Below, piece after piece: positions 1 to 56,279 of a stretch of 56,279 nt of DNA. This DNA comes from a virus. The stretch is from positions 1 through 56,279 of IMG/VR virus record IMGVR_UViG_3300027365_000016; one strand, given 5' to 3'. Below the pieces are notes generated by a model, which saw nothing but the letters and a program-made list of their open reading frames with translations, did no database searches and was not told the origin of the DNA. Within the stretch, counting starts at the first letter, position 1. The number at the start of each line of letters is the position of its first letter. The translations under genes were made by a program, and so were the position numbers.

Positions 1-84
1 ATTTTGAAAAATGTGCAGTAAAACTCCCCGTTCGTTCGACAAAACCGAACGGTCGATGTTTTTCATATCGACAGAATCGAATGA

Positions 85-104
85 AGCCCGCTGATTTGCG
101 GGCT
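85..104 (-). terminator. Hairpin ending the leftmost minus-strand operon
   Basis: A perfect 7-bp inverted repeat (AGCCCGC / GCGGGCT, 6-nt loop) lies about 30 bp beyond the stop of the last leftward gene. The T content after the stem is modest, so it may be a weak intrinsic terminator. A second inverted repeat (CCGTTCG / CGAACGG, 28-52) lies further out and is followed by a T-rich stretch on the plus strand. Confidence 0.5.
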
Positions 105-134
105 CCAAGAGAGGCGAGGCGACGGTCAGCCGGG

Positions 135-425
135 CTACCCCGCGACGAGGTCGGGGTCGCTGGGGTCCGGATAGCCGAATTTCTGGAAGCTCGATTTCAC
201 GTAGGCCTCTACGACTGCGTGGTCCCCGTCGAGGATCCGCTTGAACGCTGTGTCTCGCTTCCCGTAGCCCTCGTCCGTGTCGGGGAAGCCGATCGTGGTC
301 TCGACCAGGCCGACAGCCGACAGGAAGGACATACGGATGCCCGGATTGCAGTCGCTGTCCTGGGCGGACATCACGACGACCTGATGTTCGTCGATTTCGA
401 GGGTTTTCGCGAAAATGCCTTTCAT
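135..425 (-). CDS. Small phage protein of unknown function (96 aa)
   Basis: Not recognised. The 96-residue soluble protein starts at an ATG with a GGAG ribosome binding site 7 bases upstream, which supports a real gene. It is the last gene of a leftward operon with thyX and short hypotheticals and has no membrane segment or clear motif. A plus-strand ORF over the same bases is read as a shadow. Confidence 0.6.
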   Translation of the reverse strand: MKGIFAKTLEIDEHQVVVMSAQDSDCNPGIRMSFLSAVGLVETTIGFPDTDEGYGKRDTAFKRILDGDHAVVEAYVKSSFQKFGYPDPSDPDLVAG

Positions 426-446
426 GGGGTGCTCCAGATGTCGGGT

Positions 447-680
447 TTACCAGGGCGAGGCCGTGGCTACGGTCCAGACCCAGGTGAATAACGCGCTGAT
501 GTAGGCGGTCAGGCCGAGCAGCATCAGCGAGAAGCCGATCACCACCTGCACCCGCTGCCGGGGTCTCAGGTAGGAGAAAATTCGCGTGCAGCTATTGGCC
601 AGAACGTCGAGGTAGAGAAACGAGCCGAGTGCGAAGAGCAACGGCGCGGCGGCGAACAGGGCTACCAGAAGGGGGTCCAT
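447..680 (-). CDS. Small two-helix membrane protein (77 aa)
   Basis: Two hydrophobic segments are visible, at about residues 4-24 and 47-70, separated by a short basic loop containing RPRQR. The protein therefore probably sits in the inner membrane with two helices. The start has GGAG about 8 bases upstream, and the gene lies 12 bp after the thyX stop in the same leftward operon. The size and topology would fit a holin or superinfection-exclusion protein, but nothing in the sequence decides between them. Function unknown. Confidence 0.6.
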   Translation of the reverse strand: MDPLLVALFAAAPLLFALGSFLYLDVLANSCTRIFSYLRPRQRVQVVIGFSLMLLGLTAYISALFTWVWTVATASPW

Positions 681-692
681 GTCGAGCTCCAG

Positions 693-1496
693 TCAGGCGG
701 TGAGAGCGGCCCAGCTAACGGGGAAGAGGGGCCTGATGATGGCGGCGATCTCGTCGGCCAGGTCGGCAATCTCGCCTTGGGCGTGCGAGCGATCGCTGCG
801 CTTGTTGAAGAACTCGGCATAGGCGTAGAGCGAGCCGGTCCAGACCCAGTTGACGTAGACGCCCTGGGGCAGCACGAAGCGGGCCTGTTCGGGAGCGATA
901 CCGTCCAGAATCATGGCTTCGTAGCATTCAATGGCATCCCCGCAGAGACGTTTGTAGGTAGCCTTCCATGACTTGCGGGCGGGGTGAGGCCCGCCGGACC
1001 CCTGCTTGATCGACCCCTCGGGACGGCTGCGGAACTCGGGAATGAACAGCTCCGGCGTGGAGTCGATGTACCGCCGGCTCTCCTCGTTCTCGACGAATCC
1101 GATCTTCGACTTGTAGGCCTGCGTGCGGATAGGCACCGGCGCCTTCAGCCGTAGTTTGACCACCTGCTGCCCGAAAGGGGTCCAGTGGGTGGGCATGCGG
1201 CGAAGGTGGTTGAGAAGCGTCTCGATCTGATCGGTGCCGTAGACATCGCGGAGCTCAGAAACGTAGCGCTCCCAGTCAGCCTGGCGGCAGCCGCGCGCAA
1301 GGAATCGGATCAGCCCCACGTCGGCCAGGCACAATTCCGGGGTTCTGGCAGTGCGTTGCGCGGCGTTTTCGCAGGGGTGGGGGATGTCGACCTCATGCCA
1401 GCGCCGAGCCTCGCTGGCTGCGGCAAAACTGATCCGAGCGTCATTGACGACCTCGAGATCGCTGCCCATGTGGTTGCGATAGAAAACGTCACTCAT
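693..1496 (-). CDS. thyX: Flavin-dependent thymidylate synthase ThyX
   Basis: ThyX methylates dUMP to dTMP using methylene-tetrahydrofolate with FAD and NADPH, supplying dTTP for phage DNA synthesis. The 267-residue protein has the usual ThyX length. It carries the phage-type signature: PIRTQ, then GFVENEESRRY at about residues 130-155, where the canonical motif is RHRxxSxNExSxRY. The first Arg and the NExSxRY part are kept, but the central HR reads TQ, as I recall from other phage ThyX proteins. The ATG at 1496 is chosen over an upstream extension because GAGGAG lies 7 bases before it and the upstream gene's stop overlaps it. With the dCMP deaminase at 16.1 kb it forms a split dTMP pathway. 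Confidence 0.88.
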   Translation of the reverse strand: MSDVFYRNHMGSDLEVVNDARISFAAASEARRWHEVDIPHPCENAAQRTARTPELCLADVGLIRFLARGCRQADWERYVSELRDVYGTDQIETLLNHLRRMPTHWTPFGQQVVKLRLKAPVPIRTQAYKSKIGFVENEESRRYIDSTPELFIPEFRSRPEGSIKQGSGGPHPARKSWKATYKRLCGDAIECYEAMILDGIAPEQARFVLPQGVYVNWVWTGSLYAYAEFFNKRSDRSHAQGEIADLADEIAAIIRPLFPVSWAALTA

Positions 1497-1834
1497 GATT
1501 CGTCTCCTCGTGGCTCCCGGCCCAGCGATAGCCGGGCGTCGTGAATGGCCTGGCGGGCTTCCGCGATGCCGTGCAGCAAGTGGCACTGACGAGGCCTGCC
1601 GGGTTGCCGGAAGGTCTCGTAGAGCAGGAAGCTCCAGCCGTCGGGGTGGTCGCTTTTCAACGGCCGGATTGACAGGGTTCGCAGCGGGGCCGGTATCTCG
1701 AAGTAGGGCCAGCCGTGGGGTGTGGCATAGGGCCCGCTCTTCGGTGTGACCCCGGACAGCACCCGACGCAGCGCCAAGTAGGCATTGCGCTTGTTGGGCG
1801 TGTTCTTGTGCGAGCGAAAGCGCCGTCGGCTCAT
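1493..1834 (-). CDS. Basic phage protein of unknown function (113 aa)
   Basis: Not recognised. The protein is Arg- and Lys-rich at its N terminus (MSRRRFRSHKNTPNKR) with no membrane segment. It overlaps the thyX start by 4 bases and is overlapped by the upstream gene, the ATGA coupling typical of this operon. The overlaps and the downstream ThyX partner are the main support for its being expressed. Confidence 0.55.
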   Translation of the reverse strand: MSRRRFRSHKNTPNKRNAYLALRRVLSGVTPKSGPYATPHGWPYFEIPAPLRTLSIRPLKSDHPDGWSFLLYETFRQPGRPRQCHLLHGIAEARQAIHDARLSLGREPRGDES

Positions 1835-2040
1835 CGGAGTTTCTTGGCGGCCAGGTAATCGGCCTCGTTGTAGGGCTTGTCCCGGCCCACGGCGCGCTCG
1901 AGGCGCTTGGCGATCTCGTTGGCCTCGACCGGATCGTAGGTCACCCCGCCGCCGGGAATCGCCCAGCCGCCGTCGGCGTGGGCGCGCAGGGTGACGTTGG
2001 GGAGCATGATGTCGGCCTGGGGCTTGATCTCGACGGTCAT
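1831..2040 (-). CDS. Small phage protein of unknown function (about 69 aa)
   Basis: Not recognised. The ATG at 2040 is preferred because TGAGG lies about 6 bases upstream. A GTG at 2052 overlapping the preceding stop is the alternative and would add four residues. The protein is soluble, with a glycine-rich middle (GGWAIPGGGVTYD) and a charged C-terminal helix. It is coupled to its downstream neighbour by a 4-base overlap. Confidence 0.55.
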   Translation of the reverse strand: MTVEIKPQADIMLPNVTLRAHADGGWAIPGGGVTYDPVEANEIAKRLERAVGRDKPYNEADYLAAKKLR

Positions 2041-2048
2041 CGGCTGCC

Positions 2049-2594
2049 TCACCGCTCGCGATTGTTCTTCGGTGGTGGGCGCCTCGACAGGCTTCCGCCG
2101 CAGGCGAACTGATCGCGGATTACCCGCTCGTCGTCGTCGTGCTCCCTGGGGTCGAGAGTCGAGGGCGGGAAGGCGTTGGCACAGATCCCGCCGGTGCCGA
2201 AGCGACGTCGGGTGCTACCCGTGGCACCTTCGGCAGCACACGCTTCGAGCAGCGCCTGCACGCGTGCCAGGACGTCGGCCTTGGAAGCCCGGAGGCAAAC
2301 GCGGATGTGCGGTTTCCGGTCTGCCCCCGAGGTTGTTGCGGGGACGCGAACTCGGGGCCTCCGCCCGGCTTTCCAGTCCTCCCAGGAGTGGAGAATGTGG
2401 TGAGGTCGCCAGGCGACGATGTCGTTGTGTGGCATGTCCTCCTGCCAGGCCCAGCCGAGGTCGGCGGCGACCGCGCCGATCAGGTTGATCCCCTCTCGGG
2501 TGATCACGTCGACGTAGCCCTCGGTCTGTTTCGGCACGCAGGCGGGGTGACGACCGGCGCCGTCCCAGGGCAGGTAGTGGCGATCAGTCGGCAT
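2049..2594 (-). CDS. Phage protein of unknown function (about 181 aa)
   Basis: Not recognised. The ATG at 2594 has a strong GGAGG 8 bases upstream and overlaps the end of the preceding gene, so it is chosen over an earlier in-frame ATG. The N-terminal half is Trp- and His-rich (LPWDGAGRHP, WAWQEDMPHNDIVAWRPHH). The rest is basic, with a likely helix around residues 110-135. No catalytic motif was recognised. Confidence 0.6.
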   Translation of the reverse strand: MPTDRHYLPWDGAGRHPACVPKQTEGYVDVITREGINLIGAVAADLGWAWQEDMPHNDIVAWRPHHILHSWEDWKAGRRPRVRVPATTSGADRKPHIRVCLRASKADVLARVQALLEACAAEGATGSTRRRFGTGGICANAFPPSTLDPREHDDDERVIRDQFACGGSLSRRPPPKNNRER

Positions 2595-2862
2595 CTCGGT
2601 CCTCCAGGCGGAATACCCGCAGTCCGTGTTGTTCGGCGTCATAACGGATTGTGAAGTGGTGCGCGGGGTGCTGACGGTAGAAGCGCGAGACGGCCGCCTG
2701 GATGGGGCCGCGGGCCTGGCTGACGGTGCGGCCCTCGGGGATGGGGACGAAGAAACTCTGCCCGATCGCCATGTCGCTCAGCGGATAGCGCTGTTTGCGC
2801 TTGCCGCCGCGAGGCGCTTCCGGGATGTCCTCGGGCCGTACCCCGTCTTCGATCTCGTACAT
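2584..2862 (-). CDS. Phage protein of unknown function (92 aa), first gene of the left operon
   Basis: The ATG at 2862 follows GAGG by about 8 bases and gives a protein starting MYEIEDGVRPEDIPE. A longer ORF would run through a hairpin and operator and is rejected. The C-terminal two thirds (IGQSFFVPIPEGRT, then a helix and HHFTIRY..HGLRVFRLED) resembles small phage proteins that pair an IGQSFFVP-type segment with a compact alpha/beta fold, whose function is unknown. An operator-like site lies 19 bp upstream, so this gene probably leads a repressible operon ending with thyX and the membrane protein. Confidence 0.65.
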   Translation of the reverse strand: MYEIEDGVRPEDIPEAPRGGKRKQRYPLSDMAIGQSFFVPIPEGRTVSQARGPIQAAVSRFYRQHPAHHFTIRYDAEQHGLRVFRLEDRDAD

Positions 2863-2880
2863 GGTTCCCGACCTCGTAAA

Positions 2881-2895
2881 TCTACCGTTGGTTGA
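2881..2895 (-). promoter_or_regulatory. Operator-like palindrome, left minus operon
   Basis: TCTACCGTTGGTTGA is a relaxed copy of the recurring TCAACTAnnAGTTGA motif. On the minus strand a TAGATT hexamer inside it could serve as a -10 box for the gene starting at 2862. A 7-bp hairpin (GGCCCGC / GCGGGCC) with a following T-run lies just upstream on the minus strand, at 2910-2930. Confidence 0.5.
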
Positions 2896-3016
2896 ATGGT
2901 CCGGCGTGAAAAGAGGCCCGCAGGGCGGGCCAAGGTACGCAGGGATCTCGAAGGGTCGCGAATCCGGTGTCTCCACGGGATCGCCCTTGCGATACTAGGT
3001 AACGTTGTGTGTAAAG

Positions 3017-3031
3017 TCAACTAATAGTTGA
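3017..3031 (+). promoter_or_regulatory. Perfect operator palindrome after the lysis-gene promoter
   Basis: TCAACTAATAGTTGA is a perfect palindrome around one central base. A promoter-like pair TTGCGA, 17 bp, TGTAAA ends at about 3015, so the site sits at the expected transcription start. It directly precedes the strong AAGGAGGT ribosome binding site of the gene starting at 3044. Inferred role: repressor binding that silences lysis genes in the lysogen. Confidence 0.65.
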
Positions 3032-3043
3032 AAGGAGGTCGCA

Positions 3044-3331
3044 GTGAATCCTTCGCGAGACCGTTTCCGACTCCGCCGGGCCCTGGCCGTCTGGGCCTTT
3101 GCGGCGATCCTGGTAACGCTGGCGGCGACCCTGGTGCTGATCTTCGTCGGCGGCCAGTACATGGGCGACAAGCTGCTGCAGGGTAGCGGGCTGCTCGGCC
3201 CCATCATCGCCTGCCTGACGGCGTTGATCTGGAAGTATTTCGGTGACGTAACCCAAACCGACCTGGAGGAGATCCGCAATGCTGGGGACGCGATTTCTGC
3301 TCGGCGTGATAGCGGCCCTGGTGATCGCTAG
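3044..3331 (+). CDS. Holin-like small membrane protein (95 aa)
   Basis: Two hydrophobic segments (about residues 16-36 and 47-65) follow a very basic N terminus (MNPSRDRFRLRR), and the C-terminal tail is charged. This is the layout of a class II holin, which would permeabilise the inner membrane at the end of infection. The GTG start is supported by AAGGAGGT about 5 bases upstream. The gene overlaps the Rz-like gene, which itself contains most of the Rz1-like gene, so the context is a lysis cassette even though the endolysin is 12 kb away. A different membrane role cannot be excluded. Confidence 0.65.
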   Translation: MNPSRDRFRLRRALAVWAFAAILVTLAATLVLIFVGGQYMGDKLLQGSGLLGPIIACLTALIWKYFGDVTQTDLEEIRNAGDAISARRDSGPGDR

Positions 3332-3731
3332 TGCCGGGCTGGGATGGATGTGGCTGGACTCCCGCGAGAGCGCTCGGAGTGCGGCCCAGGGGCTCCGCGA
3401 CGCGACGCAGCGGCTCGCTGATGCCCAGGACGACGCTAAACGCGCTCAGCGGCTCGCTGATGCCCTGAGCGGCGCTCTGGCGGCGCGAGAGGACCTGTAC
3501 GAGGCGTCACGGCGTTCTCTCGCCGGGCAGCGCCGCGACCTGACTGACATCCGGGAGACTGCCCGGAAGGAGACTGCCGATGACAATCTGGCGTGTGCTG
3601 TGCGCAGTGTGCCTGGCTCCGTTGATCGCCTCCTGCGCGGGGCAGCCGACGACCCGGGTGGAATACCGACTGGTGACGCCGCCGGCGCATCTGATGGCGA
3701 GCACGCCGGTGCCGGCATGGGCGGGGGGTGA
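3279..3731 (+). CDS. Rz-like inner-membrane spanin subunit (i-spanin)
   Basis: Spanins fuse inner and outer membranes in the last step of lysis of Gram-negative hosts. The protein has a single N-terminal transmembrane helix (about residues 6-26), then a long Ala/Arg/Asp-rich coiled coil (residues 30-105) containing the duplicated segment QRLADAQDDAKR / QRLADALSGAL. That duplication reflects an 18-bp direct repeat in the DNA. The start follows GGAGGAG by 7 bases. The second spanin gene begins inside it in another frame, the classic nested Rz/Rz1 arrangement. The Gly/Ala-rich C terminus lies in the overlap and may be little constrained. Confidence 0.75.
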   Translation: MLGTRFLLGVIAALVIASAGLGWMWLDSRESARSAAQGLRDATQRLADAQDDAKRAQRLADALSGALAAREDLYEASRRSLAGQRRDLTDIRETARKETADDNLACAVRSVPGSVDRLLRGAADDPGGIPTGDAAGASDGEHAGAGMGGG

Positions 3732-3858
3732 CTGGGCCGCGGTGGCCGATCTGGCCGAGAGCCGCAAGGCCGCCCTGCAGCAGTGCAATGCCGACAAGGC
3801 GTCGATCCTCGACTACGTGCGTCATGCTCAAGCGCTCTACGACCCCGACGCAGAGTGA
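3580..3858 (+). CDS. Rz1-like outer-membrane lipoprotein spanin (o-spanin)
   Basis: A short signal peptide ends in the lipobox LIASC (Cys at about residue 19), predicting a lipoprotein anchored in the outer membrane. It would bind the C terminus of the Rz-like protein to complete the spanin complex. The mature part is Pro-rich at first (VTPPAHLMASTPVPAW), then a short helix. The gene starts within the Rz-like gene in another frame, with AAGGAG about 8 bases before the ATG, and extends 127 bp past its end. It finishes just before a strong terminator. Confidence 0.8.
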   Translation: MTIWRVLCAVCLAPLIASCAGQPTTRVEYRLVTPPAHLMASTPVPAWAGGDWAAVADLAESRKAALQQCNADKASILDYVRHAQALYDPDAE

Positions 3859-3874
3859 TCTCGCCGGGTCGATC

Positions 3875-3897
3875 AGCCGCCTTCGGGCGGCTTTTTC
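3875..3897 (+). terminator. Intrinsic terminator after the lysis cassette
   Basis: AGCCGCC, a TTCG tetraloop and GGCGGCT form a 7-bp stem followed by TTTTT. It lies 17 bp after the o-spanin stop and reads rightward. Confidence 0.88.
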
Positions 3898-4303
3898 GTG
3901 TGTTCCCGTTAGATTTCGGCCTATTTATCAGCGCAATCAATAGCTTGGCGAAATCTGTTCCTGTTTATGTTCCCGTATCGAATCAAAGGGTAACGCCGAT
4001 TTTCCTTTCCGGTCAGTGGGTTACGGCGTTCTGTTCAAGATACGCCTGTTTCCACTTCACTCATACTATACACGCGCGTAACACGCGCATGCGTAACGCA
4101 CGCATACCGCGTCTACACGGGCTCTCTACACCTCTCTTATTTTTCTCTACGCGTAAGAGTTAGTAGTTAATAGGAAAAGTGGAACAGTAAAGGGGTTGCG
4201 GCCGTCAACGGCGGGGTCTCCAGCCGGTTCCGCATTTTTCAGGAAAGTGGAATTAAACGGGAACAAGCGCCCGAAACGGGAACAACTCAGGCCGTTCAGA
4301 CGC
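3898..4303. other. AT-rich non-coding gap, candidate replication origin
   Basis: About 400 bp with no credible gene and clearly lower GC than its surroundings, beside the primase-helicase gene. It holds repeated short words. GTTCC or GGAAC within CGGGAACA / TGTTCCCG-type words occurs several times (about 3902, 3957, 3967, 4257, 4276). GGAAAAGTGGAA and GGAAAGTGGAA occur near 4173 and 4239. A run of alternating ACGCGC / GTAACGC units spans 4070-4115. Such repeats with flanking AT-rich DNA are what an initiator-bound origin looks like, but no specific family is recognised. Confidence 0.4.
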
Positions 4304-4326
4304 AAAAACGCCGCCCGGAGGCGGCG
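4304..4326 (-). terminator. Intrinsic terminator after the primase-helicase gene
   Basis: On the minus strand CGCCGCC, TCCG and GGCGGCG form a 7-bp stem followed by TTTTT. It lies about 35 bp beyond the stop of the primase-helicase gene. Confidence 0.8.
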
Positions 4327-4361
4327 AGTTGGGGATTTTCCGAATCCAGAAATGTCGAAAT

Positions 4362-7217
4362 TCAGTTTTTGCGCAACGGGATGACGTTGCCGAAGTCCGA
4401 ATCGCCGAGTTCGTCGATTTCCGCCCATCGCTCCACGGCCGAGTCGAGCGCGTCTTTGCCGGCCTTGGACAGCACTACGCCGCGCCCCTTGGTCGTCGGG
4501 TCCCGTGACCAGATCCAGCCCTGCTTACCCTCGAAGCGCTCCTTGCCGGCGCGAATGAATCCCATGTCATTCATCATCGACGACACCGCTCGCCCGGTCA
4601 TGCGGTTGCGCGGGAACGATATGTCGAGCAACTGCTTGAACCGCCACCAGACGAAGACCTTCTCCGTGAGCAGCGGCTCCTCCTCGCGGGCCAGCACGTC
4701 CTCCAGCAGTTGACGCTCGTCGGACTTGGCGTCTTCGACCATCTCGGCCTTGAAGCGGGTCTCCGGGGCGCGGGCGTTGGGATTGTAGTGCTCGCTGAAT
4801 TCCCGCTGCTCGAAGAAGCGGCGGAACTGGTAGGGGTGATCGCGCAGTTCCTCGTAGAGGGCTTCGTGGAAGTCGTAGCCGTGCTCGTTCTGCCACTCCG
4901 CCTTCCAAGCCAGGAGTTCGTCCTCGGTCTGAAAGCGGGTGCAGAGCAGCAGATAGCGGTTCTCGCCGGCGGTGATCGGCAATGCGTCGGCGTAGTTGGT
5001 GGTCATGAAGAAGTTGGCGAAGTTGCGCACCGAGATGACGTCCTTGCCCTTCTTCTCGATGGCCACCGTGGAGTTGGTGATCAGCGCCTTGAGGTTGTTC
5101 ATGACCTCGAAGGCGTCGGCACCGTGTTGCTTGACCTCCTCGACCCCGCAGAGGATCGTCTCGGCGGCCCAGCCGTTGAAACGCTGCTTGAGCATGCTCG
5201 AGAGCACATCCTTGCAGTTGGCCTCGCCAAGGATCGTCCGCATCAGTTCGATGAAGAAGGTCTTGCCGTCCTGGCGAACGCCCTTGAGCAGGCAGGCGTA
5301 CATCAGCTTGCGCTCGGGGTTCTGGACGATGTGGGTCAGGAAGTCCAGGAGCAGCGCCTGGTCGCGCTCTTCCGGCAGGATGTTGGCGACGTGGCGAAGC
5401 AGCAGCTTGACGCCGCGGTCTCCAGTGTAGCCGTCCGGCGTGCAACCGGTGTCGCGGTAGGTGTTGGCGTATTCCAGGCCCTGATGCTCGTAGAGGGCCC
5501 CGCGCCCCGGCCAATATTGTTCCCGGAACGGCTTGGGGACCTCGAAGAGGGTGGTGGCCGCCTCGCTGGCGTGGATCTTCGGCAGCCCGGTGTCCTCGGA
5601 CGGGTAGTCCTCGGCACAGCGCGCGTCGAACTTGGCATCGAAGGCCGTGGCGCTGATCCGCTCACCGCTGCCCAGGCTGAGGAATTTCTCCTCGCCGGTA
5701 AGGTAGACCCAGCTTTCCATCCAGGCCGGCATGCCCTGCTTGACGACAGCCTCGCGCGAGGCCTTTTCCGACGGCTTGAGGTGCTTCTTCGCGTCGCCAC
5801 GGGTCAGCGTGTAGCGGCCGTCGGAGAGCGTCTTGATCCGGCGTAGGTAAACGTCAGCCAGGCGGTCACGGTACCGCGCGCCGAAGTCGAGCATGGCGAC
5901 GTCCTGGACTCGCCGGGCGATCTTGTCGAGGTCGCCGATGGTCTCGGCAAGCAGCATCCGCTCCGAGAGAAATTCGAGCAGTTCGTCGGCGTTGCGCGGC
6001 CTCGCCTTGGGCTCCGCGGCCGGCAACTCGAAGCCGCCCAGGTCGTCGAGTTCGTCGTCGCCGGTACCGGTCTCGCCCAGGTCGTCGAACAGGTCTCCCA
6101 GGTCACCGCAGCGCTGGGCGAAGGCCTCCTGCTCGACCTCCTCGAGATGCGACTTGACTCGGCTGTCGCCCTCAGCGAGTTCCTGCATGGCCTTGTAGGA
6201 GGGCCAACTCGCCAACGGAGTCAGCGTGAAGTCGATGCCCCGGTCGAGCTCGCCGTAGAGGTGGATGCGAACCAGGTCAAAAGCGTGGTGCTGGCCGCGC
6301 GCCGGGTCGGTGTCGTGCTCGGAATGCAGGTAGAGCCCGTCATCGTAAACGCGTGCGCCGGCGGCCGAGGTGCCGCGGACGTAGGTGTAGCGATCCTCGG
6401 CGTGGCCGGTGGCTTCGTCGTAGACGTCCGGCAGGAAGGTCTCAATCGCCTCGTGAACGTCGTAGGCCCGGCAGAAGGCCGCCACCACCGGGGCGTTAAT
6501 GCGCTGACGGGGGTCCTCGCGGCGCACCGTCTCGCCGGCGTTGCCGTGCAGGTGTTCGTCCTCGCGCTTAGGCCACTCGGCCGGATCTTCCCAGACCAGA
6601 TACTCCAGCAGCACGTCTTCCGGATCGAGAATGCGACCCTCATTGCGGTGGAAGACGAACTCCCCGTCAGCGCACCGAGACGGCCAGAACATCGGCTGGG
6701 CGGCCACGAAGCTGACCCGGTCGACGAGCGACATGTCCGGGTTGAGCCAGGAGGCCACCATGCGCGAGATCGGTTCATACTGGGCCGGAGGGATGTCGCG
6801 GGCCAACGGCAGCAGCACCCGCACGCGGATATTCTCGGGCGCCGCGTGGGAGCGGGTCGAGTGGATGCCGTATTCGTAACCGGCGAGCGGGGAGGTGCCG
6901 TCGAGCAGGGACCGGAAGACCGCTTCGGGAATGTCGTCGAGATCGAGACTGACCAGGCAGCGGTGCTCGAGATGGGTCGTGCGGCGGATGCCGTCGCGGA
7001 AGTGCCCGGCGACGTAGTAGCCGACGTTCTTGAGCGCTAGGCGCTCCTCCTTGGACAGCGAACGGTACTCGGCCAGGGTTTCGCGGCTGACTTCGGCAAC
7101 GCTCAACTTCTCGAGCAGGGTCCCCCAGGTCCAGGTCTCGTTGTGGACCCGACCACGATGGCGCCGGCTGACGCTGAGGCGCAGCGGGAGATCGGTTGTT
7201 ATTGTGTCGGTGGTCAT
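4362..7217 (-). CDS. Primase-helicase (AEP-like primase plus SF3/D5-type helicase)
   Basis: This 951-residue protein most likely primes and unwinds phage DNA at the origin. The N-terminal third has archaeo-eukaryotic primase features: an acidic strand VSLDLDD (about residue 90) and a later STRSH..ENIRVRVLLPLAR stretch. A middle region holds an acidic linker (DLGDLFDDLG..DELDDLGGFELP, about 370-400). The C-terminal part is a superfamily 3 helicase, with Walker A GVRQDGKT (about 645), Walker B-like ILCGVEEV, and sensor FMTTNYADALPI. The start overlaps the stop of the small HTH gene by 4 bases. The enzyme classes are clear from motifs; the primase assignment is less certain than the helicase. 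Confidence 0.82.
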   Translation of the reverse strand: MTTDTITTDLPLRLSVSRRHRGRVHNETWTWGTLLEKLSVAEVSRETLAEYRSLSKEERLALKNVGYYVAGHFRDGIRRTTHLEHRCLVSLDLDDIPEAVFRSLLDGTSPLAGYEYGIHSTRSHAAPENIRVRVLLPLARDIPPAQYEPISRMVASWLNPDMSLVDRVSFVAAQPMFWPSRCADGEFVFHRNEGRILDPEDVLLEYLVWEDPAEWPKREDEHLHGNAGETVRREDPRQRINAPVVAAFCRAYDVHEAIETFLPDVYDEATGHAEDRYTYVRGTSAAGARVYDDGLYLHSEHDTDPARGQHHAFDLVRIHLYGELDRGIDFTLTPLASWPSYKAMQELAEGDSRVKSHLEEVEQEAFAQRCGDLGDLFDDLGETGTGDDELDDLGGFELPAAEPKARPRNADELLEFLSERMLLAETIGDLDKIARRVQDVAMLDFGARYRDRLADVYLRRIKTLSDGRYTLTRGDAKKHLKPSEKASREAVVKQGMPAWMESWVYLTGEEKFLSLGSGERISATAFDAKFDARCAEDYPSEDTGLPKIHASEAATTLFEVPKPFREQYWPGRGALYEHQGLEYANTYRDTGCTPDGYTGDRGVKLLLRHVANILPEERDQALLLDFLTHIVQNPERKLMYACLLKGVRQDGKTFFIELMRTILGEANCKDVLSSMLKQRFNGWAAETILCGVEEVKQHGADAFEVMNNLKALITNSTVAIEKKGKDVISVRNFANFFMTTNYADALPITAGENRYLLLCTRFQTEDELLAWKAEWQNEHGYDFHEALYEELRDHPYQFRRFFEQREFSEHYNPNARAPETRFKAEMVEDAKSDERQLLEDVLAREEEPLLTEKVFVWWRFKQLLDISFPRNRMTGRAVSSMMNDMGFIRAGKERFEGKQGWIWSRDPTTKGRGVVLSKAGKDALDSAVERWAEIDELGDSDFGNVIPLRKN

Positions 7218-7414
7218 GCAGTCCCCCGCAGGTTGAGTTTGCTGATCTGCTCCTCGAGGCGGTCGAGCCGGTTCTGCGGGATCACGTCCTTGCAGCTAAG
7301 GCACTTCCAGTTCGATACGGTGCGCGGGGAGACGCCGGCGAGCCGGCCGACCAGCAGCGGGGTAAGAAAGTGCTCCGTCATCAATTCGCGGAGCCGTTTC
7401 GTGCGTTGGTCCAT
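7214..7414 (-). CDS. Small helix-turn-helix regulator (66 aa, Cro-like)
   Basis: A compact HTH fills most of the protein: LTPLLVGRLAGVSPRTVSNWKCL at about residues 17-39, where the turn and recognition helix (AGVSPRTVSNW) are typical of Cro/CI-type DNA-binding proteins. It is translationally coupled to the primase-helicase gene by a 4-base overlap. An operator-like palindrome lies about 55 bp upstream. It probably regulates early transcription, and its position next to a second HTH gene makes this part of the immunity or replication-control region. Confidence 0.72.
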   Translation of the reverse strand: MDQRTKRLRELMTEHFLTPLLVGRLAGVSPRTVSNWKCLSCKDVIPQNRLDRLEEQISKLNLRGTA

Positions 7415-7467
7415 GCGGGATATCCTGCCGGAATCATCGGGCGGTCATGATGTTCCTGTCAGGATAA

Positions 7468-7482
7468 TCCACCAACGGTTGA
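7468..7482 (-). promoter_or_regulatory. Operator-like site upstream of the Cro-like gene
   Basis: TCCACCAACGGTTGA matches the palindromic motif at most informative positions. On the minus strand a TTGTTA hexamer upstream and an AT-rich GGATTATCC stretch downstream could provide promoter elements around it. It would control the Cro-like gene and the primase-helicase. Confidence 0.45.
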
Positions 7483-7506
7483 AATAACAACTTTCGAGAA
7501 AGCGGG

Positions 7507-7764
7507 TTACGCGAAGAGAGGGTTGAGTTGCCCGGCCGCTACACGGACCTCGCCGAAAGCGGTCTCCTGCAACTCGATCAATTCCGGCACGCGCCGCGGC
7601 GGAACCTTGTTGTCGTGGATCCACTTGTAGAGGCCGAAGCTGGACATGGAAAGGTGCCCGGCCAGGACAGCGACGCTCACGTTGCCGTCCGCATCCGGCG
7701 GGCAGAGCTCCAGCAGCCGGTCATGCAACGGCCCGAGGTGCTTGTACCGTCTTACTCCGTTCAT
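7507..7764 (-). CDS. Small DNA-binding regulator (85 aa), divergent from the replication operon
   Basis: The ATG at 7764 starts MNGVRRYKHLGPLHDRLLEL; an upstream TTG adds five residues and is not preferred. A helix-turn-helix is visible at about residues 31-55 (VSVAVLAGHLSMSSFGLYKWIHDNKVP). The gene is transcribed away from the replication operon, and the 190-bp divergent region carries two copies of the operator palindrome. A TAGAAT box lies just upstream of one of them. This is the layout of a phage immunity switch, so it may be an autoregulated Cro- or CI-type protein. Which one is undecided. Confidence 0.68.
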   Translation of the reverse strand: MNGVRRYKHLGPLHDRLLELCPPDADGNVSVAVLAGHLSMSSFGLYKWIHDNKVPPRRVPELIELQETAFGEVRVAAGQLNPLFA

Positions 7765-7772
7765 GGCAATTC

Positions 7773-7787
7773 TCAACAAAAAGTTGG
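7773..7787 (-). promoter_or_regulatory. Operator-like site at the start of the 85-aa regulator gene
   Basis: TCAACAAAAAGTTGG lies 9 bp upstream of the ATG at 7764. On the minus strand it follows a TAGAAT -10-like box (7795-7800) by 7 bp, so it covers the probable transcription start. Suggests autoregulation. Confidence 0.5.
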
Positions 7788-7861
7788 CTGGCTCATTCTA
7801 CTGACGGCCGCGAACGGCCTGCAAGGCGATACTCGCAGGCTGGCAACCGCAGAATGACTTT

Positions 7862-7901
7862 TCAACCAATAGTTGACAGTTCAATTGGGCGGTGCTGTAA
7901 T
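7862..7901 (+). promoter_or_regulatory. Promoter of the replication operon with overlapping operator
   Basis: TTGACA (7873-7878), a 17-bp spacer and TGTAAT (7896-7901) make a near-consensus sigma70 promoter. The operator palindrome TCAACCAATAGTTGA (7862-7876) overlaps the -35 box, so bound repressor would exclude RNA polymerase. It drives the genes from 7952 onward. Confidence 0.78.
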
Positions 7902-7951
7902 CCGTCAGGCCTAGCAACGCACAACCTGAAATCCGTCACGAGGTACCCCGA

Positions 7952-8611
7952 ATGAGTCTCGAGCAGCAGATCGCCCGCCTGGCTGAAGCCGTCGAAAAGA
8001 ACAACGAACTGCTGGCCGCCGGCCATGGCGCCACCGTCCCGGCCAGCGCGCCGAAGGGCGGCTCCGACAGCGGGCAGGAAACCCAGAAGGCCGAAAACAC
8101 AACCGACAGCAAGTCCGAGGGCGAGCCGGAGATCATCTGGTACCACAACCCGGACGAGAAGAAGGTCTGGTCCGAGGAGGGCCCGGCGAAGCGCCGCAAG
8201 GGCATCGTCAAGGTCGACGAGACCACCGCGCAACGCCTGGTCAAGAAGTACGAGGGGGAATCCGCGGAAGAAGCCGAGCAGGAAGAGGCTACCGACACCG
8301 CAAACGACCTCGACGACGGCTTCGACCTGGGTGGCGGCGAAGAGGACAGCGGCGACGCGTTCGACGAATCCGAGCCCATGGACAACGAAACCTTCTCCGG
8401 GCACTGGAACGACTGGACCAAGGCGGCCATCAAGCATGCCCTGGAGAACGGCGCCGCCGATCAGGCCGCCGCGCAGACCGAGGTCAAGAAGTTCATCGTG
8501 CCGGTGGTCAAGTCCTTCGTCGGCAAGGACGAGCAGCCCAAGGTTGCCAGCATCCCCGAAGAGAGCCGCGCCCGCTTCCTGAACAAGGCGCACGACTTCT
8601 TCAACGGCTGA
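7952..8611 (+). CDS. Acidic early phage protein of unknown function (219 aa)
   Basis: First gene of the replication operon. The N terminus is a short helix (MSLEQQIARLAEAVEKNNELL), followed by a low-complexity Ser/Gly/Glu linker and a small folded segment around IIWYHNPDEKKVWSEEGPAKRR. A very acidic stretch comes next (DLDDGFDLGGGEEDSGDAFD, about 113-132), and a helical C-terminal domain from about residue 140 ends with FLNKAHDFFNG. The acidic stretch resembles tails on other replication proteins in this phage. The position suggests a replication or recombination accessory, for example an annealing or ssDNA-associated factor, but no family was recognised. Confidence 0.65.
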   Translation: MSLEQQIARLAEAVEKNNELLAAGHGATVPASAPKGGSDSGQETQKAENTTDSKSEGEPEIIWYHNPDEKKVWSEEGPAKRRKGIVKVDETTAQRLVKKYEGESAEEAEQEEATDTANDLDDGFDLGGGEEDSGDAFDESEPMDNETFSGHWNDWTKAAIKHALENGAADQAAAQTEVKKFIVPVVKSFVGKDEQPKVASIPEESRARFLNKAHDFFNG

Positions 8612-8668
8612 TCCCCGCCCCCTGACCTGGCGTCCCGCCCTTGTGCGGGGCGTCAGCGGAGACCGCTC

Positions 8669-8947
8669 GTGGAAAAACGCAGCCTGATTCGCGCCATCGC
8701 CGGCGCATTCGCCCAGCCCGACGACCTGATCGAGAGATTCACCATGGAAGAGAACGAGATCCGCCCGCCATCGCTCACCGGCGACAAGCCCCTGCCCAAG
8801 CGCAAGCGGCGCTTTCATGCCAACGCTATCCGTCGCGCCGATCGCAACTTCCGCGGCCTGAACAAGATCCTCCGCTTGCTCGAACCCGCCGGGGTCCGCC
8901 ACGACGGCCGGGCCATGTGGGCCGCCCAGCAGAAATTCGGACTCTGA
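8669..8947 (+). CDS. Small basic early protein of unknown function (92 aa)
   Basis: Starts with GTG preceded by GGAG about 8 bases upstream. The sequence is strongly basic in the middle (LPKRKRRFHANAIRRADRNFRGL), which suggests nucleic-acid contact, and it ends 8 bp before the DUF2800 nuclease. A GC-rich hairpin lies in the 57-bp gap before it. No known family was recognised. Confidence 0.55.
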   Translation: MEKRSLIRAIAGAFAQPDDLIERFTMEENEIRPPSLTGDKPLPKRKRRFHANAIRRADRNFRGLNKILRLLEPAGVRHDGRAMWAAQQKFGL

Positions 8948-8955
8948 GGTACGTC

Positions 8956-10221
8956 GTGACTCCGACCGAGAACGAACACTCCCTTTACGGCCCGTCGGCG
9001 GCGCACCGCCGGATCGCCTGCCGCGGCTCGGCCAGTGCCGAGCGCGGGGTGCCGGAGGAGACCAGCGAAGAGTCGGCAGACGGTAGTGCCCACCACGCCG
9101 TCCTCGAGCAGGTGCTGCTCGGCAAGGGCAACGCGTTCGCGCACGTCACGAAAGAGTTCACCTACGGCGAGCACACCATCCGCATCGACCGGGATAGGGC
9201 ACGCGTCGTCCAGGCGGTGGCCGACCGGGTCGACGAGGTCAACGGCACGGTCTACCCCGAGGTTCGCGTGTCTCTGGCGGCCTGGATTCCCGGCCAGTTC
9301 GGGACCTCGGACATCGCGATTCGCCGCCCCGACAGCCTGCGTATCCGCGATGCCAAGTTCGGCCGCGGCGCCATCGTCCTCGCCAAGCGCAACCCGCAGT
9401 GCATGCTCTACGCCGCCGGGTTCTGGGATTCCGTGCTGCGCGAGGATCCTGACGTCGACCCGGACTGGCTTGCCCGCCTGGAGGCCGGCGAGATCCCCGT
9501 GCTGCTGGAGATCGACCAGCCGTACCGCGGCAACTTCGACGTCTGGGAGACCACGCTCCCCGAAATCCTGCGCTTCGCCGAAGAATACGTGGCCGTTTAC
9601 CACGAGGCCGAGCAGCCGGATGCGCCGCGCACCGCCGGGCCCAGCCAATGCGAATACTGCAAGGCCAAGCCCACCTGCAAACCGTTCACCGACTACTGCC
9701 TGGATGCCCTTGGAATGTCGACCGACGACCTGGACCTCGACCTCGACGAGATCAAGCAGACCCGGCTCAACCCCGACACGCTGACCGCCGAGCAACGAGC
9801 ACGGCTCTACCAGGCCAAGGGGCTGATCACCAAGCTGCTCGACATCACCGAAGAGACGCTGCGCCACGACTATATGGCCGGCAAGCCCACCGGGGGCATG
9901 AAGCTGATTCCCGGGCGCTCGCTGCGCGTCTGGCATGACGAGGACGAGGCCCGTGCGGCGCTGACCAAGCGCTTCAAGAAGGAAGAGGTGATCAAGGAAT
10001 CGCTGATCTCGCCGGCCAAGGCCCTCGATCTCGCCGGCCCGCGCGTCGTCAAGAAGATCGAGCCGCTGATCACCACCCGCGAAAGCAAGCCCTCGATCGT
10101 CCCCGAGGACCACAAGACCCCGGGTCTGACCCGCACCGTCGACGTGTTCGACGACCTGGACGCCGACCTCGACGGTTTCGACATGGCCGCCGACCTCGAC
10201 GACTTCTCACTGGATCTCTAA
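8956..10221 (+). CDS. DUF2800 family protein, Cas4/RecB-like nuclease (421 aa)
   Basis: DUF2800 proteins occur in phage replication modules next to DUF2815, family A polymerase, VRR-NUC and SNF2 genes, which is the order here. PD-(D/E)XK features are visible: ADGSAHHAVLEQVL (His motif), SDIAIRRPDSLRIRDAKFGRG with the D..DAK core, and a Cys cluster CEYCKAKPTC that could hold an iron-sulfur cluster as in Cas4/AddB. The GTG at 8956 is chosen because the product MTPTENEHSLYGPSAAHR begins as family members do, and a longer ORF would overlap the upstream gene. The C terminus ends in a repetitive acidic tail (VFDDLDADLDGFD..DLDDFSLDL). Probable DNA-end-processing exonuclease. Confidence 0.85.
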   Translation: MTPTENEHSLYGPSAAHRRIACRGSASAERGVPEETSEESADGSAHHAVLEQVLLGKGNAFAHVTKEFTYGEHTIRIDRDRARVVQAVADRVDEVNGTVYPEVRVSLAAWIPGQFGTSDIAIRRPDSLRIRDAKFGRGAIVLAKRNPQCMLYAAGFWDSVLREDPDVDPDWLARLEAGEIPVLLEIDQPYRGNFDVWETTLPEILRFAEEYVAVYHEAEQPDAPRTAGPSQCEYCKAKPTCKPFTDYCLDALGMSTDDLDLDLDEIKQTRLNPDTLTAEQRARLYQAKGLITKLLDITEETLRHDYMAGKPTGGMKLIPGRSLRVWHDEDEARAALTKRFKKEEVIKESLISPAKALDLAGPRVVKKIEPLITTRESKPSIVPEDHKTPGLTRTVDVFDDLDADLDGFDMAADLDDFSLDL

Positions 10222-10233
10222 GGAGCCGACATC

Positions 10234-10878
10234 ATGGCCGACAAGCAATCCAACCCCACGCAAGTCATTCTCAAGAATGTTCGCCTGTCCTTTCCACGCC
10301 TGTTCAAAGCCGAGGCGAGCGTGGAGGGCAGCGACCCCAAGTTCTCCGCCGGCTTCCTGATGGACCCTACCACCGACATCGGCAAGGCCAACTACCAGGC
10401 CTGCGCCCGCGCGGTGAAGCACGTCTCCCAGCAGGAGTGGGGCGACGAGAACTTCTACAAGAAGATCAAGGCCGACCGTATCGCCCTGGCCAACGGCAAC
10501 GACCAGACCAACCAGGAGACCGGCGAGGTCTACCCCGGCTACGAGGGCCAGAAGGTCGTCAAAGGAACCAGCAAGAAGCGCCCGCAGGTCGTTGATCGCC
10601 GGCGCAGCCCGGTCACCGAGGAGGACAACCTCTTCTACGGCGGCTGCCGCGTCAACGCGGTGATCCGCTTCTACGCCGTGAAGGGCAAGGAGAAGGGCGG
10701 CAACGGTATTTTCGCCAGTCTCGAGGCGGTGCAGTTCTACCGCGACGACGAAGCGTTCGGCGCCGGCCCGGTCGATCCGGATAGCGTCTTCGACGATCTG
10801 GGCGACGACTTCGGCGACGACGGGGATGGCGGTCTCGGCGACGGTCTCGACGAGGAAGAGGGCGGCCTCGACCTCTGA
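10234..10878 (+). CDS. DUF2815 family single-strand-binding-like protein (214 aa)
   Basis: The family accompanies DUF2800 and phage PolA genes and is thought to be an OB-fold ssDNA-binding protein. The N terminus (VILKNVRLSFPRLFKAEASVEGSDPKFSAGFLMDP) is typical. The body contains alternating strands with VNAVIRFYAVKGKEKGGNGIFASLEAVQFYRDDEAFG near the C terminus. It ends in a long acidic Gly/Asp tail (SVFDDLGDDFGDDGDGG to EEGGLDL), like the partner-recruiting tails of SSB proteins. Likely role: protecting ssDNA and recruiting replication partners. It lies 12 bp after the nuclease gene. Confidence 0.85.
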   Translation: MADKQSNPTQVILKNVRLSFPRLFKAEASVEGSDPKFSAGFLMDPTTDIGKANYQACARAVKHVSQQEWGDENFYKKIKADRIALANGNDQTNQETGEVYPGYEGQKVVKGTSKKRPQVVDRRRSPVTEEDNLFYGGCRVNAVIRFYAVKGKEKGGNGIFASLEAVQFYRDDEAFGAGPVDPDSVFDDLGDDFGDDGDGGLGDGLDEEEGGLDL

Positions 10879-10893
10879 GCCGATCCTGGACGG

Positions 10894-10914
10894 CGGCCCC
10901 TGCGGGGGCCGTTT
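10894..10914 (+). terminator. GC hairpin between DUF2815 and polymerase genes
   Basis: CGGCCCC, a TGC(G) loop and GGGGCCG form a 7-bp stem followed by TTT. With so short a T-run it may attenuate rather than end transcription of the downstream polymerase genes. Confidence 0.45.
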
Positions 10915-10940
10915 CTCTGCCCGACCGACGAGACGACGCC

Positions 10941-13070
10941 ATGCCTGCACCCTCCCCCTGTGAAACTCGCGAGCGCTTCCTCGCCGCGCTCGATCGCATG
11001 CGGCTCTGGGGCGTGCCCGAACTCCACGCCGACACCTCCTGGGACTTCGAGACCTTCTCCGAGGCCGACCTCAAGAAAGTCGGCGGCTCGCGCTACGCCC
11101 GCCATCCCTCGACCGAGGTGCTTATGCTCTCGGTACGTACCGATGAGGAGGAGGTGCAGTGGGTCCCCGCCGAAGGCGAAGAGTGCCCCGACCGTATTCT
11201 GACCTGGCTTCTCGACCCCACCACCCGCAAGCAGGCCTGGAACGCCCGGTTCGAGCTCGACATTTTCGAGCATGTCCTCGGCTACCGGCCGCCGCTCGAG
11301 GAGTGGAAGTGCGTGATGGTGATGGCCGCCTCGCTGTCGCTGCCGATGGACCTGGCCACCGCCGGCGTGGTCCTGCGGATCCCCGAGGAACATCTCAAGA
11401 TCAAGGACGGCAAACGCCTGATCAAGAAGTTCTCGGCCCCGCGCAAACCGACGAAGAAGGACAAGCGCACGCGCTGGCAGCCGGAGGACGACCCCGAGGA
11501 CTGGGCCAACTACAAGACCTACAACCGAGGCGACACTCTGACCGAACGGATGGCACTGCGCCGGATGCGCAAGTGGGACATGCCTGAGCACGAATGGGAC
11601 CTCTGGCGCATCGACCAGGAGATCAACGCCGCCGGCATCCCGATCAATCGCCGGATGGTCGAGAACGCGATCCGCATCTACAACGACGTCTATGCCGACC
11701 GCATCGAGCGGATGAAGCAGATCACCGGCCTCGACAACCCCAACAGCCAGCAGCAGTTGCTCCCCTGGCTGCAGACACGCGGCTACCCGTGGGAAGACCT
11801 CAAGAAGGGCCACGTCAAGCGCGCGATCCAGGAGGCGGACACCTACGGCTTCGACGAGGCGACTCGCCGCGTGCTGGTGATGCGCTCCGAGATCAGCCGT
11901 ACCTCGGTCAAGAAATACCCGGCACTGCTCGAGGCCTTGGACGACGACGACCGGCTGCGCGGCTGCCTGCAGTTCTGCGGTGCCGGACGCACCTGGCGCT
12001 GGTCGGGGCGGCGTTTCCAGCCGCAGAACCTCGCGCGGCCGACCAAGGAGTATGAGGATCGCATCCACTACGCCGCGGACATGGTCGAGAACTCCTGTGC
12101 CTGGGCGATCGAGCAGATGCACGACACGCCCATCGACCTGCTGTCGTCGTGTGTACGCAGCGCGGTGCAGGCGCCGCCGGGCTGGGAGTTTCAGGACGCC
12201 GACCTCAACGCCATCGAAAACCGCGTGCTCGGCTGGGTCGCCTACTGCGACAAGATCCTGCAGGTCTTCCGCGACGGCAAGTGCCCCTACGTTTCTTTTG
12301 CCACCTACATGTACGGCACGCCCTACGACGTGCTCTTCGCCGAGTACAAGGGCGGCGACAAGTCCAAGCGCACCATCGCCAAGCCGGCGGTACTCGGCGC
12401 TGGCTACATGCTCAGCGGCGGCTTCGAGAAGGAGAACAGGAAGACCGGCGAGATCGAGCGCACCGGCCTCTGGGGGTACGCCTACAGCATGGGCATCGAC
12501 ATGACCCAGGAGCAGGCCAACGACTCGGTGACCATCTTCCGCGAGACCTACTCCGAGGTCGTCGAGACCTGGTGGGCGCTGGACCGCGCCGTGCGTCAGG
12601 TGATCACCACCGGCCAGCCGCTGCGCGTGGGCCGGGTGGTCATCGACAAGTCCGGCCCTTTCATGCGGATCGTCCTGCCCAGCGGTCGGGCGCTCCACTA
12701 CCTGCGTCCCAAGTTGTTGCAGAAACCGACGCCGTGGGGCGCGCTGCGCTGGCAGGTGACCTACGAGGGCAAGGATCAGGTCACCGGCAAATGGACCCGG
12801 ATCAGCACGCACCCGGGCAAGATCGTCGAGAACATCGTCCAGGCGATCGCCCGCGACCTGCTGGCCCACGGCATCAAGCTGGCCCACCGCAAGCACGGCC
12901 TGCGCATCGTGCTCCACGTTCACGACGAAATCCTCACCATGGCCGGCGCCACCGAGTCCAACGAGACCCTGGAAATTCTCACCGCCTGCATGGCCGATCA
13001 CCCGGCCTGGGCGGAGGACCTGCCGCTGGCCGCCGAAGGCTTCACCGAAACCCTGTTCAAGAAGGACTGA
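10941..13070 (+). CDS. Family A (PolI-type) DNA polymerase
   Basis: Replicative phage polymerase of 709 residues. The N-terminal 3'-5' exonuclease shows the Exo I acidic motif WDFETFSEADL (about residues 34-44) and Exo II NARFELDIFEHV (about 100). The polymerase domain has motif A with DADLNAIENRVLGW (about 420), motif B with the R..K....G..Y pattern in SKRTIAKPAVLGAGYM (about 475), and motif C with LHVHDE (about 658). All catalytic acidic residues are present, so it should be active with proofreading. It is flanked by the SSB-like protein and the nuclease/helicase pair of the same replication module. Confidence 0.95.
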   Translation: MPAPSPCETRERFLAALDRMRLWGVPELHADTSWDFETFSEADLKKVGGSRYARHPSTEVLMLSVRTDEEEVQWVPAEGEECPDRILTWLLDPTTRKQAWNARFELDIFEHVLGYRPPLEEWKCVMVMAASLSLPMDLATAGVVLRIPEEHLKIKDGKRLIKKFSAPRKPTKKDKRTRWQPEDDPEDWANYKTYNRGDTLTERMALRRMRKWDMPEHEWDLWRIDQEINAAGIPINRRMVENAIRIYNDVYADRIERMKQITGLDNPNSQQQLLPWLQTRGYPWEDLKKGHVKRAIQEADTYGFDEATRRVLVMRSEISRTSVKKYPALLEALDDDDRLRGCLQFCGAGRTWRWSGRRFQPQNLARPTKEYEDRIHYAADMVENSCAWAIEQMHDTPIDLLSSCVRSAVQAPPGWEFQDADLNAIENRVLGWVAYCDKILQVFRDGKCPYVSFATYMYGTPYDVLFAEYKGGDKSKRTIAKPAVLGAGYMLSGGFEKENRKTGEIERTGLWGYAYSMGIDMTQEQANDSVTIFRETYSEVVETWWALDRAVRQVITTGQPLRVGRVVIDKSGPFMRIVLPSGRALHYLRPKLLQKPTPWGALRWQVTYEGKDQVTGKWTRISTHPGKIVENIVQAIARDLLAHGIKLAHRKHGLRIVLHVHDEILTMAGATESNETLEILTACMADHPAWAEDLPLAAEGFTETLFKKD

Positions 13071-13073
13071 GAG

Positions 13074-13352
13074 ATGGCCGACCTACTCGAACTGCAGATC
13101 GAGAACCCCGTCGTCAAGGCGGCGAAGGAGAACGGTTTCAAGGTGCGCAAGGTCTGCTGGTTCGGCGGCCGCAACGCCCCGGATCGGCTGTTCATGAAGC
13201 CCGGTCGCGGCTTCTTCGTCGAGTTCAAGGCGCCGGGTGAGACGCCCCGCCCCGGGCAGGAGCGTGAGATCGCCCGGATGCGCGCTGCCGGCTTCGAGGT
13301 GCATGTGATCGACGACCTGGAAGAGGGGTTGCGCCTTGTCACTCAAGACTGA
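13074..13352 (+). CDS. VRR-NUC domain nuclease (92 aa)
   Basis: A stand-alone VRR-NUC domain of the PD-(D/E)XK nuclease superfamily, likely acting on branched or flapped replication intermediates. The key strands are visible: GGRNAPDRLFMKPGRGFFVEFKAPGETP, with the catalytic D and the E-x-K of VEFKAPG. A Gln in PRPGQEREIARMRAAGFEV is typical of the family. Only 3 bp separate it from the polymerase stop, and it overlaps the helicase start by 17 bp, indicating coupled expression. Confidence 0.92.
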   Translation: MADLLELQIENPVVKAAKENGFKVRKVCWFGGRNAPDRLFMKPGRGFFVEFKAPGETPRPGQEREIARMRAAGFEVHVIDDLEEGLRLVTQD

Positions 13353-14745
13353 GGACATGCTGCTGCCTCACCAGGAGAAGATGATCCGCTTCTCGCTGGC
13401 CAACCGTCATTGCGCGCTCTGGGCCGGCATGGGGCTGTTCAAGACCGTGTCGACCCTGACCGCGCTGCGCACCATGCTGGTCAGCGGCGACACCGAACGC
13501 ATCCTCGTCACCGCGCCCAAGCTGGTCGCCGAGGAGACTTGGCCCGACGAGCTCGACGAGTGGGAGCATCTGCGCGGGCTGCGCTACCAGCGGCTGACCG
13601 GGCCGCTCAAGCGGCGTACCGACGCGCTCGAAAGCACGGCGCCGATCCACATCATCAACCACGAAAACCTGGTCTGGTTGTGGAAGCACCTCGGCAAGGA
13701 TCGCTGGCCCTACGACACCATCGTCATCGACGAGTCGAGCCGCGGCTACAAGAACCCGCGTCGCTACAATCAGAAGAAGCTGCCGCCGAAACCCGGCGGG
13801 CCCAAGGTCAAACGCACGCTGACCCGCTTCGGGGCGGCGGTGAACATCCGCTCGCTGCCGGTCAACCACCGGATCATCGAGCTCACCGGCACGCCGGCGC
13901 CCAACGGCTACCAGGATCTCTGGAGCCAGATCTATCTCCTCGACCAGGGCGAGCGTCTGGGCCGCACCTACGAGGCCTTCAAGCAGGCCTACTTCATCGA
14001 GAACCCGTTTTCCTACGACATCCAGCCCCGGCCCGGCGCCGAGGCCGAAATCGACGCCAAGATCGCCGACATCGTGATTTCGCTGTCGGAGGAGGATCAC
14101 CTCAACCTGCCCGAGCGCATCTACCAGAATGTTGTCGTCCGGCTTCCTGCCAAGGCGCAGGAGCAGTACGACTACATGCGCCGGCACTTCGTCATGGAGC
14201 ACTACGACGACGTCGAGGCCGTGAACTCGGGAGTGCTGACCAACAAGCTGCTGCAGCTCGCCAACGGCTCGGTCTACAGCGACACTGGCGAGGACCACCC
14301 GATCCACGAGGCCAAGCTGGAGGCGCTGGCCCGGATCATCGAGGACGCGGAAGCCGAGGGGGAGCAGGTACTGGTGGCCTACTCCTTCGAGTTTGATAAG
14401 GCGCGGATCCGCAAGCGCTTCCCCAAGGCGGTGATCCTCGGCGAGGACAAGGATGCGATCCGCAAGTGGAAGGCCCGCAAGGCCGGCGTCATGCTCTGCC
14501 ACCCGGCGAGTGCGGGGCACGGCCTCAATCTGCAGAAGGGCGGCCGGCTATGCGTCTGGTACGGGCTGACCTGGGATCTCGAACTCTACCTGCAACTCAA
14601 CAAACGGTTGCACCGCGGCGAACAATCCCAACCTGTTATTATCAAGCATATTATTGCGGAGAAAACCGAGGACGAACGCGTACTTCCGGTGCTCCGCGGC
14701 AAGAATGCCACTCAAGAAAGTCTTAGACGGGCCGTTCGGTGGTAG
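13336..14745 (+). CDS. SNF2-like DEAD/H helicase (469 aa)
   Basis: An SF2 helicase of the phage SNF2-like type that follows VRR-NUC in this module. The first lobe shows Q-like LPHQEKMIRFSL, a Walker A variant AGMGLFKT (the usual second Gly is Phe, yet the Lys-Thr is kept), motif II VIDESS and motif III ELTGTPAPN. The second lobe has CHPASAGHGLNLQ and the arginine-finger motif QLNKRLHRGEQ. The TTG start at 13336 has GAGGGG 7 bases upstream; an ATG at 13357 is the alternative. Near the 3' end (14597-14680) codon use becomes AT-rich around an embedded operator-like word. Confidence 0.9.
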   Translation: MSLKTEDMLLPHQEKMIRFSLANRHCALWAGMGLFKTVSTLTALRTMLVSGDTERILVTAPKLVAEETWPDELDEWEHLRGLRYQRLTGPLKRRTDALESTAPIHIINHENLVWLWKHLGKDRWPYDTIVIDESSRGYKNPRRYNQKKLPPKPGGPKVKRTLTRFGAAVNIRSLPVNHRIIELTGTPAPNGYQDLWSQIYLLDQGERLGRTYEAFKQAYFIENPFSYDIQPRPGAEAEIDAKIADIVISLSEEDHLNLPERIYQNVVVRLPAKAQEQYDYMRRHFVMEHYDDVEAVNSGVLTNKLLQLANGSVYSDTGEDHPIHEAKLEALARIIEDAEAEGEQVLVAYSFEFDKARIRKRFPKAVILGEDKDAIRKWKARKAGVMLCHPASAGHGLNLQKGGRLCVWYGLTWDLELYLQLNKRLHRGEQSQPVIIKHIIAEKTEDERVLPVLRGKNATQESLRRAVRW

Positions 14746-14797
14746 GTTATTTTCGTACTTATTAACGTCCGCTGATTGATTTTTCAACCGTACTCTA

Positions 14798-14812
14798 TCA
14801 ACATTAGGTTGA
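14798..14812 (+). promoter_or_regulatory. Operator-like site before the CI-like repressor gene
   Basis: TCAACATTAGGTTGA lies 23 bp upstream of the ATG at 14836, with a further TCAACC half-site at 14784. The position would allow autoregulation of the repressor. No clear promoter was identified, though TTGATT (14776) is a possible -35. Confidence 0.5.
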
Positions 14813-14835
14813 CAGTCGTCATGGAGCGAAAAGTA

Positions 14836-15528
14836 ATGACCGAGCCGAAACACCGAGATTTCGCCGATCGCCTGAAACAGGCGTGCGACGGAAACCCCGA
14901 TGTGCCCGCGCCCTATCGTGGTCGACAGTCCTGGGTCGCGGAAAAACTCAAGATCAGCCACGAAGCCAGTCGCAAATGGTTCGCCGGCCTGTCCCGCCCG
15001 CGTTCCGACAAGATGCGTGAACTCGCGAAGCTGCTCAACGTCGATGAGGCCTGGCTGGCACTCGGCCAGACACCGACGCTGGATCCGCGCGAGCGCAGAG
15101 CCCAAGCCAACGCGGCGTCCGGGGCCGTCGAGGTCGTCGCCGGGCTGGTCGAACTCAACGGCGGTAAAGTTGCTTTTCCGCGCGACGACGATCCGCAGCG
15201 CGGCTTCGTCCACTTCCACGCGATCATCGACGGGGTCTGGTCGTCGTTCCACATCGCGTTGGGCAAGCCGGTCGATGATAATCACTACCGCTTCGACGTG
15301 CCGGCGGAACACGAGCGCTGCACGGTGCTGGGGTTTATCCACTCGCGCCCGCTGCGCCCTCAGTTGATCCGGATGGCCCCCGAGTTGGTCAACCGGCACG
15401 GCATCAACCACGGTGGCTACATCGAGATCACCGTCGCCAGCGACGACGGGCTCTATACCACCGGCGAGGATACCTGGCCGCGCGTCGTCTCGTTCTCCGG
15501 GGTGACCGACAAGCAGGGGGTCGCGTAA
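14836..15528 (+). CDS. CI-like transcriptional repressor without a LexA-type peptidase (230 aa)
   Basis: The N-terminal XRE-type helix-turn-helix is at about residues 10-65 (RQSWVAEKLKISHEASRKWFAGLSRP, then KMRELAKLLNVDEAWLALG). This pattern is that of phage CI repressors. The C-terminal 150 residues (VEVVAGLVELNGGKVAFP to GEDTWPRVVSFSGV) show alternating strands but no obvious S24 autocleavage motif or Ser/Lys dyad. Induction would then need another route, such as an antirepressor. The ATG at 14836 has GGAG 8 bases upstream. An operator copy lies just before it and an intrinsic terminator just after. It is the best candidate for the protein that binds the dispersed palindromes. Confidence 0.72.
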   Translation: MTEPKHRDFADRLKQACDGNPDVPAPYRGRQSWVAEKLKISHEASRKWFAGLSRPRSDKMRELAKLLNVDEAWLALGQTPTLDPRERRAQANAASGAVEVVAGLVELNGGKVAFPRDDDPQRGFVHFHAIIDGVWSSFHIALGKPVDDNHYRFDVPAEHERCTVLGFIHSRPLRPQLIRMAPELVNRHGINHGGYIEITVASDDGLYTTGEDTWPRVVSFSGVTDKQGVA

Positions 15529-15530
15529 CG

Positions 15531-15558
15531 CCCTCGCGCTCGGCGCGAGGGTTGTTTT
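15531..15558 (+). terminator. Intrinsic terminator after the repressor gene
   Basis: CCCTCGCGC and GCGCGAGGG form a 9-bp perfect stem with a TCG loop, followed by TTGTTTT. It lies 2 bp after the repressor stop codon. Confidence 0.9.
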
Positions 15559-15591
15559 CAACTAGACGGTGCTGATTCAACCGGTAAACTG
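15558..15591 (+). promoter_or_regulatory. Pair of TCAAC half-sites 19 bp apart before the endolysin
   Basis: TCAACTAGACGGTGC (15558) and TCAACCGGTAAACTG (15577) are half-matches to the operator, repeated in direct orientation with 19-bp spacing. The same spacing is seen at four plus-strand leaders elsewhere and one on the minus strand. They precede the endolysin gene by 30 bp. Confidence 0.45.
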
Positions 15592-15621
15592 GGTGTGTCC
15601 ACGCAGCCAGGGGATACCGGC

Positions 15622-16035
15622 ATGCCTCGATACAGCGAGACCTCCCGCGCCCGTCTCGACACCTGCCACCGGGACCTCCGAGCCATCTTCGATGAAGTGA
15701 TCCAGCACTTCGACCACACCATCGTTGTCGGTCATCGTTCCCGGGAAGACCAGAACCGCGCCTACGCGGAGGGCAAGTCGCAACTACGCTGGCCCGACAG
15801 CAAGCACAATGGCTCACCGAGCATGGCGGTCGACGTCGTGCCGTACCCCATCGACTGGTCGGATCGCGAGCGCATGACGCTGTTCGCGGGCTACGTCATT
15901 GGTGTGGCCGACCAACTCTTTGATCTCGGCACCATTCAGCACCGCATTCGCTGGGGCGGCGACTGGGACCGGGATAGCCAGACCTGCGACAACTCCTTCG
16001 ACGACCTGGCTCACTTCGAGCTCGCGAAACCCTGA
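15622..16035 (+). CDS. Endolysin, L-alanyl-D-glutamate peptidase (M15 family)
   Basis: A zinc peptidase that cuts the peptide stem of peptidoglycan, like the T5 endolysin. Metal and catalytic residues are visible: SKHNGSPSMAVDVVPYP (H..D zinc ligands) at about residues 58-76 and the final DLAHFEL (His ligand) near the C terminus. GGDWDRD marks the active-site region between them. At 137 residues it matches the family. The ATG at 15622 follows AGGGG by 9 bases. There is no signal peptide, so it would need a holin for release. The holin-like and spanin genes are 12 kb to the left, so lysis functions are split. Confidence 0.9.
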   Translation: MPRYSETSRARLDTCHRDLRAIFDEVIQHFDHTIVVGHRSREDQNRAYAEGKSQLRWPDSKHNGSPSMAVDVVPYPIDWSDRERMTLFAGYVIGVADQLFDLGTIQHRIRWGGDWDRDSQTCDNSFDDLAHFELAKP

Positions 16036-16065
16036 ATCGCTAGGCAGGCGTGCCCGCGACGGTTG

Positions 16066-16091
16066 CCCCGGCCTTGTGCCGGGGATTTTTT
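16066..16091 (+). terminator. Intrinsic terminator after the endolysin
   Basis: CCCCGGC and GCCGGGG form a 7-bp stem with a 5-nt loop followed by A and six T residues. It separates the endolysin from the late operon. Confidence 0.9.
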
Positions 16092-16117
16092 GCTCGTATG
16101 ATTCAACTAAAAGTTGA
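16074..16117 (+). promoter_or_regulatory. Candidate late-operon promoter with perfect operator
   Basis: TTGTGC (16074-16079), 17 bp and TATGAT (16097-16102) form a plausible promoter. It is immediately followed by the palindrome TCAACTAAAAGTTGA (16103-16117). The -35 overlaps the preceding terminator stem. It would transcribe dCMP deaminase and the packaging and head genes. Same -10/operator arrangement as at 3017. Confidence 0.6.
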
Positions 16118-16142
16118 TAATTATCTATTCGAGAGCTCATCC

Positions 16143-16601
16143 ATGCACCACCCCGAGTACATCGCCGACTGGGATGACTTCTACCTGGGCTTGGCGCGCT
16201 ACATGGCTCGCAAGTCCAAGGACCCGTCGACGCAGGTCGGCGCGGTCATCGTGCGCCCGGATCGTACCGTCGCCTCGGTCGGCTACAACGGGTTGCCCCG
16301 GGGCATCGCCGATAGTCCCGCCCGCCTGGAAAACCGCGAGCTCAAGCTGCAGTTGATCCGCCACGCCGAGGCCAATGCCTGCGCCTTCGCCCGCGAACCG
16401 CTGGACGGTTGCACGCTCTACGTCTGGCCGATCCCGCCCTGCGCGCAGTGCGCCGCGGCGCTGGTCGCCCACGGCGTTCAGCGGGTCGTCGCCCCGGAGG
16501 TACCGCGCGAGTCGCGCTGGTGGGATTCGGCGATGCTCGGTGATCAGGTGCTGCGCGAGGCAGGGGTGGAGACTGAATGGAAGGAGCCCCGGACGCCATG
16601 A
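16143..16601 (+). CDS. Deoxycytidylate (dCMP) deaminase
   Basis: Converts dCMP to dUMP, feeding the ThyX reaction encoded at the left end. Zinc-binding cytidine-deaminase motifs are present: HAEANA (His and catalytic Glu, about residue 79) and PPCAQCAAAL (two Cys ligands, about 105). The N terminus (WDDFYLGLARYMARKSKDPSTQVGAVIV) is typical of dCMP deaminases. The ATG at 16143 is chosen because the product begins at the family start and an AGAG lies upstream. The longer ORF would run through the operator and terminator. Its stop overlaps the start of the terminase small subunit. Confidence 0.92.
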   Translation: MHHPEYIADWDDFYLGLARYMARKSKDPSTQVGAVIVRPDRTVASVGYNGLPRGIADSPARLENRELKLQLIRHAEANACAFAREPLDGCTLYVWPIPPCAQCAAALVAHGVQRVVAPEVPRESRWWDSAMLGDQVLREAGVETEWKEPRTP

Positions 16602-17353
16602 GCGACCTCGACAACTTCGACCTCGACACGCCTCTCGGCGAGATGGAAAAGCCCAAGCGCAAGCCGGGCCGGCCGAAGAGTGCCCGAACGCTCGCCCGCG
16701 AGGCCCGCGAGGCCCGGAGCGAGGAAGCCGCACAGATCGAGCAGGCCCGCCGGGAGACCGACGATGGCTCGCTGCAGACGGCCTCGGCCTACGGCAACGT
16801 CGAGGCATTCCTCAAGCCGTTGACCGCCAGCCAACTCGGCCAGGTCTTCGGCATGGACCGCAAGACGGTGCAGATCCGCATGCGCAACTGTCCGGCGGTC
16901 GCCAAGACCTCGCGCGGCGCCTTTCTCTATGAGCTCCGCACGGCGGCGCAGTATCTGGTCGAGCCCAAGGTCGACGTCGAGGCCTACATCAAGAAGCTGC
17001 GACCCAACGACCTGCCGCCCTACCTGCACGACGCCTACTGGGCAGCGCTCGAGAAGCGCCAGAAAGTCGAACAGCGCGCCGGCGAGCTCTGGGAAACCGA
17101 GAAGGTGATCGAGGTCTACGGCGAACTCGCCAAGCGCATCAAGTCCTCGGTGACGCTCTGGACCGACCAACTCGAGCAGATCGAACGTCTCACCCCGGAG
17201 CAACGGAAATTCCTCACCGACAAGTGCGACGGCCTGCTGAGCATGGTCTTCGACGTCTTCACCAGCCTCCGCGACGAATCCGAGACCGGCAATCTCCAGG
17301 AGCGCTATCGGGCGGAGACCACCGGCGGCAAACAGGAGAAGTCCGATGAGTAG
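16598..17353 (+). CDS. Terminase small subunit (DUF1441/Nu1-like)
   Basis: Recognises the packaging site on phage DNA and recruits the large subunit. A basic N-terminal arm (KPKRKPGRPKSARTLAREAREAR) is followed by a winged-helix-like domain (LKPLTASQLGQVFGMDRKTVQIRMRNCP, about residues 70-100) as in lambda Nu1. A helical oligomerisation region follows (about 130-235). The first residues (MSDLDNFDLDTPLGEME) carry the acidic motif seen in several other proteins here. It starts in an ATGA overlap with the deaminase gene. Confidence 0.85.
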   Translation: MSDLDNFDLDTPLGEMEKPKRKPGRPKSARTLAREAREARSEEAAQIEQARRETDDGSLQTASAYGNVEAFLKPLTASQLGQVFGMDRKTVQIRMRNCPAVAKTSRGAFLYELRTAAQYLVEPKVDVEAYIKKLRPNDLPPYLHDAYWAALEKRQKVEQRAGELWETEKVIEVYGELAKRIKSSVTLWTDQLEQIERLTPEQRKFLTDKCDGLLSMVFDVFTSLRDESETGNLQERYRAETTGGKQEKSDE

Positions 17354-18059
17354 AACGATCGACCGGTTCACCGGCGCCAACGCCTGGTTGAGCAACTTCG
17401 CCCCGGCACCCGTGGTCCTCGACGGCGAGACCTACCCGACGGTCGAGCACGCCTACCAGGCGGCCAAGTTCCGCGAGACCGCGATCCGCGACAAGCTGCG
17501 CAAGCTGCCGTCGCCGGGTAGCGCCAAACAGCAAGCCCGGCTCTGGCCGATCACCATCCCCGGCTGGGACGAGCGCCGCCTCGCGGTCATGGCCGACCTG
17601 CTGACCCAGAAGTTCGACCAGCAACGCTACGCGAGGCGGCTGCTGGATACCGGCGATGCCCGACTCATCGAGGGCAATCACTGGGGCGATGAGTTCTGGG
17701 GCGTGTGCAACGATCGCGGCGAGAACCATCTGGGCCGACTGCTGATGGAGCAGCGCGCCCGACTCGGCGGCACCGGCGTCATCGAACCGGTGCCCGCGAT
17801 CGACCTCAACGCCGACCTGGGCGATTTCGACCAGGATCTCGATGACCTCGCGGATCTGGGCATCGACTTCGATACCCCGCAGGAGGGCCCCTGGTATTTC
17901 CACCACCCGGAGTCGGACTGTGTCTGGCAGGAGACCGACTGGCGCGAGGCCGAGAACGTGCTCGAGGACGGACTGGTCATCGAGATCGACGAGACGGAGT
18001 ACCACCGCCTGAACGGCCGTTCCGAGGCTCACGATTTCGATCTCGAAGGCGGGCTATGA
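17346..18059 (+). CDS. NADAR-domain protein (YbiA-like) with acidic C-terminal extension
   Basis: The first 140 residues are a NADAR domain: FTGANAWLSNFAPAPVVLDGETYPTVEHAYQAAKF, then NHWGDEFWGVC.....NHLGRLLMEQR. NADAR enzymes are glycosidases acting on ADP-ribose-linked substrates, and some remove ADP-ribose from guanine bases modified by DarT1-type toxins. A phage copy could therefore counter ADP-ribosylating defence; that is inference. The remaining 95 residues are a distinct extension with DLGDFDQDLDDLADLGIDFD and a terminal HDFDLEGGL. The gene sits between the terminase subunits, overlapping both neighbours by 4-8 bases, so it would be made with late genes. Confidence 0.88.
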   Translation: MSRTIDRFTGANAWLSNFAPAPVVLDGETYPTVEHAYQAAKFRETAIRDKLRKLPSPGSAKQQARLWPITIPGWDERRLAVMADLLTQKFDQQRYARRLLDTGDARLIEGNHWGDEFWGVCNDRGENHLGRLLMEQRARLGGTGVIEPVPAIDLNADLGDFDQDLDDLADLGIDFDTPQEGPWYFHHPESDCVWQETDWREAENVLEDGLVIEIDETEYHRLNGRSEAHDFDLEGGL

Positions 18060-18376
18060 CGGTCCTTAACTTGCGACAGGATCAGATCCCTCGGGAAGCC
18101 GTCTACATCGGCCGTCTCAGCAAGGGGCGCAGCCCATGGGGCAACCCTTTCATGATCGGCCGCGACGGCAATCGCGAGCAGGTGATCGAGGCCTATCGCC
18201 AGAAGCTATACGCCGACATCGAATCGGGGGCGATACCGCTCGAGCGACTGGCCGCGCTGGCGGACAAGGACCTGGTCTGCTTCTGTGCCCCGCAGGCGTG
18301 TCATGGCCATGTCCTCGAAGCGGCAGCGGCGTGGGCCAAAGAGATCCTGTCTTTCGATCTGGAGGCCCTGCCATGA
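18056..18376 (+). CDS. DUF4326 family protein (106 aa)
   Basis: Recognised by VYIGRLSKGRSPWGNPFMIG..GNREQVIEAYRQKLY near the N terminus and the Cys/His segment DLVCFCAPQACHGHVLEAAA. These are typical of DUF4326, a small phage and bacterial family of unknown function. The conserved Cys-Phe-Cys and Cys-His could bind metal or be catalytic. It overlaps the NADAR gene by 4 bases and the terminase large subunit by 4 bases. The pairing with NADAR suggests a shared role in nucleotide or ADP-ribose chemistry; this is inference. Confidence 0.85.
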   Translation: MTVLNLRQDQIPREAVYIGRLSKGRSPWGNPFMIGRDGNREQVIEAYRQKLYADIESGAIPLERLAALADKDLVCFCAPQACHGHVLEAAAAWAKEILSFDLEALP

Positions 18377-20433
18377 GCCAGTTCCGCTCCCTCGAGGAAA
18401 TCCTCGCCTCGGTCGCCGAAGGCGTGCGCCCGCCGGAGCGGCTAACCGTAGTCGAGGCTACCGAGCGTTACCGCTACATCGACAATCCGGCGGTCCACGT
18501 CGGCAAATGGTCCCGTGAGCTCGCGCCCTACATGAACGAGCCGATGGAGACCCTGACGTCGCTCGAGCACAAGGCAATGATTCTGGTCGGCCCGGCGCAG
18601 GCCTCGAAGACCGATCCGGTACTCAACTGGGTGCTCTACTCGGGGATCTGTGACCCGGCCGACATGTCGATCGTCCACCCGACTCAGGTCGCGGCCCGCG
18701 ACTTCACCCGCCGCCGTGTCGACCGTCTTCACCGCGAGAGCAAGGAACTCAAGCGCCGGCTGGTTCGCAAGCGCGATGCCGACAGTGTCTTCTACAAGCA
18801 GTACCGCTCCGGGATGCTGCTCAACCAGTCCTGGCCGACGATCAGCGAGCTCTCGGGCCGCCCCATCGGGCGCATCTGGCTGACCGACTACGACCGCATG
18901 GTGGAGGACGTTGACGGCGAGGGCAGCCCCTTCGACCTGGCGCGCAAACGTAACACCACCTTTGGCCGCTACGGCATGACGGTGGCCGAGTCGTCGCCCG
19001 GGCGGATCATCACCAATCCCAAGTGGATCCCGCCGTCCCCGCACACCGCGCCGCCCACCACGGGCATCCTCGCGCTCTACAATCGCGGCGACCGGCGACG
19101 CTACTACTGGAAGTGCCCGCAGTGCCGGCGACGCTTCGAGCCGACGTTCGATCTGCTGCAGTACCCGGATTGCGACGACGAGATGGAGGCCGCCGAGCAG
19201 GTCACGATGGCATGTCCGTGCTGCGGCTTCATGCACATCACGCACGAGATGAAGAAGGAACTGCTCAACCCCGGCGGCATCTGGCTCAAAGACGGCCAGC
19301 GTTTCGTCGATGACGGAAGCGACCGGATCGTCGGCCACGGGCTGCGCTCGGACATCGCCAGCTTCTGGGTCATGGGCGTCGCCGCGGCGTTCGCCGACTG
19401 GCAGACCCTGGTGCTGAACTACCTCAAGGCCGAGAAGGAGTACGAGAGCACCGGTGACCAGGAGGCGTTGAAGACCACGGTCAACACCGACCAGGGAATG
19501 CCCTACATGCCCCGCGGCATGGAGTCCGACCGGCTGCCCGAAGTGCTCAAGTCGCGCGCCCGGGATCTCGGCGAGCGCGCGGTTCCGCCGGGGGCCCGCT
19601 TCCTGCTGGCCACGGTCGACGTGCAGAAGAACCGCTTCGAGGTGCAGGTGCAGGGCGTCGGCGAAGGGGGCGACGTCTTCGTGGTCGACCGTTTCGCGAT
19701 CCGCAAGTCGGAGCGCCTGGACGACGACGGCGATCCATGGCCGGTCAACCCGGCGGCCTACCCCGAGGACTGGGAACTGATCAAGACGCAGGTAATGGAG
19801 CGGACCTACCCGCTCGACGACGACAGCGGACGGCGCATGATGATCCGCATGACGGCCTGCGACTCGGGCGGCAAGATGGGCGTGACCACCCGCGCCTACG
19901 AGTTCTACCGCTGGCTCAAGGAGCAGCATCTCCACCAGCGCTTCATCCTGCTCAAGGGCGCCTCGCACAAGACCGCGCCGCGCGTGCAGATCTCCTACCC
20001 GGACTCCGACCGCAAGGACCGCCACGCCGGCGCCCGCGGCGAGATCCCGGTGATGCTGATCAACGGCAACTTGCTCAAGGACCAACTCAACGCGATGCTC
20101 GATCGCGAGGAGCCGTTCGGCGGGATGGTGCATTTTCCGGACTGGCTGCCCGACGAGTTCTACATGGAACTCACTGCCGAGACGCGTACCGAGAAGGGCT
20201 GGGAGAACCCGCGCAAGCTGCGCAACGAGGCCTGGGATCTGCTGGTCTACGTGCTCGCGCTGTGCCGATCGCCTTTCGTCCGTCTCGACCGGATCGACTG
20301 GGCAGACCCGCCAAGCTGGGCGGCGCCGTGGAGCGAGAACGATCTTGTGCTTGCCGAAGAAAGCAACAAACGGTTTGAAGCGCAACCTAAAGCTGATTAC
20401 GATTTCAGCAAATACGCGGAGGCCCTGGCATGA
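18373..20433 (+). CDS. Terminase large subunit (GpA family)
   Basis: The DNA-packaging motor and nuclease, 686 residues, as expected for the lambda gpA family. N-terminal ATPase features include the region VGPAQASKTDPVLNWVLYS (Walker A-like, about residues 73-90) and IWLTDYDRM (Walker B-like). A zinc-finger-like segment (YYWKCPQCRRRFEP..CPCCGFMH, about 245-290) is characteristic of GpA. The nuclease domain includes LLATVDVQKNRFEVQVQG and TACDSGGKMGVTTRAYEFY. The start overlaps the DUF4326 stop. The last codons (about 20350-20400) are AT-rich and contain operator-like half-sites. Confidence 0.93.
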   Translation: MSQFRSLEEILASVAEGVRPPERLTVVEATERYRYIDNPAVHVGKWSRELAPYMNEPMETLTSLEHKAMILVGPAQASKTDPVLNWVLYSGICDPADMSIVHPTQVAARDFTRRRVDRLHRESKELKRRLVRKRDADSVFYKQYRSGMLLNQSWPTISELSGRPIGRIWLTDYDRMVEDVDGEGSPFDLARKRNTTFGRYGMTVAESSPGRIITNPKWIPPSPHTAPPTTGILALYNRGDRRRYYWKCPQCRRRFEPTFDLLQYPDCDDEMEAAEQVTMACPCCGFMHITHEMKKELLNPGGIWLKDGQRFVDDGSDRIVGHGLRSDIASFWVMGVAAAFADWQTLVLNYLKAEKEYESTGDQEALKTTVNTDQGMPYMPRGMESDRLPEVLKSRARDLGERAVPPGARFLLATVDVQKNRFEVQVQGVGEGGDVFVVDRFAIRKSERLDDDGDPWPVNPAAYPEDWELIKTQVMERTYPLDDDSGRRMMIRMTACDSGGKMGVTTRAYEFYRWLKEQHLHQRFILLKGASHKTAPRVQISYPDSDRKDRHAGARGEIPVMLINGNLLKDQLNAMLDREEPFGGMVHFPDWLPDEFYMELTAETRTEKGWENPRKLRNEAWDLLVYVLALCRSPFVRLDRIDWADPPSWAAPWSENDLVLAEESNKRFEAQPKADYDFSKYAEALA

Positions 20434-20636
20434 CCCTGACCGAACAACTCGCCGACGCTCAGCAGAAGTACCACCTGCTGGTAGCCGGACAGGCGGCCCG
20501 TGTTGTCGTCGACCAGAACGGCGAGCGTGTCGAATTCACCTCGGCGAACCCGGGGCGCCTGCAAGCCTACATCCATGACCTCAAGCGGCAACTCGGCCAG
20601 TTGAGTTGCCCGGGGCCGATGACGCCGTACTTCTGA
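20430..20636 (+). CDS. gpW-like head completion protein (68 aa)
   Basis: Small head-tail joining protein placed between terminase and portal exactly as in lambda. The helix-hairpin-helix pattern is visible: TLTEQLADAQQKYHLLVAGQAARVVVDQNGERVEFTSANPGRLQAYIHDLKRQL. It overlaps the terminase stop by 4 bases. It would stabilise packaged DNA and allow tail attachment. Confidence 0.85.
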   Translation: MTLTEQLADAQQKYHLLVAGQAARVVVDQNGERVEFTSANPGRLQAYIHDLKRQLGQLSCPGPMTPYF

Positions 20637-20640
20637 GCCT

Positions 20641-22287
20641 ATGACGACCACGACTGCGAAAGAGATTGCCGACTTCGACCTGGGGCCGATGCCCACCAAG
20701 GCGAACGGCGGCTACGAGGGCGCCCAGCGGCTATCGCAGTCGCTGGCGTCGTGGAACCCCGCCGACCTGGCGCCCGACGTGTCGATCGGCCGCGGCAAGC
20801 GCCTGGCCGACTCGCGTGCCCAGGACAGCGTGCGTAACGACGGTTACGTGGCCGGCGGAGCCGACATCCTGCGCGACAGCATCGTCGGCAGTTTCTTCCG
20901 GCTCAACGCCAAGCCGCAGCATCGCGTGCTGGGCCTCGACGATACCTGGGCAGAGGAGTTCCAGGAGGAGGTCGAGACCAAGTTCTCGCTGTTCGCCGAG
21001 TCGCCGGAGAACTGGATCGACGCTCAGCGCATGAACACCCTGACCGGGCTGGTCCGGCTGGCGATCGCCGTCCACCTGCAGCACGGCGAGGCGCTGGCCA
21101 CGGCGGAGTGGATCCGCGAGTGGCGCCGACCCTACAACACGGCAATCCAGATGGTCTCGCCGTCGCGGCTGTCGAACCCGGACGGGCGCACCAATGATCG
21201 CCTGCTGCGCAACGGCGTGGAGCGCAATGTCTGGGGGGCGCCGGTCGCCTACCACATCCGACAGGCCCACCCGAGCGAATACTGGGACTCCAACGCCTAT
21301 GTCTGGCGGCGAGTGCCGATTCGCAAGCCGTGGGGTCGGCTGCAGGTACTGCACATTCTCGAACAGGGCCAGCCCGACCAGTCGCGCGGCATCACGCAGA
21401 TGGTCTCGGCGCTGAAAGAGATGAACATGACTCGCAAGTTCCGGGACGTGACGCTCCAGCAAGCCGTGCTCAACGCCACCTACGCGGCGACAATCGAGTC
21501 CGAGATGCCGCCGGAGGCGGTCCACGCGGCGCTGGGCGGCGGGACAGGCTCGATGGCAGAGGCACTGGACCCGTGGCTGTCCGCGCTGGCGGCCTACAGC
21601 GGCGGCGCCAAGGGGCTGCACATCGACGGGGTGAAGATCCCGCACCTATTCCCCGGCACCAAGCTGAACCTCAATCAGGCCGGTGACCCGGGCGGCGTGG
21701 GCTCGGACTTCGAGCAGAGCCTGCTTCGCTACGTGTCGGCGATGCTCGGCGTCAGCTACGAGCAGCTTTCCCACGACTACTCGAAGACCAACTATTCGTC
21801 GGCGCGCGCGGCGGCGGCGGAGACCGAGAAGCACATGAAGGCGCGCAAGAAGATGATCGCCGATCGCTTCGCGTCGCTGGTCTACCGGTTGTGGTTCGAG
21901 GAGGCGATGAACAAGGGCGAGATCACCTCGCTGCCGCGTCGCGCGCCCAACTACTACGAGGGCATGAACGCCGACGCCTACACCGCCTGCGATTGGATCG
22001 GCGCCTCCAAGGGCCAGATCGACGAGCTCAAGGAAACCCAGGCGGCCAAGCTGCGTCGAGAGTCCGGGCTTTCGACGCTCGAGGAAGAGTGCGCGCGCCG
22101 CGGCCTCGACTACCGCGATGTGCTTCGTCAGCAGGCCCGCGAGCGTCGCCTGCTCGAGGGTTACGGCCTCGACTTCTCCGACGCCGGCACCGGCAAGGCG
22201 CCCAATTCACCGGCGGTACCCGGCGCGCAGGACGACCCGAACCGCCAGGACACCGCAGACAATGAGGAGCGCTCCAATGCTGCGTAA
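20641..22287 (+). CDS. Portal protein (lambda gpB family)
   Basis: The dodecameric DNA channel at the head vertex. The 548-residue length matches lambda gpB. The family pattern is seen in SRAQDSVRNDGYVAGGADILRDSIVGSFFRLNAKP near the N terminus, and in MSPSRLSNPDGRTND and HILEQGQPDQSRGITQMVSALKEM in the middle. The C-terminal tail is Pro/Asp/Asn-rich. Gene order (W-portal-protease) is that of lambda. Confidence 0.92.
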   Translation: MTTTTAKEIADFDLGPMPTKANGGYEGAQRLSQSLASWNPADLAPDVSIGRGKRLADSRAQDSVRNDGYVAGGADILRDSIVGSFFRLNAKPQHRVLGLDDTWAEEFQEEVETKFSLFAESPENWIDAQRMNTLTGLVRLAIAVHLQHGEALATAEWIREWRRPYNTAIQMVSPSRLSNPDGRTNDRLLRNGVERNVWGAPVAYHIRQAHPSEYWDSNAYVWRRVPIRKPWGRLQVLHILEQGQPDQSRGITQMVSALKEMNMTRKFRDVTLQQAVLNATYAATIESEMPPEAVHAALGGGTGSMAEALDPWLSALAAYSGGAKGLHIDGVKIPHLFPGTKLNLNQAGDPGGVGSDFEQSLLRYVSAMLGVSYEQLSHDYSKTNYSSARAAAAETEKHMKARKKMIADRFASLVYRLWFEEAMNKGEITSLPRRAPNYYEGMNADAYTACDWIGASKGQIDELKETQAAKLRRESGLSTLEEECARRGLDYRDVLRQQARERRLLEGYGLDFSDAGTGKAPNSPAVPGAQDDPNRQDTADNEERSNAA

Positions 22288-23614
22288 CCCGCTCGAGAAC
22301 AACCCCTACGTGGCGCGTTTCGCCAACCAGCCCGCGCTCCTCCAGCCCGGGGCCGAAACCTGGCTGGCGTCCTGTCTCCAGGCGCGAGCCGAGTTCGACC
22401 CCGGGGCCGAGAAGGACTTCATGGGGCCCTTCGGCTTCGGCGAGCGCGGGGCCCGCGCCGATCGCCGCTACGCGATGATCGGCAACATCGCCGTGATCCC
22501 GATTCGCGGGGCGCTGCTGCACGGCTCGATGGATCGCTACTCGTTCTCGACGGGCTACGACTACATCCGACTCGCCGCCTTCGAGGCCGAACAGGACGAC
22601 GAGGTCGCCGGCATCGCCTATCTGCACAACTCCAACGGCGGCGAGGTCGCGGGCAACTTCGATCTGGTCGACGACCTGGCCAAGTTGACCAAGCCGAGCG
22701 TGGCAATCGTCGACGAGAACAGCTACAGCGCGTCCTACTCGCTGGCCAGCGCCGCCGACCGGATCGTCGTCGCTACCACCGGCGGGGTCGGCAGCATCGG
22801 CGTGCTCACCGCGCACATCGACCTGAGCCAGGCGCTCAAGAATTTCGGCGTGGTGTTCACCTTCATCCACGCCGGCAAGCACAAGGTCGACGGCAACCCG
22901 ATGGAGCCGCTGGGCGAAGACACGAAAAACAGGATGCAGGGCCGAATTGACGGACTTTACAATCAATTCGTTGCAACCGTTGCTCGCAATCGCAACTTGA
23001 GTGAGCAGGTTGTGAGGGACACCGAGGCCCTGACGTACCCGGCGGCGGATGCCGTGGAGATGGGTCTGGCGGACGCCGTCATGGCGCCGCGCGAGGCGCT
23101 GGCCGCCTTTGTTGACGAGCTAAACAGGAAACCCACGGGAGCCAATACGATGAGCACCGAAAAGCAGCAGACGCCGGCTCAGACGCAGGGCGCCGATACC
23201 GCCCAGACCACACCGGCCGCCGATCTGGACGCCGCCCGGGCCGAGGGCGCCAACGCCGAGCGCGAGCGCATCCAGGGCATCATGGCCTGCGACGAGGCCA
23301 AGACCCGACCGGCGGCCGCCCAGCAACTGGCCTACAAGACCGGCATGAGTGTCGAGGATGCGTCGGCCTTCCTGGCCGGGCTGCCCGAAGAGAAGCCGGC
23401 GGCCGCCAAGCCCGAGGGCAAAAGCGAGCAGGCGGCACCGCAGAAGCAGCCGGGTGCCGAAACGGCCCGCACGCCATTCCAGCAGGCGATGGACTCCTCG
23501 GAGAACCCGAACATCATGGCCGACGGTGCGGGCGCCGACGGTCAGGTCTCGGCGGCGGATCGCATCATCGCCAGCCACTCCGGCGTCACGGGCTACAAGC
23601 CCCAGGCCCACTAA
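22277..23614 (+). CDS. S49-family capsid protease with C-terminal scaffold (lambda gpC/Nu3 type)
   Basis: The N-terminal 285 residues form an S49 (SppA-like) serine protease: GNIAVIPIRGALLHGSMDRYSFSTGYDYIR, HNSNGGEVAGNFDL, the nucleophile segment IVDENSYSASYSLASAADRIV, and GVGSIGVLTAHIDLS. The C-terminal 150 residues are Ala/Gln/Glu-rich and helical, fitting a scaffold. An internal ATG at 23151 with GGGAG upstream begins this part, so a Nu3-like scaffold may be made separately. The ATG at 22277 follows GAGGAG by 6 bases and overlaps the portal gene. Near 22960-23020 the coding sequence turns AT-rich around TTGCAACCGTTGC. Confidence 0.9.
   Translation: MLRNPLENNPYVARFANQPALLQPGAETWLASCLQARAEFDPGAEKDFMGPFGFGERGARADRRYAMIGNIAVIPIRGALLHGSMDRYSFSTGYDYIRLAAFEAEQDDEVAGIAYLHNSNGGEVAGNFDLVDDLAKLTKPSVAIVDENSYSASYSLASAADRIVVATTGGVGSIGVLTAHIDLSQALKNFGVVFTFIHAGKHKVDGNPMEPLGEDTKNRMQGRIDGLYNQFVATVARNRNLSEQVVRDTEALTYPAADAVEMGLADAVMAPREALAAFVDELNRKPTGANTMSTEKQQTPAQTQGADTAQTTPAADLDAARAEGANAERERIQGIMACDEAKTRPAAAQQLAYKTGMSVEDASAFLAGLPEEKPAAAKPEGKSEQAAPQKQPGAETARTPFQQAMDSSENPNIMADGAGADGQVSAADRIIASHSGVTGYKPQAH
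23151..23614 (+). CDS. Internal, in-frame scaffold protein (Nu3-like), predicted
   Basis: In lambda the scaffold Nu3 is translated from an internal start in the protease gene C. Here an ATG at 23151 opens MSTEKQQTPAQTQGADTAQ at the protease/scaffold boundary, with GGGAG about 8 bases upstream. The 154-residue product is Ala/Gln/Glu-rich with helical segments and no enzymatic motif. The internal start is predicted from position and ribosome binding site only. Confidence 0.5.
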
Positions 23615-23641
23615 ACCATCCCCGCCCAGGAGGATTGAATC

Positions 23642-24049
23642 ATGGCAGGACAACTGGATACGACCCGGGCCGGGATTGCGGCCTTCGAGGACGGCGATTC
23701 GTTCACTGACGTTCCGCTGTTCACCGGCGAGCGCCGGGTCTACACCGATTCCGGCACCTTTGCCGCCGACCAGACCGTCGCAGCGTTGACCGTGCTGGCC
23801 TACGACGCCTCGAGCAACCTGGTCCCGTGCGTCAACGGTGCCGGTGACTCCACCGCTACGCCGGTGGCGATCGCCATGGTCGCGGTCGATACCACGGACG
23901 GCAGCACCAAGCCGGCGCCGTGCTACTGGTCGGGCTGCTTCAACCCGGATCGTCTGGTCTGGGATGACAGCTTCGACACCGAGGCGAAGAAGATGGCGGC
24001 GTTCGGGGTACCGAGCACGTCGAACATCGCCGTTAAGAAAATGCGCTGA
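23642..24049 (+). CDS. Head decoration protein (lambda gpD-like)
   Basis: A 135-residue protein between the protease/scaffold and the major capsid gene, the place of lambda gpD. The sequence reads as a small beta-rich fold (VYTDSGTFAADQTVAALTVLAYDASSNLVP, then PVAIAMVAVDTTDGST and CYWSGCFNPDRLVWDDSFDTE). Gly/Ala/Thr content and length fit the family, which trimerises on the capsid surface to stabilise it. A strong AGGAGG ribosome binding site precedes it, as expected for an abundant protein. Confidence 0.82.
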   Translation: MAGQLDTTRAGIAAFEDGDSFTDVPLFTGERRVYTDSGTFAADQTVAALTVLAYDASSNLVPCVNGAGDSTATPVAIAMVAVDTTDGSTKPAPCYWSGCFNPDRLVWDDSFDTEAKKMAAFGVPSTSNIAVKKMR

Positions 24050-24063
24050 GGGAGACTGCCGAC

Positions 24064-25101
24064 ATGGCGTTTGAACTGTACGACACTCACACGCTGCTCC
24101 CTGTCCAGGAGCACTTCGACCCGATGCCCAGCTTTTGGCTGGACCTGCTGTTCCGGGAAGAAATGCGTTTCGACAGCGAGTGGATCGACCTGGAGAAGAT
24201 CAGCGGCAACCGCAGCCTGGCGCCGCTGGTCATCCCGACCGCCGAAGGCGTGCCGATCTACAAGCGCGCTTCCGAGGCCCAGCGCTTCCGTGCGGCCTAC
24301 CTCAAGCCCAAGGACCCCGTGACCCCGGATCGCGCGATCAAGCGTCGCCCGGGCGAGGCACTGGGCGGCTCGATGAGCATGCAGCAGCGCGAGGACGCCA
24401 TCGTGGCGGATATCCTGCGCGAGCATCGCCAGTCCGTGGAGCGCCGCTGGGAGGTGATGGCCGCCCGCGCGATCATCGACGGCAAGGTCACCCTGGTCGG
24501 CGAGGATTACCCGGAGACGGTCATCGACTTCCGCCGCGACAGCGGCCACACCGTCACTCTCGGCGCCGGCCTGGGCTGGAACGAGTCAGGTGCCGACGTG
24601 ATCGGTAACCTCAACGCCTGGCGGGAACTGGCCCGTCGCGCCAAGTTCGGCGGTCGCGTCGACAACCTGGTGCTGGGCAAGAACGTGCCGACCCACTTCC
24701 TGAACGCGGTTCGCGACACCGGGCTGCTCGATACCCAGGTGCGCGGTACCGAGGGCAACACTTTCAACATCGGCGTGCGCTCGATGGAAGAGGTGGAGTA
24801 CCTGGGACGCTTCGACGGCGGTCTCGACGTCTGGGTCTACTCGGGCTACTACGAGGACGTCGACGGCAACCAGGTCGACGTTCTGGACCCGGACAGCATC
24901 GTCATGGCCGGCCCCGGTACCCGCGGCGTGCGCTGCTTCGGCGCGATCATGGATCGCAAGGCCGGCTACCAGCCCGCGTCGATGTTCCCGAAAATGTGGG
25001 AGCAGGAAGACCCGGCCGGGCTCTGGCTGATGACTCAGTCGGCGCCGCTGATGGTGCCCATGCGGCCCAACTGCACGCTGACCGCCAAGGTCATCAACTA
25101 A
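24064..25101 (+). CDS. Major capsid protein (lambda gpE family)
   Basis: Forms the icosahedral shell. The 345-residue length and N terminus (LYDTHTLLPVQEHFDPMPSFWLDLLFREEMRFDSEWIDLEKI) match the lambda gpE family. The later GNTFNIGVRSMEEVEYLGRFDGG and VWVYSGYYEDVDGN segments belong to the beta-rich P and A domains. It is followed by a GC-rich hairpin with a short T-run, which may reduce downstream transcription. Confidence 0.93.
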   Translation: MAFELYDTHTLLPVQEHFDPMPSFWLDLLFREEMRFDSEWIDLEKISGNRSLAPLVIPTAEGVPIYKRASEAQRFRAAYLKPKDPVTPDRAIKRRPGEALGGSMSMQQREDAIVADILREHRQSVERRWEVMAARAIIDGKVTLVGEDYPETVIDFRRDSGHTVTLGAGLGWNESGADVIGNLNAWRELARRAKFGGRVDNLVLGKNVPTHFLNAVRDTGLLDTQVRGTEGNTFNIGVRSMEEVEYLGRFDGGLDVWVYSGYYEDVDGNQVDVLDPDSIVMAGPGTRGVRCFGAIMDRKAGYQPASMFPKMWEQEDPAGLWLMTQSAPLMVPMRPNCTLTAKVIN

Positions 25102-25119
25102 CACACGGCACTGATCGAG

Positions 25120-25140
25120 GGCGGCCTGCGGGCCGCCTTT
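25120..25140 (+). terminator. Hairpin after the major capsid gene
   Basis: GGCGGCC, TGCG and GGCCGCC form a 7-bp stem followed by TTT. The T-run is short, so partial termination is likely; downstream head and tail genes must still be transcribed. Confidence 0.55.
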
Positions 25141-25167
25141 CAACCATCGCGAGGGTAATCAACCATG
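25139..25167 (+). promoter_or_regulatory. TCAAC-repeat leader with internal ribosome binding site
   Basis: TTCAACCATC, GCGAGGG and TAATCAACCATG follow one another: two TCAAC words 19 bp apart flank a GAGG ribosome binding site and the second touches the ATG. The same leader occurs at 54509 and 55794, with relatives at 27505 and on the minus strand at 48722-48749. Confidence 0.55.
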
Positions 25168-25494
25168 GCCAACGTCAACGCGATCGCGCTGCACACCATC
25201 CACCGCCCCGGCAAGCGCAAGGGCGAGCAGGAAGTCGTGCGCCCCAACAGCCCCTTCACCTGCCCGGCGGAGGAGTTCGAGACCCTGCAGGCCCGTGGCG
25301 CCGCCAAGCGCGACACCAGCAAAGCCGGACCGGCCAGCGAACCGACCAAGTCCTCCGGCAAGGGCAAGCAGACGCAGAAAGCCGGCGAGCAGAAAGCCGA
25401 GAGCACCGGCGAGCAGAAAGCCGAGAGCACCGGCGAGCAGAAGCCCGGCGAGCAGAAATCCGAGAACGCCGGCGACGACGGCCTCGGGGTCTGA
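25165..25494 (+). CDS. Head-assembly protein with EQKAESTG repeats (109 aa, FI-like position)
   Basis: Occupies the lambda FI slot just after the capsid gene. The N-terminal half (NAIALHTIHRPGKRKGEQEVVRPNSPFTCPAEEFETLQARGAAKRD) looks folded. The C-terminal half is a low-complexity hydrophilic tail with tandem EQKAESTG units, encoded by two 24-bp direct repeats near 25386-25445. The repeats could vary in number by slippage. Its function is inferred from position only: a head-tail connector or DNA-packaging accessory. Confidence 0.65.
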   Translation: MANVNAIALHTIHRPGKRKGEQEVVRPNSPFTCPAEEFETLQARGAAKRDTSKAGPASEPTKSSGKGKQTQKAGEQKAESTGEQKAESTGEQKPGEQKSENAGDDGLGV

Positions 25495-25496
25495 GC

Positions 25497-25901
25497 ATGG
25501 ACTGGCGTCAGCAGATTCGAGATACCCGGCGCGTCGTTCACGAAACGATGGCGCTGGACTGCTGGCACTGCAGCCCGGACGGCAGCCAACGGGTGGCCGC
25601 CCGGGTCCGCTATCACTATAGCCGTGGGGCTCTGGGGCAACTCCCGGGGGCCGACGGGTATGGCGAGCGCGCCGAGAACTTCACCACGGTCGTCTACGAC
25701 GTCGACGCCCTGACGCTGTCGCACGGCGACCTGCTGGTATTCGAGTCCGGCGAGGTCGTCCAGGTCGGCAACCGTCTTCCGCGCGACGTTCGCACGGCCT
25801 TCGCCCAGGCGGAGGTCGCGCAACTCGGCGAGGCGGTCTTCGCCCGTTACTCCTTCCTGACACCCGGCCAGGCGTGGGCCGGGTTGCCACCCGTTACCTG
25901 A
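25497..25901 (+). CDS. Head-tail connector-like protein (134 aa, FII-like position)
   Basis: The ATG at 25497 begins MDWRQQIRDTRRVVHETMALDCWHCSPD, 2 bp after the previous stop. The longer ORF on this frame runs through the capsid gene and is rejected. The protein is beta-rich with LSHGDLLVFESGEVVQVGNRLP near its C terminus. Position and size match head-tail joining proteins of lambda-like phages. Confidence 0.65.
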   Translation: MDWRQQIRDTRRVVHETMALDCWHCSPDGSQRVAARVRYHYSRGALGQLPGADGYGERAENFTTVVYDVDALTLSHGDLLVFESGEVVQVGNRLPRDVRTAFAQAEVAQLGEAVFARYSFLTPGQAWAGLPPVT

Positions 25902-25915
25902 AAGAGGACGTCGCC

Positions 25916-26227
25916 ATGCAGGTACTCGACACTCTGACCGCCGATGGCTCCAGCGATGCCTTCAAGCATTTCGGGGGAGCGTCCGGGCTGATGAACCTTT
26001 ACGTGGCCGGCAATCTGGGCGGCGGTACCCTGACCCTCGAAGCGGAAACTCCCGACGAGAGCGCCTATGTGCCGGTCGCCGAGATTACCGACCCGGGCAT
26101 GCACGTTGTTTCGGCGGCGCCGTTCGTCGGCCGTGTGACTCTGACCGGGGGCACGAGCCCATCGCTGTCGGTCTGGGTCGAAGCCGAAGCCGCCTCGCTG
26201 AGTCAGCGGGTCCGGGAGGACGACTGA
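25916..26227 (+). CDS. Small late structural protein of unknown function (103 aa)
   Basis: The ATG at 25916 follows an AGAGG ribosome binding site by 8 bases. The protein is beta-rich and ends VEAEAASLSQRVREDD; LMNLYVAGNLGGGTLTLEAETPDESAYVPVAEI looks like a small beta-sandwich. Found between connector and minor-tail genes, it is probably virion-associated. No specific family is assigned. Confidence 0.6.
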   Translation: MQVLDTLTADGSSDAFKHFGGASGLMNLYVAGNLGGGTLTLEAETPDESAYVPVAEITDPGMHVVSAAPFVGRVTLTGGTSPSLSVWVEAEAASLSQRVREDD

Positions 26228-26379
26228 TGCTCCGTCCCGCACTGCGCTCGGCGACGCAGACTGTGCTCCGGGCCGGGCTGTTGGCCCCGCGCGGCCCGAA
26301 GCTGCTCGCGCCGACGGCCTTGTCCGGCGAGTACGTGCCGGTCTTCGCCCCCGCCGACATCACGCTGGCCCAGGACTGA
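26227..26379 (+). CDS. Very small late gene (50 aa)
   Basis: A 51-codon ORF filling the gap between two structural genes. Its ATG overlaps the preceding TGA by one base. The product is MLRPALRSATQTVLRAGL then LLAPRGPKLLAPTALSGEYVPVFAPADITLAQD. The tight fit in an otherwise gapless operon and in-frame start and stop support it. Function unknown. Confidence 0.5.
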   Translation: MLRPALRSATQTVLRAGLLAPRGPKLLAPTALSGEYVPVFAPADITLAQD

Positions 26380-26382
26380 TCC

Positions 26383-27000
26383 GTGCTCGGCTCGATCGTG
26401 GTGGCCGTCGACGGCATCGAGACGTTACCCGACATCGACGGCATGACGCCGGCGATCCTGCGGGCCGCCCGCCAGGCGGTCAACGCCGCCGCCGACCGGG
26501 GGCGTTCCTGGAGCGCCGCGGAGATGCGCAAGCAGGTCAACTTCCCGGCGAGTTACCTGCGCGGCCAGAACAGCCGGCTCAAGGTCACCCAGCGCGCGAA
26601 GGGCAAGGAACTGGAGTCGGTCATCCAGGGGCGTTTCGAGCCGACCTCGCTCGCCCGTTTCGCCAAGGGCAGCCGGTCATCGCACAAGAAGGCCGGCGGC
26701 GTCACGCTCGAGATCAACCCCGGCACGGCGACCTTCATGCGCCGGGCCTTCCTGATCCGCCTGCGTTCCGGGGTCAATTTCTCCGCCGAGGCGTTCAATC
26801 TCGGCCTGGCGCTGCGCGTCCCCCGGGGCCAACGACCGGACAAGGCCTACAAGCCGAAGAAACTGGCCGACGGGCTTTTCCTGCTCTACGGCCCGTCGGT
26901 CGACCAGGTGTTCCGGTCGGTCTCGGCCGACGTCGAGCCGCGCGTCTCCGACTACCTCAACGACGAATTCCTTCGCCTGATGGAGCTCGACAATGGCTGA
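26383..27000 (+). CDS. Minor tail protein, gpZ-like (205 aa)
   Basis: Position (after FI/FII, before U) and the sequence match lambda gpZ-type head-tail or tail-completion proteins. Segments include AARQAVNAAADRGRSWSAAEMRKQVNFPASYL, then VTLEINPGTATFMRRAFLIRL and DGLFLLYGPSVDQVFRSV near the C terminus. It starts at GTG 3 bp after the previous stop and overlaps the next gene by 8 bp. Likely role: joining or completing the tail top. Confidence 0.72.
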   Translation: MLGSIVVAVDGIETLPDIDGMTPAILRAARQAVNAAADRGRSWSAAEMRKQVNFPASYLRGQNSRLKVTQRAKGKELESVIQGRFEPTSLARFAKGSRSSHKKAGGVTLEINPGTATFMRRAFLIRLRSGVNFSAEAFNLGLALRVPRGQRPDKAYKPKKLADGLFLLYGPSVDQVFRSVSADVEPRVSDYLNDEFLRLMELDNG

Positions 27001-27502
27001 TGACACGATCCCCAAGCGCCTGCGGATCCTGCGCGCGCTGACCGAGAAGCTGACAGAGATCACCCCGACCAACGGCTACCAGACCAACGTCAGCGAGAAC
27101 GTCTACCGCGGGCGCGCACGCTTCGGCGAGGGCGATCCGGTACCGATGATCGCCATCCTGCAGTCGCCGCGCACGCTCGACATTCCTCCGTCGCCGGGGG
27201 CGGGGGCGATCCGCAAGACGCCACTGGAACTGCTGATCCAGGGCTTCTGCGTCGACGACTTCCAGCACCCGACGGACCCGGCCGAGGTGATGATGGCCGA
27301 TACCAAGCGCTGCCTGGCCGAGATCATCGCTGCGCTGGGCAAGCGACCCTACGTGTGGAACGAGATCGAGACCCTGAGCATTGGCCCCGGCGTGTGCCGG
27401 CCGCCGGACGAGGAAATCTCCGCGGTGGCGTATTTCTGGTTGAGCGTCACCATCGAGTTCACTGAGAATGTGACCGACCCCTACGCCGTTCCCGCGGCGT
27501 GA
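26993..27502 (+). CDS. Tail terminator-like protein (169 aa, gpU position)
   Basis: Placed as lambda gpU, which caps the tail tube and sets its final length. The sequence (LRALTEKLTEITPTNGYQTNVSENVYRGRARFGEGDPVPMIAILQSP, then LELLIQGFCVDDFQHPTDPAEVMMADTKRCLAEII) resembles phage tail terminators, with a mixed alpha/beta core. It overlaps the gpZ-like gene by 8 bp. Confidence 0.68.
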   Translation: MADDTIPKRLRILRALTEKLTEITPTNGYQTNVSENVYRGRARFGEGDPVPMIAILQSPRTLDIPPSPGAGAIRKTPLELLIQGFCVDDFQHPTDPAEVMMADTKRCLAEIIAALGKRPYVWNEIETLSIGPGVCRPPDEEISAVAYFWLSVTIEFTENVTDPYAVPAA

Positions 27503-27504
27503 TA

Positions 27505-27543
27505 TTCAACCGATAGTCCTGAAATCAACTAGAGGTTACGGAC
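27505..27543 (+). promoter_or_regulatory. TCAAC direct-repeat leader before the tail tube gene
   Basis: TCAACCGATAGTCCT (27506) and TCAACTAGAGGTTAC (27525) are 19 bp apart. AGAGG in the second serves as ribosome binding site for the ATG at 27544. The only sizeable gap in the tail operon coincides with it. Confidence 0.45.
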
Positions 27544-28311
27544 ATGATCGAGAAGCAGAATTACACGCTCGGCCGCGGCGAACTGTATTTCGACGACGGC
27601 TCCGGCGAGCGCTACATCGGCAACACGCCCGAATTCACGCTCTCCACGGCGACCGAGACGCTGGAGCACTACAACTCGGACAAGGGCCTGCGTAACCGCG
27701 ACCGCAACATCGTGACCCAGGTCACCTACTCCGGGTCGTTCACTACCGATCACATTTCGCCGGAAAACCTGGCGATGCTGTTCATGGGCACGGCCGACAC
27801 GCTGACCCAGTCGGCGCTCACCGGTGAGTCGGATGTTTTCGACAGCGTGTCGCCGATGCTCTGGTACCAACTCGGTACCTCCGACGCCGCCCCGGCCGGG
27901 GTGCGCGGCGTGTCCAACGTCAGTGTCGAGGGCGCCGGCGCGACCACGCTGACCGAGGGCTCCGACTACGAACTCGACGCGCAACTCGGCCGCCTGCAGA
28001 TCCTGCCCGACGGCAACGTGAGCGACGGCGACTCGATCACCGTGACCTACGACGTCGACGCCACCACGCGCAGCCAGGTGGTCTCGGGGACCAAGCAGGT
28101 CAACGGCAAGCTGCGCTACGTGTCGTTCAACCCGGAAGGCGCCGGTGCCCAGCGCGATTACTTCATGCCCTCGGTGACGCTATCCGCCAACGGCGACTTC
28201 GCGCTCAAGGCCGAGAGCGACTGGCAGGCGATCCCGTTCAGCGCGGAGATCTCCAAGACCGAGACCTCGGAAGCCGTCTACGCCGACGGCCGCCCGTTCT
28301 CGGCCAACTGA
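27544..28311 (+). CDS. Major tail tube protein (gpV-like)
   Basis: A 255-residue tail tube subunit. The N-terminal domain (NYTLGRGELYFDDGSGERYIGNTPEFTLSTATETLEHYNSDKGLRNRD) is typical of phage tail tube proteins. An inserted or C-terminal beta-domain (VSNVSVEGAGATTLTEGSDYELDAQLGRLQILPDGNVSDGDSITVTYD) looks Ig-like. It is followed by tail chaperone genes and the tape measure, as expected. Confidence 0.83.
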   Translation: MIEKQNYTLGRGELYFDDGSGERYIGNTPEFTLSTATETLEHYNSDKGLRNRDRNIVTQVTYSGSFTTDHISPENLAMLFMGTADTLTQSALTGESDVFDSVSPMLWYQLGTSDAAPAGVRGVSNVSVEGAGATTLTEGSDYELDAQLGRLQILPDGNVSDGDSITVTYDVDATTRSQVVSGTKQVNGKLRYVSFNPEGAGAQRDYFMPSVTLSANGDFALKAESDWQAIPFSAEISKTETSEAVYADGRPFSAN

Positions 28312-28326
28312 TAGCGAGGGGATCGT

Positions 28327-28809
28327 ATGGCACTGAAAGATTGGTCGCTGCCGACCTCTTCTTTCCCGCTTCCGGGCGGCGGCGAGATCGCCGTCCGGGG
28401 CGTGTCTGCAGAGCAGGTAGCCGCGCTGGTCCGCGAGGACCGGGACACCCTGCGGGCGATCTACGCGCAGGTCACCGACCGCGACGATGTCCAGCAGGTC
28501 GCCCAGGCGGTCGAGACCGGCGAGGAGACCCCGGACGTGGCGGGTCTCGATATGCCGGATGTCGCCAACGAACTGTTGAACACGGCGCCGCAACTGGTGG
28601 CGAAGGTCATCGCCTGGGCTGCCGGTGAACCCGACCAGGTAGAAGCGGCTCGGCAGATTCCGATGCCCAGCCAGCTTGAGATCCTGGTCGAGATCGGCCG
28701 GCTGACCTTCGAGACGACCTCGCCGGGAAAGTTTCTCGAGGCCGTCATCGCGATCGCGAGAGCCGGGAACGCCGGCCTGGCGAGCGCCAGGCAGATTCAG
28801 CACGGATAG
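28327..28809 (+). CDS. Tail assembly chaperone, gpG-like (160 aa)
   Basis: The shorter product of a G/GT pair, needed for tail assembly but not part of the virion. It starts at an ATG after GAGGGG. It is helical and acidic (GEIAVRGVSAEQVAALVREDRDTLRAIY, then NELLNTAPQLVAKVIAWAAGEPDQVE), like lambda gpG. The heptamer GGGAAAG at 28725-28731 lies in the correct phase (G GGA AAG) and is identical to the lambda slippery site. Confidence 0.85.
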   Translation: MALKDWSLPTSSFPLPGGGEIAVRGVSAEQVAALVREDRDTLRAIYAQVTDRDDVQQVAQAVETGEETPDVAGLDMPDVANELLNTAPQLVAKVIAWAAGEPDQVEAARQIPMPSQLEILVEIGRLTFETTSPGKFLEAVIAIARAGNAGLASARQIQHG

Positions 28810-29057
28810 GGCTGGACGAATGGCTCTGGGGGCTGCGCAAGCAAGTCAGCCTGCTTCGCTCGCAGGGCCATCCCGACGCCGGCGACTACCCGGTCGCCAA
28901 AGTCTGGGAGGAATGCGCGATCGTCGCGCAGCGACAAAACCAGATGCTGGCCACGGGCGTCGGGCTTCTGCAGATGACGGTCGGATCTCTGCTTAGCAAG
29001 GAGGCCAGCAAGCAACTGAAAGAAACGATCGAGGGCCTGACGGATGGCGAAGTCTAA
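28725..29057 (+). CDS. gpT-like C-terminal extension made by -1 frameshift (gpGT)
   Basis: The frame read after a -1 shift on GGGAAAG stays open from 28725 to the TAA at 29055-29057 and has no credible start of its own. It encodes KVSRGRHRDRESRERRPGE, then GLDEWLWGLRKQVSLLRSQG, VWEECAIVAQRQNQML and KQLKETIEGLTDGEV. The GT fusion would be about 242 residues and ends 14 bp inside the tape-measure gene. In lambda, gpGT recruits tube protein to the tape measure through the T domain. Confidence 0.82.
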   Translation, partial: GKVSRGRHRDRESRERRPGERQADSARIGLDEWLWGLRKQVSLLRSQGHPDAGDYPVAKVWEECAIVAQRQNQMLATGVGLLQMTVGSLLSKEASKQLKETIEGLTDGEV

Positions 29058-32000
29058 CGTAGAACTGGTGATCCGGGCTCGCAACGAAGCGAGCAAAGCC
29101 CTCCGCTCGATCTCAGATGCCATCAAGGATGTCACCAAGGACCAGAAGACCCTCGCCGGCCAGGCAGGGTCCACCGAATCCCGCCTCGGGGAACTCGGCC
29201 GAGAACTCGGCAGTCTCGACGAACGGCTGAAATCCCTGCGCTCCGCCGGCCGCCTGGCCGGCGATCTCGACAAGACCACCACGGCACTCAACCGCCAGAA
29301 GGCCGCGACCCAGCAGGCCCAGCTTCGCTATACCGAACTGGCCAAAACGGTCAGCGATACCGAGCGCCCGACCAAGCGCCTGCAGAACCAGTTGGCGGCC
29401 GCCGAGCGCCGCCTGGCCTCCAACCGAGAGAAGACGGCAGCCCTCGAGCAGACGGTTGCCGGTCTTGCCCAGCAGTACGACGCAGCCCGCGCGGATCTCG
29501 GCGGAATGGTCGCCAGCGAGGACGACCTGGCGCGCAGTACCGCCCGCGCAGCGGCCGAGTTCACCGCGCTGCAGACCCAGATCCGCGAACTTCGCAAGGT
29601 CTCCAAGGGGGCGGCAGCCGCCGACCTGTCCGGGCTCGACGTACCGGGGCTGGCCCGTGCCGGGGAGGCGATCAGCAGCGTCGGCCGCCGGGTGCGCGAG
29701 GCCGGCAACGCGGCCGACCTGACGGCCGTGGACCTCAAGACGCTGTCTGCCGAGGTCGACCAACTCGAAGGCGTGGCCAAGGACATTGGCGAACTGCGCC
29801 AGATGGCCGCGACCTTCGCCGAGATGCGCCGCGAGTCGCTGGAGACCCGGCGGGTCTGGAAGGAACTCGAGGGCCAGACAAAGGCGCTCGCCCAGGAATT
29901 CGCAGCCGCCGACCAGCCCAGCCAGGAGCTCGCCCAGCGTCTCGGCGAGGCCCGTGCCGCTTCCCGGCAGGCCAAGTCCACCTACGAGCAGACCCGGGCC
30001 AGCGTGAAGCAGTTCGGCGACGTCCTGCGCGCGGCGGGGGTCGACGTTTCCGACATGGCCGCCGCCCAGAAGACGCTCGACGCCCAACTCGAGACTACCG
30101 CTCAGGTAATGGCGCGCAGCCGGGTCGAACTCGACCGGCTCAGCGACGAGCAGGCGTCACTTGCGAAGGCTCAGGGCGAGGCCGCCGCCGCCTCCGAGAA
30201 GGAGCAGGAGGCCCGCCAGGAAGCGCTCAAGGCCGGCTCCCGGGCGCTGCGGGTCTACCGCCAGACAAAGGGGGCGGTGGAAGAAGCGCGCACCGCCTAC
30301 GAGGACGCGACGAAACAGGTCACCCGGATCGCCACGGCAATGCGCGAGGCCGATCAGCCGACCGCCGCGATGACCCGCGAGTTCGAGAAGGCCAAGAAGC
30401 GCGCCGGCGAACTCAAGGACAATTTCCGCGCGGTGCAGCAGGCATCCGGGCTGCTCGCCCGTACCCTGCGCGAGAACAAGGATGACGCGGAGGCGCTGGT
30501 TGCCAGTCAGCAGCAACTCGAGACGGCCCTCGACCGCAGCGCCTCGCGGCTGAACAAGGCCGGCACCGAAGCCAGCGCGGCCGAGCAACGCCTCCAGGAG
30601 TTTCGCGACGAGACGGAGCGGGCACGCAAGGCGGCGACCGAACTGGGGCAGGGCGCCGAGGCCGCCGGGCAGGGCGTCGACCGGTTCGCCGAGCAGGCGC
30701 GTCAGGCCGAGGCGGCGATGCGGGCCTTCCGCGACCAGGGGCGCACCACGCTGTCGTTGCTACAGCGCATGCGCGGCCAGGTTCTGGCTCTGGCATCGGC
30801 CTACGTGGGTCTTTACGGCGTGGGTTCCGGGGTGGCCAGCGTGGCGGATGCCCAGATCGGCCTCGAGGCGACTCAGTCGCGGCTCCGGGTGGCGGTCGGC
30901 GACGATCCGGAGAAGGTCGCCGAGGAACTGAAATTCGTCCGCCAGGTCGCCGACGAGTTGAAACTCGAGTTCCGCGGCCTCTCCGAGGAGTACAGTAAGT
31001 TCGCCGCCGCCTCGCGCGGGGCCGGGGCCTCCGCCGAGGAGACCCGGGCGATCTTCCTTGCGCTGGCCAAGGCCGGGCGTGTCAACAAGCTCTCGTCCGA
31101 CGAGATGCGCCGGGCGATCAACGCTGTTACGCAGATGATGTCGAAGGGCAAGATTTCCGCTGAGGAACTGCGTCAGCAGTTGGGCGAGGTTCTGCCGGGC
31201 GCCTTCGACATTTTCGCCAAGTCGATCGGCGTCACCGGCGGCGAGCTCGACAAGATGCTCAAGGAAGGCTCGGTGCGCGCCGACTCGCTGGTCTACTTCG
31301 CCCGCGAGCTCGAAAAGCGCTTCGGCGAGGCCTTGCCCGGTGCCGTCGAGTCGACCTCGGCGAAGATCGCCGAATTCCGCAATACCATCTACGACCTCAA
31401 GCTGATCATCGCGCAGTCCGGCTTCATCGACTCGCTGGGCGACTCCCTGGAGCGGGTGACCGAGGAACTGGCCAAGCCGGAAGCCCAGGAGGGCGCGCGC
31501 GAGCTCGGCCGGGCGATCGGTTCGCTGATCGAGTCGATGGTCGACATGCTCGACTACATGGACGAGCTCATTCTCGGCCTCAAGCTGCTCGCCGCGGCGC
31601 TGGGGGTGAAGTGGGGGCTCAACCTGGTCGCCGGGATTGCCGAGGCGATCCGGTCGCTGCGCAAGTTCCGGGCCGCGGCGGGGCTGGCCACGGTGGCCGT
31701 GCGCGGGTTATGGCAGGCGATCACCGGCATCGGGCTGCTGCTCGCAGGCTGGTCGATCGCCGAGTGGGCGGCCAAGGAGTTTCCGGCCTTCGGGCGCTAC
31801 TGGGCGGCCTTCAAGGCGACGCTGTTCACCGGCCTGCTCGATCTCAAGGCCAAGTTCCAGGTCACCGCGGTCGAGATCAAGGACGTCTTCTCGGGCAACA
31901 TCAAGGCGCTCGGCTCGATCATCCTCAAGGCGGTGGCAAGCTGGGCCGAGAGGCTGAGCAAGCTGTTCAGTTTCGTCGGCGCGGACAGCATCGCCGACGG

Positions 32001-33759
32001 CCTCAAAAGCCTCAGCAGCACGGTCGAGGAGTACGCGTTCGACGGCTTGAGCGACGCTGCGCAGAAGAAGGTCGCCGAGATCAAGGCGGAACTGGCCAAG
32101 GCCAAGAAGGAGCTCGACGACAAGTATTTCGCCGAGTTCCAGCAGCGCACCAAGGCCCTGACCGGGGGCAGCGGCACCGGGCCGAGCCTGACGCCGGCCG
32201 CCGTGAAAAGTGCGGGTCAGGTGACCGGCCTGACGGTCGAGGGGATCCTCGGCCACGAGATCAACCCCAGCGACTACAACTCGGGTGACGGCGACACCGA
32301 GCAGCAGGCCAAGGAGCGTGCCGACGCGGTGATCGCCGAGGCGAAGCGGGTGACGGCCGCGGTCAACGCGGAACTCGAACGCCAGAAGGCCGAACTCGAG
32401 CGGACCTACGACGATTCGCTGATCACGGTGCAGGAGTATTACGACGAGCGCACCCGGATCGCCAAGGAGAAGATCGACGCTGAGATCCGCCAGCTTCGCA
32501 CGCAGATGGCGGAGTTGCAGCGCGCCGACCCCGCAGCCACCAACGACAGCCAGATCCGTCGCCAGTCCCAGATCGCCGACATCCAGGCCCGGATCGTTCA
32601 GCTTACCCGGGACAAGGCCGAGGCCGAGAAGCAGTTCGCCCACATGGCGCAACAGGCCCGAGCCGACCTGCTCGACCAGGCCCGGCGCCTACGCAATCAG
32701 GTGCTGATCGAGCAGGGCAACGAACTGCAGGCGCAGTTGAACCGCAACCAGGATCAGTACGAAAAGCTGATCAAGGCCGCGGAGAAGCTGTCGGGCGTCG
32801 AAGGCGAGCGGATGCGCAAGAACGCTGAAATCTGGAAGAGCCTGTCAGACCAGAGTGCGGCGATCACTGCGGCCCGGCGCCATGCCGACGACGTGGCCCG
32901 CGCGGCCCAGGCGGCGTCGGCGATCATGGATGCGATGCTGGAAGCCGGCAAGACCGCGGGCGACATCACCGACCTCGAGGCCCTGCGTATCGAGGGGCAT
33001 ATCAACGAGGAGAAGATTCGCGAACTGGAGAAGGTCAAGCAGGCCTATGCGGGCGCCGGCAAGGAAGGGGCGGCGGCGGCGATGCGTGTCCAGGCGCAGA
33101 TCATCAAGCTCAAGGCCGAACTGGACCCGCTCGCCAACAAGATCCGCGGCATCTTCGAGGACCAGTTCACGACGATGTTCAAGGAACTGGGCCAGGCCAT
33201 CGCCAATGGCGAGTCCTCGCTCAAGGACGTCTTCCGCAACCTCGGCGCCAATCTGGCCGGCGAGTTCGCCGACATGTTCGCCAAGGAAGCCAGCCAGCAA
33301 CTCATGAAGGCCTTCAAGGAAGCCGGGCTGTTCGACTTCCTGAGCGGTCTGATCATCAACAAGGACTGGGGTACCAAGATCGCCAAGGTCGGCGCCAGTG
33401 TATTCAGTTCGTTGGCCTACCACGACGGCGGGATTGCCGGTAGCCCCGGCCAGGGCCAGCGTCGGATGGTCTCGCCGTCATGGTTCTCCAACGCCGTGCG
33501 CTATCACGAGGGCGGCATCGCTGGCCTGCGCCCCGGCGAGGTCCCGGCAATCCTCGAACGTGGCGAGGAGGTACTGACCAAGGATAACCCTCGTCATTCA
33601 ACTAACGGTGGCGGAGGCAACCAGGGGGCCATTAAGATAGTCAACACCTTCGACGCCGGCGAGATGGTGTCGGCAGGACTGAACACCTCGGCCGGCGAGA
33701 AGGTGATCATGAACTTCATGTCGCGCAACCGGCAGAAGATCAAGCGGACACTGGGGTAA
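29044..33759 (+). CDS. Tail tape measure protein (1571 aa)
   Basis: Sets tail length and is ejected during infection. The N-terminal 500 residues are long coiled coils rich in Ala/Glu/Arg/Gln. The TIGR02675-type tape-measure domain follows (LEATQSRLRVAVGDDPEKVAEELKFV, then ISAEELRQQLGEVLPGAFDIFAKSIG, about residues 600-760). Hydrophobic segments lie around 840-925, and a second coiled-coil region at about 1095-1300. A Gly-rich C terminus ends HSTNGGGGNQGAIKIVNTF, where an operator-like word (TCAACTAACGGTGG, 33600) is embedded in the codons. At about 0.15 nm per residue the tail would be roughly 235 nm. Confidence 0.93.
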   Translation: MAKSNVELVIRARNEASKALRSISDAIKDVTKDQKTLAGQAGSTESRLGELGRELGSLDERLKSLRSAGRLAGDLDKTTTALNRQKAATQQAQLRYTELAKTVSDTERPTKRLQNQLAAAERRLASNREKTAALEQTVAGLAQQYDAARADLGGMVASEDDLARSTARAAAEFTALQTQIRELRKVSKGAAAADLSGLDVPGLARAGEAISSVGRRVREAGNAADLTAVDLKTLSAEVDQLEGVAKDIGELRQMAATFAEMRRESLETRRVWKELEGQTKALAQEFAAADQPSQELAQRLGEARAASRQAKSTYEQTRASVKQFGDVLRAAGVDVSDMAAAQKTLDAQLETTAQVMARSRVELDRLSDEQASLAKAQGEAAAASEKEQEARQEALKAGSRALRVYRQTKGAVEEARTAYEDATKQVTRIATAMREADQPTAAMTREFEKAKKRAGELKDNFRAVQQASGLLARTLRENKDDAEALVASQQQLETALDRSASRLNKAGTEASAAEQRLQEFRDETERARKAATELGQGAEAAGQGVDRFAEQARQAEAAMRAFRDQGRTTLSLLQRMRGQVLALASAYVGLYGVGSGVASVADAQIGLEATQSRLRVAVGDDPEKVAEELKFVRQVADELKLEFRGLSEEYSKFAAASRGAGASAEETRAIFLALAKAGRVNKLSSDEMRRAINAVTQMMSKGKISAEELRQQLGEVLPGAFDIFAKSIGVTGGELDKMLKEGSVRADSLVYFARELEKRFGEALPGAVESTSAKIAEFRNTIYDLKLIIAQSGFIDSLGDSLERVTEELAKPEAQEGARELGRAIGSLIESMVDMLDYMDELILGLKLLAAALGVKWGLNLVAGIAEAIRSLRKFRAAAGLATVAVRGLWQAITGIGLLLAGWSIAEWAAKEFPAFGRYWAAFKATLFTGLLDLKAKFQVTAVEIKDVFSGNIKALGSIILKAVASWAERLSKLFSFVGADSIADGLKSLSSTVEEYAFDGLSDAAQKKVAEIKAELAKAKKELDDKYFAEFQQRTKALTGGSGTGPSLTPAAVKSAGQVTGLTVEGILGHEINPSDYNSGDGDTEQQAKERADAVIAEAKRVTAAVNAELERQKAELERTYDDSLITVQEYYDERTRIAKEKIDAEIRQLRTQMAELQRADPAATNDSQIRRQSQIADIQARIVQLTRDKAEAEKQFAHMAQQARADLLDQARRLRNQVLIEQGNELQAQLNRNQDQYEKLIKAAEKLSGVEGERMRKNAEIWKSLSDQSAAITAARRHADDVARAAQAASAIMDAMLEAGKTAGDITDLEALRIEGHINEEKIRELEKVKQAYAGAGKEGAAAAMRVQAQIIKLKAELDPLANKIRGIFEDQFTTMFKELGQAIANGESSLKDVFRNLGANLAGEFADMFAKEASQQLMKAFKEAGLFDFLSGLIINKDWGTKIAKVGASVFSSLAYHDGGIAGSPGQGQRRMVSPSWFSNAVRYHEGGIAGLRPGEVPAILERGEEVLTKDNPRHSTNGGGGNQGAIKIVNTFDAGEMVSAGLNTSAGEKVIMNFMSRNRQKIKRTLG

Positions 33760-33764
33760 CGGGC

Positions 33765-34730
33765 ATGGCCTACGAGAAAGGGACGGCGTCGGGTTACGTC
33801 GACTTCTACAACAAGCTCTACAGCTTCCTCACCAGCAACGCCGACCTGGTGGCCGCCGATCAGCACTGGAGTCTCGCCTGGGGGACGGCACCGCCGCTCT
33901 CCGGGACGCCCAGCGGGCAGGAGACCGATCTGGTACTGCGCGGGCCGGGGCTGGCGGGCAATGACGCCGTCTTCGTGGCGATGCGGCTTTTCCGGGACGC
34001 CGACGACGACGTTCACGGCATCTACATGCGCAGTTGCGATTCGGTATTGCCGTCCGCAGCCGCCTATGACGAGCATGTCAACGCGTCATCGTGGGTCTGG
34101 ACGCCACTTTTCGACGACACCATGACCTACTGGTTCATCGCCAACGGTCGGCGCTTCATCGCGGTGGCCAAGCTGTCGACGGTTTACGAGGCGATGTACG
34201 GCGGGCTGTTCAAGCCGTTCTCGCCGCCCTCGGGGTACCCTTACCCGGTCTGCGTGGGCGGCTCCAGCGCCACCTTCCTGCGCTACTCGATCGCCGACTA
34301 CCGGCACACGCACTTCGTTGACCCGGGACCTCGTGACGGCACCGCGGACGACGCCTCCAGCACCAACTCCACCGGCGGCGAGTCGTTGATCGTTCGCGAG
34401 CCCGGCGGAGCCTGGCAGAAGTTCACCAATCTCGACGGGCAAGGCACGGGCAAGACCTATCCCTGGGCTACCGCCAACTTCACCAGTGACAACTTCCTCG
34501 AGCGCTGCACGCCCTTGCTGGGCGGGGGGTATCTACTGACGCCGGTGACGCTGACCATCGACGTCGACTCGGTGCGCGGGGCGCTGGGCGTGCTGGACGG
34601 AGTCTACCATGTCGCCGGCTACGGCAACGCTGCCGAAAACATCATCACCCTTAACGGCCAGGACTACCTCGTGGTGCAGAACGTCTATCGTACCGACCTC
34701 GAGGGTTACTGGGCCTTGAAGCTGGAGTAA
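33765..34730 (+). CDS. Distal tail protein of unknown function (321 aa)
   Basis: Lies directly after the tape measure. The N terminus (MAYEKGTASGYVDFYNKLYSFLTSNADLVAADQHW) resembles that of the next gene's product (MAYTSFSPSGFAETLSQIAAFLSSDMGW), suggesting two distant paralogues. The rest is aromatic- and Gly-rich, likely beta-structured, as in baseplate or tail-tip proteins. No family name is assigned. Confidence 0.7.
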   Translation: MAYEKGTASGYVDFYNKLYSFLTSNADLVAADQHWSLAWGTAPPLSGTPSGQETDLVLRGPGLAGNDAVFVAMRLFRDADDDVHGIYMRSCDSVLPSAAAYDEHVNASSWVWTPLFDDTMTYWFIANGRRFIAVAKLSTVYEAMYGGLFKPFSPPSGYPYPVCVGGSSATFLRYSIADYRHTHFVDPGPRDGTADDASSTNSTGGESLIVREPGGAWQKFTNLDGQGTGKTYPWATANFTSDNFLERCTPLLGGGYLLTPVTLTIDVDSVRGALGVLDGVYHVAGYGNAAENIITLNGQDYLVVQNVYRTDLEGYWALKLE

Positions 34731-34736
34731 CCGCCC

Positions 34737-35690
34737 ATGGCCTATACTTCGTTCTCGCCCTCCGGTTTCGCCGAGACGCTGTCGCAGATCGCCGCCTTTC
34801 TGTCATCGGATATGGGCTGGTCAGCCAGCTACGACAGCGGTGCGGAGCAGGCGACCATCGTGCCGAAGGCCAACGAGGCGACCTTCGTACTGGGGTATTA
34901 TTACGACGACGAGTACACGGGGAACTGGATCACCTGCCAGGTCTCCAAGGGCGGCAACGTCTTCACCGCCAACGTCAACATGATGCCGGCAGTGTCGAAG
35001 GTGTGGATCTTCGCCGGAAGCACGCCGGAGCCCTGGTGCCATGTCGTTATTCGCTCTGCGCCCGGTGACTACCACCACCTCTATTTCGGCTATCTCGAGC
35101 GCTACGGCGCCTGGTCCTGCGGTGCGGTGGCCGACGGCACGCTCTGGGACTCGAGTTATCGTTATCGGGAAAGCGCATTCCACGTCCACAACCACATGCT
35201 GTTCAGCGGGGAGAGCTACTGGGCGTTCAGCACTGCTGCCGAGAAGATGGGAGGGGTGCTGCTCGAAGGAGTCAATGTCTCGAAGGGCATCGCCCGGTTC
35301 GCGAGAGCGACCGGCAGCTATTCGATCTCCAGTTACCCGGATGACGCGTCCGCATACGCTGCCGCCTACGGGGGGTTCAAGGACCACGCCAACGGCGGGC
35401 TGGTCAGCCAGGGCACCCCTTTGCACAACGGCATCACGCCGATGACGCCGATCCTGCTGACGGCGGACTTCGACCTTAACGGGAACCGGACACCGATCGG
35501 GTCCCCGCCCGGGGTCCGCATGGTCAACATCACCGACTACAACCCCGAGGACGTGGTGACCTTCGGCGCGGACCAGTACCAGCTATTCCCGCTGGCCAAC
35601 AAGACTCGGCCTTTGAATCTCTACGATGACCTTCCGACGGGGGTGATCGGCGGCTCGTCTTGGATGGGCGTCGCCGTGAAGCGGGTGTGA
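34737..35690 (+). CDS. Distal tail protein of unknown function (317 aa), paralogue-like of its neighbour
   Basis: Same length and similar opening as the preceding gene. A GGAG ribosome binding site overlaps the end of that gene. Segments rich in Tyr, Trp and His (APGDYHHLYFGYLERYGAWSCGAVADG) suggest a beta-rich structural domain. Placed between the tape measure and the tip genes, it probably belongs to the distal tail. Function is inferred from position. Confidence 0.7.
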   Translation: MAYTSFSPSGFAETLSQIAAFLSSDMGWSASYDSGAEQATIVPKANEATFVLGYYYDDEYTGNWITCQVSKGGNVFTANVNMMPAVSKVWIFAGSTPEPWCHVVIRSAPGDYHHLYFGYLERYGAWSCGAVADGTLWDSSYRYRESAFHVHNHMLFSGESYWAFSTAAEKMGGVLLEGVNVSKGIARFARATGSYSISSYPDDASAYAAAYGGFKDHANGGLVSQGTPLHNGITPMTPILLTADFDLNGNRTPIGSPPGVRMVNITDYNPEDVVTFGADQYQLFPLANKTRPLNLYDDLPTGVIGGSSWMGVAVKRV

Positions 35691-35691
35691 C

Positions 35692-37386
35692 ATGGCGATG
35701 ATCATGGAGCCGTGGGTCGAGTGGTCGGCCGAATCCGTTCAGGGCGGCGATTCGCTGCCGGTGCCCGTGCCGGGGGCCGTCAGCCCTTATGCGATCGACC
35801 CGGCCTTGCCGGCATCAGGGTTCGGCGACAGACTGCCGGTGCCAGTGCGGCCGCAGGCCCGGGTAGCCGGCACGACCGGCGCCTCGCCGCTCGACGATAT
35901 TTACGACACGCTCTGGGTCGTGCCCGGCGAGATCAACGTCGGCAGCCTGACCGCGACGGTGAGTCGCGAGGTGGAGGTCTGGAACGCCTACCCGGGAGCG
36001 GACAAGACTCTCTCGGCGATCAGCGTGTCCGGCGGCGAAGGCATCAACGTCACCGGGCCGGCGGCCCCCCACACCTTCGCCCCCCTGGAGAGCCAGGTCT
36101 TTGCCGTCGAGGTGACCCCGGCCGGGCCGGCGACCATCGACGCGCGTTACGACCTGACCTTCGACGGCGTGACGAATGTGCCGTTCTGGACGGTGGTCGG
36201 CCGGCGCATCATCGAGTGGGATGTCCCGCCCAACTGGGCGGCCGGCTACAACGAGACCCTGTCTTTCAAGACCGAGGTGCTGACCGCCTTCGACGGCACG
36301 GAGCAACGCCTCGCTCTGCGCCACCGGCCGCGTCGCGAGATCGAGTTCGAGCCGGTCTTCGCGGGGGACGCCGGCCGGCGGGCGAAGCGGCTGCTCGCCA
36401 CCTGGCAGAACCGCAACTTTGCCATGGCCGACTGGGCCCGCGGCGTACATTGCGCCGGGCTCCCGGCCGGTACCACCTCGGTAACGCTCGATGAGCCGAT
36501 CCCGGAGCTCGCGGTCGGCGACCTGATCGTCCTGCGCGGCGAGGGTGTCTCCCAGGCGATCGAGGTCGCGGCGATCGACGGGCTCGAGATAACGCTCAAC
36601 TCGCCGGTAGCGGCCAGCTTCCCGGTGGGCACGCGCGCCTATCCCGGCCTGGTCGTTCACGCCGCGGCGTCGCTGACCGATCGTCGGCTGACCTCGGATG
36701 CCGGCCGGACCAGCATGCAGTTCCGCCAGGCTTACGCGACCGGGAAGCTGGATGCCGGCAGCGCCGCGACGACCTGGCGAGGCCTCGAGGTATTCCTGGC
36801 TCGGGCCAACTGGGCGCAGAATGTCGAGCTCGATCACGTATTCAACTTCACCTGGCTGGACAACGAGCGGGGGCTGTTCGCCTTCCGGACGCCGGAAGAC
36901 TCGCCCAAGGACGTGCGCAAGATCACCGTGCTCAGCGCCTCGCGCGGCGAGGTCCGGGCACTGACGGACTTCTTTAAGCGTTGTCGGGGGCGCCGCGGCG
37001 AGTTCTACGCCCCGACCTGGGATCTCGACCTGCGGGTGCCCGACGGCGAGGTGCTGCTCTCCGGGGGATTCACGCTGCCGGTCAGCGACACCGGCGAGGT
37101 GGACCGGGTCGGGCAGGATCTCGTCTACCGCAACCTGTACGTGCGGCTTACCGATGGCACCGAGCTCTTCCGGCGGGTGACATCGGCGGACCTCGGCCCG
37201 GACGGCACGCCACGGCTGGCCCTCGACGCCGGCTGGCCGCGCAACGTCAAGGCTCACGAGGTCGCGTTGATCTGCTGGATGCCGCGCTGCCGGCTGGCCA
37301 GTGACCAACTGACCATCGAGTGGAAGACCGACGGGCTGGCGGAAGCCAGCATCGCCATGCAGACGCTGGAGGATCCCGACGAATGA
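35692..37386 (+). CDS. Large distal tail protein (564 aa)
   Basis: Two likely domains. An N-terminal Ig-like or beta-sandwich half follows (LWVVPGEINVGSLTATVSREVEVWNAYPGADKTLSAISVSGGEGINVTGPA). The C-terminal half contains RRVTSADLGPDGTPRLALDAGWPRNVKAHEVALICWMPRCRLASDQLTIEW. It starts 2 bp after its neighbour and its stop overlaps the next gene's start, so all are co-translated. Probably part of the tail tip or hub. No specific family is claimed. Confidence 0.7.
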   Translation: MAMIMEPWVEWSAESVQGGDSLPVPVPGAVSPYAIDPALPASGFGDRLPVPVRPQARVAGTTGASPLDDIYDTLWVVPGEINVGSLTATVSREVEVWNAYPGADKTLSAISVSGGEGINVTGPAAPHTFAPLESQVFAVEVTPAGPATIDARYDLTFDGVTNVPFWTVVGRRIIEWDVPPNWAAGYNETLSFKTEVLTAFDGTEQRLALRHRPRREIEFEPVFAGDAGRRAKRLLATWQNRNFAMADWARGVHCAGLPAGTTSVTLDEPIPELAVGDLIVLRGEGVSQAIEVAAIDGLEITLNSPVAASFPVGTRAYPGLVVHAAASLTDRRLTSDAGRTSMQFRQAYATGKLDAGSAATTWRGLEVFLARANWAQNVELDHVFNFTWLDNERGLFAFRTPEDSPKDVRKITVLSASRGEVRALTDFFKRCRGRRGEFYAPTWDLDLRVPDGEVLLSGGFTLPVSDTGEVDRVGQDLVYRNLYVRLTDGTELFRRVTSADLGPDGTPRLALDAGWPRNVKAHEVALICWMPRCRLASDQLTIEWKTDGLAEASIAMQTLEDPDE

Positions 37387-38231
37387 CCAACAACGAGATC
37401 GAGATCAGCGACGCGCTCGGCGAGCCGATCGACCTTTATCAGTTCTCCTACGGGGCAGGGTCGGCGACCCGGCTGCTCTACTGCGACTCGGACTTCGAGA
37501 TCACCGTCGGCGCCGAGGTCTACTACCCCGGGTACATCGACCGGGACGCGATCAATACCTCGGGCAGCCTCGACAAGTCGGAGCTCGAGGTGACCGTGGC
37601 CGAGGACTCGCACATCGCCGAGTGGTTCCTGGTCTACCCGCCCTCCGAGGTGGTCGGACTGGTGATCTCGCGCTGTCACTATGACGATAGCACCGGCGAA
37701 GCGACAACTCCGCAGGTGATGTGGTCGGGACGGGTGCTGGCCTGCTCCCGCGAGGGCTACAACGCGAAGCTGCGTTGCGAGCCGGTGGCGACCTCGATGC
37801 GCCGCGTCGGCCTGAGACGGCACTACCAGTACATGTGTCCGCACGTCCTCTACGGCACCGACTGCCGGGCCAGTCGAGTCGCCAACACGACGGGCAATAC
37901 CGCTCGGGCCGTCGGCCCGCGCACGGTCAAGGTGGACGGCAACGTGGGCGATCAGTACCGCGGCGGCATGCTCTCCTGGACGCCTGTCGGCAAGCCCGTG
38001 GAGCGGCGCACCGTGCTCAACGTCAGCTACGACGACACCAGCAATCAGACCCTGCTGACCGTGGCCGGTAACCCGACGACGCTGAACCCGGGTGACTCGG
38101 TCGAACTGGCCAAGGGGTGCCGGCACACGCTCGACGATTGCCACGGGGTCTTCGACAACGCGGTGAATTTCGGCGGTATGCCGTACATCCCGACGCAAAA
38201 TCCGCATGGCACGACGTCGATCTATACCTGA
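37383..38231 (+). CDS. DUF2163/BR0599-type phage tail protein (282 aa)
   Basis: The ATG at 37383 overlaps the previous stop (ATGA). The N terminus reads IDLYQFSYGAGSATRLLYCDSDFEITVGAEVYYPGYIDRDAINTSG. The C-terminal signature has MCPHVLYGTDCRAS and CRHTLDDCHGVFDNAVNFGGMPYIPTQNP, typical of DUF2163 tail proteins, whose Cys residues may bind metal. In related phages this gene precedes the tail-tip J-like gene, as here. Confidence 0.85.
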   Translation: MTNNEIEISDALGEPIDLYQFSYGAGSATRLLYCDSDFEITVGAEVYYPGYIDRDAINTSGSLDKSELEVTVAEDSHIAEWFLVYPPSEVVGLVISRCHYDDSTGEATTPQVMWSGRVLACSREGYNAKLRCEPVATSMRRVGLRRHYQYMCPHVLYGTDCRASRVANTTGNTARAVGPRTVKVDGNVGDQYRGGMLSWTPVGKPVERRTVLNVSYDDTSNQTLLTVAGNPTTLNPGDSVELAKGCRHTLDDCHGVFDNAVNFGGMPYIPTQNPHGTTSIYT

Positions 38232-38235
38232 TAAT

Positions 38236-38250
38236 GCAACCATAAGTTGC
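38236..38250 (+). promoter_or_regulatory. Operator-like palindrome within the tail operon
   Basis: GCAACCATAAGTTGC keeps the CAAC..GTTG core with G/C outer bases, like the copy at 50335. It occupies the 42-bp gap before the gene at 38274, upstream of its GAGG ribosome binding site. Confidence 0.45.
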
Positions 38251-38273
38251 TTTTTCGACTGACGAGGTGAGCG

Positions 38274-38501
38274 ATGGGATTCTGGTTCGCGCTGGCGATG
38301 ACGCTGATCTTCAACGTGATCTCTTACATCCTGCGCCCCAAGCCGGATACCTCTGGGGACTGGCAGTCCCAGGACCTGCGGGCGCCGACCGCCGATGCCG
38401 GCAAGCCGGTACCGGTGGTGTTCGGCGAGATAACCGTCGTCTCGCCCAACGTGATGTTCTACGGCGACATCGACAAGGACGACTACGAGGTGGATGCATG
38501 A
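38274..38501 (+). CDS. Small tail-tip-associated membrane-like protein (75 aa)
   Basis: One N-terminal hydrophobic segment (FWFALAMTLIFNVISYIL), then a hydrophilic stretch PKPDTSGDWQSQDLRAPTADAGKPVPVVFGEITVVSPNVMFYGDID. The PVPVVFG segment resembles the start of J-like tail-tip proteins, so this may be a split N-terminal piece or an assembly partner of the 782-residue tip protein. GAGGTGAGC lies before the ATG. Confidence 0.65.
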   Translation: MGFWFALAMTLIFNVISYILRPKPDTSGDWQSQDLRAPTADAGKPVPVVFGEITVVSPNVMFYGDIDKDDYEVDA

Positions 38502-38692
38502 CGGTGACCATCGACGATATTCGCCGATTCCACTGCACGCGCGGGATCCGGCGCTGGTTCGAGAGTCAGGGCCTGGACTTCCGGGCATTCCTGTGCAGCG
38601 GCATCGCCGCCGATCGGTTGCTCGCGACCGGGGACGCTCGGGCTAAGCAGGTGATCGACGCCAAACGGGCTGCGCAGGAGGCGGATCGGTGA
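38498..38692 (+). CDS. Small tail-region protein of unknown function (64 aa)
   Basis: The ATG overlaps the preceding TGA. The product (MTVTIDDIRRFHCTRGIRRW, then FESQGLDFRAFLCSGIAADR) is a small soluble helical protein of a type often found just before tail-tip genes. It overlaps the GTG of the next gene by 4 bases. The function is not established. Confidence 0.68.
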   Translation: MTVTIDDIRRFHCTRGIRRWFESQGLDFRAFLCSGIAADRLLATGDARAKQVIDAKRAAQEADR

Positions 38693-41037
38693 GCATCGGA
38701 GGCGGCGGCGATGCCAAGCAGTCGGTCACCGACTATTTCGCGTCGGTCCATTACGGCGTGTGCGCCGGGCCGGTGGATGCCGTTACGCAAGTCTGGTACG
38801 GCGAGAAGCTGGCATGGAAGGGCAACGTCACCGGCTCGCAGGCGGTCGCCATCGACAAGGAAGGGCTGTTCGGCGGCAACAAGTCCGAGGGAGGGCTGGT
38901 CGGCACACTGGAGATGCTGCTCGGTAACGACGACCAGGTTCTGCCTGCGTCCGCCGTCGAGGTGCTGCGTCGCAACGGGGCGACCGGCCAGACCGACCCG
39001 CAGAAGGTGCCGGCCTATCGTAAGATCCTGTCGGTGTTCATGCACGGTGGATCCGAGGGCGCCAATATCGGCTCGAACACGGGCTACATCAAGGCGTTCT
39101 GGTTTCGCGTTCGTCGGGCCCCCAAAGGCTGCCCGTTCGAGCCGACAATCATCGTCAACGACATGCACCTGGCTAACCCGGCGGCGATCATCTGGGAGTG
39201 CCTGGCCAACGGCGTGTGGGGCATGGGCGCCCCGGTCAGTTTGATCGACGCCGATTCGTTCGTCGCCGCGGCGCAGACCCTCGCGAACGAGAAATTCGGC
39301 CTGGCGATGATGTGGAAGGAGCAGGAGTCGATCGAGGACTTCGTCGCCCGGGTACTCGACCACATCGAGGGGTCGCTGGCCGTCGACCCGTTCACCGGGC
39401 TGTTCCGCCTCAAGCTGGTTCGCGACGACTACAACGTCGAGGACCTGCCGGTCTTCGGGCCGCACAACGCTCGGCTCAACAGCTTCGAGCGCCGGGCCTG
39501 GGGCGAGACCACCAACGAGATTAACGTGTCGTGGACCAACCCGGAGAACGAACAGACGGAGACCGTCACCGTCCACGACACCGCCAACGTCAACCTGCAG
39601 GGCGGCACGGTGGTCTCCGAGACCAAGAACTACTCCGGTATCCGCGACGTCGACCTGGCATTGCGCACCGCGACGCGCGACCTGCTGGCTTCGGCGTCGG
39701 CCCTCGCCAGTGCCGAATTGCAGGTCAATCGCCAGGCGTGGCGGATCCTGCCCGGCGACGTGATTGCCTTGACCTGGCCGGCTTACGATTACGAAAGGGT
39801 CCCGATGCGAGTGTCGAGTGTCGACTACGGCAAGCCCGGCGACAGCACGATCACGCTCTCGCTGCTCGAGGATGTCTTCGGCATGCCGGCCCAGACGTAT
39901 GTCGAGTCGACCGGCTCGGCCTGGGTCAACCCGGCTGTTCAGCCGTCGTCGCTGCCCTACCGGCAGGTCACCTCGGTTCCCTACTACGTGGCGGTCCAGA
40001 AGGCCGGCGAGGCGGCGAGCGAGGCGATCGCGGATACCTCCGACTACGACGTGGCGTTCGGCTCCCACCCGCAGCGTGGCGTGTTCAAGTTTGATCTGGC
40101 GGTCCAGCAACCCGACGCCAACGGGGATCTCGCCTGGGTCGGCCGCGGATCGGCAAATCTTTCCGCCTACGGGGCGCTGCTCGACGACCTGCCGGCGGAG
40201 ACCACCAGCGTCATACCTGAGATCGACGATCTGGTGCAGGGCGGTCGAGCGATCGCCGGCGCGCTGGCATGGATCGGCCCCGTCGACCAGACCGGCGAAC
40301 TCGCGCTGATCAAGGCCGTGGACGGTACCGGCTATACCCTGACCCGCGGCGTGCTGGATACCGTACCCAAGGCCTGGCCGGCGTCGACCCCGGTTTGGAT
40401 CATCCCGGCGGCGTCATGGGCGACCACCGGCATCGAGCGGGCGATCGGCGAGACGGCCTCGATGCGCTTTCTGCCGACGACGGCGCTGGGCCGGCTGGCA
40501 ATCGGCGACGCCAGCGACGTCACCGGCAGCATGTCCGGCCGTTTGCACCGGCCCTACCGGCCGGCGAAGGTGCAGATCGCCGGAGAAACCTGGCCGTCGG
40601 CGGAGACGGCACGCAGTTTCCCTCTCACCGTTACATGGGTCGGCCGCAACCGGCTCGAGGAGACGACGCTGGTCAACGACTGGGAGGACGGCGCGGTCGC
40701 CCCCGAGGACGGCGTCACCTACACGGTGGAACTGTTCGGCGAGGACGGCGCGGGCAACGTCACCAGCTACCACGTCGAGGACGTAGGCACGGCCACCAGC
40801 TACTCGATCGACGTGGCAGCCGACCCGCCCCCGGCCGGGGCGGTGTATTTGCAGATCGAGGTCCGCTCGGTACGCGACGGGCTGGCCTGCTGGCAGGCGA
40901 TCCGCCATCGCATACGCCTGTTTAACCCGCCGAGCACCATCAACGCCGTCCGCATCGACCTCTACGGGCCCGGCGACCTGCTGGCCGCCGCCATCGACCT
41001 CATCGCCCCCACCGATATCACCGCCACGGAGACCTGA
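38689..41037 (+). CDS. Tail tip protein, J-like (782 aa)
   Basis: A large central-tail-tip protein. The opening GGGGDAKQSVTDYFASVHYGVCAGPVDAVTQVWYGEKLAWKG, the middle GFKxAG-type region and a C-terminal set of beta-domains fit J-like host-specificity proteins. The C-terminal beta-domains (TWVGRNRLEETTLVNDWEDG, LFGEDGAGNVTSYHVEDV) resemble fibronectin-like or carbohydrate-binding modules. The GTG start overlaps the upstream stop. It ends 1 bp before the DGR target gene, so the diversified protein is made with the tip and probably attaches to it. Confidence 0.82.
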   Translation: MSIGGGGDAKQSVTDYFASVHYGVCAGPVDAVTQVWYGEKLAWKGNVTGSQAVAIDKEGLFGGNKSEGGLVGTLEMLLGNDDQVLPASAVEVLRRNGATGQTDPQKVPAYRKILSVFMHGGSEGANIGSNTGYIKAFWFRVRRAPKGCPFEPTIIVNDMHLANPAAIIWECLANGVWGMGAPVSLIDADSFVAAAQTLANEKFGLAMMWKEQESIEDFVARVLDHIEGSLAVDPFTGLFRLKLVRDDYNVEDLPVFGPHNARLNSFERRAWGETTNEINVSWTNPENEQTETVTVHDTANVNLQGGTVVSETKNYSGIRDVDLALRTATRDLLASASALASAELQVNRQAWRILPGDVIALTWPAYDYERVPMRVSSVDYGKPGDSTITLSLLEDVFGMPAQTYVESTGSAWVNPAVQPSSLPYRQVTSVPYYVAVQKAGEAASEAIADTSDYDVAFGSHPQRGVFKFDLAVQQPDANGDLAWVGRGSANLSAYGALLDDLPAETTSVIPEIDDLVQGGRAIAGALAWIGPVDQTGELALIKAVDGTGYTLTRGVLDTVPKAWPASTPVWIIPAASWATTGIERAIGETASMRFLPTTALGRLAIGDASDVTGSMSGRLHRPYRPAKVQIAGETWPSAETARSFPLTVTWVGRNRLEETTLVNDWEDGAVAPEDGVTYTVELFGEDGAGNVTSYHVEDVGTATSYSIDVAADPPPAGAVYLQIEVRSVRDGLACWQAIRHRIRLFNPPSTINAVRIDLYGPGDLLAAAIDLIAPTDITATET

Positions 41038-41038
41038 C

Positions 41039-41788
41039 ATGGCCCTCAACATCACCTGGACCGACACCAACGAAAGCGAAGACGGCTACAACGTCTATAT
41101 CCGCGACACCCCGATGACCTGGCCCAGCGACGTGCCGGCACCGGTCGTCACCAATGCCGACACGACATCCTACGCCGCCAACGTGGACACCACGGTGGAT
41201 CAATATGTGATCGTCACCGCTGTCAAAGGCGGAATCGAGGTCGCCGCCGAACAGGTCCACTTCGACCCCGCGGGTTCTGGCGGAGGCGGCACCGACGACT
41301 TCTCAAGCGCGCAGATCGGCGACCGGATCGGCGGCGGGATCTATGCAGGCATCGACACTATCGGCGGCACCGATTACCACATCGTCTCAGGCGACGCCGC
41401 TTCCGAGGCATACGGGCTGGAGTGGAAGACCTCGCGCACGACGACCTCGGGAACCGGCAGCGACACCGACGGCCTGGCCAACACCCAGGCGATGGAAGCG
41501 GCAGGCATCGCCGATCACCCGGCGGCGCAGCACTGCGTCAACTACACCGGCGGCGGGCACACCGACTGGCACATGCCGGCGCACAGCCAGCTCACGCTGA
41601 TGTATGGCAACCTGGCCGGCCACGCCGAGTTCGCCGATAACGTCAGCTCCGGCGATTACACCTGGGCTTCCACGGAGTACTCGTCGACCAACGCCTGGGG
41701 TCTGAGGTTCTCCGACGGTAACGAGAGCACCGGCGGCAAGGACGCCACCATTCTACGGGTTCGTCCGGTCCGCAGGGTCGCGGTTTAA
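41039..41788 (+). CDS. DGR target protein: variable C-type-lectin-fold receptor-binding protein (249 aa)
   Basis: The N-terminal 78 residues look like a fibronectin III-type domain (LNITWTDTNESEDGYNVYIRD), probably the virion anchor. A GSGGGG linker at about residues 80-85 leads to a C-type-lectin-like domain of the DUF1566/formylglycine-type group. It shows GLEWKTSRTTT, HTDWHMPAHSQLTLMYGNL, and the hallmark YTWASTEYSSTNAW..RFSDGN...K....RVRPVRR at the C terminus. The last 36 codons are the variable repeat. The natural role would be to bind a changing host receptor. GGAG 7 bases before the ATG supports the start. Next to the tail-tip gene, this is the usual site of a phage DGR target. Confidence 0.93.
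   Translation: MALNITWTDTNESEDGYNVYIRDTPMTWPSDVPAPVVTNADTTSYAANVDTTVDQYVIVTAVKGGIEVAAEQVHFDPAGSGGGGTDDFSSAQIGDRIGGGIYAGIDTIGGTDYHIVSGDAASEAYGLEWKTSRTTTSGTGSDTDGLANTQAMEAAGIADHPAAQHCVNYTGGGHTDWHMPAHSQLTLMYGNLAGHAEFADNVSSGDYTWASTEYSSTNAWGLRFSDGNESTGGKDATILRVRPVRRVAV
41671..41777 (+). repeat. DGR variable repeat (VR)
   Basis: A 107-bp copy of the template repeat at +728 bp. It differs at 15 positions. Thirteen correspond to adenines in the template: 41678, 41688, 41700, 41727, 41730, 41732, 41733, 41735, 41736, 41744, 41745, 41751 and 41775. Two are G-to-T: 41703 and 41754. The invariant GC-rich 3' end (41756-41773) is the expected initiation-of-homing region. The substitutions fall mostly in Asn codons of the template, changing Asn to Tyr, Thr, Ser, Gly, Ala or Ile. 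Confidence 0.95.
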
Positions 41789-41795
41789 TTCTCAG

Positions 41796-41815
41796 CCGGC
41801 GCCGACAGGCGCCGG
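41796..41815 (+). promoter_or_regulatory. DGR target-site hairpin (8-bp stem, GACA loop)
   Basis: CCGGCGCC, GACA and GGCGCCGG form a perfect 8-bp stem with a 4-nt loop, 19 bp after the VR end and 8 bp after the stop codon. In the Bordetella phage DGR a similar downstream hairpin or cruciform with a GRNA tetraloop stimulates target-site recognition; GACA fits GRNA. Confidence 0.85.
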
Positions 41816-41822
41816 TACTCAC

Positions 41823-41839
41823 GCCGGGCGCAGCCCGGC
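41823..41839 (+). promoter_or_regulatory. Second hairpin before avd
   Basis: GCCGGGC, GCA and GCCCGGC form a 7-bp stem with a 3-nt loop, 7 bp after the DGR hairpin and just upstream of the avd ribosome binding site. No T-run follows, so it is not an obvious terminator. It could modulate avd translation or act as part of the target structure. Confidence 0.55.
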
Positions 41840-41851
41840 TAAGGCGAGGAC

Positions 41852-42238
41852 GTGTCCAGCATCACCCAACACCTTCCGATCTACAGGACCACCTATGCGC
41901 TGCTGCAGGTGGTGATGAAGGGTCTCAAGCACTTCTCGCGAGACCTTCGCCCCACTCTCGGCAACCGCCTCCTCAACGAAGTGCTGCGGCTGATCACCGC
42001 GATCTACCGCGCCCGAGCCACCCGGGATGACCGTTCGCGGGTTAAGCATCTTCGTGCTATATTAGAAACTATTGAAGTTGTCGAGCCGCTGCTGCAACTG
42101 TGTCATGACATGCAGCTCCTCCCGCGCGAGGTCTACGCGGAGACGGTCGAGCTCACCAGCAGCATCGGTCGCCAGGCCGGGGGCTGGTTACGTGACGCCC
42201 AGCAAAGCCTCGACGACCGCCCGTTGCATGCCGGGTAG
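41852..42238 (+). CDS. avd: Avd, accessory variability determinant (128 aa)
   Basis: Avd forms a pentameric four-helix-bundle barrel that binds the DGR reverse transcriptase and template RNA. The 128-residue length equals that of the Bordetella phage protein. It is highly helical and basic (YRTTYALLQVVMKGLKHFSRDLRPTLGNRLLNEVLRLITAIYRARATRDDRSRVKHLRAILETIE, then LLPREVYAETVELTSSIGRQAGGWL), matching the Avd/23S-intervening-protein fold. It starts at GTG preceded by AAGGCGAGG. Order target-avd-TR-RT is canonical. Confidence 0.92.
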   Translation: MSSITQHLPIYRTTYALLQVVMKGLKHFSRDLRPTLGNRLLNEVLRLITAIYRARATRDDRSRVKHLRAILETIEVVEPLLQLCHDMQLLPREVYAETVELTSSIGRQAGGWLRDAQQSLDDRPLHAG

Positions 42239-42398
42239 TGCCGGCGCCCGTTCTATGGCGGCTACGGCTGCCTCAGCAGTGCGCATTACCTGGTCGCGCC
42301 CATGCCACAAGGCATGACAGGCCCCTCCCGCGGTAGGGGCAACTTCCCGGCTGATCGGCACTGCCTTCGGCGGGGCGGCGTGAAGGCGCGATGAAACT
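42239..42398 (+). ncRNA. Non-coding spacer upstream of TR, likely part of the DGR RNA
   Basis: 160 bp between avd and TR without a credible ORF. It contains short inverted repeats (for example CATGCC / GGCATG near 42300-42316, and CCCCTCCCGCGGTAGGGG near 42322-42339) consistent with a folded RNA leader. In characterised DGRs the template RNA includes sequence flanking TR needed for cDNA priming. Confidence 0.6.
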
Positions 42399-42505
42399 CA
42401 CGGAGAACTCGTCGAACAACGCCTGGGATCGGAGGTTCTCCGACGGTAACGAGAACAACAACAACAAGGACAACACCAATCGACGGGTTCGTCCGGTCCG
42501 CAAGT
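42399..42505 (+). repeat. DGR template repeat (TR)
   Basis: The 107-bp unmutated template. It reads in frame as ENSSNNAWDRRFSDGN, ENNNNKDNTN and RRVRPVRK, then stop, so adenines are concentrated in Asn (AAC) codons, including four AAC in a row. By my count 33 of 107 bases are A and 13 of these differ in VR. It ends 18 bp before the reverse transcriptase start, so the RNA 3' spacer would overlap the RT leader as in the Bordetella phage. Confidence 0.95.
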
Positions 42506-42523
42506 AATCAGGATGCTCCCGGC

Positions 42524-43660
42524 ATGCAGCCCACGTTCCAGGAAGTCACGCTCGCCTACCTCGACTGCCGCCGGCACAAGCGCAGCACCGAAGCTGCTAT
42601 GCACTTCGAGAATCACCTGGCAGGCAACCTTCGGCGACTGCACGGCGAGCTATGTGACGGCAGCTACCGGATCGGCCCATCTCGCTGTTTCGTGGTGCTG
42701 CACCCCAAGCCCCGTGAGGTGTGGGCGGGTGCCTTCAGGGACCGGATCGTCCACCACCTGGCCTACAACCGGCTGTCGCCCAAGGCGTATCGCACTTTCT
42801 CCGCCGATTCTTGCGCGTGCATCCCGGGGCGGGGCACCCTCTACGGTGCCAACCGGTTAGGGGGTCACATTCGCTCGGCGACCAAGAACTGGTCGAAGCG
42901 GGTCTACTACCTCAAGATGGACCTCAGCAACTTCTTCGTCAGCATCCACAAACCGACCCTGGCGAACTTGCTGGAGCCTTTGTTCGAGGACGACTTCACC
43001 CGTGATCTGGCACGGCAGATTCTCTTTCACGACCCCACGCGATCCGTCGAGATTCGCAGCCCGCGCTGGAAGATGAACCGGGTGCCGCGCCACAAGAGCC
43101 TGTTCAACGCTCCGCACGGCTGCGGCCTAGCCATCGGCAACCTGCCCTCCCAGTTCGAGGCCAACGTCTACCTGAATCTGCTTGACCAGTTGGTCAACCA
43201 TCGGCTCAAGCCCGCCGGTTATATCCGCTATGTCGACGACTTCATCCTGCTGCACGAGGACCGCGACTGGTTGCTGTCCGCCCAGGCGCAGATCGAGGCG
43301 TTCCTATGGCAGCGCCTGCGGCTCCAGGCCAACCCACGCAAGACGGTGATCAACACCTGTGAGCGAGGCGTCGATTTCGTGGGGCAGGTGATCAAGCCCT
43401 GGCACCGGGTCGCCCGGAGCACCCTATACCCCGCCGCGAAACGAGCGATACGCCAGGCGCCCGACGACACGACACGCTGCGCCTCGGCCAACAGCTATTT
43501 GGGTATTCTGGGTCAGACGGCCAGCTACCGACAACGGGTGGCGCTTTGCGAAACGGCCGCGGCCTACGGGCACCCGGTTGACCCGGAGAGGCGGAAGGTG
43601 CTCGCCGAGCAGAAACCGGCTGCGACTCAGCCTGCACCTGCGCTAGGCTCACGGCAGTAA
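42524..43660 (+). CDS. DGR-type reverse transcriptase (378 aa)
   Basis: Copies TR RNA into adenine-mutagenised cDNA for transfer into VR. RT motifs are complete. Motif A is YYLKMDLSNFFVSI (Asp, about residue 133). Motif B carries the DGR signature GLAIGNLPSQFEANVYLN (IGNLPSQ where retrons and introns have QG). Motif C is the catalytic YVDDFILL (about 233). Motif D/E lies in RLQANPRKTVINTCERGVDFVGQVI. No maturase, nuclease or thumb extension typical of group II introns is present. The ATG lies just after TR. Confidence 0.95.
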   Translation: MQPTFQEVTLAYLDCRRHKRSTEAAMHFENHLAGNLRRLHGELCDGSYRIGPSRCFVVLHPKPREVWAGAFRDRIVHHLAYNRLSPKAYRTFSADSCACIPGRGTLYGANRLGGHIRSATKNWSKRVYYLKMDLSNFFVSIHKPTLANLLEPLFEDDFTRDLARQILFHDPTRSVEIRSPRWKMNRVPRHKSLFNAPHGCGLAIGNLPSQFEANVYLNLLDQLVNHRLKPAGYIRYVDDFILLHEDRDWLLSAQAQIEAFLWQRLRLQANPRKTVINTCERGVDFVGQVIKPWHRVARSTLYPAAKRAIRQAPDDTTRCASANSYLGILGQTASYRQRVALCETAAAYGHPVDPERRKVLAEQKPAATQPAPALGSRQ

Positions 43661-43685
43661 TGGTTCCGGTCGACGAGGGCATACT

Positions 43686-44036
43686 ATGCCGCCAGAAAGC
43701 ATCGAGCAGCGACTCTCCGATCTCGCGACCTCCCAGGTCCAACTCGACGGGAAGGTCACCGCCATCAGCAAGAACATGGAAGAGATCAACGTCACCCTCG
43801 GCCAGGTGGCGGAGGCGCTGACCACGATTGCCGTACAAGGCGAGCAGGTCATGGCGCTGCGGCGAACCGTTGACCAACTCACCGGCGACATGAAGGTCCT
43901 CACGGATCGGCAGCGGGAACTCGAAGTCGAGGTGGCCCAGAACACGGCGCTGCGGACCTGGTCGTTCCGGCTGGCTCTGGGCGGGGCGATCGCCGTCGTC
44001 GGCTTCGTCTGGAAGAAGGTCACCGACGGCATTTGA
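43686..44036 (+). CDS. Coiled-coil protein with C-terminal membrane helix, XhlA-like (116 aa)
   Basis: A helical coiled coil (residues 5-85, Ile/Leu/Val heptads with TISK/TVDQLTGDMKVLTDRQRELEVEVAQNT) is followed by one transmembrane helix near the end (SFRLALGGAIAVVGFVW). The layout resembles hemolysin XhlA/holin-accessory proteins, which assist lysis. It lies 25 bp after the DGR reverse transcriptase with a GAGGG ribosome binding site, and could instead be a DGR passenger. Undecided. Confidence 0.7.
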   Translation: MPPESIEQRLSDLATSQVQLDGKVTAISKNMEEINVTLGQVAEALTTIAVQGEQVMALRRTVDQLTGDMKVLTDRQRELEVEVAQNTALRTWSFRLALGGAIAVVGFVWKKVTDGI

Positions 44037-44044
44037 CCGCAGTT

Positions 44045-44059
44045 TCAACTATTTGTTGA
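44045..44059. promoter_or_regulatory. Operator palindrome between convergent genes
   Basis: TCAACTATTTGTTGA overlaps the stop codon of the minus-strand gene 44049-44279 and follows the plus-strand gene by 8 bp. No promoter is expected in such a place. This recalls stoperators (repressor sites away from promoters) in some temperate phages. Confidence 0.5.
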
Positions 44060-44279
44060 ATTTACGCCGACGCTTACGCGGCTTCTCGAAGTGGGTCGGT
44101 CGAACTACCAGGAAGGCCAGCATCGGCAGCCATAGGGCGCAGAGCAGCATCGCGCTGAACAGCGGCTTCACCTTGCGCTCGCGCAGCGCCGGCCGGGACA
44201 TCGGGTGACGAGCGACCACGGCCAGGGCAAAGGCCACGGCCAGGGCGCCGCCGGCGTACATCGTGATCAGGGCGTTCAT
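44049..44279 (-). CDS. Small membrane protein (76 aa)
   Basis: Two hydrophobic segments are visible (about residues 4-23 and 42-60), followed by a strongly basic C-terminal tail (FEKPRKRRRKFNK). It is the last gene of the long minus-strand operon. GGAG lies 7 bases before the ATG, which abuts the stop of the upstream gene. Its role is unknown. Confidence 0.6.
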   Translation of the reverse strand: MNALITMYAGGALAVAFALAVVARHPMSRPALRERKVKPLFSAMLLCALWLPMLAFLVVRPTHFEKPRKRRRKFNK

Positions 44280-44408
44280 TCAGGTCTCCAGATAGAGCGC
44301 GGTCAGCGCGACAAGCAGGGACAGGGCGAGCAAGCGGCCCCGCCAGACGGGGAACACGAGTGCGTCGATCAGCAGGACGAGACTGGTCACTCCGAGCAGG
44401 GCCGGCAT
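44280..44408 (-). CDS. Very small membrane protein (42 aa)
   Basis: The ATG at 44408 starts MPALLGVTSLVLLIDALVFP, then WRGRLLALSLLVALTALYLET: two short hydrophobic helices with little else. A longer ORF upstream lacks support because it would overlap the neighbour entirely. It is directly adjacent to another small membrane gene, so they may act together. Function unknown. Confidence 0.5.
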   Translation of the reverse strand: MPALLGVTSLVLLIDALVFPVWRGRLLALSLLVALTALYLET

Positions 44409-44410
44409 GG

Positions 44411-44590
44411 TTATCTCCCGGTGTCGGGGTCGTTGTTGTCGCGGACCGCGAGCGTGGCGTGATAGACCGTGTCGCACCATCGACATTGTCGCGTCTCGTG
44501 GCGCTGCCCGGTGTACGGGCTGAGGTAGGTCTCAAGGACCCGGTATTCGCACCGGGTCGGGGCCTCGCAGGACGAGTCACGGCGGGGCAT
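44411..44590 (-). CDS. Small Cys-rich, zinc-ribbon-like protein (59 aa)
   Basis: The ATG at 44590 gives MPRRDSSCEAPTRCEYRVLE, then RQCRWCDTVYHATLAVRDNN. Four Cys residues in C..C and CxxC arrangement could bind zinc. The start shares a base with the preceding stop. Function unknown; it may be a regulator or small nucleic-acid binding protein. Confidence 0.55.
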   Translation of the reverse strand: MPRRDSSCEAPTRCEYRVLETYLSPYTGQRHETRQCRWCDTVYHATLAVRDNNDPDTGR

Positions 44591-45192
44591 CAGGCGGCCT
44601 CGACTCGAGTCATCTTCGCCAGGAACTGGACGAGGGGTTTCGACCAGACCCGTCCATCCTCGCCTCGGTAGCAGACAGTGATCGGGTAGCCGGGGCGCTG
44701 GCTGTTCGTGTTGGTGACCAGTTCGACGCGATACCGTTTGCCGTTCTCGTGACGGTAGGTGTCCCACACTACGGGTATCCGGGGCGGCTCGAAGCCCCGC
44801 TCGAGCGGAGAATCGGCGGCGGCTTGCGGGGCTTGCTCGTTCGCTTCCAGGCGCCGGATCGCCTCGTCGCAGATCAGTAGAATCTCGACCTCGCCGCCCG
44901 CGAACTTGTCCTCGTGCTCGTCGATCAGCAGTCCGCCAACCCAGGCAGCCCCCTCGGAACGCTTGGCGTAGTCGCGCGAAGCGAGGTTGTCCTCGGGCGC
45001 CGAATTGAGCGCCGACATGACGTGCGGGCTGTCGGCAAGGTGGCTGTTGCTGATGATGTTCTCCAGCATCCTTGCGCGCGTCGACATGGCGGCTAGCTGG
45101 TCGGTCGTCTCTTCAAGCTGCACACAGACTCGGTCGAGATCATCGTTCTCGGCGCGGGCCCGATCGCTGGGCCATACGAAGTCGTTAGACAC
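44590..45192 (-). CDS. Phage protein with DUF1653-like C terminus (200 aa)
   Basis: The N-terminal half has a coiled coil (ENDDLDRVCVQLEETTDQLAAMSTRARMLEN) with no known family. The C-terminal 55 residues (WDTYRHENGKRYRVELVTNTNSQRPGYPITVCYRGEDGRVWSKPLVQFLAKM) match the DUF1653 pattern of Y+H.NG+.Y.V and a final W+RPL..F. It is part of the long minus operon, preceded by AGGAGA. Its role is unknown. Confidence 0.62.
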   Translation of the reverse strand: MSNDFVWPSDRARAENDDLDRVCVQLEETTDQLAAMSTRARMLENIISNSHLADSPHVMSALNSAPEDNLASRDYAKRSEGAAWVGGLLIDEHEDKFAGGEVEILLICDEAIRRLEANEQAPQAAADSPLERGFEPPRIPVVWDTYRHENGKRYRVELVTNTNSQRPGYPITVCYRGEDGRVWSKPLVQFLAKMTRVEAA

Positions 45193-45211
45193 GGGGTTCT
45201 CCTTTCGCTGT

Positions 45212-45436
45212 TCAGTGGTCGCCGTCTATCGGGTCGGCGTCGAGGGTATTGCCGTCGGTGTCTATCTCCTGGGCGTACCATTCGACGTTCTCCAGCGCGG
45301 CCTCGCGCACGGCATCTTCCCGTTGCTGGGTTGTCATCGCGTCCCAGTCCTCGCGCGGCATGCCGATTTCATCGGTCGTGACGCAGCCGACCAGACCCAT
45401 TCGGGTCGTGACGCGAATACGAATACCGTCAGGCAC
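45212..45436 (-). CDS. Small acidic phage protein (74 aa)
   Basis: The sequence MPDGIRIRVTTRMGLVGCVTT, then EDWDAMTTQQREDAVREAALENVEWYAQEID, resembles short phage proteins with a beta-hairpin then a helix. The ATG overlaps the preceding gene's end by 8 bp. Function unknown. Confidence 0.55.
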   Translation of the reverse strand: MPDGIRIRVTTRMGLVGCVTTDEIGMPREDWDAMTTQQREDAVREAALENVEWYAQEIDTDGNTLDADPIDGDH

Positions 45437-45827
45437 GGGGGCTCTCCTTTCGCGATTGGCGAATCTCGTCGCGGCGTTCGCAGACGCGTTGCCAGGTGGC
45501 GCAGAAGCCGCAGGGTTGATTGGCGCGGTCGCCGTTGTCCCAGTCCCAGAAGCCGGGGACGCTATGCGAGTGCCCCGGGGCCTGACTGGAATCTCGGCAG
45601 TGGCGGTGCTTGTCTTCGAGGTGGCTCATCAGCGCGAGCAGCAGCACGCGATCCCGGTGAGAGTCATCGTGGGCGGTGTCGCGCTGCTCGTAGAGCTCGC
45701 CCAGGCGGATCCGCTGGGTCTCCATCTCGGCATAGGCCTCGGTAAGAGCCTTGTCGGCCGTGAGGCACCGCCGGGCCAGTTCGTCCTTCGTCAGGCGCAT
45801 CAGATCGCGCTTGGTTTCGGTGGTCAT
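45429..45827 (-). CDS. Phage protein with coiled coil and Cys/His cluster (132 aa)
   Basis: The N-terminal 65 residues form a helix (DELARRCLTADKALTEAYAEMETQRIRLGELYEQRD). The C-terminal part has HRHCRDSSQAPGHSHSVPGFWDWDNGDRANQPCGFCATWQRVCERR, a possible metal site. The 4-base overlap with its upstream partner indicates coupled translation. No family was recognised. Confidence 0.55.
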   Translation of the reverse strand: MTTETKRDLMRLTKDELARRCLTADKALTEAYAEMETQRIRLGELYEQRDTAHDDSHRDRVLLLALMSHLEDKHRHCRDSSQAPGHSHSVPGFWDWDNGDRANQPCGFCATWQRVCERRDEIRQSRKESPRA

Positions 45828-46546
45828 GACATGTCCTCGGCTTGGCGGCGTTCCGCGATACGTTCGATCTTGGCGGCGCGTTCCATGAGGAAACGAGCGG
45901 CTTCGCTATTGCCCATTTCCAGGGCCGCAGATTTCAGCGCCTCCGCCTTGGCTTGGGCGATGATGCGGGCGAGGCTGGTTTCGGGAGTTTCGTCCAGCAA
46001 GTCTCGCATCCAGCTCCAGCGCAGCGTCGAGAATGCCCGCACATACCCTTCACGTAGCCGCTCCACATACGCCGCCAGCGCGACGCGCTCGGCAAAAGCC
46101 TCAAGCAAGACGCTGACGGAATCGACCACACTGGCCGGCAAAGTGCCGGCGTCAATGTGTGGCTGCAGAATCTCGGCGGCTTGCCAGTAGTGCTCAGATG
46201 CCGCCCGCGGGTCGCCGGATAGCGATCGGTCTTCCAGTTCTGCGGTCAGTGTATCTACCTTCGCCGCCATCGCGTCGCGCTCGTCAGCCCAAGCAACATA
46301 GTCGCGGCCCAGTTCCTCGCCTCTGGCCTGATGCTCCTGCCCGATGGATGGACGGCCCGCGGCGTAGCGCTCGACGTTGGCCCAGGTCTCCTCATAGATC
46401 GGCTCCCAGTCAGGCTCGACGACCACACACTCACGGGTGCGTATGTCCTTTACGGACAGATAGCGGCGCAAGTCCTTTTGGTCTGCTTCCGCCAGATCCG
46501 CCAGCTTCACGACGATATAGCGTTCTTCACGTTGAAAGTCGCTCAT
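45824..46546 (-). CDS. Phage protein of unknown function (240 aa)
   Basis: Mostly helical and charged, with YSVKD-like KLADLAEADQKDLRRYLSVKDIRTRECVVVEPDWEPIYEETWANVERY near the N terminus and a long helical C-terminal half (about residues 90-235). It has no membrane segment. It overlaps both neighbours by 4 bases. Function unknown. Confidence 0.55.
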   Translation of the reverse strand: MSDFQREERYIVVKLADLAEADQKDLRRYLSVKDIRTRECVVVEPDWEPIYEETWANVERYAAGRPSIGQEHQARGEELGRDYVAWADERDAMAAKVDTLTAELEDRSLSGDPRAASEHYWQAAEILQPHIDAGTLPASVVDSVSVLLEAFAERVALAAYVERLREGYVRAFSTLRWSWMRDLLDETPETSLARIIAQAKAEALKSAALEMGNSEAARFLMERAAKIERIAERRQAEDMS

Positions 46547-46740
46547 TCCACATCCTCCCCTTGCGCTTGGCGGCGGTTATTCCTGTTACGGTCCGTGGCT
46601 TCTGAGTTCTTTCGGATAGCCCACATTTTCACCGGCCGGCCGATTTCATGCGACGCTACTCGTAACCAGTCACTTAAGGTAAACAGGGTTATCTGAACCT
46701 TATCCACGGTTAGGTAAACGATTTCATACCGCTTAATCAT
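46543..46740 (-). CDS. Small basic phage protein (65 aa)
   Basis: The ATG at 46740 begins MIKRYEIVYLTVDKVQITLF, then DWLRVASHEIGRPVKMWAIR, a small alpha/beta fold with basic C terminus. A longer upstream ORF is rejected because it covers the neighbouring gene. Its start and the upstream gene's stop overlap by 4 bases. Codon use here is less GC-biased than the surroundings. Function unknown. Confidence 0.5.
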   Translation of the reverse strand: MIKRYEIVYLTVDKVQITLFTLSDWLRVASHEIGRPVKMWAIRKNSEATDRNRNNRRQAQGEDVE

Positions 46741-46979
46741 TGCTCGTTCTCCGGTAGTTCGGTGCCGGCCCGTCTCGCGGAATACCCTTTGGCTACGATG
46801 TCGATTGCAATTTCCGAGAGCGTCGATCGCCAGACCTCCACGCCGTTCTTGCAGCACGCCACGCCGGCGATTCCACCGGCGTCGTCGTAGATGATCTCGG
46901 CAGAGCAACGATTGGATAGCGGCCCGTGAACTTTCTCGAAAAGCCTCAAGACTTCCGCCTCTTCCAGCAGGAGCATCAC
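46737..46979 (-). CDS. Small phage protein (80 aa)
   Basis: Soluble alpha/beta protein with four hydrophobic-charged segments (MMLLLEEAEVLRLFEKVHGP, then EIIYDDAGGIAGVACCKNGVEVWRSTLSEIAIDIVAKG). It overlaps the next and previous genes by 4 bases each. Function unknown. Confidence 0.52.
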   Translation of the reverse strand: MMLLLEEAEVLRLFEKVHGPLSNRCSAEIIYDDAGGIAGVACCKNGVEVWRSTLSEIAIDIVAKGYSARRAGTELPENEQ

Positions 46980-47293
46980 TCTTCTCCGTCGTCGATTTCG
47001 GGTTTTAGCACCGCCGCTACCTCCTCGCCCAGCGAGTCGACCTCGGCCTGCCAGCGGCTAATCTGGGTCTCGATGACCCGCTTGATCAGGTCGTTATCGA
47101 TGTTGGCGGTGACGACAGGACCTCTATGTATCGGGACGGCGATCTGGAGGACTCCTGTGTCCGGGACCTGCTGCAGGCAGGCCTCTCCCCGGGATATGCG
47201 GTCGCGCAGAGTCTGACGACGGGTGACCTTCTCCCAGGCTTCCTGGAGGCGCTGCTCTATCTTGTCGATGTTCCGGCGGCATTCGTGGCTCAT
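46976..47293 (-). CDS. Small phage protein with helical ends (105 aa)
   Basis: Helical N and C termini flank a short beta segment (ACLQQVPDTGVLQIAVPIHRGPVVTANIDNDLIKRVIETQ). It begins MSHECRRNIDKIEQRLQEAWEKV. It is coupled to its neighbours by 4-base overlaps. Function unknown. Confidence 0.52.
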   Translation of the reverse strand: MSHECRRNIDKIEQRLQEAWEKVTRRQTLRDRISRGEACLQQVPDTGVLQIAVPIHRGPVVTANIDNDLIKRVIETQISRWQAEVDSLGEEVAAVLKPEIDDGEE

Positions 47294-47775
47294 GGCAGTG
47301 GCTCCCAGCGGGTAAGGGGTTGATCAGCGCGGATATACAGCGGGTGCCTCGGGGCGCCGGACTTCGTGGACCCGAGACACCAGAGCCGGGCTCCGACCTC
47401 GGACAGGGCCTCCGCGACCTCCGCCACCCGTTCGGTCCTGGCGTTGGCGCCCCAGGCGCAAATCACGTCACCGTGCTCACGGGCGAGACGGGCGAGCCAG
47501 CTATCGTTTTCCGGGCCGACCGGATCATCCTGCAGCCATAAGTCCTTCGGGTGGGTCGCGCGAAAGGCGTAGAGATTGGCCACGATCAGGCCGTTGCACC
47601 CCCAGGTCTTCGCGAAGCCCCGGCAACGACGGATGGTCGGGTCATCCATCTCGGCGTCGGCGGTACTCGGGTTGAGCATCAGGAACAAAGCGGTGCTGCG
47701 CTCCGGGTTATCGACTTCGCTCGGCCGGCTGAGGACATAGCGGTACCGGCCGCAGGAACTGATGACCGCGCTCAC
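47290..47775 (-). CDS. DUF1643 family protein (161 aa)
   Basis: Recognised by CGRYRYVLSRPSEVDNPERSTALFLMLNPSTADAEMDDPTIRRCRGFAKTWGCNGLIVANLYAFRATHPKDL, with the LMLNPSTAD..DDPT and NLYAFRATHP signatures. DUF1643 proteins occur in phages and bacteria; their activity is not known to me. The later IICAWGANARTERV and LGSTKSGAPRHPLYI segments complete the fold, which resembles a nucleotide-binding alpha/beta protein. It overlaps RdgC by 4 bases. Confidence 0.88.
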   Translation of the reverse strand: MSAVISSCGRYRYVLSRPSEVDNPERSTALFLMLNPSTADAEMDDPTIRRCRGFAKTWGCNGLIVANLYAFRATHPKDLWLQDDPVGPENDSWLARLAREHGDVICAWGANARTERVAEVAEALSEVGARLWCLGSTKSGAPRHPLYIRADQPLTRWEPLP

Positions 47776-48722
47776 GAGTCACCTCCGTCCGTTGTTCCCA
47801 GATCGCCACTGAGGTCGAACTCTTCCTCCGGCTGCTTGTACTCGAGCAGATCGACCAGCGCGTCGACGACATCGCCGATCAGCTTGAGTTCGATGGCGCT
47901 GGTGGTCTCCCAGACGTAGACCGGGTCGTCGTCCTCCTCGTCGATCTCGACCTCCGGCCAGGAGAACGACTTGAGTGCGAAGTCCTCGGTCAGCTTGAAG
48001 CCGAACCCGTCCAGGGCGAGGCGCATGTCGACGACCCGGAACCCCACGGCAAGCTGGTCGCGGATCTCCTGACTGGTGACCAGGTCGACACCGGCATAGG
48101 TAACGGTCTCGGTCTCCTCGCCGCGGCGTTTCAACTTGACGGCGTCGCCCACGTTGAAGCGGCCGAACGGCTGGACCTCGGGGTCGGTCGTGTCGATCTC
48201 CTCGATCAGCTTGGCGCTGAGGCCGCGGCTGATCTCGCTGACGTGGATCGTGCGGGTCTGCAGGGCTTCCATGACCTGCACCAGGCGCTGCAGCACCGGG
48301 TCGGCACCCTTGCGGCTGGCTGCGTCGACGATCAGGTACTGGCGCTCGGTGTCGTAGAAGGCGTAGGTCAGCAGGGTGCGGACAAGGGCGGTCTGCGCCA
48401 GTCTGCGGATCAAGCCCTCGCGCAGTTCCTGCTTCTCGACCTTGGTCACCTTGCGGCCCGTCGCCTTCTCCTGGGCCTCGACGTCCTCGCTGAGCATCCG
48501 CGAGACGATCGACGGCGGGATCACCCGTTCGTCGGTGCGCAGGATGAACGCATATCCGTTGGGGAAGCGGGTAACCAGCTTGCCGGTGATCGGGTTCTCG
48601 ACGAAGGCGTGGCGCCGCAGTTCGCCGGGCTGAATCGGCGCATACGGCAGTTCAGCGAGGTGACCCTCCAGCGTGGCGGCATCGGGCAACTCCGTGCTGT
48701 AGACGCGAGCGTTACGGATCAT
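47772..48722 (-). CDS. rdgC: RdgC-like recombination-associated protein (316 aa)
   Basis: RdgC forms a ring on double-stranded DNA and limits RecA access. The phage version is recognised from FPNGYAFILRTDERVIPPSIVSRMLSEDVEAQEKATGRKVTKVEKQELREGLIRRL, and AFYDTERQYLIVDAASRKGADPVLQRLVQVMEAL. The start at 48722 (MIRNARVYSTELP) is preferred over GTG 48758 because RdgC proteins begin close to a NARVY-like strand and because this ATG follows a TCAAC-repeat leader like three others here. The C terminus carries an acidic motif (EEEFDLSGDLG). A phage copy may steer recombination or replication. Confidence 0.85.
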   Translation of the reverse strand: MIRNARVYSTELPDAATLEGHLAELPYAPIQPGELRRHAFVENPITGKLVTRFPNGYAFILRTDERVIPPSIVSRMLSEDVEAQEKATGRKVTKVEKQELREGLIRRLAQTALVRTLLTYAFYDTERQYLIVDAASRKGADPVLQRLVQVMEALQTRTIHVSEISRGLSAKLIEEIDTTDPEVQPFGRFNVGDAVKLKRRGEETETVTYAGVDLVTSQEIRDQLAVGFRVVDMRLALDGFGFKLTEDFALKSFSWPEVEIDEEDDDPVYVWETTSAIELKLIGDVVDALVDLLEYKQPEEEFDLSGDLGTTDGGDS

Positions 48723-48749
48723 GAGTTGAATAATCTCTCTATGGTTGAA
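48722..48749 (-). promoter_or_regulatory. TCAAC-repeat leader before rdgC (minus strand)
   Basis: On the minus strand TTCAACCATAGAGAG and ATTATTCAACTCATG follow each other: two TTCAAC words 19 bp apart flank an AGAGAG ribosome-binding-like stretch and the second ends 1 bp before the ATG. It matches the pattern of the plus-strand leaders at 25139, 54509 and 55794. Confidence 0.5.
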
Positions 48750-48751
48750 AT

Positions 48752-48997
48752 TCACCACACAGTTAGGCAGCCGGAATGCCGGGGGCCGTACCCCGCGACG
48801 AGCCGGGCTTGGAAGTGGCGCTTGGTGGTTCGGCCGGCGACCTGCGCGCCGGTTTCGATACGGTCAAGGTCGGCGGTTTCGAGCCCGACCAGGGTCAGTG
48901 GCGGAAGCTGGCTGAGGATCTTCCGGGCAACCTTGTACCGGCTCGGCTTCATCCGGTAGAGCGCCGGCAGGCTGCCGACCTGAGCCGCGGTAATCAT
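48752..48997 (-). CDS. Small phage protein (81 aa)
   Basis: The ATG at 48997 begins MITAAQVGSLPALYRMKPSR, a pattern suggesting a small helical DNA- or protein-binding module, then ILSQLPPLTLVGLETADLDR. The start overlaps the previous stop. It ends about 30 bp before rdgC. Function unknown. Confidence 0.55.
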   Translation of the reverse strand: MITAAQVGSLPALYRMKPSRYKVARKILSQLPPLTLVGLETADLDRIETGAQVAGRTTKRHFQARLVAGYGPRHSGCLTVW

Positions 48998-49380
48998 CGA
49001 GCCGTCTCCGCTTCCAGCGTCAGCATCGGCGCCGCCTGTTGCCAGGGCAGGTCGGCAAGCTGGTGATTCGGCTTGCTGCTCAGGTGGAAGCCGTGGCAGA
49101 CGTGGCAGGGGTAGAGGCTTTGCTCGCGCCTGCAAGGGTCGCGCCGGATCCGTGCCAGGGCCTCGGCGGCGTCGATGCGAGTGGCATAGCGCTTCTTGAC
49201 GCAGAACACGTCGCCGGAGGGAAGGCGATAAGCGATGGGCGGGCGGCTCTCGTCGAGGACGACCGGTTCGGCATCGAACAGGGCGACCAGGTGGGCCATC
49301 TTGCGCTCCCGCTGGCTACGACTCGGGGCGCACTGGGCCGCTTCCCAGCGGCGACGGAATTTGCAGACGCTCATCTTCAT
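48994..49380 (-). CDS. Phage protein with CxxC-GFHL motif (128 aa)
   Basis: Contains SLYPCHVCHGFHLSS near residue 97, similar to the C..C.GWHLT segment of small zinc-binding phage proteins. The rest has strands around PIAYRLPSGDVFCVKKRYATRIDAAEALARIRRDPCRREQ. The ATG at 49380 follows AGGAG by 9 bases. An operator with overlapping promoter lies upstream, so this is the first gene of the long minus operon. Role unknown. Confidence 0.62.
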   Translation of the reverse strand: MKMSVCKFRRRWEAAQCAPSRSQRERKMAHLVALFDAEPVVLDESRPPIAYRLPSGDVFCVKKRYATRIDAAEALARIRRDPCRREQSLYPCHVCHGFHLSSKPNHQLADLPWQQAAPMLTLEAETAR

Positions 49381-49412
49381 CGACTTCGCTCCTCCATCCG
49401 GCGATGATCGCA

Positions 49413-49452
49413 GATTAGGGCACCGCCGGATGAGATGTCAACTTTTAGTTGA
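49413..49452 (-). promoter_or_regulatory. Promoter with overlapping operator, long minus operon
   Basis: On the minus strand TTGACA (49436-49441) overlaps the palindrome TCAACTTTTAGTTGA (49438-49452). CCTAAT (49414-49419) 16 bp further on is the likely -10 box. It would transcribe the genes from 49380 leftward and be repressed by operator binding. Confidence 0.65.
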
Positions 49453-49456
49453 AAAG

Positions 49457-49702
49457 TCAGCCGCGACGATGCCGCCCGTTGCGACGCAGAGCCGCCTCCT
49501 CGGCTTCGTAGTCGTCGCGGCACCCCGGCAGGCCGGGCACCTCGGGCGGACAGAACGACAGTTCCTTGTCGATCACCTCGTTGCAGTAGAGGCACCGTCC
49601 GGTCGGCCGTTTGCGAGCCCGGGAGGCCGTCTCGGCGATCTGGCTGTCGAGTACCTGCTGCGCCAGTTCCATCTCTCGGTCGAGGATCTTTTCGTCAGTC
49701 AC
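49457..49702 (-). CDS. TraR/DksA-type zinc-finger protein (81 aa)
   Basis: The GTG at 49702 (VTDEKILDREMELAQQVLD) is preferred over an upstream in-frame ATG covering the neighbour. The zinc module GRCLYCNEVIDKELSFCPPEVPGLPGCRDDYE carries the four Cys of TraR/DksA, behind a coiled-coil of about 40 residues. Family members bind the RNA polymerase secondary channel and tune transcription. The small size resembles phage TraR homologues. The overlap with the upstream gene is 8 bp. Confidence 0.8.
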   Translation of the reverse strand: MTDEKILDREMELAQQVLDSQIAETASRARKRPTGRCLYCNEVIDKELSFCPPEVPGLPGCRDDYEAEEAALRRNGRHRRG

Positions 49703-50168
49703 GGTGGCCACCCTTGCGGTTGCTGTCGGAGAAGACGCCAGGGGCAATGAGCTCGGCAGAGCGTTCGGCGCGGAACAGAATCATCCCCAGGGTGTAGACG
49801 ATCGCGCCGCGCAGTTCGTGGACCGCCTTCTCCGGCTTCATGGCACGGCTCTCCTGCGTTTTCTTGCAGACCTGGTAGGCCATGCCGCCGTCGTCGTCGA
49901 GTTGCCGGCTGATGGAGAGCATGCGCTGATTAACGAACGGCAAGTCGTTGGCGTGACGTTCCCGGCCCTTGCCGAGGGCCATCTGCTCATAGGCGCCGAG
50001 CAACGCGCAGGCGGATTCATGGTAGGGGTGCCCCGGGTCGGCGAATGCGTCGATGAGATCTTTTCGGGCCTCTCGGAAATTGAGAGTGAGGGCGTCAGCC
50101 ACCCCGGACGGTACCGGAGCCTGTTCGGTGGGGAGGCTTGCTCGAGTTGGATGCTGCGGATCAGACAC
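49695..50168 (-). CDS. Phage protein of unknown function (157 aa)
   Basis: The GTG at 50168 (SDPQHPTRASLP) follows AGGAG by 8 bases. It is the first gene of the minus-strand cluster that also encodes the TraR-like protein. It is helical in the middle (ADALTLNFREARKDLIDAFADP, then AYEQMALGKGRERHANDLPFVNQRMLSISRQLDDDGGMAYQVCKKTQESRAMKPEKAVHEL). No family was recognised. A perfect operator palindrome lies 60 bp upstream. Confidence 0.6.
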   Translation of the reverse strand: MSDPQHPTRASLPTEQAPVPSGVADALTLNFREARKDLIDAFADPGHPYHESACALLGAYEQMALGKGRERHANDLPFVNQRMLSISRQLDDDGGMAYQVCKKTQESRAMKPEKAVHELRGAIVYTLGMILFRAERSAELIAPGVFSDSNRKGGHRD

Positions 50169-50227
50169 GGTCTTGCTCCTGCGGTGAGTGAACGGTTGCC
50201 ATGTACCAGCAATATGACGTTTGACTA

Positions 50228-50242
50228 TCAACTAAAAGTTGA
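50228..50242 (-). promoter_or_regulatory. Perfect operator palindrome before the minus cluster
   Basis: TCAACTAAAAGTTGA is a consensus copy, identical to that at 16103. It is followed by a further inverted pair (GTTGAC TAGA GTCAAC, 50238-50253). On the minus strand TTGACT and TTGATA hexamers overlap it, so it could cover a -35 box of the cluster starting at 50168. Confidence 0.6.
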
Positions 50243-50334
50243 CTAGAGTCAACGCCGAACCCTTACGGAACTGAGTGATTATCGGCGGCAGGCCCCATGA
50301 AAACGCCTTCGTGCGTATGAGTGTGCCCGGATCT

Positions 50335-50349
50335 GCAACTGGTAGTTGC
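50335..50349 (+). promoter_or_regulatory. Operator-like palindrome before the Myb-like gene
   Basis: GCAACTGGTAGTTGC is a G/C-flanked variant of the palindrome, like that at 38236. It ends 18 bp before the ATG at 50368 and just upstream of GGAGG. Confidence 0.5.
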
Positions 50350-50367
50350 AAGGTGGAGGAAAGTGAG

Positions 50368-50703
50368 ATGCGTCAGCAGCCTCGTAACCACCGCAGGCCC
50401 TGGACCGACGAAGCCCGGGGGCGGCTACTCGCCAAATGGCGCAAGGGCCGCACGCCGGCGCAGATCGGCCACGACATGGGGCGAACCGTGCAGGCGATAC
50501 GTGAGGAGTTGCGTCTGCTGGGCATCGACCCGGAGACGTCGACAGCGGAAACCCTGCAGGGGGTCGTCTCTCCGAAGCCTGCCCCTTATCAGGAGGGTCA
50601 GACATCGGCACACGAGAGCGACTGCCCCTACGGGGTCAGCACCTCCGAAGAGCGGGTCAACCGCGGCTGGTGGCTGGCGGGGTTTCACGACCGACGATCT
50701 TGA
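50368..50703 (+). CDS. GcrA/Myb-like helix-turn-helix protein (111 aa)
   Basis: The ATG at 50368 follows GGAGG by 8 bases. An N-terminal SANT/Myb-like or GcrA-like helix-turn-helix (RRPWTDEARGRLLAKWRKGRTPAQIGHDMGRTVQAIREELRLLGI, about residues 9-53) is followed by an unstructured tail with SDCPYGVSTSEERVNRGWWLAGF. It probably binds DNA and regulates phage transcription. Its operator lies directly upstream. Confidence 0.68.
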   Translation: MRQQPRNHRRPWTDEARGRLLAKWRKGRTPAQIGHDMGRTVQAIREELRLLGIDPETSTAETLQGVVSPKPAPYQEGQTSAHESDCPYGVSTSEERVNRGWWLAGFHDRRS

Positions 50704-50811
50704 CGATGGCGAAGCGCCGTCGTCACCGATTCGACGCGTCCTCAAATACCCACACGTTTTGTAGGACATTGCCTATACAGCGGCTAGTCTACGCTAGGTA
50801 TTCTGAGCAAA

Positions 50812-50833
50812 CTGGACATGCATACAGTAAAAT
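50812..50833 (+). promoter_or_regulatory. LexA-like (SOS) box overlapping a promoter
   Basis: CTGGACATGCATACAG has the CTG-N10-CAG form of a gammaproteobacterial LexA box, with flanking A before and TA after. It touches a TAAAAT -10-like hexamer (50828-50833). Binding would block transcription of the gene starting at 50876 until DNA damage. Confidence 0.6.
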
Positions 50834-50875
50834 GTACGCGGGAAATTAACCTCATAAAAATCGCTCGAGGTCTCG

Positions 50876-51076
50876 ATGCGGGAAATCTACCTAATGCAAA
50901 TCGCGCTCTACGCCGAGTTCTACGAGAACGAGTACGGCCGGAAGCCGAGAGTTCTTTACGTTCGCCGGCCGGTATGGGAGTGCCTGGGGCAGCCCGACAT
51001 CGCGTCGGGGGTCCGGGTCGTCCCGGCGGACGAGATGACGGACCTGGTGACCGCGGAAAGCGGCAGGAAGGTGTAA
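50876..51076 (+). CDS. Small protein behind a LexA-like box (66 aa); candidate antirepressor
   Basis: The ATG at 50876 follows GAGG by 6 bases. The product MREIYLMQIALYAEFYENEY, then KPRVLYVRRPVWECLGQPDIASGVRVVPADEMTDLVT, is a small alpha/beta protein of unrecognised family. Its likely SOS control, its place just upstream of xis and int, and the lack of a self-cleaving domain in the CI-like repressor suggest it could be an induction factor or antirepressor. This is inference from context; no sequence feature proves it. Confidence 0.5.
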   Translation: MREIYLMQIALYAEFYENEYGRKPRVLYVRRPVWECLGQPDIASGVRVVPADEMTDLVTAESGRKV

Positions 51077-51255
51077 CCGGTCGCCAGGCATGCGAGTGGT
51101 TGCGAAACCCTCGATTCGTGCTCACCCGCATGCCGGTCAGTCGGAGCAGCACCGGGCCGCCTCTCACCGTTACCGATTCGTCCCGTAGAAACCGCACCGA
51201 ATGACCCACCCGGCAAGGGGGCTGTAAGGCAACGGCCCCCCGCCAGGAGAAGCAG

Positions 51256-51459
51256 ATGATGAGCAGCCCGGAACGCACCCCCGAATACGATCACCTCGTC
51301 AGCCTGAAAACCTTCGCTCGTGAGCTCGGCATCAGCCGCACCACGCTCTGGCGGATGGGCCAGCGCGGAGAGATCCAGCCCCCTACCACCATCAGCCGAG
51401 GACGTGTAGGGTATCCCCGTTCAGTCCTCGAGGAACTCAAGAAGCGTCAAACGGTATGA
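51256..51459 (+). CDS. AlpA-like excisionase/regulator (67 aa)
   Basis: A short winged-helix protein: HLVSLKTFARELGISRTTLWRMGQRGEIQPPTTISRGRVGYPRSVLEEL, with the MerR/AlpA pattern of an N-terminal HTH and a wing. AlpA proteins of P4-type elements act as excisionase (directionality factor) or activate int. AGGAGA lies 6 bases before the ATG. It directly precedes the integrase gene. Confidence 0.82.
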   Translation: MMSSPERTPEYDHLVSLKTFARELGISRTTLWRMGQRGEIQPPTTISRGRVGYPRSVLEELKKRQTV

Positions 51460-51765
51460 CCGCGGTGATCCGAGGGGGCTGAAACCCGAGGTTTTCAACA
51501 GCCCCCAGAACGGCCCCCTCGGAAAAAGCAGTATCCATAACCGACTGTTAATTAAAGGATTTTATTTAACTTCGGAGGTGATTGGATGTCAGATTTCCCA
51601 TTGGTTTCAAGCTGTTTCACCTTGTTTCAATACCCTTCCTGAACCCTCGCCGTTGACGTATTCTATGCTGTAAGTTGTTTCACGTTGTTGCAGGTAGTTT
51701 CACTCCTACAGCCCCCGGCAAAGGGTCACAACAGCCCCCACGCCCTGATCGCTTACAGCCCCCTT
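51460..51765 (+). promoter_or_regulatory. Integrase control region and candidate attP arms
   Basis: No gene is present. It contains GGGGGCTG (51474) and CAGCCCCC (51499) as an 8-bp inverted repeat, and ACAGCCCCC at 51498, 51708, 51731 and 51755, the last three at 23-24 bp spacing. An inverted copy also lies at 51217. A second word, GTTTCA, repeats at 51604, 51614 and 51624 (10-bp steps) and at 51677 and 51697. AT-rich DNA lies at 51540-51600. Such repeats fit integrase/excisionase arm sites and an attP core, but the core itself is not identified. Confidence 0.5.
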
Positions 51766-53001
51766 ATGCTCACTGACAAGAAGCTGAAATCTCTCAAGCC
51801 CCGGGACAAGGAGTACACGGTCTCGGATAACGACAGCAGCCGCGGGCAAGGCCGCCTGGTGATCCGGGTGCGGCCGAGCGGCGCCAAGGACTGGCTCTAT
51901 TTCTACTATGTCGACGGCAAGCGTCGTAAAAAGGCGCTGGGCAAGTACCCCGTGGTCTCGCTCAGCCTCGCCCGGCAGAAGGCCGCCGAGCGGGCCGAGG
52001 AGGTGGCCGACACCGGTTACATCGCCGAAGTCACCGAGCCGGCGGAGATCGGGTCCGTGGGCGAGTTGCTAACCGCATACGTCGAGGACCTGCGCGACCG
52101 CGGCAAGCGATCCGCCGATGACGTCGAGCGGTTTTTCCGCTGCTATATCGAGCGCCCTGCACCGGCTCTATGGGCAAAGCCGGCCAACGAGGCCACGCCG
52201 CACGACTTCCGCGACGTGCTGGCCCGGCACATCAAGCGCGGCGTGACGACCGCAGTCAATCGGGTCCGGGCGAATCTCCATGCCGCCTACCAATTCGCGC
52301 TGCAGGCAGAGTTCAACCCGCGGTCGCCTGGCGGCCGGCACTGGGGCCTAACCAGCAACCCGATCTCGCTGATCCCGCTGCAAGCGGACTACGAGCGCCA
52401 GGGCGAGCGCGTACTCGAGCCGGGCGAGGTAAAGGCGTTCTGGCAGGGGATCGGCAAGACGGTCAGCGTGGGGCCTCAATGCGCAGCCCTGGCGCGTCTC
52501 TGCGTGGCTACGGCCGGGCAGCGCCCGACCTCGCTGCTACGCCTGCGTGTCGAGGATCTGGACTTCGACAAGGGTCTGGTATCGGTGCCGCCGGAGTCGA
52601 CGAAGACCGGCAAGCCTCACGTCTTTCCGATGAACCGGCATTCGCGGCGGCTGCTGAGCGGTCTGGCGGCCCAGGCGAAAGACAACGGCGAGGCCCGGCT
52701 GTTCGCGAGCTCGCACAAGAAGGACAGCGCGTTGAACGTCCGGACCCTGAGTACGGCGATCGGCACATACCGCGAGCAGCACAAGGCCAAGCACTGGACG
52801 CTACGCGACGTTCGCCGCACGGCGAAGACGATCCTCGGGCAGCGGGGCATCCCGAAGGAAGATCGCGACCGGCTGCACGGCCATGCGAAGCACGACGTCT
52901 CGAGCAAGCACTACGATCGGTACGACTACCTCCCTGAGAAGCGCAAGGCGATGGCTGCCTGGGAGACTTGGCTCGACGATGTGCTGGAGACGACCAAGTA
53001 G
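51766..53001 (+). CDS. int: Tyrosine integrase with DUF4102 N-terminal domain (411 aa)
   Basis: A P4-type site-specific recombinase for integrating and excising the phage genome. The N-terminal arm-binding domain is MLTDKKLKSLKPRDKEYTVSD, then RVRPSGAKDWLYFYYVDGKRRKKALGKYP. The catalytic domain shows AGQRPTSLLRLRVEDLDF (Arg I), ESTKTGKPH (Lys), RDVRRT (Arg II), LHGHAKHD (His) and SSKHYDRYDYL (nucleophilic Tyr). The usual HDLRR reads RDVRR here, as in some P4-type integrases. The ATG at 51766 is chosen because upstream in-frame starts give an unrelated leader. Confidence 0.92.
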   Translation: MLTDKKLKSLKPRDKEYTVSDNDSSRGQGRLVIRVRPSGAKDWLYFYYVDGKRRKKALGKYPVVSLSLARQKAAERAEEVADTGYIAEVTEPAEIGSVGELLTAYVEDLRDRGKRSADDVERFFRCYIERPAPALWAKPANEATPHDFRDVLARHIKRGVTTAVNRVRANLHAAYQFALQAEFNPRSPGGRHWGLTSNPISLIPLQADYERQGERVLEPGEVKAFWQGIGKTVSVGPQCAALARLCVATAGQRPTSLLRLRVEDLDFDKGLVSVPPESTKTGKPHVFPMNRHSRRLLSGLAAQAKDNGEARLFASSHKKDSALNVRTLSTAIGTYREQHKAKHWTLRDVRRTAKTILGQRGIPKEDRDRLHGHAKHDVSSKHYDRYDYLPEKRKAMAAWETWLDDVLETTK

Positions 53002-53034
53002 GTCACACTGGAGAGAGAGAGAGGAGGACCTATC

Positions 53035-53379
53035 ATGGCTCGATACCTCAGACTCACAAGCGCTTTCGTTCTGGCCGGAGTTTTCTCGACTGCGGCGATT
53101 GCCAGCGAGAGCGCTTGCCCGGAGTGCGATACGGTCGGCGACTTGGCGGCGCAGATTACCGAGGACCGCAATCTGGGGCTGCCGGAGCCGGTCGCTCGGA
53201 TCGAAGCGCAGAACCGGGGCGGCCGCGAAGCCCGGATCGCTCAGGGGCTGATCGACGAGGCTTACTCTCGCCCGCGGACGATGCGCCTGGACGAGAGGGA
53301 AGACGACATCCGCCGCGCGCGGGAGTCCGCGCGTTTCCGATACGAAGAAGACCCGGCAAGCCTGGTGCCGGCCTGGTGA
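53035..53379 (+). CDS. Predicted exported protein of unknown function (114 aa)
   Basis: A signal peptide is clear: basic N terminus, hydrophobic core and AIASES cleavage site (about residues 1-24). The mature 90 residues have two Cys (ACPEC), an acidic coil and an Arg-rich end. The strong GAGGAGG ribosome binding site suggests good translation. Located just after int, it may be a lysogenic-conversion (moron) gene acting in the periplasm. No family was recognised. Confidence 0.62.
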   Translation: MARYLRLTSAFVLAGVFSTAAIASESACPECDTVGDLAAQITEDRNLGLPEPVARIEAQNRGGREARIAQGLIDEAYSRPRTMRLDEREDDIRRARESARFRYEEDPASLVPAW

Positions 53380-53387
53380 GGGTTCGA

Positions 53388-53440
53388 CACCGGCTGGCTT
53401 CCCGAAGTACCGGTTCTGCACCGGCTGGCATTCCGAAGTA
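53388..53440 (+). repeat. Pair of 22-bp direct repeats upstream of the HTH gene
   Basis: Two 22-bp units, 53388-53409 and 53419-53440, start 31 bp apart. Both begin CACCGGCTGG and end CCGAAGTA. A second pair with the same spacing follows the gene. Helical phasing (about three turns) suggests protein binding. Confidence 0.65.
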
Positions 53441-53478
53441 AGCTGTCGTCCGGCACCCACAATCTGAGGACTCCCGTC

Positions 53479-53751
53479 ATGCCCGATGGCCCCCGCGGCG
53501 ACCTGGGCCGCAAGGTTCGTGCAATCCGTGAATCCGAAGGTCTGGGGCGTCAGGCTTTCAGCGATCTCACGGGGATCCCCAAGCAGACCCTGATCAACAT
53601 CGAGAATTGCCGCAGCGCCCCCACCGGCGATCACCTGGCGAGGGTCTGCAGTGCTTTCGAGCAGTACACGCTCTGGCTGATGACGGATCGTACGATCGAC
53701 GCCGCCGACCAGGTGCGCCCCTCCTCCTCCGAGACTCCCTGCACCGGCTGA
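53479..53751 (+). CDS. XRE-family helix-turn-helix regulator (90 aa)
   Basis: An N-terminal XRE HTH (LGRKVRAIRESEGLGRQAFSDLTGIPKQTLINIENCRSAPTGDHLARVCSAFEQYTLWLMT, residues 9-68) like small transcriptional repressors of phage or toxin-antitoxin systems. The gene is bracketed by two pairs of 22-bp direct repeats, which could be its binding sites. Its stop lies within the third repeat. It is a plausible local regulator, not obviously connected to the CI-like protein. Confidence 0.75.
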   Translation: MPDGPRGDLGRKVRAIRESEGLGRQAFSDLTGIPKQTLINIENCRSAPTGDHLARVCSAFEQYTLWLMTDRTIDAADQVRPSSSETPCTG

Positions 53752-53794
53752 CCCTGCGAAGTACCGGCTCGACACCGGCTGACCCTGCAAAGTA
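53742..53794 (+). repeat. Pair of 22-bp direct repeats downstream of the HTH gene
   Basis: Two 22-bp units, 53742-53763 and 53773-53794, start 31 bp apart. They share CACCGGCTGACCCTGC and AAGTA with one mismatch between them. They match the upstream pair at about 17-18 of 22 positions. Confidence 0.65.
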
Positions 53795-53826
53795 CGAGAC
53801 TCCCGGGTGGCGCTTGCCCCCGGGAG

Positions 53827-53899
53827 GTGCGGGCGTGCGCGTGCGCGTGCGCGTATGCAGTCCGGTGCGGGCGTGCGCGTGCGCGTGCGCGTATGCAGT
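53827..53899 (+). repeat. Perfect 35-bp tandem-spaced repeat of alternating GC
   Basis: Two identical 35-bp copies (53827-53861 and 53865-53899) lie 38 bp apart. Each is an alternating purine-pyrimidine run (GTGCGCGTGC type) ending GTATGCAGT. Such runs can adopt Z-DNA and are prone to slippage; the pair fills the gap before the promoter at 53948. Confidence 0.75.
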
Positions 53900-53936
53900 G
53901 AGGACGGTCAGCCGCCGGCAATCTGAAATTTAATTT

Positions 53937-53976
53937 TCAACTAACGGTTGATTTGGCGAGACGGGTCCGCTATCGT
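53937..53976 (+). promoter_or_regulatory. Promoter with overlapping operator for the right-end cluster
   Basis: TTGATT (53948-53953), 17 bp and TATCGT (53971-53976) form a promoter-like pair. The palindrome TCAACTAACGGTTGA (53937-53951) overlaps the -35, as at 7862. AT-rich DNA just upstream could act as an UP element. It serves the genes starting at 54029. Confidence 0.65.
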
Positions 53977-54028
53977 TTGGGGCATACGGTTAAACAAACG
54001 CCAGAACATACGATCAGGGGAAACAACA

Positions 54029-54496
54029 ATGTCAGACACCGCACTCGACCAAGCGAACGCGCAAATGGCGTCAATCCGCGAGATGGCCGCCGCGCTCGAC
54101 GTTGACTATGACCGCCTCGAAGAATTGCGCGACGGGCAAGATGAATGCCCGTTATCGACTAGCGAACGCCAGGAACTCGCCGCGCTCGAAAAAGCCGCCG
54201 GCGACTGCGAAAACCGCGAAGACGCTGAGCAACGCATTCACGAAGACGCCCTAAGCGTTGAAGTCCGCAGCGACTGGCGCGTCGTCGGCGGGGACAGCGA
54301 GCCGTCAGAATTCCGGATTGTCGTTTGTACTGGCGGCCCACATGTGGAGATTCGCGGCGAGCTCGAAAGCGGCGAGCCGACGCGCGCTTGGCTACAGTAT
54401 AACGATTGGTTCCAAGGCATGCGCGAGCGCGCAAACGACGAAGGCGACAGCGAGGTGTTACTTGCCTACGCGGGTTGCTTTTTCTTCGGGGAATAG
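54029..54496 (+). CDS. Acidic phage protein of unknown function (155 aa)
   Basis: The ATG at 54029 follows AGGGG by about 9 bases. Charged and helical at first (SIREMAAALDVDYDRLEELRDG, then RQELAALEKAAGDCENREDAEQRIHEDALSVEVRSDW). A C-terminal alpha/beta part follows with FRIVVCTGGPHVEIRGELE, RAWLQYNDWFQGM and LAYAGCFFFGE. Similar proteins are common in phages and plasmids but have no known function. The DNA is markedly less GC-rich here than in the late region. Confidence 0.7.
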   Translation: MSDTALDQANAQMASIREMAAALDVDYDRLEELRDGQDECPLSTSERQELAALEKAAGDCENREDAEQRIHEDALSVEVRSDWRVVGGDSEPSEFRIVVCTGGPHVEIRGELESGEPTRAWLQYNDWFQGMRERANDEGDSEVLLAYAGCFFFGE

Positions 54497-54508
54497 TGCG
54501 CCTGTAAT

Positions 54509-54537
54509 TTCAACTAAAGCGAGGGTTTTCAACTATG
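54509..54537 (+). promoter_or_regulatory. TCAAC-repeat leader with internal ribosome binding site
   Basis: TTCAACTAAAGCGAGGGT is followed by TTTCAACTATG. Two TCAACTA words (54510 and 54529) are 19 bp apart, flank a GCGAGGG ribosome binding site, and the second overlaps the ATG at 54535. Nearly the same as the leaders at 25139 and 55794. Confidence 0.55.
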
Positions 54538-54798
54538 TATGTTGCCGGATTTAATCGGCCAGGGTATTTGCCGGAAAGCGAGCCTGTCGAATTCTCATCC
54601 TTCGACGCGGCAAAAGCCTACTTGATCGACGAAATAAAGCGCGCCGAAGATTCCGCGGGCGAAGCGGGCGACGAAGAAACCGCCGAAACGCTATGCGGCG
54701 AGGCCGAAGATATCAACTTGTGGTCCTCCCCGGGGACGCTATTCGCGGCTGATGGTTACGCCTATTGGATAACAGAATACCAAGGGGGCGAGGCATGA
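54535..54798 (+). CDS. Small phage protein of unknown function (87 aa)
   Basis: An alpha/beta protein: MYVAGFNRPGYLPESEPVEFSSFDAAKAYLIDEIKRAEDSAGEAGDEETAETLCGEAEDINLWSSPGTLFAADGYAYWITEY. The AAKAYLIDEIKRAEDSA region is a clear helix. It is a recognisable small accessory-protein type of phages and mobile elements, function unknown. It has its own leader with the TCAAC repeat and overlaps the next gene by 4 bases. Confidence 0.7.
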   Translation: MYVAGFNRPGYLPESEPVEFSSFDAAKAYLIDEIKRAEDSAGEAGDEETAETLCGEAEDINLWSSPGTLFAADGYAYWITEYQGGEA

Positions 54799-54968
54799 AA
54801 ACGTCACGCTATGCGCGCGTCCCCGCTCGCGGTCTGCCGATTGAAGGCCTTTCGCGGGGATCTTCAAACCGTGTTTTTCGCAAGGCATGGATCATCGCCC
54901 GCGAGGCGATACCAGGAATCCTTGTTTTCGGTTTGCTTTATGCCGCATTCATTCATGCGACAAACTAA
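54795..54968 (+). CDS. Small single-helix membrane protein (57 aa)
   Basis: The ATG at 54795 overlaps the preceding stop. A basic N-terminal half (MKTSRYARVPARGLPIEGLSRG) is followed by one hydrophobic segment (EAIPGILVFGLLYAAFIHA) near the end, so it likely spans the inner membrane once. Function unknown. Confidence 0.55.
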   Translation: MKTSRYARVPARGLPIEGLSRGSSNRVFRKAWIIAREAIPGILVFGLLYAAFIHATN

Positions 54969-54984
54969 ACAGAAGGGTTTAACG

Positions 54985-55575
54985 ATGTCTTTCGAGTCTA
55001 CTGTTTTCGCTGGTTTCTCGCTGCCGCGTACCGAATGCGGGCCCACAATTTGGACCTATGCGGACAAACCGTTAGCGGCCAGGCTCGCCGACTGGCGCAA
55101 GCATGGAAAATCTCGGGGATGCATTGGCCGCGTAACATATCCGAATCGTATCCGTACCGCCGAAACCGCGAGCGACTTCAAAGGCTGGGGTTTTTATCTG
55201 CCGACAAGCGGCGCCGACGCTATGGGGATGCGTTGGGCATGGTGTGACGACGTCCCCGGGGATTGGGACGATGAAAACCCCGTTCCGACGATCGATCATC
55301 TGGGATGGTTTCTGGATGAAGATGGTTACGGCGATACCGCGCGCGGGATCGTCTGCAAACTACCAAGCGGCCGCGGTTTTCTAGCGGGGTGGTCTATGGG
55401 CGAAGGCATGGCCAGCGAGCTCGACTGTACGGTTTTTGGCGATATTACCGCAGCCGTTCGCGCAGCCGACAGCATGGCCGAAAACATCGCCGACAGCGAG
55501 CGAGAATACCGCGCGACGCATTGCCCCGAGTGCGACCAGGAAACCGACGAATGTGAATGCGGCGAGGAGGAATGA
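54985..55575 (+). CDS. Phage protein with C-terminal zinc-binding tail (196 aa)
   Basis: The ATG at 54985 follows AAGGG by about 8 bases. The body contains YADKPLAARLADWRKHG, then GWGFYLPTSGADAMGMRWAWCDDVPGDWDDENPVPTIDHLGWFLDEDGYGD. This is a phage protein type often found in early accessory clusters. It ends THCPECDQETDECECGEEE, a Cys-rich tail that could bind zinc. Function unknown. Confidence 0.7.
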   Translation: MSFESTVFAGFSLPRTECGPTIWTYADKPLAARLADWRKHGKSRGCIGRVTYPNRIRTAETASDFKGWGFYLPTSGADAMGMRWAWCDDVPGDWDDENPVPTIDHLGWFLDEDGYGDTARGIVCKLPSGRGFLAGWSMGEGMASELDCTVFGDITAAVRAADSMAENIADSEREYRATHCPECDQETDECECGEEE

Positions 55576-55577
55576 CC

Positions 55578-55790
55578 ATGGCCACCGGAACGTTTTTCAT
55601 CTTGCTTTCGGAACCAGCATTTAAAACCGCTGACGTTATAGGCGTTCACCACACTACGCGCCGGAAAGCGAACGACTATGCCGACCTGGCGGCGATTCGA
55701 CAGCACGTCGCCGACTTCCAGCGAGTCGAATCTATATCGCATACCGAATTGAAACAACGCCAGCGAAAAGGCTGGGATGTTTGCGCCTGA
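55578..55790 (+). CDS. Small phage protein of unknown function (70 aa)
   Basis: The ATG at 55578 is preferred, with GGAGG 7-8 bases upstream; an earlier ATG at 55572 overlaps the previous stop. Product MATGTFFILLSEPAFKTADV, then RKANDYADLAAIRQHVADFQRVESISHTELKQRQRKG, is a small alpha/beta protein. Function unknown. Confidence 0.6.
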   Translation: MATGTFFILLSEPAFKTADVIGVHHTTRRKANDYADLAAIRQHVADFQRVESISHTELKQRQRKGWDVCA

Positions 55791-55793
55791 ACA

Positions 55794-55822
55794 TTCAACC
55801 GAAGCGAGGACATTCAACAATG
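55794..55822 (+). promoter_or_regulatory. TCAAC-repeat leader with internal ribosome binding site
   Basis: TTCAACCGAAGCGAGGAC is followed by ATTCAACAATG. Two TCAAC words (55795 and 55814) are 19 bp apart with a GCGAGG ribosome binding site between, and the second ends 1 bp before the ATG at 55820. The third close copy of this leader in the window. Confidence 0.55.
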
Positions 55823-55954
55823 GCAACCGTTACAGATGCACAAAAGGCCGAATTCTACCGGGGTTTTGTCGACGCGCTTCATCCGAAAGGAAATGCTTTC
55901 GAGCCGTACTTAGGTGACGACAGCCGGATTTATTGCGTCGGCATTGAATCCTGA
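55820..55954 (+). CDS. Very small phage protein (44 aa)
   Basis: A 45-codon ORF with its own TCAAC-type leader and ribosome binding site: MATVTDAQKAEFYRGFVDAL, then HPKGNAFEPYLGDDSRIYCVGIES. Sequence and spacing look genuinely coding. It may be an N-terminal fragment of a longer ancestral gene. Function unknown. Confidence 0.55.
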   Translation: MATVTDAQKAEFYRGFVDALHPKGNAFEPYLGDDSRIYCVGIES

Positions 55955-56000
55955 TTAGGTGCTAACGTGTACCTCGCCAACGGTACGCTAGGGTGCACCT

Positions 56001-56189
56001 ATGATAATTGGCGATTTGGTAATGGTCATCCTTGCGGTTTGCGAGCTCGCCCTTGCCGGTTACGTTGCTATCCAAGGGGGCACAATCCCCGCGGTTTTCC
56101 TGGCCTTGATAGGCTTGGGCATGCTGGCGTCTGGGACCAAAGGCATCAACCGCAAGGCAGAGCAAACCAGCGAGGAGAGAAACCGCTAA
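56001..56189 (+). CDS. Small two-helix membrane protein (62 aa)
   Basis: Two hydrophobic segments (IIGDLVMVILAVCELALAGYVAIQ and IPAVFLALIGLGMLASG) with a basic C terminus (KGINRKAEQTSEERNR). Probably an inner-membrane protein. It is the last rightward gene, just before an intrinsic terminator. No family was recognised; size and topology would allow a holin-like or exclusion role. Confidence 0.6.
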   Translation: MIIGDLVMVILAVCELALAGYVAIQGGTIPAVFLALIGLGMLASGTKGINRKAEQTSEERNR

Positions 56190-56222
56190 CGAACTAAACC
56201 CTACATTCCCGCATATCCTTTC

Positions 56223-56248
56223 GGCGCCCATCGTGGCGCCTTTCTTTT
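56223..56248 (+). terminator. Intrinsic terminator at the right end
   Basis: GGCGCC, CATCGT and GGCGCC form a 6-bp stem followed by TTTCTTTT. It ends the rightward cluster 31 bp before the window end. Confidence 0.85.
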
Positions 56249-56279
56249 GCGCGCTTGTCGCCCTGGCGTTGCCCCGGAT

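Follow-up and report, generated by a model that had tools for sequence, protein, structure and literature searches.

A probable tail-tip diversity-generating retroelement of a temperate siphophage, with an RT-15 RNA adjoining its template repeat

Genes and repeats at the locus

The window, i.e., the whole 56,279-nucleotide stretch of IMG/VR virus record IMGVR_UViG_3300027365_000016 that was analysed, carries a diversity-generating retroelement (DGR) whose parts are listed in Table 1. The variable repeat (VR) and the template repeat (TR), offset by 728 bp, differ on direct alignment at 15 of 106 positions; an earlier note on this DNA had set the repeat length at 107 bp, but the 107th base is already mismatched. 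Thirteen of the 15 differences (87%) lie at TR adenines, and 13 of the 33 TR adenines (39%) are changed, the same values as those given before. All 13 affect codon position 1 or 2 and none of the differences is at a VR adenine, while the two that are not at TR adenines, at 41703 and 41754, have G in the TR and T in the VR. A search of either strand of the window revealed no second VR. The bias exceeds the DGR threshold of at least 75% of mismatches at TR adenines (PMC8144416), and the locus also contains a DGR-type reverse transcriptase (RT) near the TR, an Avd protein, and a VR at the 3' end of a C-type-lectin target. The RT starts 19 nt 3' of the TR, contains the motifs IGNLPSQ and YVDD reported in the earlier note, has the 8ub7 reverse transcriptase as its closest solved relative (5.8e-31), and groups with DGR RTs in the RT tree. 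The alignment together with the Pfam and PHROGs matches confirms that the DGR is complete, and the element is almost certainly of the functional type, as judged from its sequence.

Table 1. Coordinates of the retroelement, its target and associated phage genes in the window.
Feature	Position	Strand	Description	Evidence
J-like tail-tip protein	38689..41037	+	782 aa	Pfam Phage-tail_3 4e-17; phrog_1101 tail protein 4e-213
DGR target protein	41039..41788	+	249 aa; holds VR	phrog_4245 3.9e-31, residues 89-247
Ig/FN3-like N-terminal anchor, weakly supported	41039..41272	+	residues 1-78	Pfam Kre9_KNH below cut-off
Gly-Ser linker	41273..41290	+	GSGGGG, residues 79-84	translation
C-type-lectin-fold domain (Lcl_C/DUF1566)	41291..41785	+	residues 85-249	Pfam Lcl_C 1.8e-9
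Variable repeat (VR)	41671..41776	+	106 bp	
GC-rich hairpin	41795..41816	+	GRNA-type loop GACA, ~20 bp past VR	DNA fold z -5.3
Second hairpin	41823..41839	+	7-bp stem, GCA loop	DNA fold
avd, accessory protein	41852..42238	+	128 aa, GTG start	Pfam bAvd 5.5e-11; phrog_3206 'Avd protein of DGR' 1.1e-21
RT-15 structured RNA (Rfam RF03018)	42242..42398	+	full model 1-192	91.6 bits, gathering 82, E 1.6e-21
Template repeat (TR)	42399..42504	+	106 bp, 33 adenines	
DGR reverse transcriptase	42524..43660	+	378 aa	RVT_1 1.3e-10; phrog_1423 2e-89
Tyrosine integrase	51685..53001	+		phrog_1 2.5e-53; Phage_integrase 1.5e-15; Arm-DNA-bind_3 1.1e-13
Small transcriptional regulator, repressor/Cro type	53479..53751	+		phrog_147 1.4e-19

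The window also encodes a tape measure and a major tail protein which, together with the integrase and the tail-tip module, identify the phage from its genes as a temperate siphophage, as had been claimed; a search for a tRNA that might serve as attachment site found none. The J-like protein, which has homologues in 758 phage records, shows a weaker match to phrog_31 'central tail fiber J' (3.9e-9), and the target gene begins 1 nt past its gene. The DUF1566-type lectin and the Gly linker proposed in the earlier note are both present in the target, and the structure prediction that it suggested supports a C-type lectin fold for the C-terminal domain: the AlphaFold2 model has a pLDDT of 90-98 over residues 91-249, and its best PDB match in Foldseek is 8q4e, the C-terminal domain of Legionella Lcl (probability 1.00), with C-type lectins next. 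The proposed fibronectin-like anchor fared less well, with Kre9_KNH matches of 0.006 and 0.021 in two Pfam searches (both below cut-off), an Fn3-like match to 3mpc among PDB sequences at E 0.91, and low AF2 confidence; the N-terminus shares 40% identity over 42 aa with a gene located two places behind J in L200, a record without a DGR that carries the closest J relative. A pattern scan of IMG/VR yielded no relatives of the N-terminus except on the contig of L002, another copy of this element.

In BPP-1-like DGRs, the VR is followed at a distance of 4-34 bp by a GC-rich hairpin with a GRNA loop (PMC3240598), and the first hairpin agrees with this in stem, loop and distance. The GRNA-type hairpin of the earlier note is real, but it is no shared feature: a perfect GRNA-loop stem of at least 6 bp follows only 6 of the 296 VRs examined in the RT family (2%), and its candidacy as a conserved part of the family was rejected. 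A hairpin with any loop and a stem of at least 7 bp follows 21% of the VRs, compared with 2.5% for random sites. The GCA loop of the second hairpin recurs behind the VRs of relatives.

Activity in relatives and in the present copy

TR/VR pairs were present at 152 of the 161 loci of RT relatives, with 3,792 mismatches at A versus 64 at other bases; the adenine bias, whose absence in more genomes would, according to the earlier note, have refuted the DGR, held. Between L078 and L095, 19 differences were found in 3,328 bp, all of them in one VR at TR adenines. Likewise, 14 of 14 differences in L003/L004, 14 of 14 in L026/L028, and 16 of 16 and 13 of 13 in L043/L047 are at TR adenines, and in each of these pairs, L078/L095 included, the TR is unchanged. 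To judge from such comparisons, the DGRs of the relatives are active in nature. Comparing VRs between relatives, as the earlier note advised, therefore revealed variation in these pairs, but not in L002, the only other copy found of the present element, whose sequence matches it throughout 11.4 kb (100% identity), including the VR, and which as population evidence is uninformative.

We regard it as possible, though doubtful, that the present copy is fading: its genes are intact, but homing would not have occurred for some time, leaving the tail lectin effectively fixed. The two G/T differences outside TR adenines point in this direction, as does codon 239, which in the TRs of relatives encodes Leu/Phe, as in the VR here, so that the TR looks altered there since the last transfer. 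This is also the sole locus of 151 whose best VR has at least two non-A mismatches, but this count is uneven because most other loci have two VRs and this one has a single VR, and at least two such mismatches also occur in 2.7% of TR/VR pairs across the whole set. The VR is identical in one close copy; on the other hand, the element retains an intact RT, Avd, TR and RT-15, and the proportion of TR adenines changed is near the family median of 43%. The sequence supports the presence, at the tail tip of a temperate phage, of a DGR that is complete and probably functional.

RT-15 and the layout around the template repeat

RT-15 fills the 160-nt gap between avd and the TR, and its final base lies immediately 5' of the TR. 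The copy in the window has the lowest score of all members above the cut-off. RT-15 was found in 98 of 100 in-group records with related RTs, some of which are near-duplicates, at an offset to the TR of -7 to +1 nt in the window and the 22 relatives measured. L011 is a relative that lacks both RT-15 and a TR/VR pair. An even draw of 298 Pseudomonadaceae genomes contained 21 copies above the cut-off, every one located at a DGR RT with an A-biased TR/VR pair, and three sub-threshold matches that were not at a DGR. RT-15 was absent from BPP-1, phiWae15, Bacteroides F2, VP58.5, Bise, FP_Lagaffe and 14 control genomes. Its helices show compensatory changes: in a set formed by the window and 20 relatives, both partners are altered in 23 of 36 pairs, versus 12.9 after shuffling (0/500) and 2-12 for slid structures. 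No covarying pairing of RT-15 to the TR was found. Consensus folding suggested a long-range pairing between UCUGGU of RT-15 and ACCAGA of the TR, and another between the 3' end of the TR and the RT start, but both were rejected, being nearly invariant without compensatory changes; the former is also broken in the TR of the window.

In the case of BPP-1 (mtd-avd-TR-brt), the order of target-VR, avd, TR and RT, the A-specific TR/VR differences, the C-lectin tail target and the GC hairpin with a GRNA-type loop past the VR are the same as here. However, its RT belongs to another supported branch, it lacks RT-15, and its TR adjoins avd directly (0 nt), with a spacer of 144 nt on the other side, whereas here 160 nt with RT-15 precede the TR and 19 nt follow it. 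The spacer RNA 3' of the BPP-1 TR folds and is described as recruiting bRT-Avd and priming cDNA synthesis (PMC12875486, in which retrohoming of BPP-1 was also followed with a reporter in laboratory E. coli). No structured TR-RT spacer of ~140 nt exists in the window, and none of 152 loci of the RT-15 branch has a TR-RT gap above 26 nt; the 3' spacer of BPP-1 is therefore missing from this branch, in which the median avd-TR gap is 163 nt. Five out-group phages have avd-TR gaps of 0-34 nt and TR-RT gaps of ~110-160 nt (VP58.5 by homology), and in Bacteroides phage F2 the TR-RT gap is short yet RT-15 is lacking. We saw no spacer hidden in the 5' end of the RT gene, because divergence at four-fold sites in RT codons 1-40, at 0.36-0.41, is not distinctly lower than in the remainder of the gene. 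The earlier note had called the order of the parts canonical; this applies to the succession of genes and repeats but conceals the difference from BPP-1, since RT-15 and the missing 3' spacer had been overlooked.

RT-15 is probably part of the template RNA, and the best reading of the sequence data is that it forms the 5' structured domain of this RNA, in place of the 3' spacer. Alternatively, RT-15 might be a cis-regulatory leader or attenuator of RT or of the avd-RT operon that lies outside the template RNP, priming being provided by something else, for instance nicked template RNA or the short TR-RT junction. In favour of this, RT-15 occupies the 5' UTR of RT and has the status of a stand-alone sRNA gene in Rfam, but in 23 of 23 cases measured it is joined within a few nt to the TR rather than to the RT start, the TR always lies between RT-15 and RT, and the presence of RT-15 coincides with loss of the 3' spacer, which makes such a regulator improbable. 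The papers that we could search neither name RT-15 nor describe it as a DGR RNA; an earlier mention in Weinberg 2017 or Wu 2018 is possible.

With RT-15 as a domain of the template RNA, RT-15 and the TR would be transcribed as a single RNA, the folded RT-15 domain would be bound by RT-Avd, and the TR would be copied into cDNA with errors at adenines. This cDNA would replace the VR, guided by the terminal sequence that the two repeats have in common at 3' (..GTCCGCA) and by an element present on the VR side but not at the TR, and alteration of the lectin face would in turn alter receptor binding. Because the spacer behind the TR is absent, RT-15 may assume its docking, and possibly its priming, role in the branch. 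More tentatively, and with less than even confidence, the branch as a whole could have a 'circularly permuted' template RNA in which an RT-recruiting, cDNA-priming RT-15 domain occupies a retron-like position 5' of the template rather than the 3' position known from BPP-1; the priming geometry would then be unlike that of a textbook DGR. The likeness to retron msr-msd RNA (PMC8867640) is one of analogy only: in both, a structured RNA lies upstream of the sequence that is reverse-transcribed and the RT is encoded downstream, but reverse transcription here would yield a mutated homing cDNA and not msDNA. Neither a retron-type RT, nor msr/msd (checked via Rfam), nor a priming guanosine was found, and identification of the RT as a retron RT was rejected given its phrog_1423 match, its DGR grouping in the tree and the presence of a TR/VR pair.

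The tail-lectin target among related systems

RT-15-linked DGRs occur in Proteobacteria and in their phages, and those of, for example, Pseudomonas phage Cruim01, Shewanella phage vB_Sb_QDWS and Burkholderia phage Magia resemble the present one in their RT (~50% identity), Avd, RT-15 beside the TR, short TR-RT distance and A-biased TR/VR pairs. DGRs of this kind usually have two small stand-alone targets, in contrast to the single fused tail target here, and in the three phages named the targets lie outside the tail module. The sister group L003-L008 from IMG/VR (clade support 100/100) has the same spacing, RT-15, an RT with 60-61% identity and one long multidomain Lcl_C target, but these are other phage types with other N-terminal domains and no J homologue, and their TRs, nearly identical inside the group, are clearly unlike the TR here. 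The earlier note presented as new an architecture in which a lectin target follows a J-like gene, but this layout already exists in Aeromonas phage phiWae15, where a homologous J (36% identity, 2e-128) precedes a C-lectin-type target, an avd-like gene, TR and RT. The RT of that phage is 34% identical, however, and phiWae15 has a 142-nt TR-RT spacer and no RT-15.

Very likely, the tail lectin is receptor-binding. We give a low probability, slightly below that of a cis-regulatory RT-15, to the target being a separate secreted or decorating lectin that is no receptor-binding part of the tail, as might also apply to the small free-standing targets of most relatives. Median target length among relatives is 197 aa, and in QDWS, Cruim01 and Magia the RT-15 DGR sits among early/replication genes and has small targets; the target here, however, lies 1 nt from the J-like gene and has an extra N-terminal domain resembling one behind the J of a DGR-less relative, and the targets of the sister group are long, multidomain and near virion genes. 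That the TR/VR pair is an ordinary repeat diverged by drift, for which only the two non-A differences speak, has next to no probability and is refuted by the concentration of differences at TR adenines (hypergeometric p ~1e-5) and by the same bias across 152 loci.

Taken as a whole, a tail-lectin DGR with RT-15 in its template RNA is a highly probable explanation of the locus. Few known systems of targeted protein diversification are as fast as DGRs. The mechanism of their priming has been drawn from one model, BPP-1, and the widespread branch described here is without the spacer of that model. The same cassette serves small non-tail lectin targets elsewhere and is fused to tail proteins in this subclade. 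Our reading would provide a likely function for RT-15, an RNA family previously without one and, if true, would make it possible to test directly how DGR RTs select their start site; it also matters for DGR engineering.

The DGR of the window and its genomic setting

The element is a diversity-generating retroelement (DGR), an already known kind. The claimed pair of template repeat (TR) and variable repeat (VR) is borne out: 13 of the 15 mismatches in 106 bp fall at TR adenines (p about 1e-5), no VR adenine is mismatched, and all 13 adenine-site changes of the VR occupy codon positions 1 and 2. The search for a further VR in the window returned none besides the one in the table. The lectin target, avd and DGR reverse transcriptase (RT) were likewise recognized, as Lcl_C, bAvd and RVT_1 with DGR-type motifs. 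"Temperate siphophage" is a fair reading of this virus record, because it contains terminase, portal, major head and tail protein, tape measure, J-like protein, integrase and small repressor-like regulator genes. The left part of the window carries replication genes on both strands; those recognized at 8641-13070 and 4362-7217 are a DUF2800 (PD-(D/E)XK-like) gene, a primase/helicase and one that weakly matches DNA polymerase A.

Repeats and RNA of the window DGR
Feature	Position	Remarks
VR	41671-41776	106 bp
RT-15 RNA (Rfam RF03018)	42242-42398	full-length match, 91.6 bits vs gathering score 82
TR	42399-42504	106 bp; 728 bp from VR

Behind the VRs of the relatives (60 nt were examined) comes a tract of about 30 nt that is poor in G and rich in T; ATTTAA is found there in 39% of cases versus 0.7% of random sites. 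This tract is a possible VR-side recognition element, of which the window keeps, at 41777-41806, only GGTTTAATTCTC, ahead of hairpins.

Target protein and origin of the cassette

The structure-prediction check suggested by the earlier note returned a predicted C-type-lectin-like fold: the AlphaFold2 model (44 aligned DGR targets) is confident from residue 91 (pLDDT 90-98), and the solved structure that it matches best is that of the Legionella Lcl C-terminal domain; the next matches are mostly C-type lectins. The claimed fibronectin-like anchor, the N-terminal 78 residues, is only weakly Ig/FN3-like and was modelled at low confidence.

The J-plus-DGR layout (J being the tail-tip gene directly upstream of the target) is not novel as claimed, since a precedent exists in the Aeromonas phage phiWae15. 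The nearest relative of J (L200, 57%) has no DGR, and its protein two genes behind J shares 40% identity over 42 residues with the N-terminus of the window target. DGR genes are absent from all other 39 J relatives, and the window's J from the fetched DNA of the other RT relatives, except one identical contig. The simplest history is that a mobile lectin-avd-RT15-TR-RT cassette became joined to a resident tail protein. In the GenBank phages Cruim01, QDWS and Magia, the cassette lies outside the tail module, amid early genes (SSB, RecT, methylase, integrase), and has small targets, whereas the window subclade has long, tail-type targets. In most RT-15 DGR loci (e.g., L061, L097 and L052), one TR feeds two tandem small lectin targets.

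Activity in relatives and in the window

The VRs of the relatives have demonstrably diversified in nature. Two records, L078 and L095, share 3,328 bp with 19 changes, every one in a single VR at TR adenines, while the second VR and all remaining sequence are identical, so that the pair captures very cleanly, in natural sequences, a DGR acting on just one target. The VRs of L003/L004, L026/L028 and L043/L047 also differ at TR adenines only, with unchanged TRs, so that the proposed comparison of relatives gave adenine-site VR variation against constant TRs in all four pairs. Over 152 loci, TR-VR mismatches number 3,792 at A and 64 at other bases.

For the window copy, the evidence on activity is mixed. 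Its only near copy, IMG/VR contig 3300009194_000038, is 100% identical over 36524-47931 (11.4 kb), and the two are therefore one record existing twice. The two non-adenine mismatches (G at TR 42431 and 42482, T at VR 41703 and 41754) form CGN/CTN codons. At codon 239, the TRs of relatives encode Leu or Phe, matching the window VR; codon 222 is CAG in the sister group, which could have become CTG in the VR (A-to-T) and CGG in the TR (mutation). Among 151 loci, most of the others offering two VRs, only the window has at least two non-A mismatches in its best VR. The window TR has likely changed since the last transfer.

The RT-15 RNA and the layout around the TR

The stretch between avd and the TR is a full-length RT-15 RNA, the TR beginning at 42399. 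At the corresponding junction of 22 relatives, the end of RT-15 lies within -7 to +1 nt of the TR. The RNA was found in 23/23, 36/36, 36/38 and 3/3 records (four sets) with an RT of the RT-15 group, i.e., the DGRs with a window-like RT. As to the two records lacking it, the contig of L027 is cut off a short way 5' of the RT; L011 (8.6 kb), without a detectable TR/VR pair either, is a broken or rearranged DGR. RT-15 was not found in the model DGR phage BPP-1, phiWae15, four further out-group DGR phages or 14 control genomes. In an unbiased check of 298 Pseudomonadaceae genomes, all 21 copies above the cut-off lay at a DGR RT with an A-biased TR/VR pair; three sub-threshold matches did not. For the window together with 20 relatives, standard pairs occupy 94% of the base-pair cells, and both sides have changed in 23 of the 36 pairs (shuffled controls: mean 12.9, 0/500 as high as 23; slid structures: 2-12). 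The Cruim01 GenBank record already labels "RT-15" beside the RT, as a separate misc_RNA.

In the RT tree, the window groups with L003, L006 and L008 of its sister group (support 100/100), and BPP-1, phiWae15, VP58.5, FP_Lagaffe and Bise split from the RT-15 group at 100/100. Bacteroides phage F2 falls inside the group, but its position is unsure because its branch is very long; it has no detectable RT-15, and its avd-TR stretch (128 nt; TR-RT gap 38 nt) is possibly another, unmodelled 5' leader RNA of Bacteroidetes DGRs.

In BPP-1, avd directly abuts the TR, which is followed by a 144-nt spacer whose RNA folds, recruits bRT-Avd and provides the priming adenine (PMC12875486). PhiWae15, Bise and FP_Lagaffe share this plan (avd-TR 18-34 nt, TR-RT 113-161 nt); it was assigned to VP58.5 by homology because the annotated RT start overlaps the TR. 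The layout of the RT-15 group is reversed, with a long avd-TR gap (median 163 nt; window 160 nt) and a short TR-RT gap (≤26 nt in 152/152 loci; window 19 nt). With the 3' spacer gone and no sign of one hidden inside the RT coding start of the group, RT-15 is the obvious candidate for taking over its job, a step that we infer. No description of such an architecture was found in the literature searched, which did not include the primary surveys of RT-15 and of DGRs. Three features make this a variant DGR architecture: RT-15 is associated with the TR, it is so exclusively, and the spacer 3' of the TR has been lost.
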